Program-made: the position numbers and the translations under genes | Part shown: positions 1-23,857 of the stretch, piece after piece | How the letters are laid out: each line of letters starts with the position of its first letter | Position numbering within the stretch: position 1 is the stretch's first letter | The notes under the pieces: model-generated | The model's database searches: none | What the model was told of the DNA's origin: nothing | Seen by the model: only the letters and a program-made list of their open reading frames with translations | Virus record (IMG/VR): IMGVR_UViG_3300038954_000522 | Coordinates: 1 to 23,857 of that record | Direction: 5' to 3' (one strand) | DNA length: 23,857 nucleotides | Source: a virus

Positions 1-67
1 GGGATACTTTGGTGCATCCGATGACGGGGTTCCAGGTTTCGTTGGTCCATTCTATTTTGCTAGACAT
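1..67 (-). CDS. DUF5131 (phage Gp37/Gp68 family) protein, N-terminal fragment
   Basis: Reading the minus strand from the ATG at 67-65 gives MSSKIEWTNETWNPVIGCTK followed by VS, and the frame runs off the left edge. This is the characteristic start of the phage Gp37/Gp68 (DUF5131) family, whose members begin with a KIEWT..TWNP..GC(T)KVS signature that leads into a cysteine cluster. Only 22 codons are present, so nothing can be said about the rest. The molecular role of the family is not established. It would be the next gene of the leftward early operon after the ASCH-like gene. Its start codon lies inside the first unit of the tandem repeat at 61-182. In-frame codons remain open upstream to about position 97, but this ATG fits the family start best. 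Confidence 0.75.
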   Translation of the reverse strand, partial: MSSKIEWTNETWNPVIGCTKVS

Positions 68-182
68 GATTGACAAGATTAATTTTAGACATGATTAACA
101 TGATTTACAAGATTGGTTTTAGACATGATTAACATGATTTACAGGATTGGTTTTAGACATGATTAACAAGATTTACAGGATG
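61..182. repeat. Tandem repeat, about 34-bp unit, four copies
   Basis: Units start with TAGACATGATT at 61, 86, 120 and 154. Units 2 and 3 are full length (34 bp) and differ by one base. Unit 1 lacks about 9 bp, and unit 4 diverges at its 3' end. Each unit carries an internal ACATGATT / TACAGGATT sub-repeat. The array separates the ASCH-like gene from the DUF5131 gene. It supplies the ATG of the latter (65-67, reverse) and the last codons and stop of the former (163-182). The style matches dispersed intergenic repeats seen in Bacteroidota chromosomes; that match is from memory, not a search. Confidence 0.9.
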
Positions 183-822
183 AATGTAGTAGTGAGTTGG
201 CCTCGGCCAGCGTGTGTACTTTCTCCAGGTATTTGAAATGGTATACCCATACCCAGGGATTGGTGTTCCAGGAACCCTGGCCGTTGATCTCTACCCACCT
301 TTTCTGGAACGCTTCCTTGGGCGCATAAGGATGGACCCCTTCATACAATGCATCTCCCAATGTTATGTGTTTTACCCTCTCCGCTCTCACTGAATTTATT
401 CTTATGAAATGCCTGGCATATTTGGCTGGCATGAACATTTTGTTTTGCCACTTCACATCCAGATTAGAGATGTTTGTGTAGTTGGGTGAGTAGTAGTATA
501 CTACTTCGCCCTTGCCATTCGTGCAATAAGGTTCTTTCAGGTATACAACATCTCCCGGCTGGTAGCGGGGGCGGAAATACTGGTAATTGTATTCCGAATG
601 GAAGATAAGGAACAGGGCGTACGTGCCTTTGAGCTGCCTGGGTTCGTTCTGGATTTCCGGTTTGTTTATCCGGCATACTTCAGGATCTTTCGTGAGTATA
701 ACAAACTTGTTGTTATCGGGATCCTGGTTGACCAGACCTAGGCCACCGGTGCGCCGTGTTTGTGTTTTTCGTCCATCGATCACGGCCTGGTGCATGTCGG
801 GTTTGAACATGATGCCTTTCAT
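163..822 (-). CDS. ASCH-domain-like phage protein
   Basis: A 219-aa protein with the layout of phage ASCH/PUA-like proteins: GRKTQTRR near the N-terminus (residues 17-24), PGDVVYLKE (89-97), MFMPAKYARHFIRI (129-142), an EGV motif after a helix, and NPWVWVYHF near the end (188-196). ASCH domains have a PUA-like beta-barrel fold and are thought to bind RNA or modified nucleobases; in phages their exact job is unknown. The last residues (HSSCKSC) are encoded by the downstream tandem repeat and look like an added tail, because the conserved fold ends at about residue 200. The gene overlaps the upstream 139-aa gene by 4 bases (819-822), which suggests translational coupling in the early operon. 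Confidence 0.7.
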   Translation of the reverse strand: MKGIMFKPDMHQAVIDGRKTQTRRTGGLGLVNQDPDNNKFVILTKDPEVCRINKPEIQNEPRQLKGTYALFLIFHSEYNYQYFRPRYQPGDVVYLKEPYCTNGKGEVVYYYSPNYTNISNLDVKWQNKMFMPAKYARHFIRINSVRAERVKHITLGDALYEGVHPYAPKEAFQKRWVEINGQGSWNTNPWVWVYHFKYLEKVHTLAEANSLLHSSCKSC

Positions 823-1238
823 GGTTGACTAATTCTTGGATTTGACGTTATGATCAGGTGGAGTGTTTTGCCGCCATGGGTGACGGGTGCTTTGCTGACT
901 TTGAACGATATGGACCGGCAGTCTACACCCATGGCTTTCATCACCTCGCGCACTACCGTGCTGTTGTTGGTTGTGAATGCCGTGTAATAGTTGTTCTTTA
1001 CATTTTCCCGTAACTGAAATCCGTACCCGTCAAGGGATTTGCACACGTACCATTCTTTTTTGTCCTTTTCGTTCTGGTGAAACTCGACCCTGTCGCCATT
1101 TTCCAGGTTCATCAGCTTCACGGTTTCCCGCGAGAGGCTGATCTGACCCTGTTGATGAAATCGGATGGTGGGTGTATTTTTCTGGAACCTGCCGGACGTT
1201 GTCTGGTTGTAGGTTCTTAGCTTTAACTTCTCGCTCAT
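819..1238 (-). CDS. Hypothetical phage protein, beta-rich N-terminal half
   Basis: This 139-aa protein is not confidently recognised. Residues about 22-70 read as alternating strands (TIRFHQQGQISLSRETVKLM, then a GDRVEFHQ strand). That loosely resembles a swapped-hairpin AbrB-type fold, but this is only a suggestion. The C-terminal part ends with a short proline-containing tail. It overlaps its upstream neighbour by 4 bases (ATGA at 1235-1238) and its downstream neighbour by 4 bases, so it belongs to the early operon. A DNA-binding or nucleoid-type accessory role is possible but not shown. Confidence 0.6.
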   Translation of the reverse strand: MSEKLKLRTYNQTTSGRFQKNTPTIRFHQQGQISLSRETVKLMNLENGDRVEFHQNEKDKKEWYVCKSLDGYGFQLRENVKNNYYTAFTTNNSTVVREVMKAMGVDCRSISFKVSKAPVTHGGKTLHLIITSNPRISQP

Positions 1239-1459
1239 TTTGCTTCCTCCTTTCTGTATTTTTCGTGTTGTTTATGGGTTTTAAGCTCTACAAGGTGGCA
1301 AAGTATTGACAGATACCGGTCACGCTCAGCGGTGAATTTCTGTATTACCAGGCGCCTTTTCCTGGTTTGCAGCCGATCCTTACTAAGGATCTCCACGTTG
1401 TTTCTCATCTGCTCGTACTTAGAGTTGATGAACTGAATGTTTCTTTTTAAGTCTTTCAT
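1235..1459 (-). CDS. Small basic helical protein
   Basis: A 74-aa protein rich in Lys, Arg and Glu and predicted by eye to be almost wholly alpha-helical, with heptad-like spacing (about residues 5-60) that suggests a short coiled coil. There is no signal peptide or membrane segment. The family is not recognised. It sits between the 55-aa gene at 1461-1628, whose stop is one base upstream of this start, and the 139-aa gene, which it overlaps by four bases. This is typical of tightly packed phage early genes. Function unknown. Confidence 0.6.
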   Translation of the reverse strand: MKDLKRNIQFINSKYEQMRNNVEILSKDRLQTRKRRLVIQKFTAERDRYLSILCHLVELKTHKQHEKYRKEEAK

Positions 1460-1460
1460 A

Positions 1461-1628
1461 TCAATGTTTTTGTAATTTAAGATCGATCAAATCGATCTGG
1501 TGTTTCAGGTTTATCACTTCCGGATCGGTAATATCCCTTACTTTTCGTATCCCGGCCCGCTGCATTTTCCTTTCAAGCTCCTTCTGCTTGGATTGCTTTT
1601 GACGTATAAGATTGTCTGCGTTAAACAT
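1461..1628 (-). CDS. Small basic protein, 55 aa
   Basis: Translating the minus strand from the ATG at 1628-1626 gives a 55-aa protein beginning MFNADNLIRQKQ and ending LIDLKLQKH, with stop TGA at 1463-1461. It is charged and helical (SKQKELERKMQRAG), with a second helix after a DITDPEV turn. It exactly fills the gap between two annotated genes. Its start overlaps the stop of the upstream 93-aa gene by 8 bases (1621-1628), and its stop lies one base before the next start. This packing is the main support. Function unknown. Confidence 0.6.
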   Translation of the reverse strand: MFNADNLIRQKQSKQKELERKMQRAGIRKVRDITDPEVINLKHQIDLIDLKLQKH

Positions 1629-1902
1629 GAGCAATTGTTTTAAATATTAAGTATAAAGCTGTTATAAAAACAGCCAGAAAAACGGCAGGCAACAGCCGTA
1701 TGTTGATAAGCGCTCGCCTGGCAGGTTTTTCTGTTTCAGGCGGTACGGGATAATAATCTTCCCGGTAAATTCTTTTCCCGTTTTTAATTTTATATCCGGC
1801 GCCCAGAATGTGATCATATTTTTCATGTCCTTCGGGCCCATCTTGTATGTAGCTTTCTTTGTACATCAGTTGTGTCGGTGTTTGTTTTTCCAGGATTCCC
1901 AT
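1621..1902 (-). CDS. Membrane-anchored hypothetical protein with C-terminal helix
   Basis: A 93-aa protein with a polar, tyrosine- and lysine-rich N-terminal region (about residues 1-64) and one hydrophobic segment near the C-terminus (about residues 69-91, including LLPAVFLAVFITALYLIF). A basic stretch just before it (PARRALINIR) predicts that the N-terminal part is cytoplasmic by the positive-inside rule. No signal peptide is seen. It is encoded between the 34-aa membrane peptide gene (overlap 1866-1902) and the 55-aa gene. Family not recognised. A role in modifying the host envelope during infection is possible but inferred only from topology. Confidence 0.6.
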   Translation of the reverse strand: MGILEKQTPTQLMYKESYIQDGPEGHEKYDHILGAGYKIKNGKRIYREDYYPVPPETEKPARRALINIRLLPAVFLAVFITALYLIFKTIAHV

Positions 1903-1970
1903 AACGCAATTGCAAAAGCTATGATGAGCTCAAAAACAATCACAATTATGATAATGACCTGGGGTGTCAT
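1866..1970 (-). CDS. 34-aa single-helix membrane peptide
   Basis: From the ATG at 1970-1968 the minus strand reads MTPQVIIIIVIVFELIIAFA and continues IALWESWKNKHRHN to a TGA at 1868-1866. It is one hydrophobic helix with an embedded Glu and a strongly basic C-terminal tail, so it should be a tiny inner-membrane protein. Its start overlaps the stop of the DUF4406-like gene by exactly ATGA (1967-1970), and its 3' end overlaps the start of the 93-aa membrane protein. This is a classic coupled arrangement and argues that the gene is real. It may work with the adjacent 93-aa membrane protein. Confidence 0.55.
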   Translation of the reverse strand: MTPQVIIIIVIVFELIIAFAIALWESWKNKHRHN

Positions 1971-2383
1971 GATTCAATGAAATGATATTCCGTTTTTGAG
2001 GTAAGAATGTAATCATCCTTTTTAGTTCCGTTAATCTTTGTGTTGATCACGGATGTATATTGAATTAATTTGTCAGTAAATTCAACATATACAGGGATGC
2101 TTAATATATCCGCAACTTTCATTATATAGTTGCATAGCATATCACCACGCCAGTTTTTTGCAAGGATTATCGCATCGCATGCTGACAGCTTTACTGCCAA
2201 AGCGGTTATTAGTTCTTTTCTTTTTTCGTTATGACTGGTGTTAGGGCTTAGCATCATAATATCACTTTTGATGCTTTCCGGATCGATAATATCAAATCCC
2301 TGGTTGGTGTAGAAGTTGCGCAGCTTTTCAATTTCATTCTGACTTGCATATTCCGGGAAGTTGATAAATATTAGCTTTTTCAT
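1967..2383 (-). CDS. DUF4406 / nucleoside deoxyribosyltransferase-like protein
   Basis: A 138-aa protein with the Rossmann-like layout of DUF4406: an N-terminal strand KKLIFINF, a helix, a GFDIIDPES strand-turn (29-37), a basic helix, then SACDAIILAKNW (67-78), a helix ending in A91, and a final strand IPVYVE. Relatives are small nucleoside 2-deoxyribosyltransferase-fold proteins found in phages and their neighbourhoods. The family normally has an NW..S.GA..E.E..A helix. Here the corresponding stretch is NWRGDMLCNYIMKVA, so the acidic residues expected there are missing. It may therefore bind nucleotide without catalysis, or have diverged. Its stop overlaps the start of the 34-aa membrane peptide. 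Confidence 0.55.
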   Translation of the reverse strand: MKKLIFINFPEYASQNEIEKLRNFYTNQGFDIIDPESIKSDIMMLSPNTSHNEKRKELITALAVKLSACDAIILAKNWRGDMLCNYIMKVADILSIPVYVEFTDKLIQYTSVINTKINGTKKDDYILTSKTEYHFIES

Positions 2384-2400
2384 TTGACGTTAATTTTTGG

Positions 2401-2967
2401 TTAAACAATATTGTTTTCGTAAGCCCATATAGCAATTTCAGATTGCTTATTCACGTTGAGCTTCGCCTTGATGTTTTTCATGTGGCTGATCATGGTAGTC
2501 TCTGCGAGGCATAATCTTTCCGCGATCTCTGAATAGCTGAGCCCTTCGGCTGTAACTTTAATTATCTCAATTTCGCGGTTGCTCAGTTTGGTTTTCCGGA
2601 TGCAGTCCGGCTTGCATCGTTTGCCTTCATGCGGGCATTTTCCGCGCATGCCGCAATCCCAGTACTCGAAACGGATGTTCCCTTCCTGGTCGAAATCGGG
2701 AACATTATCGAAACCTCCTAGGTTGCACAAAGCGTATTGTTCAAGCTTTTGCATATAAGGCATTTCATCCGGGAAAGTCTTGTGGGCTTCGCGGTCCTGT
2801 TGATATCTTATGGATACTGCCTGAATGATTCTATCGGGAAGATCCTGAAAGGCATAGAATCTGCCCTGGTACATTCCTTTAAGTTTGCCACCCTGGTTGA
2901 CGGGTGCGGTGCTGAAAAATTCAGCGTTGGTGTCTGTGGCTGTTACGCCTGCTGGTAGTTGTTGCAT
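2401..2967 (-). CDS. LuxR-type HTH transcriptional regulator with Cys cluster
   Basis: A 188-aa protein. Residues 128-186 form a LuxR/GerE-type helix-turn-helix: LSNREIEIIKVTAEGLSYSE leads into IAERL and a recognition helix, followed by MKNIKAKLNV. Just before it lie four cysteines in CX5CX6CX3C spacing (C105, C111, C118, C122) with a nearby His, which could bind a metal. The N-terminal 90 residues match neither a receiver nor an autoinducer-binding domain that I recognise. In the early operon it could act as a phage-encoded activator of later genes; that role is inferred. A 60-bp gap containing the TTGGGGAACGCGGT repeat separates it from the upstream antirepressor gene. Confidence 0.7.
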   Translation of the reverse strand: MQQLPAGVTATDTNAEFFSTAPVNQGGKLKGMYQGRFYAFQDLPDRIIQAVSIRYQQDREAHKTFPDEMPYMQKLEQYALCNLGGFDNVPDFDQEGNIRFEYWDCGMRGKCPHEGKRCKPDCIRKTKLSNREIEIIKVTAEGLSYSEIAERLCLAETTMISHMKNIKAKLNVNKQSEIAIWAYENNIV

Positions 2968-3014
2968 CGTTTTGAGTTTTATGATAAAAAAAAAGGGAAA
3001 CGCGATAGCATGGA

Positions 3015-3028
3015 TTGGGGAACGCGGT
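3015..3028. repeat. Dispersed repeat TTGGGGAACGCGGT, copy 1
   Basis: An exact 14-bp match to the copies at 4951-4964 and 11641-11654. The match to the third copy continues through TTA (16 bp). It lies in the gap between the antirepressor stop (TAA on the minus strand, 3030-3028) and the LuxR-type gene, and touches that stop codon. Confidence 0.8.
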
Positions 3029-3558
3029 TATCCGTTGAACAACTCGAGTTGTTTCAAAGATTCTTCTTCGTCAATCTCTTTGAGCATATTGGCAAGATTC
3101 AAGTGCCGTCCCTGTAGCTTGTTAAGCTGCTGATAATCTTCGTTGGCTTTTAGCTTATCACGGATGTGGGACATCTGAATTTTTACTTTGGTTTTTTCTT
3201 GAAGGATTTGTCGGCGTTCGGCTAATTTTCCCCTAAAATAATAATGCAGTACATCATGACACTTTACTTTATATTCGTAGAGTGCATCTGAATTAGTATT
3301 AATGGTAAAAAGCCAGCCATATATATATCGTTCCGGCAATGCAATATATTTTCTAAGCTTTTTTTCGGGGTCCCGCATGGTACATATGTACAACGCGCGA
3401 CTTAAAATTCTATCCTTTTTAACTTTCTTATATTGTCTTGAATATTCAACCCCTATTGCGTCGCAAATCGGTCGGATAGCTATGTAAACTGTTTCATCGA
3501 TAACAGCATAAGGAAGATATCTGCCATCAAATTTTAAAAGACTCTTATTTGTTTTCAT
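3028..3558 (-). CDS. Phage antirepressor, P22_AR_N-type N-terminal domain
   Basis: A 176-aa protein whose first roughly 110 residues follow the P22_AR_N antirepressor pattern: LLKFDGRYLPYAVIDETVYI, then AIRPICDAIGVEYSRQYKKV, then a strand-rich stretch ending in the hallmark LPERYIYGWLFTINTN and a YKVKCHDVLHYYF helix. The C-terminal part (about 115-176) is charged and helical, probably an oligomerisation or partner-binding segment. In P22-like phages such proteins bind and inactivate the repressor. Here the repressor at 3944-4351 lacks a self-cleaving domain, which makes this gene a good candidate inducer (inference). It is second in the leftward early operon, 11 bases after the 83-aa gene. 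Confidence 0.75.
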   Translation of the reverse strand: MKTNKSLLKFDGRYLPYAVIDETVYIAIRPICDAIGVEYSRQYKKVKKDRILSRALYICTMRDPEKKLRKYIALPERYIYGWLFTINTNSDALYEYKVKCHDVLHYYFRGKLAERRQILQEKTKVKIQMSHIRDKLKANEDYQQLNKLQGRHLNLANMLKEIDEEESLKQLELFNG

Positions 3559-3569
3559 ATATTTTAAAA

Positions 3570-3821
3570 TTAAAGGGTTTTAATTCTCTGATTGTATTTA
3601 TCTTGTTCTTCTTTTCGGCGACGTTTCTCTTCTTCGATTAAATCAATGGCTGTATCTATGATTCCATGGTAATCCTTTTTGTAGCCATTCATCACGCTAT
3701 ATATAAGTGTAATACTGATTCTTTTACTAGGTTCACTTTTTTTTATCCTGGCCAAAATCTTTTGGGCGTATGGCTTTGGCAGGCGGTTCCTGATTTTGTT
3801 GAGGTTTTTCTTGCTTATCAT
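3570..3821 (-). CDS. Putative HTH protein, first gene of the early operon
   Basis: An 83-aa basic protein. The pattern LPKPYAQKILARI, then a short turn and SITLIYSVMNGYKK, followed by a helix IIDTAIDLIEEE, looks like a compact helix-turn-helix of the kind used by phage Cro/CII-like proteins, but no named family is certain. The C-terminus is a highly charged helix (EEEKRRRKEEQDK). It is transcribed divergently from the repressor across a 122-bp control region, the classic place for a Cro-like or early activator protein. The start ATG at 3821-3819 is the first in frame. Confidence 0.55.
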   Translation of the reverse strand: MISKKNLNKIRNRLPKPYAQKILARIKKSEPSKRISITLIYSVMNGYKKDYHGIIDTAIDLIEEEKRRRKEEQDKYNQRIKTL

Positions 3822-3943
3822 TTGATATATACTATTTTTCGGGTATTGACAAAGTGAGATTTTAGTATTAAATTAGTATGATAAAAGTAAGTAATCTTGT
3901 AATCATTTCCAAATATTTTTGGAATTTTTTTACAAAAAAATTT
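3822..3943. promoter_or_regulatory. Divergent control region between early operon and repressor
   Basis: AT-rich 122 bp between divergent regulators. TTAGTAT occurs twice as a direct repeat (3862-3868 and 3873-3879), 11 bp apart, about one helical turn. An inverted half-site, ATACTA, lies at 3829-3834. A 7-bp perfect palindrome, TTCCAAA-tatt-TTTGGAA, spans 3907-3924, just before the repressor start. TTGACA at 3846-3851, followed 17 bp later by TAAATT, could form a rightward promoter. A TTTG at 3853-3850 (minus strand) with TATATATC downstream is a weaker leftward candidate. These are the likely operators and promoters of the lysogeny switch. The sites are seen in the sequence; their function is inferred. 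Confidence 0.5.
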
Positions 3944-4351
3944 ATGTGTGCTGTGGAAATATCTTATAATCAGATAAGAGAAAATATAAGAAAACTTGCA
4001 AAAAGCAAAGGCTATTCCATAAATGATTTGTGTGAAAAATTAAAGATAACTCGGAATGGTTTCGATTATACTTTTAATAATAAAGCTGTTAAACTTTCGC
4101 TAATCTTTGATATAGCAGATGTTTTGTCTGTTGATTATAAAAAATTGATTGAAGGACCGGATGCGAGTTCTAATATAGTTCAAGAGGATAAGGCGACCTA
4201 TGAAAAAAACAATCAAAAATACACCGAGGCTTTGGAGGAGATCCGGGGATTGTACCGGGAGGTGAGCAGGCTGCAGGAGGAGAATGCGCTGTTGCGTGAG
4301 GAGCTGGCGGCTATGCGCGGCAATGACAATGGAAAGAAAGAAGCCAGTTGA
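3944..4351 (+). CDS. XRE-like phage repressor with C-terminal coiled coil
   Basis: A 135-aa protein when started at the ATG at 3944 (MCAVEISYNQ). An earlier in-frame ATG at 3878 would add 22 residues, but these look non-coding and overlap the TAGTAT repeat and the palindrome, so I prefer 3944. Residues about 9-68 form a helix-turn-helix of the Cro/C1 type (LAKSKGYSINDLCEKLKITR, then a helix ending in DYKKLI). Residues about 86-124 form a leucine-zipper-like coiled coil (LYREVSRLQEENALLREELA) for dimerisation. There is no S24/LexA protease domain. Base composition changes sharply inside the gene: the HTH half is AT-rich, and the coil from about 4225 is GC-rich, suggesting a domain fusion by recombination. 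Divergent from the early operon. Confidence 0.75.
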   Translation: MCAVEISYNQIRENIRKLAKSKGYSINDLCEKLKITRNGFDYTFNNKAVKLSLIFDIADVLSVDYKKLIEGPDASSNIVQEDKATYEKNNQKYTEALEEIRGLYREVSRLQEENALLREELAAMRGNDNGKKEAS

Positions 4352-4398
4352 GAGTCAAACACAGTTTGCGGAAAACAAATAAAAATAACACAAAAGAT

Positions 4399-4467
4399 AT
4401 GATATACCTGCTTATTTCTTGCGAAAGGTGGGAAATTGTTGACGAAGACGAAGAAGATATTGGTTAA
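4399..4467 (+). CDS. Possible 22-aa peptide
   Basis: A short frame between repressor and lipoprotein: ATG at 4399 and TAA at 4465-4467, giving a peptide that begins MIYLLISCERWEIV and ends in an acidic run (DEDEEDIG). It lies on the same strand as both neighbours in a 132-bp gap. Nothing beyond position and composition supports it, and it could be chance. Confidence 0.2.
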   Translation: MIYLLISCERWEIVDEDEEDIG

Positions 4468-4483
4468 CTAAAAATAAACACTT

Positions 4484-4924
4484 ATGAAAACTATTCAATT
4501 CATTGCTATTATGTCAATATTCTTAGGTTTTATGGCCAGCTGCGCAACCACTCAGATGGTAGAACTTACCCAAGAAGAAAAAGCTTATTTGGAAAAAGCA
4601 AGAAAACAACCTTTAGAATTTACAGTATCAGAGGAAAAATCTGATAAAATATGGGGAAGAGCACAAAGTTTTATAGCAAAACATAGTTCGTTTAAGCTTC
4701 AGAATACCACGGATTATGTGATACAAACATACTATCCAACGAGTGGAGACGCGCAGTTTGGTTATAAGGTAATAAAAACAGAGATGAATAATGGTGTAGA
4801 AATAACAGTTGATTGTTTTACTGGTAACGTTTTTATGCAGAAGGATGCTGATACAAATGCCCACATCCTTGCGTACTACTTAAAAACAGGAGAATTGGTA
4901 AGTGACAGAATTATAGCTAAATAA
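4484..4924 (+). CDS. Predicted lipoprotein, lysogenic moron candidate
   Basis: A 146-aa protein with a type II signal peptide: a Lys near the N-terminus, a hydrophobic core (residues 5-17) and a lipobox MASC with Cys20 as the lipidated residue. The residue after Cys is Ala, so no inner-membrane retention signal of the Asp type is seen. The mature part starts with a charged helix (TQEEKAYLEKARKQ), then a mixed alpha/beta domain with IWGRAQSFI and a strand-rich C-terminus. Family not recognised. It lies alone between repressor and integrase and is followed by a strong terminator, as expected for a gene expressed from the prophage. A role in altering the host surface or excluding other phages is possible but unproven. 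Confidence 0.65.
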   Translation: MKTIQFIAIMSIFLGFMASCATTQMVELTQEEKAYLEKARKQPLEFTVSEEKSDKIWGRAQSFIAKHSSFKLQNTTDYVIQTYYPTSGDAQFGYKVIKTEMNNGVEITVDCFTGNVFMQKDADTNAHILAYYLKTGELVSDRIIAK

Positions 4925-4950
4925 TAGAGGAACCCGCCTGCTACAGAACG

Positions 4951-4964
4951 TTGGGGAACGCGGT
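4951..4964. repeat. Dispersed repeat TTGGGGAACGCGGT, copy 2
   Basis: An exact 14-bp match to copies 1 and 3. Here it sits inside a larger inverted repeat, with TGCTAC (4939-4944) pairing with GTAGCA (4963-4968), and an inner CGTT-GGGG-AACG stem-loop at 4949-4960. The result is a nested hairpin just upstream of the terminator. Confidence 0.75.
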
Positions 4965-4974
4965 AGCACGGGAG

Positions 4975-5007
4975 AGCCTTCCGCCGCCAGGCGGAAGGCT
5001 TTTTTTA
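4975..5007 (+). terminator. Strong rho-independent terminator after the lipoprotein gene
   Basis: A perfect GC-rich stem, AGCCTTCCGCC (4975-4985) with GGCGGAAGGCT (4990-5000), a 4-base loop, and a run of T at 5000-5006 on the plus strand. It ends the lipoprotein transcript and separates it from the integrase. Confidence 0.9.
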
Positions 5008-5019
5008 AAAAGGTTAAAA

Positions 5020-5031
5020 TTGTAGGTCAAA
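5020..5031 (+). repeat. Direct repeat TTGTAGGTCAAA, copy 1
   Basis: An exact 12-bp match to 5205-5216, 185 bp apart, in the block upstream of the integrase. A candidate integrase-binding (arm or core) or regulatory site; the function is inferred from location only. Confidence 0.5.
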
Positions 5032-5118
5032 TGTAGTATCAAAAAGCGATGGTTAATTAATATAAATAATTGATATGGAAAAGAATATAAATTTTGGGAA
5101 TAGTACAGGTGGTTCCAC

Positions 5119-5152
5119 AGAGGGCGCAAAACTACCATGCGCCCTCTCTTTT
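5119..5152 (+). terminator. Terminator-like hairpin upstream of integrase
   Basis: A 9-bp perfect stem, AGAGGGCGC (5119-5127) with GCGCCCTCT (5139-5147), an 11-base loop, followed by CTTTTT. It lies about 80 bp before the integrase start, so it could end a short RNA or act as an attenuator of integrase expression. Confidence 0.7.
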
Positions 5153-5204
5153 TCTACTGCCAGACGTGAAAAATAATATATACATTCCCTTAAAAAAATT
5201 GTGG

Positions 5205-5216
5205 TTGTAGGTCAAA
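5205..5216 (+). repeat. Direct repeat TTGTAGGTCAAA, copy 2
   Basis: The second exact copy of the 12-mer at 5020-5031. It ends 16 bp before the integrase ATG, so a protein bound here could affect integrase expression. Confidence 0.5.
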
Positions 5217-5232
5217 AAATGGACAAATTAAT

Positions 5233-6387
5233 ATGGCTTCTGTAAATGTCTGGTTAAATGATAAATATAAAAAGAAAGATGGAACCTGTGCTGTGTATGC
5301 TTCGGTATATGTGCATAGGCAAAAGGTGAAGTTCAATACAGGTGTTTCGGTAAAACAGGATAACTGGAATGCCGAAAAAAGAAGAGTTAAAGGCAACGGG
5401 AAAAAAGCGAAAGATGATAACCTGGTGATCGATAAATGTGTAGCAAGAATTAATGATGTTTTCGTGAGATATCGTCTGCAGAATAAAGAGCTAACTCCGG
5501 AGCTGCTCCGGCAGGAATACAAGACGCCATCAACTTACATTGATTTCTATGATTTCTACGAGCGAAAACTGAACGAACAGGATGGGCTGCTGGCAGCGAA
5601 CACGATCAAACAGCATAAGACTGTTTTGAAAAAACTCAAAGAGTATAAGAAACAACTTATGTTCAGCCAGATCACGAAGCAGTTCCTGGAGGATTACATT
5701 AAATTCATGAAGAATAAGCGCAGAAGCTCGGCAAATACGATTAAAAAGCACATGGCTATACTAAAAGGATATCTAACCCTGGCGGTACGGGATGATATTA
5801 TCCGGGAAAATCCGTTCAAATATCTACAGCTTAAGGCCAGCCAGACGGACCGCATCTACCTGGAACCTGAAGAACTTAACAAGCTTTGGAATTTCTATAA
5901 GAAGGAGCAGTTTCCGGAAAATTATCATAAGGTACTGCGGCATTACCTGTTTTCCTGCTTCACAGGTTGCCGAATATCGGATGTACAGATGCTGACCCAT
6001 GATCATATTATAGGAAATAAGCTGGTATACAAACCGGAAAAACAGAAAAGCAAGCTGGTTAAGATTCCCCTTATAGATGCTGCGAAAAAGTTGATTCAGG
6101 ATGAAGGTAGGTACAGGATCCGTGGGTTCCTTTTCGATACTTATTCCAAACCGGTTACCAACCGTATGCTGAAGCACATTGCAGAATATTCCAATATTCC
6201 TAAAGAGATCACTTTTCACTCCGGACGGCATACCTTTGCAACGATGTTTCTTCGCGAAACTAAAAACCTGGCAGCGCTGCAAAGAATGCTGGGGCATACG
6301 AACATCAAGGATACAATGATATATGCACACATCCTTGAGGATGATATTGAGAAGGATATGCAAGAATTTGGGAAACGGTTTAATTAA
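5233..6387 (+). CDS. int: Tyrosine recombinase/integrase, Bacteroidetes phage type
   Basis: A 384-aa site-specific recombinase of usual length. Residues about 3-95 form the N-terminal arm-DNA-binding domain typical of Bacteroidota integrases (strands VNVWLNDKYKKKDG.. and VYASVYVHRQKVKFNTGVSV). Residues about 102-200 form the SAM-like core-binding domain, and 205-384 the catalytic domain. Catalytic residues visible are R247 (TGCRISD), a lysine in the KQKSK hairpin (about 272-274), H329 and R332 (FHSGRHTFAT), H355 (LGHTN) and nucleophile Y364 (MIYAH). All are intact. It should catalyse integration and excision of the phage genome. It is preceded by a regulatory block with two direct repeats. 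Its stop overlaps that of the convergent BNR gene. Confidence 0.95.
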   Translation: MASVNVWLNDKYKKKDGTCAVYASVYVHRQKVKFNTGVSVKQDNWNAEKRRVKGNGKKAKDDNLVIDKCVARINDVFVRYRLQNKELTPELLRQEYKTPSTYIDFYDFYERKLNEQDGLLAANTIKQHKTVLKKLKEYKKQLMFSQITKQFLEDYIKFMKNKRRSSANTIKKHMAILKGYLTLAVRDDIIRENPFKYLQLKASQTDRIYLEPEELNKLWNFYKKEQFPENYHKVLRHYLFSCFTGCRISDVQMLTHDHIIGNKLVYKPEKQKSKLVKIPLIDAAKKLIQDEGRYRIRGFLFDTYSKPVTNRMLKHIAEYSNIPKEITFHSGRHTFATMFLRETKNLAALQRMLGHTNIKDTMIYAHILEDDIEKDMQEFGKRFN

Positions 6388-8009
6388 CGCATATTTTTAT
6401 CGAACATTATAAAATTCAGATTTCCATCACCCGTATTATCATCACACGTAAATATAACAATACCTTGATTTTCAAAAAAACCATAGGATTTATCAGCCAT
6501 TCTTAAATTACTACTTCCATAACCCGTTAAGTCTTCTACAAACTCAATGTTTCCATTAAAATATTTATATCTGTACAACTGCTTGTAAGATCCATCATTT
6601 TGACCAATTATAATATCCATTTCATCAGGATTATATCCTGATGGTATACCGATTGAAGGATAAAAATTAGTATCATCCTGAAGATCGGACATAGGAACTA
6701 ATGTATGATTCCATGATAATGTATTAATATCATATATACTTATTCTTAAATTGTCTTTACTGCTTGAAGTTGTGCCAGAACTATCTTGGAAACCATCATT
6801 TTGGATAACTACAAAAGAGCCATTTAAAGTAGTAAACATATCTTGTATACCGTTCGTTGGATAACCATCTGTATCATTGCCCCACGGATCATCAATGACC
6901 ATACAATAAGTTTCGAATTCACTATAAGTAATATTATTATCACCACTTATATCTTTAGACCAACCCCTCTGCTTATTTGAAGCATAATATTCCATGTTTC
7001 CCCAATTAACACCATCATCCGTCCAAATAACTCCCCACTTAGGATTGTTATTTGCGTTGCCATCTCCGGTATCTTCATTATTTTCAAAAGTTATAATTTG
7101 AAAAACACCGTTTTCTGACGTAGAATTTGCCATAGAACCATAACACCAATGCTGGGAATCATCAGATACAAGTAAAGTATTTTTAATCCATGTTTCTCCT
7201 TCATCACTTGACACAAAAGCAGTTCTTCGATGTTGATCTCCTCCCCTAACTGTGATAATGATTTTATCTTTACATCTCAAAACAGAAGGATAATCTAAGT
7301 TACCACTAAATGACCAACCATCTTTTTTATCAATCCAATCAGTGCTATCATTGCCAATATCTTCAATATTATTTGACTTATATATATGAAAATCAGAATA
7401 ATCACGATTAGTAGTAACAATGATTATATAACCATTTTGAGTCACACACATAGCAGGATAATCGTGATCATCATTATAAGAACTAAGATTTACATAATTA
7501 ACAGGAGTACCCCACGTGTTATCATCATACTGATAATATCCTATGTATTGCGGATATGCAGATCCATTCCATCCATCTTTAAATAAATAATACAATCTTG
7601 TTTTAGCTCCGGCATAATACACAATTCTACCAGTTGTATTATTCTCTCCCTGTATTATCTTTTCTGGAATACTAGAAAGAGAACTGGATACATCATTAGT
7701 CTTATTCTGCTTTAAAGCAAGAAAGTTTTTTGGATTAGGAAATTGATCATATGATTTGAATTGAATTTCAATATTCTCCGCCACAAAGGCCGATCCCGTA
7801 TCTTTAATGATCTGCCCTTTATTAACTGACAATCCCCAGATCGTTCCTGATTTCGCAACAATATATCCATTATCTTCAACATGTGCAGGTTGCGCATCTC
7901 CGGGATAAGCATAACCTGCAAAGTTTAACTGAGGATCATGAAGTTGCATAAGCATCATGCCCTGTGCCGTGTAATGATCATACAGTTTTTCGTTCTTATA
8001 AAATCCCAT
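6384..8009 (-). CDS. BNR/sialidase-like beta-propeller tail adhesin
   Basis: A 541-aa protein, last gene of the late operon. The region from about residue 125 on looks like a beta-propeller of the BNR type. There is an Asp-box SSDEGETW (267-274), a degenerate one at WTDDGVNW (329-336), and a DDHDYPA...GYI blade (180-194) like the BNR_4 family. Residues 1-110 are probably a virion-attachment domain. No complete set of sialidase arginines is evident, so it may bind rather than cleave glycans. As a terminal tail-operon gene it is a good candidate receptor-binding or depolymerase protein (inference). It is noticeably more AT-rich than the neighbouring tail genes, which fits recent exchange. Its stop overlaps the integrase stop. 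Confidence 0.65.
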   Translation of the reverse strand: MGFYKNEKLYDHYTAQGMMLMQLHDPQLNFAGYAYPGDAQPAHVEDNGYIVAKSGTIWGLSVNKGQIIKDTGSAFVAENIEIQFKSYDQFPNPKNFLALKQNKTNDVSSSLSSIPEKIIQGENNTTGRIVYYAGAKTRLYYLFKDGWNGSAYPQYIGYYQYDDNTWGTPVNYVNLSSYNDDHDYPAMCVTQNGYIIIVTTNRDYSDFHIYKSNNIEDIGNDSTDWIDKKDGWSFSGNLDYPSVLRCKDKIIITVRGGDQHRRTAFVSSDEGETWIKNTLLVSDDSQHWCYGSMANSTSENGVFQIITFENNEDTGDGNANNNPKWGVIWTDDGVNWGNMEYYASNKQRGWSKDISGDNNITYSEFETYCMVIDDPWGNDTDGYPTNGIQDMFTTLNGSFVVIQNDGFQDSSGTTSSSKDNLRISIYDINTLSWNHTLVPMSDLQDDTNFYPSIGIPSGYNPDEMDIIIGQNDGSYKQLYRYKYFNGNIEFVEDLTGYGSSNLRMADKSYGFFENQGIVIFTCDDNTGDGNLNFIMFDKNMR

Positions 8010-8027
8010 AATATTATTGTATTAATG

Positions 8028-9311
8028 TTACACCCAAATTCCTTCTCCGGATTCGTTCGTTATGATTTCTCCGGATTCATTAAGTAGATAATCGTGTGTT
8101 TCTCCTGTGTCTTTCTTCCTTTTATATCCGCCGTAATATGTGTTGCTGCGACTTTGCTTCCACTTAAATGGCTGCGAATATATGCCCTGATCATCCTGAT
8201 ACAGAAGGCTTTCTTCTGTAGTTATTTTGACAGGTAGAATGCGGTTTTCGTAAAGCTTGTAATGATATTTACCACCCAGGAATTCCATAGCGTAATATTC
8301 CTTCCACTGCAGCGGATCGGCTTCATTAATATAGCCCAGCTCTCCTTCACCGCTTCGGCGCTTAAGCGACCTGGAAGAAGCTTCCTGGTGCTGTTTTTCA
8401 TTGAAATTGTTTTCGAGCGATTTGGTAAAGCTGGTTCTTTTGTGATCAACCTGTTCTGTGATGTTTCCGCGTGACCATATCGTATCGAAAGCACCAAATG
8501 AATTTAGAAAAAGGAATGTATCATTTCGCTCATAATAGGTGCGATCAATATTGTATGTGCGTACCTCGCTAATTATGTTATCGTTTTCATCAAGAAGCCA
8601 TATTTCGTACTTTTTCAAACTTGATGTATCTGAAAAAAGCAATTTCGGAGATATGCTGCATTCTATAACCTGGTAACTTGAAACAGATAACTCTTCAGGT
8701 ATCGTTTCATTTGTTGAATCGTCTGCATTAGTGCGCTTCACTTTTAGTTTTATGCGGCTTGCGGTTTGATTGAGCCAGAATAGTTTTTCTGTAGCGCCAA
8801 TATGGGTTTGTTTTGCGATCGGCTGCCAGGTCAGGAAAAGCTTGTCGTTGGTAAGCACTTCCAGCCAGTTTGTGTTGTCCTTATTATATTCTGCAATAGT
8901 GTCCTCATCAATGCCGCCATCCAGGCTATAATAATCCGTTGTATTCTGCACCTCTGAGGTTGTTGTGTACGTACTATTATTGGCATCAAAATAGCTTTCG
9001 TAATAAGCCAAGCGGTACCTGAACAACATAGTGGGCCGTGAAATAAGCATGGAAGTTGCTGGGTATTCGAAATCGGGAATGGTTTGTAGTTTCAAATAAT
9101 CTTCTATGTAATATTCAGCTTCGTTGTTGCTGTCTACAGCTACAGCATCATGGCCAACAGTAATCCATTTCGTTCCGTTCCAGTATTGAACTTTTAGATG
9201 AATAGTAAGAAACTGCTTTTCAGATCCGGTGAGATCTGTATGAAGTTTGACTGGCACACGGTTACCGGATAATGATACTTTAAGCGGTGTATTTTTTACT
9301 GTTATTGCCAT
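8028..9311 (-). CDS. Putative tail/fibre-associated structural protein
   Basis: This 427-aa protein is not a named family to me. The N-terminal half is strand-rich, with a PVKLHTDL and a LTIHLKVQYWNGTKWI element, resembling beta-sandwich repeats of tail proteins. A middle motif, FLFLNSFGAFDTIWSRGNIT (about 270-289), leads to a charged helix-rich segment. The C-terminus ends with two short similar pieces (LLNESGEI and ITNESGEG), as in phage proteins with small repeated turns. There is no signal peptide. It sits 18 bases upstream of the BNR gene in the late operon and may connect the propeller adhesin to the tail. Role inferred from position. Confidence 0.55.
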   Translation of the reverse strand: MAITVKNTPLKVSLSGNRVPVKLHTDLTGSEKQFLTIHLKVQYWNGTKWITVGHDAVAVDSNNEAEYYIEDYLKLQTIPDFEYPATSMLISRPTMLFRYRLAYYESYFDANNSTYTTTSEVQNTTDYYSLDGGIDEDTIAEYNKDNTNWLEVLTNDKLFLTWQPIAKQTHIGATEKLFWLNQTASRIKLKVKRTNADDSTNETIPEELSVSSYQVIECSISPKLLFSDTSSLKKYEIWLLDENDNIISEVRTYNIDRTYYERNDTFLFLNSFGAFDTIWSRGNITEQVDHKRTSFTKSLENNFNEKQHQEASSRSLKRRSGEGELGYINEADPLQWKEYYAMEFLGGKYHYKLYENRILPVKITTEESLLYQDDQGIYSQPFKWKQSRSNTYYGGYKRKKDTGETHDYLLNESGEIITNESGEGIWV

Positions 9312-9320
9312 GAATCCTTA

Positions 9321-9341
9321 AGTTGGCAGTTGGCAGTTTGC
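9321..9341. repeat. Tandem heptamer AGTTGGC, three copies
   Basis: AGTTGGC-AGTTGGC-AGTTTGC fills part of the 49-bp gap between the 427-aa gene and the spanin-like gene. This heptamer is a familiar dispersed intergenic repeat in Bacteroidota genomes (recalled, not searched). Confidence 0.7.
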
Positions 9342-9360
9342 AAACCCCAGTGCTGCATTA

Positions 9361-9960
9361 TTACCATATAGCTTTTTTTATATTCGAAAGGGATGTATAG
9401 ATGCCGATCCTAACACCTGGATTCGGTCCTCCAAGGCTGTATCCTGCTTTGTAGTATATATCCTGCTTTTGAAAAATCAAGGCAGGCGTCACGCTTCTGA
9501 ATCCTGCTTCAGCACCTATAAGAAATCTTGATGTTTGCTGATTTATATTAGTTATATTGTTTATAGATGTTGCCTGCCTGGTGTTGTACTGCCAATCGCG
9601 ATAAATGATTTGGTTTTTCGTTACAGTATCTTGTATAACAAAGCGGGTGCTGGTATCAACCTGGAACGTGTCGCTGTAATATCTTTTTGCATAATAGTTA
9701 TCGTACAGTTCCAGGTACCGGTTAACCAGATCAATGCTGTCCAAGAGCCTTATTGTATCGTGCTGCGTTTTCGTTTTGACAATCGTATCCGGATCCGGAG
9801 CAGGCAATTGTCTGTATATCGTTGTATCGTGGTACACCGTATCCCTTACCGTTACGGTTTTGGTTTTAACAACCGTTGATGGAAAGAAACGATCTTTGAT
9901 GGCCAGTGCGGCCACGATCAGGACTACAACCAATAGAATATTTGCCAGTTTTTTGATCAT
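9361..9960 (-). CDS. Membrane-anchored envelope protein, DUF6808-like, spanin candidate
   Basis: A 199-aa protein with an N-terminal membrane anchor (residues 5-22, preceded by MIKK), then a long periplasmic region full of short strands built on the pattern DT(V/I) (VKTKTVTVRDTVYHDTTIY, PDTIVKTKT, HDTIRLLDS), and a C-terminal Gly/aromatic strand region (IGAEAGF, YYKAGYSLGG, VRIGIYTSL). The repeated DT pattern is what I recall from DUF6808 phage proteins; that link is tentative. It directly follows the amidase gene with a 4-base overlap (9957-9960), the position of an Rz-like spanin. The C-terminal part resembles outer-membrane beta-hairpins, so it might bridge both membranes at lysis (inference). 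Confidence 0.5.
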   Translation of the reverse strand: MIKKLANILLVVVLIVAALAIKDRFFPSTVVKTKTVTVRDTVYHDTTIYRQLPAPDPDTIVKTKTQHDTIRLLDSIDLVNRYLELYDNYYAKRYYSDTFQVDTSTRFVIQDTVTKNQIIYRDWQYNTRQATSINNITNINQQTSRFLIGAEAGFRSVTPALIFQKQDIYYKAGYSLGGPNPGVRIGIYTSLSNIKKAIW

Positions 9961-10445
9961 CCTTTATATATGTTTTGCTCCGGTATCTCCAGGAACCGGA
10001 GAAATTTATTCACGTCAAATCCCGGGCAGTCTTTATAATCGTTGACCATATAATGACCGAGTACCTGTTTGTCCGGGTGCTCTCCCAGGAATTCCTTAAT
10101 ATATTGCTGCAGCGATGTGAATTGTTCAGGTGTAAGCATATTCTCAAAATCACCTTCTTTTGGCAGATCATTGCCATCCTCATCCTGTCCGCCGATCACA
10201 CAAACATGCCTTGATACTCCGTTGAATCCCCGGGCGCCGTTTGTAATTTCACCGGCATCCACCCAGTTGTCTTCGTTGTATTCAACCATATTCTCAACCT
10301 GGCCATCCAGGTGGATAATATCCGCATAACCAACCTGACTCCAGCCGCGACCATTAATATGCCACTGTCTGATTTCATCAGAAGTCACTTCTCTTCCGGC
10401 CGGTGTTGCGCTGCAGTGTATTATGAGATATTTCAGTTCAGCCAT
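9957..10445 (-). CDS. N-acetylmuramoyl-L-alanine amidase (endolysin)
   Basis: A 162-aa amidase of the T7-lysozyme (Amidase_2/PGRP) type. It should cut the amide bond between N-acetylmuramic acid and L-alanine in peptidoglycan and release virions at lysis. Visible features are LIIHCSATP with the first zinc ligand H10, the RGWSQVGY motif (33-40) with Y40, and VLGHYMVNDYKDCPGF with ligands H131 and C140 and an active-site lysine K138. There is no signal peptide, so a holin or other export path is needed. Membrane proteins suited to that lie just upstream. Length is normal for the family. The gene starts one base after the stop of the coiled-coil/TM gene. Confidence 0.9.
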   Translation of the reverse strand: MAELKYLIIHCSATPAGREVTSDEIRQWHINGRGWSQVGYADIIHLDGQVENMVEYNEDNWVDAGEITNGARGFNGVSRHVCVIGGQDEDGNDLPKEGDFENMLTPEQFTSLQQYIKEFLGEHPDKQVLGHYMVNDYKDCPGFDVNKFLRFLEIPEQNIYKG

Positions 10446-10446
10446 A

Positions 10447-10767
10447 TTAGATAATATTAAGGAGTTGAAGCGCTAAGCCGAGCGCTGTAAGGACTATAAC
10501 CGGGAATCCTATTACTGCCATCAGCTTAGCCGATTTTGCGTATATCCTGATGTTTTGCGTATCAGTCTCTAGCTGATTGACTTTTTTCTGAACTTGTTTT
10601 ATAGGGCATCTATTTTGAGAGTTTTCAAGATCCCGAATGCGTTTTTCCTGTTCGGCAACCTTGCCATTTGTTCTATCTGTATTTTCTCGGATATGTCCGA
10701 GCTCTCTCATAATGCCGGAGAATTTTTCATCAAGATAATTCTGAAAATCAGTTCCGTGTTCAGACAT
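10447..10767 (-). CDS. Coiled-coil protein with C-terminal membrane anchor
   Basis: A 106-aa protein from the ATG at 10767-10765; a frame extended two codons to a TTG at 10773 is less likely. Residues about 10-80 form a charged coiled coil (LGHIRENTDRTNGKVAEQEK, then LENSQ and VNQLETD). Residues about 84-105 form one hydrophobic helix (LMAVIGFPVIVLTALGLALQLL) at the C-terminus. The design is that of XhlA-like or other lysis-accessory proteins, which localise to the membrane beside holin and endolysin. The gene overlaps the end of the 165-aa membrane gene and precedes the amidase by one base. A lysis-regulator role is an inference from context. Confidence 0.6.
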   Translation of the reverse strand: MSEHGTDFQNYLDEKFSGIMRELGHIRENTDRTNGKVAEQEKRIRDLENSQNRCPIKQVQKKVNQLETDTQNIRIYAKSAKLMAVIGFPVIVLTALGLALQLLNII

Positions 10768-11257
10768 AAACAACTGTTATAAGATGATACATAATGCCGC
10801 CTGCTATCGGAGCGAAGGCGGCACATTCGCTCCAGTAAGTTACGTTCCGCACCTGGATAATCTGTAATATCCCTATCGCCACTGCACCAGAGACAGCCAG
10901 TTCCCACATTCCGTAGTCATACCATAATGACATCAGCCCGGCGGCCATACCACCCCAGGCGCCTATTATGTGCAGCCATTCTGTTAGCTTGCTTTTCCTG
11001 ATATCTGCTGCCAAACCTGTAAGGGCTATTAGCGCACCAGCTATATAAAACAGCTCTGTTTCTCCAGCTGCTGCCAGTGGCAAAGCGGTAAGCCACATGC
11101 CTATTGTATACAGATAGCCCTTCGGCCGGGGCAGTTTGTTGAGTTCATCATATATTGCCGATATGCTTTTGGTCATGCCTACTTTAATATAAGCATAAAC
11201 CAAAAGGGATAACAGCGACACGATGGATAGCAGTGCAGCGATAAGAGAAAAATACAT
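10760..11257 (-). CDS. Multi-pass membrane protein
   Basis: A 165-aa protein with about five hydrophobic segments: 2-25 (LIAALLSIVSLLSLLVYAYI), about 51-64, about 68-84, about 93-111 and 117-136, and a hydrophobic C-terminus. A charged loop (KVGMTKSISAIYDELNKLPR) follows the first helix. The family is not recognised. It lies between the holin candidate and the coiled-coil/TM protein in the lysis block. It could be a second holin-like or envelope protein, or a moron. Confidence in the gene is high from packing and length; function is open. Confidence 0.55.
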   Translation of the reverse strand: MYFSLIAALLSIVSLLSLLVYAYIKVGMTKSISAIYDELNKLPRPKGYLYTIGMWLTALPLAAAGETELFYIAGALIALTGLAADIRKSKLTEWLHIIGAWGGMAAGLMSLWYDYGMWELAVSGAVAIGILQIIQVRNVTYWSECAAFAPIAGGIMYHLITVVYV

Positions 11258-11261
11258 AAGG

Positions 11262-11621
11262 TTATTGTTTTTTCTTCAGATCGAAACTTATTCCGAAAAG
11301 TTTGAATATCGCCTTGAGTGCATCCTGCACTTTAGGCACATCCGCAAAACCATTTGCCGGTAATCCACCTGCAAAGCCTACAACAATGGCGACATACCAT
11401 AATTCAGATAATTGCCCGTGCAATTGTGCAAACATGCCGATATTAAGCCAGCTAGCGAGAAAAGCAAGCCCTATTCCGGTGAACCATGCCAGCACCTGCA
11501 CGCCAAAGCCTTTCGCTTTTTTGAATATTGCACCCTGTAAAAACTGGGTTACTACCAAAATTACTCCTGCGAAACCTGCGAAGGAATCCAGTTGTTCTAC
11601 TAAATCAATAATAGTTTCCAT
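11262..11621 (-). CDS. Putative holin
   Basis: A 119-aa protein with three hydrophobic segments: about 15-33 (AGFAGVILVVTQFLQGAIF), 42-61 (VLAWFTGIGLAFLASWLNI) and 73-92 (ELWYVAIVVGFAGGLPANGF). A short acidic N-terminus precedes the first, and a C-terminal amphipathic, lysine-ending helix (LKAIFKLFGISFDLKKKQ) follows the last. Size, topology and a charged C-terminus fit a class I holin, which would form membrane holes that let the amidase reach the wall. Two other membrane genes flank it, so the exact holin is uncertain. A repeat copy lies in the gap upstream. Confidence 0.5.
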   Translation of the reverse strand: METIIDLVEQLDSFAGFAGVILVVTQFLQGAIFKKAKGFGVQVLAWFTGIGLAFLASWLNIGMFAQLHGQLSELWYVAIVVGFAGGLPANGFADVPKVQDALKAIFKLFGISFDLKKKQ

Positions 11622-11640
11622 GATTTTAATTGTTTGTGCG

Positions 11641-11654
11641 TTGGGGAACGCGGT
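11641..11654. repeat. Dispersed repeat TTGGGGAACGCGGT, copy 3
   Basis: An exact 14-bp copy in the 47-bp gap between two membrane-protein genes. With the preceding bases it forms GCGTT-GGGG-AACGC (11638-11651), a five-pair stem with a G4 loop. The match with copy 1 extends to TTGGGGAACGCGGTTA. Confidence 0.8.
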
Positions 11655-11668
11655 TAATATTATGTTTT

Positions 11669-12028
11669 CTATATTCCTCTAAAGTAATAGAGGAAAAGTC
11701 CAATACTTACTATTATTTTTGCAAACAAGAGCAAACCTGATGGCCATGTCCTGAAAAACCTACCATACCAATGGCTTTGTCCTAGATAACTCCACTTTTT
11801 ACCGGCTGACAGGTTCCACAGATAATCGTATATCAAAAACCTTATTCCTGCATAACCTGCGAGATAAGCCGGTAGCTGTTGCCAGTCTAGATGAAACATG
11901 AAAGGTAACAATAAAAACAATCCTACGAATAAAGCATTAAGTAAATGTCCTGCATCTTTGTTGCCGCTTGTATTTAAGCCGTGCGAAATAGCTTGAAGGA
12001 TTACTAATGTTGTTAAAAGTGTTATCAT
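11669..12028 (-). CDS. Multi-pass membrane protein of the tail/lysis region
   Basis: A 119-aa protein with three or four hydrophobic segments (about 1-16, 29-45, 52-66, 97-117) and an aromatic loop around residues 70-93 (WNLSAGKKWSYLGQSHWYGR). No family is recognised. Its start overlaps the end of the chitin-binding-like gene by four bases (12025-12028), so it is part of the late operon. It may be a holin-related or virion-exit protein, or an envelope-modifying protein. Nothing in the sequence decides between these. Confidence 0.5.
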   Translation of the reverse strand: MITLLTTLVILQAISHGLNTSGNKDAGHLLNALFVGLFLLLPFMFHLDWQQLPAYLAGYAGIRFLIYDYLWNLSAGKKWSYLGQSHWYGRFFRTWPSGLLLFAKIIVSIGLFLYYFRGI

Positions 12029-12522
12029 TGATCAAAAGGTTCTTTGTCCCAATAGTTGTAAGGACTATCCGTATCGTTATATTGTTCAGGATTAGTTGTA
12101 TTTGCGTCTATTCTTGACTTATACAATACTCCATTCAATGTCACAATCTCACCTGTATCATAGGCATCATGTGCGCCAGTAGGTTGTTGCCATTCTGGAT
12201 AACCGCTTGAAAAATCATTATATATTTCTTCAAACAAAGCAGGAGTATCAGAAGGATGATAATGCATTCTATTGTGCCCCTGAATACAGCCCCAAATCTT
12301 TTCATCATACTTATATACAATATTAGCCACCACCCATTCACCTTCAGCAGGCATATCATTGAGATTGCTCTCATCAATTGTCTTGTTGAGGGAAATATGA
12401 TTCCCTGCTGCATCCTGAAAAGGTCTGCCTGTTACATTTCTCCTTACAGCAATATCGCCTTCAACCGCTGATTCAAGGATCATATACCTACCGTCCGATG
12501 TTTCTTTGTAGTTTTCAGCCAT
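12025..12522 (-). CDS. Tail protein with chitin/carbohydrate-binding-like modules
   Basis: A 165-aa protein. Residues about 63-99 (WVVANIVYKYDEKIWGCIQG then HNRMHYHPSDTPALF) match the pattern of small glycan-binding modules found in phage tail proteins, where a strand-aromatic core is followed by a CIQ(A/G)H..W.PD.TPALF-type motif. Residues about 108-160 (YPEWQQPTGAHDAYDTGEIV, then YKSRIDANTTNP and YWDK) follow a CBM5/12-like pattern: W, then Y..G..V...G..Y, then a terminal W. It probably helps the virion bind host surface sugars. It overlaps the upstream gene by one base and the downstream gene by four. Module naming is by eye. Confidence 0.55.
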   Translation of the reverse strand: MAENYKETSDGRYMILESAVEGDIAVRRNVTGRPFQDAAGNHISLNKTIDESNLNDMPAEGEWVVANIVYKYDEKIWGCIQGHNRMHYHPSDTPALFEEIYNDFSSGYPEWQQPTGAHDAYDTGEIVTLNGVLYKSRIDANTTNPEQYNDTDSPYNYWDKEPFDQ

Positions 12523-12815
12523 TATATTTCAGTTTCTGGCGTTTTAAATTTGTCTGGTTTTATTTCTGATTGTGTCAGATTATTAATTCCTACCTCAACC
12601 TCACTGGCATTATCTAATTGACTTCTTTTTTCACTGTCAAGAACATAATCAACATGAATGAGCCAGTCGCTATCAGTTTGTGACTGCACAATATGATGCC
12701 AGTTAACCATGAATTCAGGTATCTTGTAATTGCTTTCAAGTATTTCATGCAGTTCGTGTTCTCCTTGTTCAACAATCTCGCAATCTGTTTTATTTCCGTA
12801 TAAATAAGTTTTCAT
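12522..12815 (-). CDS. Hypothetical late-operon protein
   Basis: A 97-aa acidic protein with no recognised domain. The middle (MVNWHHIVQSQTDSDWLIHV) is strand-like, and the C-terminus is polar and probably disordered. It contains no membrane segment or signal peptide. Its ATG overlaps the stop of the 38-aa gene as ATGA (12812-12815). Its stop touches the start of the chitin-binding-like gene by one base. Such small proteins next to fibre genes can be fibre chaperones or attachment factors, but this is unproven. Confidence 0.5.
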   Translation of the reverse strand: MKTYLYGNKTDCEIVEQGEHELHEILESNYKIPEFMVNWHHIVQSQTDSDWLIHVDYVLDSEKRSQLDNASEVEVGINNLTQSEIKPDKFKTPETEI

Positions 12816-12928
12816 ACATCTCTATATTTATAATTACTCTCAAACATGGCATGAAGCTCATGGTTGACCCTTTCAATTCTTTCAATCCTTGTTCTGTCTG
12901 TACCTATAATGTATTTTCCTTGTGCCAT
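12812..12928 (-). CDS. 38-aa small late protein
   Basis: From the ATG at 12928-12926 the minus strand reads MAQGKYIIGTDRTRIERIER, then VNHELHAMFESNYKYRDV, and a TGA at 12814-12812. The peptide is charged and mostly helical. Its start lies one base after the stop of the LamG-type gene (12930), and its stop overlaps the next start as ATGA. It therefore exactly fills the gap between the two larger genes, the main reason to accept it. Short genes beside fibre genes occur in other phages (for example XkdX), but no homology is claimed. Confidence 0.6.
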   Translation of the reverse strand: MAQGKYIIGTDRTRIERIERVNHELHAMFESNYKYRDV

Positions 12929-12929
12929 A

Positions 12930-13703
12930 TTATATGCCTTTGAGTTGTTTGGTGTAGTTGTAAAGGTTTGTTATTTGATTTTGTGACAATTGATAGGGAT
13001 AAAATGTAATTTCATCAACATAACCATCTAAAAATTGACCCTCTGACCATTTCATTCCTATTACTTTTGATGTACCTTCATCAACTGGCAAAGTTCCGTC
13101 TCTACTATCTATTAACACCCCGTCTATATATAACTTAATTTTACTATTATCACTATCGGCAACTCCTGTCAAATTATACCATTTGTCTGTTTCTGGAGAA
13201 CTTAATCCAGTTGCAACTTTCCAACCTGTATCATAATAACCAAAAAAGAAACCTTGACCTCCTATACCCGGATCACGTGGTTCATAACCAACGGCATATC
13301 TCACATTTGAATCATAAATATCAGAAATTATAGAATTAGGATCGTTTTCATAAAATGATAAATAATTAACTAATAAGTTAATAGTTATACTGTTATTATC
13401 AGATAACAAATCAGTGCCAACATCTAAATAATCATCCACCCCATCAAACTTCACCTGATACTTACTATCAACCTCCACCAATTGCGGCCTGTAATCTCCT
13501 GTAGACTGAACAGCCTCTTTGCCTGTGTAGGGGTCTATCCATTTGTTGATGTATTCAATATATTTTCCTTGGGTATCATCCCAGACTTTGCTTGTATCAA
13601 AATTCCCGTTGTTTTTTGATAGATAGAGAACAGGGTTAAGCGTGACAGGGTAGGGCAAACCCCACCTGCTGGCTCCTACTGTATTTCCAACAATATTTCT
13701 CAT
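12930..13703 (-). CDS. LamG/concanavalin-like lectin domain tail protein
   Basis: A 257-aa protein. The C-terminal two thirds follow the LamG_3 pattern: VKFDGVDDYLDVG (84-96), an extended strand region, DKWYNLTGVADSDNSKIKLY (173-192), IDGVLIDS (193-200), and DGYVDEITFYPYQLSQNQIT (226-245). LamG domains are jelly-roll folds that bind glycans or proteins. The first 75 residues (including GASRWGLPYPVTLNPVLYLS) are likely the virion-attachment part. It is probably a host-binding decoration or fibre of the tail. It is AT-rich like the BNR gene, suggesting that the adhesin genes are exchanged separately from the tail core. Confidence 0.7.
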   Translation of the reverse strand: MRNIVGNTVGASRWGLPYPVTLNPVLYLSKNNGNFDTSKVWDDTQGKYIEYINKWIDPYTGKEAVQSTGDYRPQLVEVDSKYQVKFDGVDDYLDVGTDLLSDNNSITINLLVNYLSFYENDPNSIISDIYDSNVRYAVGYEPRDPGIGGQGFFFGYYDTGWKVATGLSSPETDKWYNLTGVADSDNSKIKLYIDGVLIDSRDGTLPVDEGTSKVIGMKWSEGQFLDGYVDEITFYPYQLSQNQITNLYNYTKQLKGI

Positions 13704-13704
13704 A

Positions 13705-14022
13705 TTAATAATATATATCTATTTGTGTTGGATTACCCGGATCTGAGATCACTTCTTTCAAAGGAACAGGATTAACTCCTGATTGAAATTCGATGGTTAC
13801 CGTGCGGTCATCCAGGCTTTTGACTTTCACGTCTGCAGAAGATGATAATGATATGTATATCTGAGTTATCCTTCCTTTTTCCCCACTTACGGTTTGTGAG
13901 ACATCATCGGCTGTTATTCCTGTTGAAGTACCATCAATACGGCCATACGGGCTTACATGCTCCTGCACGTTCCTGTGTTTGATGGTTTCGTTTTTTCCAA
14001 AAATACTGAACTGAGGTATCAT
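13705..14022 (-). CDS. Small beta-rich structural protein
   Basis: A 105-aa protein composed largely of strands (QIYISLSSSADVKVKSLDDR, VTIEFQSGV) with no membrane segment. The family is not recognised. It lies between the baseplate-like gene and the LamG protein, one base before the latter. A collar, tip or fibre-connector role is plausible from this position. A 55-bp AT-rich gap separates it from the 652-aa gene. Confidence 0.5.
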   Translation of the reverse strand: MIPQFSIFGKNETIKHRNVQEHVSPYGRIDGTSTGITADDVSQTVSGEKGRITQIYISLSSSADVKVKSLDDRTVTIEFQSGVNPVPLKEVISDPGNPTQIDIYY

Positions 14023-14077
14023 GATATTTTATTTTATTTCAAAAATCATTAATTTCTTTCCTTAATTAAAGGACAAA

Positions 14078-16036
14078 TCATACTGTGAACAATTCTGCCT
14101 TTACAATCTTCTCATCAAAATCTTTTTCTGTTATATCCATCTCCAGTTTGTTGATCATAAAGATCTGCCCCGAAATCTTGTATTTTTTTGTAAGATCCAT
14201 ATCGAAAAACCTACGATTCGGCACGGCCATATATTTGATTATTTTCCGCTTTCGCTGTGTTTCCCAGTGATTGATTGTCTTATGTATTTTTTCATACAAT
14301 CCTCTTGTTGTAGTCCACTTGTTTGAAATCGCGTCGCTGCTGAATTCTGATTCATTATCATAGCGATAAGCGTCGATAGAAAGGATTGGGTAATTTACCA
14401 CGCCTTCTTTATTTGTTGCACTTCCTATGTTTATATCGTTAGTGTGGGTAGCCCCGGAAACATGGGTAAGCACGTCCGCGCCCTGTAGATCTGAGCTGTG
14501 ACTTACCCTTATAAATTTCAGATGAGTCGAATCTACAACTTCAGTAAGCGTCCAGTTATTGCCGCGGGGATCCTGCCATTCGCTTTCCAGGTCGGTATTA
14601 TCCTTATCGTGTCCACATTCTGCAAGTACATAAGGATCATTAAGATCCAGGGTGTTTATACCCCTATAAAAACCAAATATCAAAGGGAAATCATTGTAAG
14701 TCATGCCGGAATAGGTCACTTCAAACATATCATTCCCTTTTCGGGTTGTGTTGCTTTCTTCGCTTTCGAAATCTGTGCTGTGATTTGGTCCGCTGCGGTA
14801 GACGTTTTTGCTCAGCCGTTCCTGAAGCATCAGCTCTATATCGCTTTTCTTTTCCAGCTCTTTTTCCCCTTCCTCCTTGTTCTGTAGTCCTCCTACTTCT
14901 TTCCATTTGTATGATCCCTGATTGTCAGGATCTTCAATACACCGGTAAAAGCGCTCTGTTTTAATTATATAATACAGCTGGTTCTCATGTGTTATATCAG
15001 CAGTAGGAAGATCATTGTAACTTGTTACGCTTGATGCCTCCGATTCATTTGCCGGGGCTCTCGCATAATCGTATTCTCCGCCGCTTAGATTCTCAAATTC
15101 CATAACAAAACCATCTGGCTGTTTTTCACTTTTCTTGATCGTGTCTTTTGTTTCGCTTCTATCCAGGTCTTCTACCAGTTCTGCGTCGCTCACAACCTTG
15201 CTTAGCATTCTTACATGCACCTTGTTGGTCTTATTCTCTGTTACAAGCGTGATGGTATACAATGTTCTGAGCGATTCCAGGAGATCCATGATTTTTCGCT
15301 TCGGAAGGTTGTACTTATACTCCACGTTGAAAGGTCCCCAAACGCTGTTCATTGTAACCACTACCAGCCTATTCATGTCCGGTATGTCATCCAGGTCATC
15401 GTCGCCTTTGATGTATCCTTCTTTCTGTATGATTCGATCAAGCAGGTAACGAACATACATGTGCTGATGCCAGTTCTGCCCGTCGCGATACATCTTTTCA
15501 TTCTGATAATCCCACTCATTGATGTTCTTGTCCCTGTAATAAGCCAAGCGGCTGTCGTGCTCCCACAAATTCGGAGACTTAACAGGGGCGCAGGCATATT
15601 TTTTGTTTGGGTAGATATCGTTCAGCGAATCAGCCCATTGATCTTCCACCTCGTCGGTTGTCAGTGAACCGTTGTCTTCCCCGCCAAAATCATAATCCTG
15701 AAGAGAAACATCTTTGAGTCCGGAAAAAAAAGCACTGTTGTCTGATTTGAGATACAAGCTGATTTCATCCTGTTCAGGTTTCGGATCACGAAATACAACT
15801 GTCCCCCTATAGCGTATGATTCCGTTAATAGCCAGCTTGAATGTACCGGTTTTCTGATAGCTCTCAGCTTCCACCCTGTCAGCATGGTTTATAATCTGCC
15901 TGTTTTCACTAAGTGGGATAGAAAAAGGGATGCTATAATCGCCTTTTCTATTCAGTAGAGGATTATAACGCACAAGCCGGATAGAAAAGGTTTGCGGCAA
16001 CACCGCCAGTTTATTATTGATGTACAGTTCTACCAT
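14078..16036 (-). CDS. Tail-tip/baseplate-like structural protein
   Basis: A 652-aa protein immediately after the tape measure gene, the usual place for distal tail and baseplate-hub proteins. The N-terminus (MVELYINNKLAVLPQTFSIR, then a PLLNRKGDYSIPFSIPLSEN loop) and a following strand region are like those of Bacteroidota phage tail-tip proteins, which begin with a beta-domain. A middle region has an insertion with many Asp, Glu and Ser. The C-terminal part (KYKISGQIFMINKLEMDITE, then DEKIVKAELFTV) is strand-rich. No enzymatic motif was seen. It should close the tail tube and bind the fibre genes downstream; this is inferred from gene order. Confidence 0.6.
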   Translation of the reverse strand: MVELYINNKLAVLPQTFSIRLVRYNPLLNRKGDYSIPFSIPLSENRQIINHADRVEAESYQKTGTFKLAINGIIRYRGTVVFRDPKPEQDEISLYLKSDNSAFFSGLKDVSLQDYDFGGEDNGSLTTDEVEDQWADSLNDIYPNKKYACAPVKSPNLWEHDSRLAYYRDKNINEWDYQNEKMYRDGQNWHQHMYVRYLLDRIIQKEGYIKGDDDLDDIPDMNRLVVVTMNSVWGPFNVEYKYNLPKRKIMDLLESLRTLYTITLVTENKTNKVHVRMLSKVVSDAELVEDLDRSETKDTIKKSEKQPDGFVMEFENLSGGEYDYARAPANESEASSVTSYNDLPTADITHENQLYYIIKTERFYRCIEDPDNQGSYKWKEVGGLQNKEEGEKELEKKSDIELMLQERLSKNVYRSGPNHSTDFESEESNTTRKGNDMFEVTYSGMTYNDFPLIFGFYRGINTLDLNDPYVLAECGHDKDNTDLESEWQDPRGNNWTLTEVVDSTHLKFIRVSHSSDLQGADVLTHVSGATHTNDINIGSATNKEGVVNYPILSIDAYRYDNESEFSSDAISNKWTTTRGLYEKIHKTINHWETQRKRKIIKYMAVPNRRFFDMDLTKKYKISGQIFMINKLEMDITEKDFDEKIVKAELFTV

Positions 16037-16039
16037 ATA

Positions 16040-18868
16040 TTAATAAGATACATCATTTTCGAAATCGTCATATTCGCCGAGCTCTTCCTTTGCCTGTTCT
16101 GCCGATACTGTTGCTTTAAGGTTTCGAAGACGTTCGTTCAAAACCTGCTGGTTCCTGTTCATCATAGCCATGTTCCTGTTCATTTCGTCTATGCTTTGCT
16201 GGAAATTACCACCTCCCGGACTGTTTTCAGGAAGTGTACCTTCTGCGTGCTGGGGGACCTGGTAGGACTTTATAAGGTCGATCACTCCGGGATCCTTCAT
16301 TCTGATATTGTCTGTTGTTGCGGCATCAACAATCAGCTCTCCCCCTTCTTCGTTAATAAGCGCTGTTCTCCCGTTGTTTGCAATACCCACTCCTGTATAT
16401 CTCCCTGTATAAGGTACATTGTTATAGGTTTTTCCATCTTCCCGCCCAACAACATCCAGGTTTCCGGCTGCATTCTGCGGAACTTTAGGCACAAGCTTGT
16501 CAAACAGAAAGGATGCCGCTCCGGCTGCCGCTGTAGCAAGTGCAATGTTTGCAGGGAACGGCACTTTCGCCAGGGCATCAGCAAGAACGGCTGAAAGGGC
16601 TTCAGCCAGATAGCCTTTTATTTGTTTCCGTATAGAACCTAATATTGCTTTTCCGGCTTCTTCAACTGTTTCTGCGCTTTCCACTGCTGATGCTCCTGCC
16701 ATTGCCCAGCTTTTTGCTTCGGCCCTGGTTCTTTGCTGTACAGCTTCAAGATATTCTTCATGAGTAATTTCTTTTTGTCTGAGTGCTTTTTTCAAATCCC
16801 ACAACGACATCAGATAGCTTTGATTAAGCATGTCGTTAATCTTCTGCCTGTGTTGAGTCATTTTTCCCAACAGATTCTGATTTTGCTTCTCAGCCCACTG
16901 TTCCATGAACTGATCGGTATTTTGCAAATCTTCCTGAAGCTGCTTCTGTAGCTCATCTCCCTGCTCAACAGTAACATTCTTTACTTTTTCATTAAGAGCA
17001 ATCTGTTTGTCTGCAATCTTCTGTTCAAGCGCCAGGGTATCTTTACCAAACCGCTCGTATAGTCCCTTTTTGGCAGCCAGGTAAGTAAGCTCCTCGATCT
17101 GCATCTCATCGTGAAATTGTTCCTGGCTTATTTTCTGAGCGGCCAATTGTTGTTTAAGATTTAGTGTGCGTTCCTGGTACGCACGCTCCATCGATTCATT
17201 GAGTTCTTTGAAGGATTTTTTGGTTTTATTGTCTGCATTCTCGTTTTCTTCAGCTTCTTTTTGGCGTTGTTTTATCCTTTCCTGAGCCAAATCATACTGC
17301 TCTTTTGAGAAATTCCTGGCAATTTCCAGCCCTTCTTTGCCATAAGTATCGATAAGCTTTTGCTGAAGATCTGCAAGAGCCTCCTTCCCTTTCTCAGTCT
17401 CAGCGCCATGTTTTCTGACTTCATCAGAAAGTTCCCTCAGTACTGGAACAGTGTTCATGATCACATCCTGAAATTCAGAATAATCTTTATAGTTAAGACC
17501 TACGCTCTTTTTCACCTGGTTCAGCCAAACATTGAATTGACGCATTTGATCCAAAGTGTTTGCCCAAAATTTTTTCCAGGTTACTTTAACTCGAGTCCAC
17601 CAGCTATCTTTTCCAAATATTGCATTTAACGATTCACTTACCTTTTCATTAGCTTCTACGAGATCCTGCTGGGCTTTTGCATATTGATCGGTATCATCGA
17701 TTACCTCATTCATATTGGTATCGATGTCCTTCAGAGTCTTCAGGTATTCCAGGCCGGCATCCTCTCCCGGACCTTTGAATATATCCGCCAGGGCCATGCC
17801 CACAGCCGGACTATCTGCTTCCAGTTGGTTCAGTTGCTGAGATACCAATTTGATACCTCCAATCAATCCTTCCTCTCCGATGACTCTTTGGACCTGATCA
17901 ACAGTCAACCCCATTGCTTCAATCGCATCTTGTGTGGGTTGCGTCATTTCCCGCAAAGCAATACCCGCTTCCTTTATGGCATCAACTCCCTTGTCAGAAA
18001 ATACTCCTTCTTTAACCTGCTGGGTCATTATAGAAATAGCCTGTTCGGCATTCAGCCCAACTTCATTAAGCTGTGCAGGATACTCCCGGAGCATGTCAAG
18101 AAATTCACCGGATGAATCGGCACCGGCAGCAAAACCTTCCTGTATAAGATCCATGGCCCGGCCATAGGAAATATTCATCTGTTTGGCCAAAGCATTGGCA
18201 GATTCAGAAACCTGCTTAAGGTCCTTATTGAAAGTTTTGGCAACAGCCTGGGTTTTGGCTGTAAGGCTGTCCAATTGTGAACCGGCTGCATCGGTAAGCT
18301 GCCGGATCTGGTGCCTTGTTTTTTCCAGTTGAGTTTGCCAGCGGGCCCATTTGCCTATAAGCCTGCCTATTCCGGCAACCAAGGCACCAATACCAACGAT
18401 TGGGAGAGCACTTTTAAGATTACTCATTAGTTTCGAAGTGCGACTGGTACCGGCACGAACCTTCTTATATTGTTTTTCAGTGCGTTCCAGCTCTGAATTT
18501 AGTTGTTTCCACCTTTTAGGCTCCACAGACCTGGAGATGCCATTCAACTCCTTACGCAACCGCCTGGATTCTTTCTTTAACTCGGTGGCTGATTTTTCAG
18601 TGATGTCGAGCTGGGAATTTAGCTCTTTGTATTTCCCTTTCTGCCGGGTAATTTCCTTGTTGTTTTGCTTGATCTGATCATTAAGCTGCTTCCATTCCTT
18701 CGTATTCTTTTTCCCCTGGGCTTCCAGCTTTGCCTTGGAAACTTTCAGGCGTTCGTTTTCACCGCTCAGCCTCCTGATCTCCTTACTAACATCAACCATT
18801 TGAGATCGTACCTTGCTTCCGCCCTTGGTGCGCATTTCAGTTTCTATAATGTCTTTGCTTATGCTCAT
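16040..18868 (-). CDS. Tail tape measure protein
   Basis: A 942-aa protein with the build of a phage tape measure. There is a long N-terminal coiled coil (about residues 20-140, e.g. ELERTEKQYKKVRAG), a hydrophobic segment at 155-171 (LPIVGIGALVAGIGRLI), then a PhageMin_Tail/TP901-type core (about 180-400; LAKQMNISYGRAMDLIQEGF, GVDAIKEAGIALREMTQPTQ). Long coiled coils run to about 740, with a second hydrophobic region at about 760-800 and a Gly/Asn-rich C-terminal part. It sets tail length and leaves the tail during DNA delivery. At roughly 0.15 nm per residue, a rule of thumb, the tail would be about 140 nm. The start overlaps the upstream gene by four bases. Confidence 0.9.
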   Translation of the reverse strand: MSISKDIIETEMRTKGGSKVRSQMVDVSKEIRRLSGENERLKVSKAKLEAQGKKNTKEWKQLNDQIKQNNKEITRQKGKYKELNSQLDITEKSATELKKESRRLRKELNGISRSVEPKRWKQLNSELERTEKQYKKVRAGTSRTSKLMSNLKSALPIVGIGALVAGIGRLIGKWARWQTQLEKTRHQIRQLTDAAGSQLDSLTAKTQAVAKTFNKDLKQVSESANALAKQMNISYGRAMDLIQEGFAAGADSSGEFLDMLREYPAQLNEVGLNAEQAISIMTQQVKEGVFSDKGVDAIKEAGIALREMTQPTQDAIEAMGLTVDQVQRVIGEEGLIGGIKLVSQQLNQLEADSPAVGMALADIFKGPGEDAGLEYLKTLKDIDTNMNEVIDDTDQYAKAQQDLVEANEKVSESLNAIFGKDSWWTRVKVTWKKFWANTLDQMRQFNVWLNQVKKSVGLNYKDYSEFQDVIMNTVPVLRELSDEVRKHGAETEKGKEALADLQQKLIDTYGKEGLEIARNFSKEQYDLAQERIKQRQKEAEENENADNKTKKSFKELNESMERAYQERTLNLKQQLAAQKISQEQFHDEMQIEELTYLAAKKGLYERFGKDTLALEQKIADKQIALNEKVKNVTVEQGDELQKQLQEDLQNTDQFMEQWAEKQNQNLLGKMTQHRQKINDMLNQSYLMSLWDLKKALRQKEITHEEYLEAVQQRTRAEAKSWAMAGASAVESAETVEEAGKAILGSIRKQIKGYLAEALSAVLADALAKVPFPANIALATAAAGAASFLFDKLVPKVPQNAAGNLDVVGREDGKTYNNVPYTGRYTGVGIANNGRTALINEEGGELIVDAATTDNIRMKDPGVIDLIKSYQVPQHAEGTLPENSPGGGNFQQSIDEMNRNMAMMNRNQQVLNERLRNLKATVSAEQAKEELGEYDDFENDVSY

Positions 18869-19290
18869 GGTTGTACCTCGATTGGATCGGTTAACACAGC
18901 TTTCAGCGGCTCAACAGTACGCTCTTTTATATTTTCCAGCAACCCCCAGCTCAGTTTGGGGTAAGTGAAATTATATATGTAGCCGTATAGTGGCCTATTA
19001 TAGATAGGATGGTAGTTTTTTTTCTTTTTGCCGGTGGCTGTTTTTTTCAAATCCAGAAAGCGAACCTTGCTGATGTAATTCATTATCATCTTAACGTTCC
19101 AGGACGATTTCATAACATCGAAATTTCGTCCTGTAAGGTTGCTTATCAGCTCGCCGGAGCGTTTATTATAATAAGTTTTCGCAATGTCAGCCTGTTCTTT
19201 GAATATATCTTCACCGGTTTCCCAGAACACTGATGCAACCATATCAGTGAGTCCAGGTTTTTTGCTCTGATTATATTTCTGTGATATCAT
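18865..19290 (-). CDS. Hypothetical structural protein, tail-completion-like
   Basis: A 141-aa basic protein. Helical N-terminal half (about 10-75), then a KKTATGKKKKNYHPIYNRPL stretch and YGYIYNFTYPKLSWGLLENI. The small size, basic nature, and a Tyr/Gly-rich strand pair followed by a C-terminal helix resemble the HK97-gp10/neck-type tail completion proteins, but the match is weak. It lies directly before the tape measure with ATGA-type overlaps on both sides (18865-18868 and 19287-19290). It could also be a tail-assembly factor. Confidence 0.45.
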   Translation of the reverse strand: MISQKYNQSKKPGLTDMVASVFWETGEDIFKEQADIAKTYYNKRSGELISNLTGRNFDVMKSSWNVKMIMNYISKVRFLDLKKTATGKKKKNYHPIYNRPLYGYIYNFTYPKLSWGLLENIKERTVEPLKAVLTDPIEVQP

Positions 19291-19841
19291 AACAGCTCAA
19301 CTCCTTTTTGAGAAAACAGCATGCTCCAGCCGGTTGAGTTCATCAGCTCGCGGGCAAACCACGGGTTGATCTCAATAGGCCAGGAAACTCTTTTTACCAG
19401 GTGATGGCTTCTGCTGTCCTGCCGCATTTTTTCCTTGATCTGAACAATATAATCAAGCGTGAGCTGATGCATGAACATCGTTTCCACGGCATCCAGCTCG
19501 CCTTGTTTGATTGGCCAGGCAACCGTAACAGCAGTGCGGAATTCATCCTGCTCCACGTTGGCATCGGTTTCCTGGTCGCTATTAATGGCACCGTAATCGA
19601 TGAAAAGATATATGCCTGTAATATCCTCAATGCGACGCTTAACCATATCTTCGTTAACACCAAACACGTAATCTTCAATGCCAGGGATCAGCTCTTTTTC
19701 CGTAAGATTCTGTATCTCGGTTTTGAAAGGTGAATATTCTGAAAACTGCGAAGCAGAGGTATTGAAGTTCTTATTGACACCTGCAAATGCCGGGAATTTG
19801 GCGAAATACTTGAATGTTTCCTGCAGAAGCGTTGTATCCAT
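19287..19841 (-). CDS. Hypothetical structural protein (minor tail or connector)
   Basis: A 184-aa protein of mixed alpha/beta character, not in a family I recognise. The central part (IYLFIDYGAINSDQETDANV, then DEFRTAVTVAWPIKQGELDA) has the strand order of head-tail connector or tail terminator proteins. A basic helix (IKEKMRQDSRSHHLVKRVSW) follows. It overlaps its downstream neighbour by four bases and the upstream 332-aa gene by one base, so the three are probably translated together. Assignment as connector or terminator is from context only. Confidence 0.45.
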   Translation of the reverse strand: MDTTLLQETFKYFAKFPAFAGVNKNFNTSASQFSEYSPFKTEIQNLTEKELIPGIEDYVFGVNEDMVKRRIEDITGIYLFIDYGAINSDQETDANVEQDEFRTAVTVAWPIKQGELDAVETMFMHQLTLDYIVQIKEKMRQDSRSHHLVKRVSWPIEINPWFARELMNSTGWSMLFSQKGVELL

Positions 19842-20839
19842 TATTCTAGCTCATTTATAAGTTTCACCGATATGCCCAGTTTTTGCGCAACATCTGCTTT
19901 TTTCGCATCTTGCTGCATAGCCGTGCGAATAGCATCACGAAGCGATTTGATAGAGAGATCCAGGAACCGGAACAGATTTTTATTCTCGAGCTCATCGCCT
20001 GTTCCATATCCGAGTTTTACAAGACTATCTATGGAATCGACCAGGCCATTGCTGTATTTGTCTTTCTTTTTCTTTTTGTTCTGATCATCTTCTGTGAATA
20101 ATATCTTATACTTCGTATGCCGGATAATATACTCACGAACGGCAATGAAATTGATTAATACAGCCTGCTTTGTTGTTTCATCCAGGGATTTGAAGATCTC
20201 AGCGAGCTCCCTGGCCCGCTGATCGCTATACCTGTCGCGCTGATACAATATCCCGATAAGTACAGGGATCAGGTCCTGTTTGCCCTTGACAATTTTATTG
20301 GCAACTGTGAGGGCATCGGCAAACTGTATAGCGCTCAGGGTAGTTGTTGCAACATCTTCGGTAATATCAACAGCATACCCCTGATATGTTTGCCTACCGA
20401 TCCGAATTTCAGGAAGCAAATTTTTCAGGAATACTGCATCGATATCGTAATATCTATTCATACGCTTAGCTAGGCGAATTTCAGGATTTTTGCTGTCAAT
20501 CTCTTCAGGGAGATGCTTTTTAAGCTGCTTTTTTACGTTTGGAGAAAACCGTTCAAATTTCTCCTGGTTCTCGTATACTACCTGGAGGAAGAAAGTAACC
20601 TGTTCACTCAGCCGGAAAAGGTTTTCATCCCGAAGCTGCTTTTTTTCCTCGCTGCGGATGCGCCTGGGTTTGATGCCAAGGATTTTCATGACGAAAAGCA
20701 CCTTTAGTTCCAGGTAATCAATTTCTCCCCGCTTATATTTCCGCATAAGATCGATAAGCGTGAGAAACTGATCCGGAGTCAGATCCTCCCAACTGTCCGG
20801 GAGTTCGTATTCATTGTTATTCAAGTAAAATTCAAGCAT
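19841..20839 (-). CDS. Hypothetical late protein with N-terminal helical domain
   Basis: A 332-aa, mostly helical protein. The N-terminus (MLEFYLNNNEYELPDSWEDL, TPDQFLTLIDLM) recalls proteins encoded just upstream of tape measure genes, which can act as tail-assembly chaperones, but the length is unusual for one. A lysine run, DDQNKKKKKDKY, lies near residue 255. The C-terminal helix ends with KADVAQKLGISVKLINELE, which resembles a short HTH-like element. The gene abuts the 308-aa gene and overlaps the 184-aa gene by one base. Function uncertain: chaperone, connector and packaging roles all remain possible. Confidence 0.45.
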   Translation of the reverse strand: MLEFYLNNNEYELPDSWEDLTPDQFLTLIDLMRKYKRGEIDYLELKVLFVMKILGIKPRRIRSEEKKQLRDENLFRLSEQVTFFLQVVYENQEKFERFSPNVKKQLKKHLPEEIDSKNPEIRLAKRMNRYYDIDAVFLKNLLPEIRIGRQTYQGYAVDITEDVATTTLSAIQFADALTVANKIVKGKQDLIPVLIGILYQRDRYSDQRARELAEIFKSLDETTKQAVLINFIAVREYIIRHTKYKILFTEDDQNKKKKKDKYSNGLVDSIDSLVKLGYGTGDELENKNLFRFLDLSIKSLRDAIRTAMQQDAKKADVAQKLGISVKLINELE

Positions 20840-21766
20840 TTATAAGGGCATATAGAATTTATCATCATCACTCAAACCTTCATCATCCTCTGAACTTGGT
20901 GGCACATAATCCCCTTCGTTTCGCTCTTTATTAGCCGAGAATTCCAGCTTGTCAAACCATTTCTCCGCTTCGTTGTGAAAATGCGTAGAAAGCCGCTCTT
21001 TTGTCGATCCGATTCCAACAAATTTTCTGCCTGTTGATGATTTTGCCTTATTCGCCTCATTCATGATATCGTTTCGGATTCCCCGCGGCAATTCAGTATA
21101 ATCGAGCCTAATACATGCCCGGGCCATGGTTTCATAAGCAAGGGCCTTACCAATTATCCATTTCACTGCATCTTCCACTCCGTCCATTGATTCCGGAAAA
21201 TTGGTATATCTCGTTTCCACTTCCATCTGAACTTCTTTAATAAGATATACTATATTATTAAAGAAATATCCGGAGTAATTAATCGGGTAATACCTATGAA
21301 ACTCGGTGGCCGATTTTATGAAGAGATCCTGGCGGTCCTTATAAAGATCGGTATTGGTATAGGCTGAGAAAGTTGTTGTATTATTCTCCAAGTGATTGAT
21401 GAGCGAATCCATTTCTGTCCAGGCATTTTCCAATAGCATGTTGTGACGCTTTTCTTCCTGGTATCGATACATCCGTTTCTCATCGTTCGGGCCGGGAGCA
21501 TTAAAGATGAAGTATGATATGGCCATGAGATTGGCCATGGCTCCCTGGATGTATTTGATGGCAGTATCCTTCTTATCGTCACCTCCCGGGTATTCGCTTT
21601 CATAATAGGTTTTCAGATTGGTGTAAGTAGAAGCACCGATCAGGTTGTATATCTTTCTTCGTGCCGGTCGCATGTAAGAATCGAAAGATTCAACCTGCAC
21701 TGCCGCGTCGATACCCTGCACGTAATCGCGCAGTTCTCCTGTTGTTGCGAAAAAATCAACTGCCAT
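20840..21766 (-). CDS. Hypothetical virion protein, possible head-tail adaptor
   Basis: A 308-aa, mainly helical protein encoded directly after the portal-like gene (11-base overlap). The N-terminal part (YVQGIDAAVQVESFDSYMRP, RRKIYNLIGASTYTNLKTYY) looks like the start of Bacteroidota phage DUF6712-type proteins, although I am not sure of this. A very acidic tail (PPSSEDDEGLSDDDKF) ends the protein. Position after the portal suggests a head-tail adaptor or a head-internal protein. No capsid fold (HK97) could be recognised in it. Confidence 0.5.
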   Translation of the reverse strand: MAVDFFATTGELRDYVQGIDAAVQVESFDSYMRPARRKIYNLIGASTYTNLKTYYESEYPGGDDKKDTAIKYIQGAMANLMAISYFIFNAPGPNDEKRMYRYQEEKRHNMLLENAWTEMDSLINHLENNTTTFSAYTNTDLYKDRQDLFIKSATEFHRYYPINYSGYFFNNIVYLIKEVQMEVETRYTNFPESMDGVEDAVKWIIGKALAYETMARACIRLDYTELPRGIRNDIMNEANKAKSSTGRKFVGIGSTKERLSTHFHNEAEKWFDKLEFSANKERNEGDYVPPSSEDDEGLSDDDKFYMPL

Positions 21767-23327
21767 TTTCTATCTTTTCTTTGAGTTCATTAATTATCTG
21801 TGCTTGTTGCTCCATCTGTTCGCTGATATGCTTTTGCATATCCTGTACAGTGTTGTTCACTGTATTCTGCAGCCTGTCATTCACTGAAACTTCCTCCTGA
21901 CGGCTTGGAACTTCATTGTAGAAGCCAATTCGAAAACCCTGTTTGTAGAGTTGCGGAAAATTGATTTTAATTGCATAATTCAGCGGTTCAGTGACGGTTT
22001 CCTCTGCCAGAGTGAGATTGTGCAGATATATAACATAATTGTAATACAAGTCGGATCCGCTTTTAGATATGATACCCGATTTATCCAGATTCGATATAGA
22101 AGAGTTCACCCCTTTGGATGCAGTGATCACTTCGTCGGCACGTTTATCGTAGTCAATAAGTGATTGTATGAACTCTTTATATTTAAGGTCAATCGGCTTG
22201 ATCTGCCATTCCGCTTTGCCATCCTGTGTTTGAAAGCTAAAGCTGGCATATAACTTACCCTGGTTTTTTACACCGGTAAGCATGTTGGATAGGCGTCGTA
22301 GCTCATGACGGATATATTTATCCTTTAGATATTCGTGATACTCGGTTCCTACTTCAACCCCATCGCTGTTTGGGAATTTAAGAAGTTCAAGACTCTGATC
22401 CTGCCTTTCCTTGTTATCGTCGCAATATCTCTGTATGCGTCGCTCTACCATCTCCACCCATTCTGATGGGATGATAACATGCACCTTTGCGTTCAGCGAG
22501 TTTTCCAGGTAGCTGTTAATGTACTGGGGGTTTCGGTTGGTTCCAATCAGCCAATCCTTAATTCCGAAATAAAAGCGGTTGTACCCGTAGATTTGTCCTG
22601 GTGTTGCATTCTTATGATACGAAACGGAAACATTGAACTGGTTGGGATTATCAAACCTAAAGCGCTTATACACTTTGAAAGTCTTTTCCATAGCTGCAGT
22701 CCAGTTGCCTACAATGACCGTCTGAAAGTCTTTATCTTCATAATCTGCACCAACAGCCTGAATGTTCTTTTTCGTTGCCAGGCGGCAGCGCCTGTTGTCT
22801 ATATGCTCCAGCCCGGCAACAGGCACGTTGCCATTAATGCGCCGGCTTTTATTTAAGCGCCATTTGACCCAGTAGTCATCGAAGTAGTAGTTATCGCGTA
22901 TCACCTTCTCGCAGAACTCTTTGATGCTATCCTGTAACCCTTTTCCTTTCCAGTTGTCCATCCATTCTTCTATAATAGGGTTGCGGGTCCAGTTACGGAG
23001 CGGTTTACCATCCCGATACTGCCGCTTATATACATGCGGCCCTTTGCCATACAACATAGTCACCTGCTTCTCCAGGAGCTGGGGAAGAATTCTGTTATTG
23101 CCAATAACGCTTGTGATCTCATCCGGCAGCTTATTGTTCGCGCCTTTAATAAGCACGTTATTGTTGCCCACGTTTAGAATAATCGGGGTGGTGACGGAGC
23201 TGAACTTCTCCATGTCGATGGTACCGGTTTCAGCAGATGCCGGCATGTTCTCTCCAAGCTGAAAGCTGATAACACCGGCTTTACCAGTGTAATACCCTAT
23301 AGATCCAAAGTTCTTATAGTCTTCCAT
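21756..23327 (-). CDS. Portal-like protein
   Basis: A 523-aa protein of the size and layout of Bacteroidota phage portals. An N-terminal wing (about 1-110) is followed by helices with WMDNWKGKGLQDSIKEFCEK and a VAGLEHIDNRRCRLATKK strand-turn, in the style of portal clip/wing boundaries. A later region, WQIKPIDLKYKEFIQSLIDY, precedes KGVNSSISNLDKSGIISKSG, the crown-proximal segment in related proteins. The C-terminus is a coiled coil (MQKHISEQMEQQAQIINELK). A portal forms the dodecameric DNA gate of the capsid and binds the terminase. The assignment rests on motif style and position at the head of the virion genes. Confidence 0.6.
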   Translation of the reverse strand: MEDYKNFGSIGYYTGKAGVISFQLGENMPASAETGTIDMEKFSSVTTPIILNVGNNNVLIKGANNKLPDEITSVIGNNRILPQLLEKQVTMLYGKGPHVYKRQYRDGKPLRNWTRNPIIEEWMDNWKGKGLQDSIKEFCEKVIRDNYYFDDYWVKWRLNKSRRINGNVPVAGLEHIDNRRCRLATKKNIQAVGADYEDKDFQTVIVGNWTAAMEKTFKVYKRFRFDNPNQFNVSVSYHKNATPGQIYGYNRFYFGIKDWLIGTNRNPQYINSYLENSLNAKVHVIIPSEWVEMVERRIQRYCDDNKERQDQSLELLKFPNSDGVEVGTEYHEYLKDKYIRHELRRLSNMLTGVKNQGKLYASFSFQTQDGKAEWQIKPIDLKYKEFIQSLIDYDKRADEVITASKGVNSSISNLDKSGIISKSGSDLYYNYVIYLHNLTLAEETVTEPLNYAIKINFPQLYKQGFRIGFYNEVPSRQEEVSVNDRLQNTVNNTVQDMQKHISEQMEQQAQIINELKEKIENGS

Positions 23328-23330
23328 ATA

Positions 23331-23639
23331 TTATGTCCATTGTACCTTACGCAATTGAAAGTTATCGTTCGGGAAGCCCATGTATCGTATAAGATACCTG
23401 TATGCTGTCTTCGGGTTCCCTTCGCTATCCTGGAAAAGGAAATAATTATCTCCATCAATCTCCCATCTTTCTCTGGGCATCTGCTTACGGGTTTTGCATC
23501 CTTCGAAGGTCCTTAGCTCAGCCGAAGCCTCGCCTGTAAGCCTGTTGTACTTATAGAATGCTATCTTGAAGGTACCATCCGGCATCTTTGATACTTCCTC
23601 CGCCAGCCTGATAGCGCGTATGCCTGAGATTGTTTTCAT
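23331..23639 (-). CDS. Small conserved phage protein upstream of portal
   Basis: A 102-aa protein from the ATG at 23639-23637 (MKTISGIRAIRLAEEVSKMP). A longer frame from an ATG at 23735 would add 32 residues that look non-coding, so I prefer the shorter start. It contains a strand-rich middle (GTFKIAFYKYNRLTGEASAE), a GCKTRKQMPRE segment with one Cys, DGDNYFLFQD, and a basic YLIRYMGFP...FQLRKVQW end. I recall similar proteins before portals in Bacteroidota phages but no function. The stop lies three bases before the portal start. Confidence 0.6.
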   Translation of the reverse strand: MKTISGIRAIRLAEEVSKMPDGTFKIAFYKYNRLTGEASAELRTFEGCKTRKQMPRERWEIDGDNYFLFQDSEGNPKTAYRYLIRYMGFPNDNFQLRKVQWT

Positions 23640-23857
23640 TACTTCAAAGCTATTGATCAAACAAATAGTATGAAAGGACAAAAAAGGATAGTCTACCCGC
23701 TGCAATGCAACAGTAGAATTGTGCCAGGTACCCATTCATCTTTGTTATCTGAGTGTAATACAACACACATGAGAGATACAAGCCAGACAGGCCGAGTGGA
23801 GGGCACTCTATCATATTTCCCGTGGCGTTATCTCAGTGCAATACGCCCAGAGAAATT
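23640..23857. other. Intergenic region upstream of the virion genes
   Basis: These 218 bases contain no convincing gene. The terminase, if it lies next to this operon, is beyond the right edge. The only structure seen is a near-perfect 17-bp direct repeat, TTATCTGAGTGTAATAC (23745-23761) and TTATCTCAGTGCAATAC (23828-23844), with two mismatches and 83 bp between starts. The region could hold a late promoter, regulator sites or a packaging signal; I could not single out a promoter with confidence. Confidence 0.5.

Follow-up and report, generated by a model that had tools for sequence, protein, structure and literature searches.

The sequence under study (the window; 23,857 nucleotides of the IMG/VR virus record IMGVR_UViG_3300038954_000522) is part of a temperate Bacteroidota siphophage. 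A short word recurs in it between putative genes of lysogeny, late regulation and lysis, and the copies are numbered here from left to right, with 1' for a diverged one. The relevant genes and features are as follows.

2401-2967, minus strand: LuxR-type (GerE) regulator gene, a proposed target (PF00196, 1e-13; phrog_10300, 9.2e-27)
2995-3013, minus strand: copy 1', diverged; 16-bp helix (two G-U) with the copy-2 RNA, at -28 to -46 from the LuxR-type start
3015-3028, minus strand: copy 1; its complement lies between the P22_AR_N-type and LuxR-type genes, at -48 to -61 from the LuxR-type start
3028-3558, minus strand: antirepressor-like gene (P22_AR_N; PF10547, 6.9e-18), directly upstream of the LuxR-type gene
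3878-4351, plus strand: CI/Cro-type repressor-like gene (PF13443, 6.7e-05; phrog_2967, 2.8e-07)
4484-4924, plus strand: small gene, function not assigned (phrog_16082 of unknown function, 6.5e-14)
4933-4972, plus strand: nested hairpin with copy 2 and a GGGG loop (predicted fold)
4951-4964, plus strand: copy 2, proposed small RNA seed (exact match, inside the hairpin 4933-4972)
4971-5006, plus strand: terminator-like hairpin with GC core at 4975-5000, running into seven T (predicted fold and sequence)
5233-6387, plus strand: tyrosine integrase (PF00589, PF13102, PF17293)
11262-11621, minus strand: holin-like gene, a proposed target (tblastn to Porphyromonas phage genes annotated as holin, 37-40% identity)
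11641-11654, minus strand: copy 3; its complement lies at -20 to -33 from the holin-like start, with a 16-bp helix with the copy-2 RNA over 11639-11654

The holin-like gene, for which Pfam and PHROG searches gave no match, appears to stand at the head of the lysis genes, where 9957-10445 was recognised, by eye only, as amidase-like. The translation of 4484-4924, also judged by eye, looks like a lipoprotein.

The repeated word and its copies

In the window, TTGGGGAACGCGGT is found exactly at 3015-3028, 4951-4964 and 11641-11654 only, always on the plus strand, and loosening the search to at most three mismatches adds no further site. At this tolerance 9 of 100 shuffles likewise give three matches, so the significance of the 14-mer rests on its exactness. 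Among 200 dinucleotide shuffles of positions 181-23857, none contains a same-strand 14-mer three times and one contains such a 13-mer. All three exact copies lie outside the gene models, copy 1 sharing one base with the stop codon of the 3028-3558 gene; as only 1153 positions for an 11-base word in the window are intergenic, finding three of three copies in gaps is unusual in itself. An earlier note on this DNA, made from the letters alone, had reported the three copies, their place in gaps or against a stop codon and their excess over chance, and all of this was reproduced.

The same note called the repeat hairpin-forming, which holds for copies 2 and 3 (CGTT-GGGG-AACG stems round the G4 loop it had described, copy 2 also lying in the larger nested inverted repeat that it had seen, here the predicted hairpin 4933-4972). 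Copy 1 has TT-GGGG-AA only, so the hairpin is not the conserved feature; the unpaired CGGT is kept there although the stem is gone, and the dyad GCGTT/AACGC is missing from copies 1 and 1'. The word common to the copies is linear and asymmetric. Two bases (TA) are common to copies 1 and 3 and absent from copy 2. The flanks, which the note had proposed to align, differ between copies.

While its count of exact copies was right, the note missed a diverged fourth copy and the differences in orientation. This copy (1'), GGGAAACGCGATAGCATGG at 2995-3013, equals copy 2 (GGGGAACGCGGTAGCACGG) at 16 of 19 positions, and two of the three differences would be G-U pairs in the proposed polarity. The tandem sites 1' and 1 are spaced by 22 bp, about two helical turns. 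Copy 2 has the sense orientation of the two rightward genes that it follows, while copies 1, 1' and 3 precede genes on the minus strand, and therefore the mRNAs of the latter would carry the complement. The sequence supports a reading in which the copies differ in kind: copy 2 belongs to an RNA-like locus that has a terminator, and the other three, placed before lytic genes of the opposite strand, are complementary to the predicted transcript of that locus.

The predicted copy-2 transcript and its complementarity to leaders

The segment 4930-4973 has a minimum free energy of -16.9 kcal/mol (z -2.45; 5 of 200 shuffles equally good), and its minus strand folds equally well (z -2.67). The adjoining 4970-5008 is predicted to fold at -27.2 kcal/mol (z -5.54), and a seven-T run follows this fold 3' on the plus strand, with no T run in the minus-strand direction. 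The fold at 4971-5006 is not among the terminators listed by a consensus scan, probably because its stem reaches into the T run. From their position, hairpin and terminator would form the 3' UTR of the 4484-4924 gene; no clear promoter of a copy-2 RNA emerged from a scan with the Bacteroidota promoter consensus. Over the whole window no Rfam family was matched at its gathering threshold, the five weak matches near the copies being all far under gathering scores, and the copy-2 gap, used as a query against nucleotide sequences of plasmids and phages, gave short matches only (E 0.3-1).

The best contiguous helices with the copy-2 RNA were found in the holin leader (16 bp, -32.1 kcal/mol) and the LuxR leader (15 bp, -28.4 kcal/mol), and the next-best of the 32 leaders reached -18.8 kcal/mol. 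Such rankings are partly circular, as the sites were first noticed for the repeating word. Masking of the three exact 14-mers left the LuxR leader first of 32 via site 1' (16 bp, -27.9; next -18.8), a helix reached by 0 of 500 mononucleotide-shuffled RNAs over all 32 leaders. Net dimer energies, in which self-folding is counted, were -15.9 for LuxR, -15.7 for holin and -7.7 for the third of 32 leaders, against a background of 398 random 100-nt segments with a mean of -4.2 (sd 2.5). In this test a plus-strand segment at 14793 (-16.8) outbinds both leaders, and the overlapping one at 14790 (-15.1) comes close behind. By a cruder duplex score the LuxR leader (-38.8) is second and the holin leader (-34.7) fourth of 32, and compared with 2376 window segments (mean -26.4, sd 7.1, fifth percentile -37.0) the holin leader is not outstanding. 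This score takes no account of folding and for that reason was not used as a test. In dimer and helix energy the two leaders are first and second of 32, an extended complementarity beyond chance as expected of a trans-acting base-pairing small RNA.

Occurrence of the word elsewhere

In IMG/VR the 14-mer was found in at least 119 stretches and its two 16-base forms in 23 and 4, in contexts that, one group excepted, look like chance matches. Outside the window, 118 of 124 occurrences lie within open frames of 100 or more codons (a loose measure, taken at the loci examined). The earlier note had held that copies lying elsewhere mostly in coding regions would speak against its repeat; this is literally the case, but in our reading these occurrences arose by chance in phages and genomes that are unrelated, and do not represent the element.

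The window proteins, used as queries, gave no relatives in those scans, while portal and LuxR-type alignments gave 78, 22 and 61 loci, with likeness confined to the right half of the window. The loci found in this way do not contain the 14-mer, and the 61 with LuxR-type relatives (57 with leader) have no comparable leader repeat. No relative with the full arrangement, in which compensatory changes (covariation) of seed and targets might be seen, was found among those searched. Two LuxR relatives have a 13-base leader word in common, in antisense; it was not counted, being located in an open frame upstream of the gene and apparently inherited.

Two other candidates were considered. Integron-like cassette ends (attC core) were suggested by the likeness of CGTTAGGGAAC (Flavobacterium phage 6H) to CGTTGGGGAACG. 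For the window this was rejected, because the plus strand has no CCCCAAC up to 300 bases from any of the copies and the listed window repeats include none of about 150 bases. On the minus strand, TTGTCCTTTAA at 14066-14076 agrees in 9 of 11 positions with TGTCCTTTTAA, a sequence from Cellulophaga phage Ingeline_1. It is a hint of a late-promoter word, which might have set copy 3 apart from any promoter, and was demoted as one of 24 loose window matches, chosen for its leader position.

A proposed antisense brake, its rivals and known systems

The reading that we prefer, and hold as a tentative but real possibility, is a 3'-UTR small RNA that, by pairing with the LuxR-type and holin-like leaders, would keep leaky late expression low in the lysogen. 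A rightward transcript covering the repressor-like and 4484-4924 genes would end at the terminator near 5005 and leave a hairpin RNA with copy 2, either as a 3' UTR or as a small RNA made by processing. This RNA, presumably made in lysogens, could form 15-16 contiguous pairs at each of its sites in two leftward lytic leaders, those of the LuxR-type regulator (two tandem sites) and the holin-like gene. Pairing in the cell would fall on the margin of the ribosome footprint or close to it and lead to a translation block or to decay, so that in the lysogen an RNA would hold back both late regulation and lysis, as an extra control of dormancy. In favour of this, only 20 nt separate copy 3 from the holin-like start codon, and a promoter would hardly fit after it. 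Against it, a hub RNA does not predict the TA common to copies 1 and 3, and the 22-bp spacing also suits a DNA-binding protein. The stricter form, that one such RNA of the lysogeny transcript acts in trans on both the late regulator, through its tandem sites, and the holin, is less likely still.

The protein binding site proposed by the earlier note is kept as the main rival. Copies may be asymmetric DNA sites of a phage repressor that halts initiation or elongation, like the stoperators of mycobacteriophages. The asymmetric 13-mers bound by L5-type repressors stand in promoters and in short gaps between genes, in an orientation tied to transcription, and the L5 genome has more than twenty such sites (PMC9283540). 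Here too short asymmetric words stand in short gaps, one at a stop codon and two as a tandem pair, and copies 1, 1' and 3 agree in orientation relative to leftward transcription. However, copy 2 is reversed relative to the adjoining plus-strand genes, the divergent early lytic promoter gap 3822-3877 has no site at up to two mismatches in the 12-base core, the repressor-like protein matched Cro/C1-type HTH only, and 3-4 sites in 24 kb are few, though the window is a fragment and more may lie outside. We consider this reading unlikely on balance. That the sites bind the LuxR-type protein, which would control its own gene and activate the lysis genes, would agree with copies 1 and 1' before that gene and copy 3 before the holin-like one, and is nevertheless improbable: copy 3, ending 20 nt from the holin-like start codon, is too close for an activator site plus promoter, the dyad is lost from copies 1 and 1', and the 57 related loci with leader lack a comparable word repeat.

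For an RNA processing or stability element, also suggested by the note, the stems with four-base loops of copies 2 and 3 would speak; the idea of an RNA element is retained above in changed form, as one RNA locus with complementary sites. A leader or processing element bound by a protein or ribonuclease is quite improbable, since copy 1 lacks the stem yet retains the unpaired CGGT, and copy 2 would work on the other strand relative to its neighbours. The least credible is the note's mobile (or host-type) intergenic repeat, despite copies that are dispersed and all in gaps. The 14-mer has one match each in 2 of 393 Bacteroidales genomes, although the true host could differ, and is otherwise absent from them, against 6 of 393 for a reversed control pattern; these and the single match among 32 related genomes or records all lie in open frames of 400 or more codons, the phage relatives examined have none, and the flanks are unlike each other.

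Most antisense RNAs described for the lytic/lysogenic decision come from enterobacterial phages and from phages of a few other hosts. If the antisense reading is true, one short RNA of a Bacteroidota phage restrains a late regulator and a lysis gene together, adding an RNA layer to immunity and lysis control, and the repeated word is a directly testable seed with named targets. Among the papers found on Bacteroides/Bacteroidota prophage small RNAs, none deals with such a phage RNA by title and first lines of abstract, and the main text of the review consulted has 0 occurrences of "holin" and of "bacteroid" (PMC12197685). According to that review, the C4 antisense RNA of P1/P7 acts on ant mRNA in a manner dependent on secondary structure, with complementary stretches that are probably in loops and pair round the ribosome binding site of a lytic-switch gene (PMC12197685). 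As with C4, a structured phage RNA is proposed here and an antirepressor-like gene adjoins the target; unlike C4, the candidate and its two proposed target operons lie on opposite strands, at distances of 2 and 7 kb, and the C4 family model is not among nine weak Rfam matches at E up to 10 in 2300-6500. P22 sar, lambda OOP and aQ are small antisense RNAs tuning lytic/lysogenic genes, of which the review lists OOP and aQ as cis-acting, the target of sar being ant (PMC12197685), whereas trans pairing via a 14-16 nt word, with LuxR-type and holin-like genes as targets, is proposed here. PAK_P4as15, of about 550 nt, is antisense to an endolysin gene and listed as cis (PMC12197685); our candidate would likewise be an RNA brake on lysis, but a short one that acts in trans on a holin-like leader.

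Copies of the repeated word and their strand layout

The earlier note had described an exact 14-mer at three places in the window. All three were recovered, and no further match was found in the window at up to 3 mismatches. A 14-mer occurring three times on the same strand was seen in 0 of 200 shuffles, in agreement with the view that the repetition is beyond chance. A looser search gave a fourth, diverged site (copy 1'), in which 16 of 19 positions equal copy 2 and the likeness reaches beyond the 14-mer. The DNA orientation is identical for all copies, and the neighbouring genes differ in direction.

Sites and proposed target genes in the window
2401-2967 (-), LuxR-type gene
2995-3013, copy 1', in the 60-base gap preceding the leftward LuxR-type gene
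3015-3028, copy 1, in the same gap
4951-4964, copy 2, downstream of two rightward genes and within hairpin 4933-4972
11262-11621 (-), holin-like gene
11641-11654, copy 3, in the 47-base gap preceding the leftward holin-like gene

The earlier note saw stems around a G4 loop in two copies: copies 2 and 3 carry the palindrome CGTT-GGGG-AACG, while copy 1 retains TT-GGGG-AA only. In copy 1' the left half of the palindrome is lost and the right-hand AACGCGRT retained. Because copies 1 and 1' lose the palindrome and AACGCGRT is kept, what the copies have in common is an asymmetric linear word and not a hairpin.

Hairpin 4933-4972 leads into a strong fold that resembles a terminator and has seven T; a simple terminator scan does not list this fold, probably because its stem reaches into the T run. 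The leaders (stretches before the gene start) of the LuxR-type and holin-like genes would both be complementary to the proposed rightward transcript carrying copy 2 (copy-2 RNA). A second terminator-like hairpin lies at 5118-5152 (+; GAGGGCGCA..TGCGCCCTC, then a T-rich tail), and the fold of 5105-5160 has a z of -4.83; a further short transcript in this gap is therefore possible.

Predicted pairing and competing readings

Copy-2 RNA was folded against 32 gene leaders. By net dimer energy the LuxR-type (-15.9) and holin-like (-15.7) leaders rank first and second of 32, and the third is at -7.7. For 398 random segments the mean is -4.2 (sd 2.5) with 3 under -15, namely copy 3 itself and two overlapping segments at 14790-14793 (+; -16.8 and -15.1). 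The contiguous helix reaches -32.1 for the holin-like leader, -28.4 for the LuxR-type leader and -18.8 for the next. With the three exact 14-mers masked in the helix test to lessen circularity, the LuxR-type leader keeps rank 1 through copy 1' (16 pairs, two of them G-U; -27.9), and 0 of 500 shuffled RNAs equal this helix over all leaders. The masked test shows that copy 1' is a real fourth site; alone, it does not distinguish pairing with an RNA from binding of a protein at tandem sites. Under a cruder duplex score without self-folding, the two leaders rank second and fourth, and the holin-like leader is not distinct from the rest of the window.

From sequence, the best single reading of the copies, which we hold tentatively, is that a small antisense RNA would act on two operons. 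Stoperator-like DNA sites rank next and are rather unlikely: a repressor could block elongation at the copies, as modelled on the L5-type system of mycobacteriophage (PMC9283540), but no site lies in the lytic promoter gap and the orientation of copy 2 is wrong. An activator site at copy 3 was also considered and is unlikely, because the 20 bases between its end and the holin-like start are too short for a following promoter.

A mobile intergenic repeat, suggested in the earlier note, is disfavoured by the distribution of the word. The 14-mer is present in 2 of 393 Bacteroidales genomes (6 of 393 for a reversed control pattern); among 32 related genomes or records one has it, and the loci of LuxR-type relatives (899,070 bases) lack it. 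Across 1,794,335 bases, made up of the window and of loci from related phages and prophages, the 10-mer TGGGGAACGC is confined to the window. The word is therefore not a repeat common among Bacteroidales, nor is it general to the relatives compared; a repeat particular to the actual host is possible. Mostly coding copies elsewhere had been named as evidence against an intergenic element; 118 of 124 occurrences outside the window fall within open frames of at least 100 codons, in loci nearly all chosen for holding the word, and by a loose measure, since the + strand at copy 3 itself also has an open frame of this kind. We read these occurrences as chance matches and not as copies of the element. 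Among 61 viral loci encoding a LuxR-type protein, the gene's leader is present in 57, and 0 of 57 share a non-AT-rich word of at least 13 bases with two other places, among the words listed (up to 5 per locus).

Other elements and phage context

An intergenic element is common to six viral contigs (L014:8284-8420, L020, L025, L033:9488-9625, L053 and L090). Its 31-base invariant block has GCGTTGGGGAACGCGGT in a hairpin and is followed by another hairpin and by a GC-rich stem with a T-rich tail. The copy 2 locus is built alike, which may reflect a shared function or be coincidence. The element gave zero Rfam matches at the gathering threshold, no match among phage records and no antisense match of at least 11 bases in the loci compared; its GC-rich stem was not picked up by a crude terminator scan.

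Other words and repeats were observed in related phages. In Flavobacterium phage 6H (L246:34959-38990), small ORFs are separated by repeats some 150 bases long whose ends match (GTTAGGG/CCCTAAC and GTTATGCC/GGCATAAC). The arrangement looks like a gene cassette array of the integron type, and the ends may be like attC of integrons. Candidate late-promoter words are TGTCCTTTTAA, before genes five times in Cellulophaga phage Ingeline_1 (L250:148, 4560, 22912, 33402, 38832), CATGTCTTAAA, before leftward genes four times in phage 6H (L246:13623, 20599, 29433, 31104), and TTGTCCTTTAA, in one window leader (14066-14076; 1 of 24 loose matches).

The window, 23,857 bases long, is probably a fragment of a virus genome. 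Tandem repeats of the ACATGATTAACATGATTTACARGATTGGTTTTAG kind lie near its left end (55-181), and the gap before the integrase has direct repeats at 5005-5031 and 5190-5216, both ending TTGTAGGTCAAA, which are possible integrase arm sites around attP. The gene content fits a temperate siphophage of Bacteroidota: besides a tyrosine integrase, CI/Cro-type protein, antirepressor-like protein, LuxR-type regulator and holin-like gene, there is a portal-like protein (21756-23327), whose relatives are mainly from Porphyromonas, Flavobacterium and Cellulophaga phages, all below 60% identity. The gene order of the window, with a LuxR-type gene, a divergent HTH gene, an integrase and tail genes, resembles the one in the annotation of Flavobacterium phage laban6-1.
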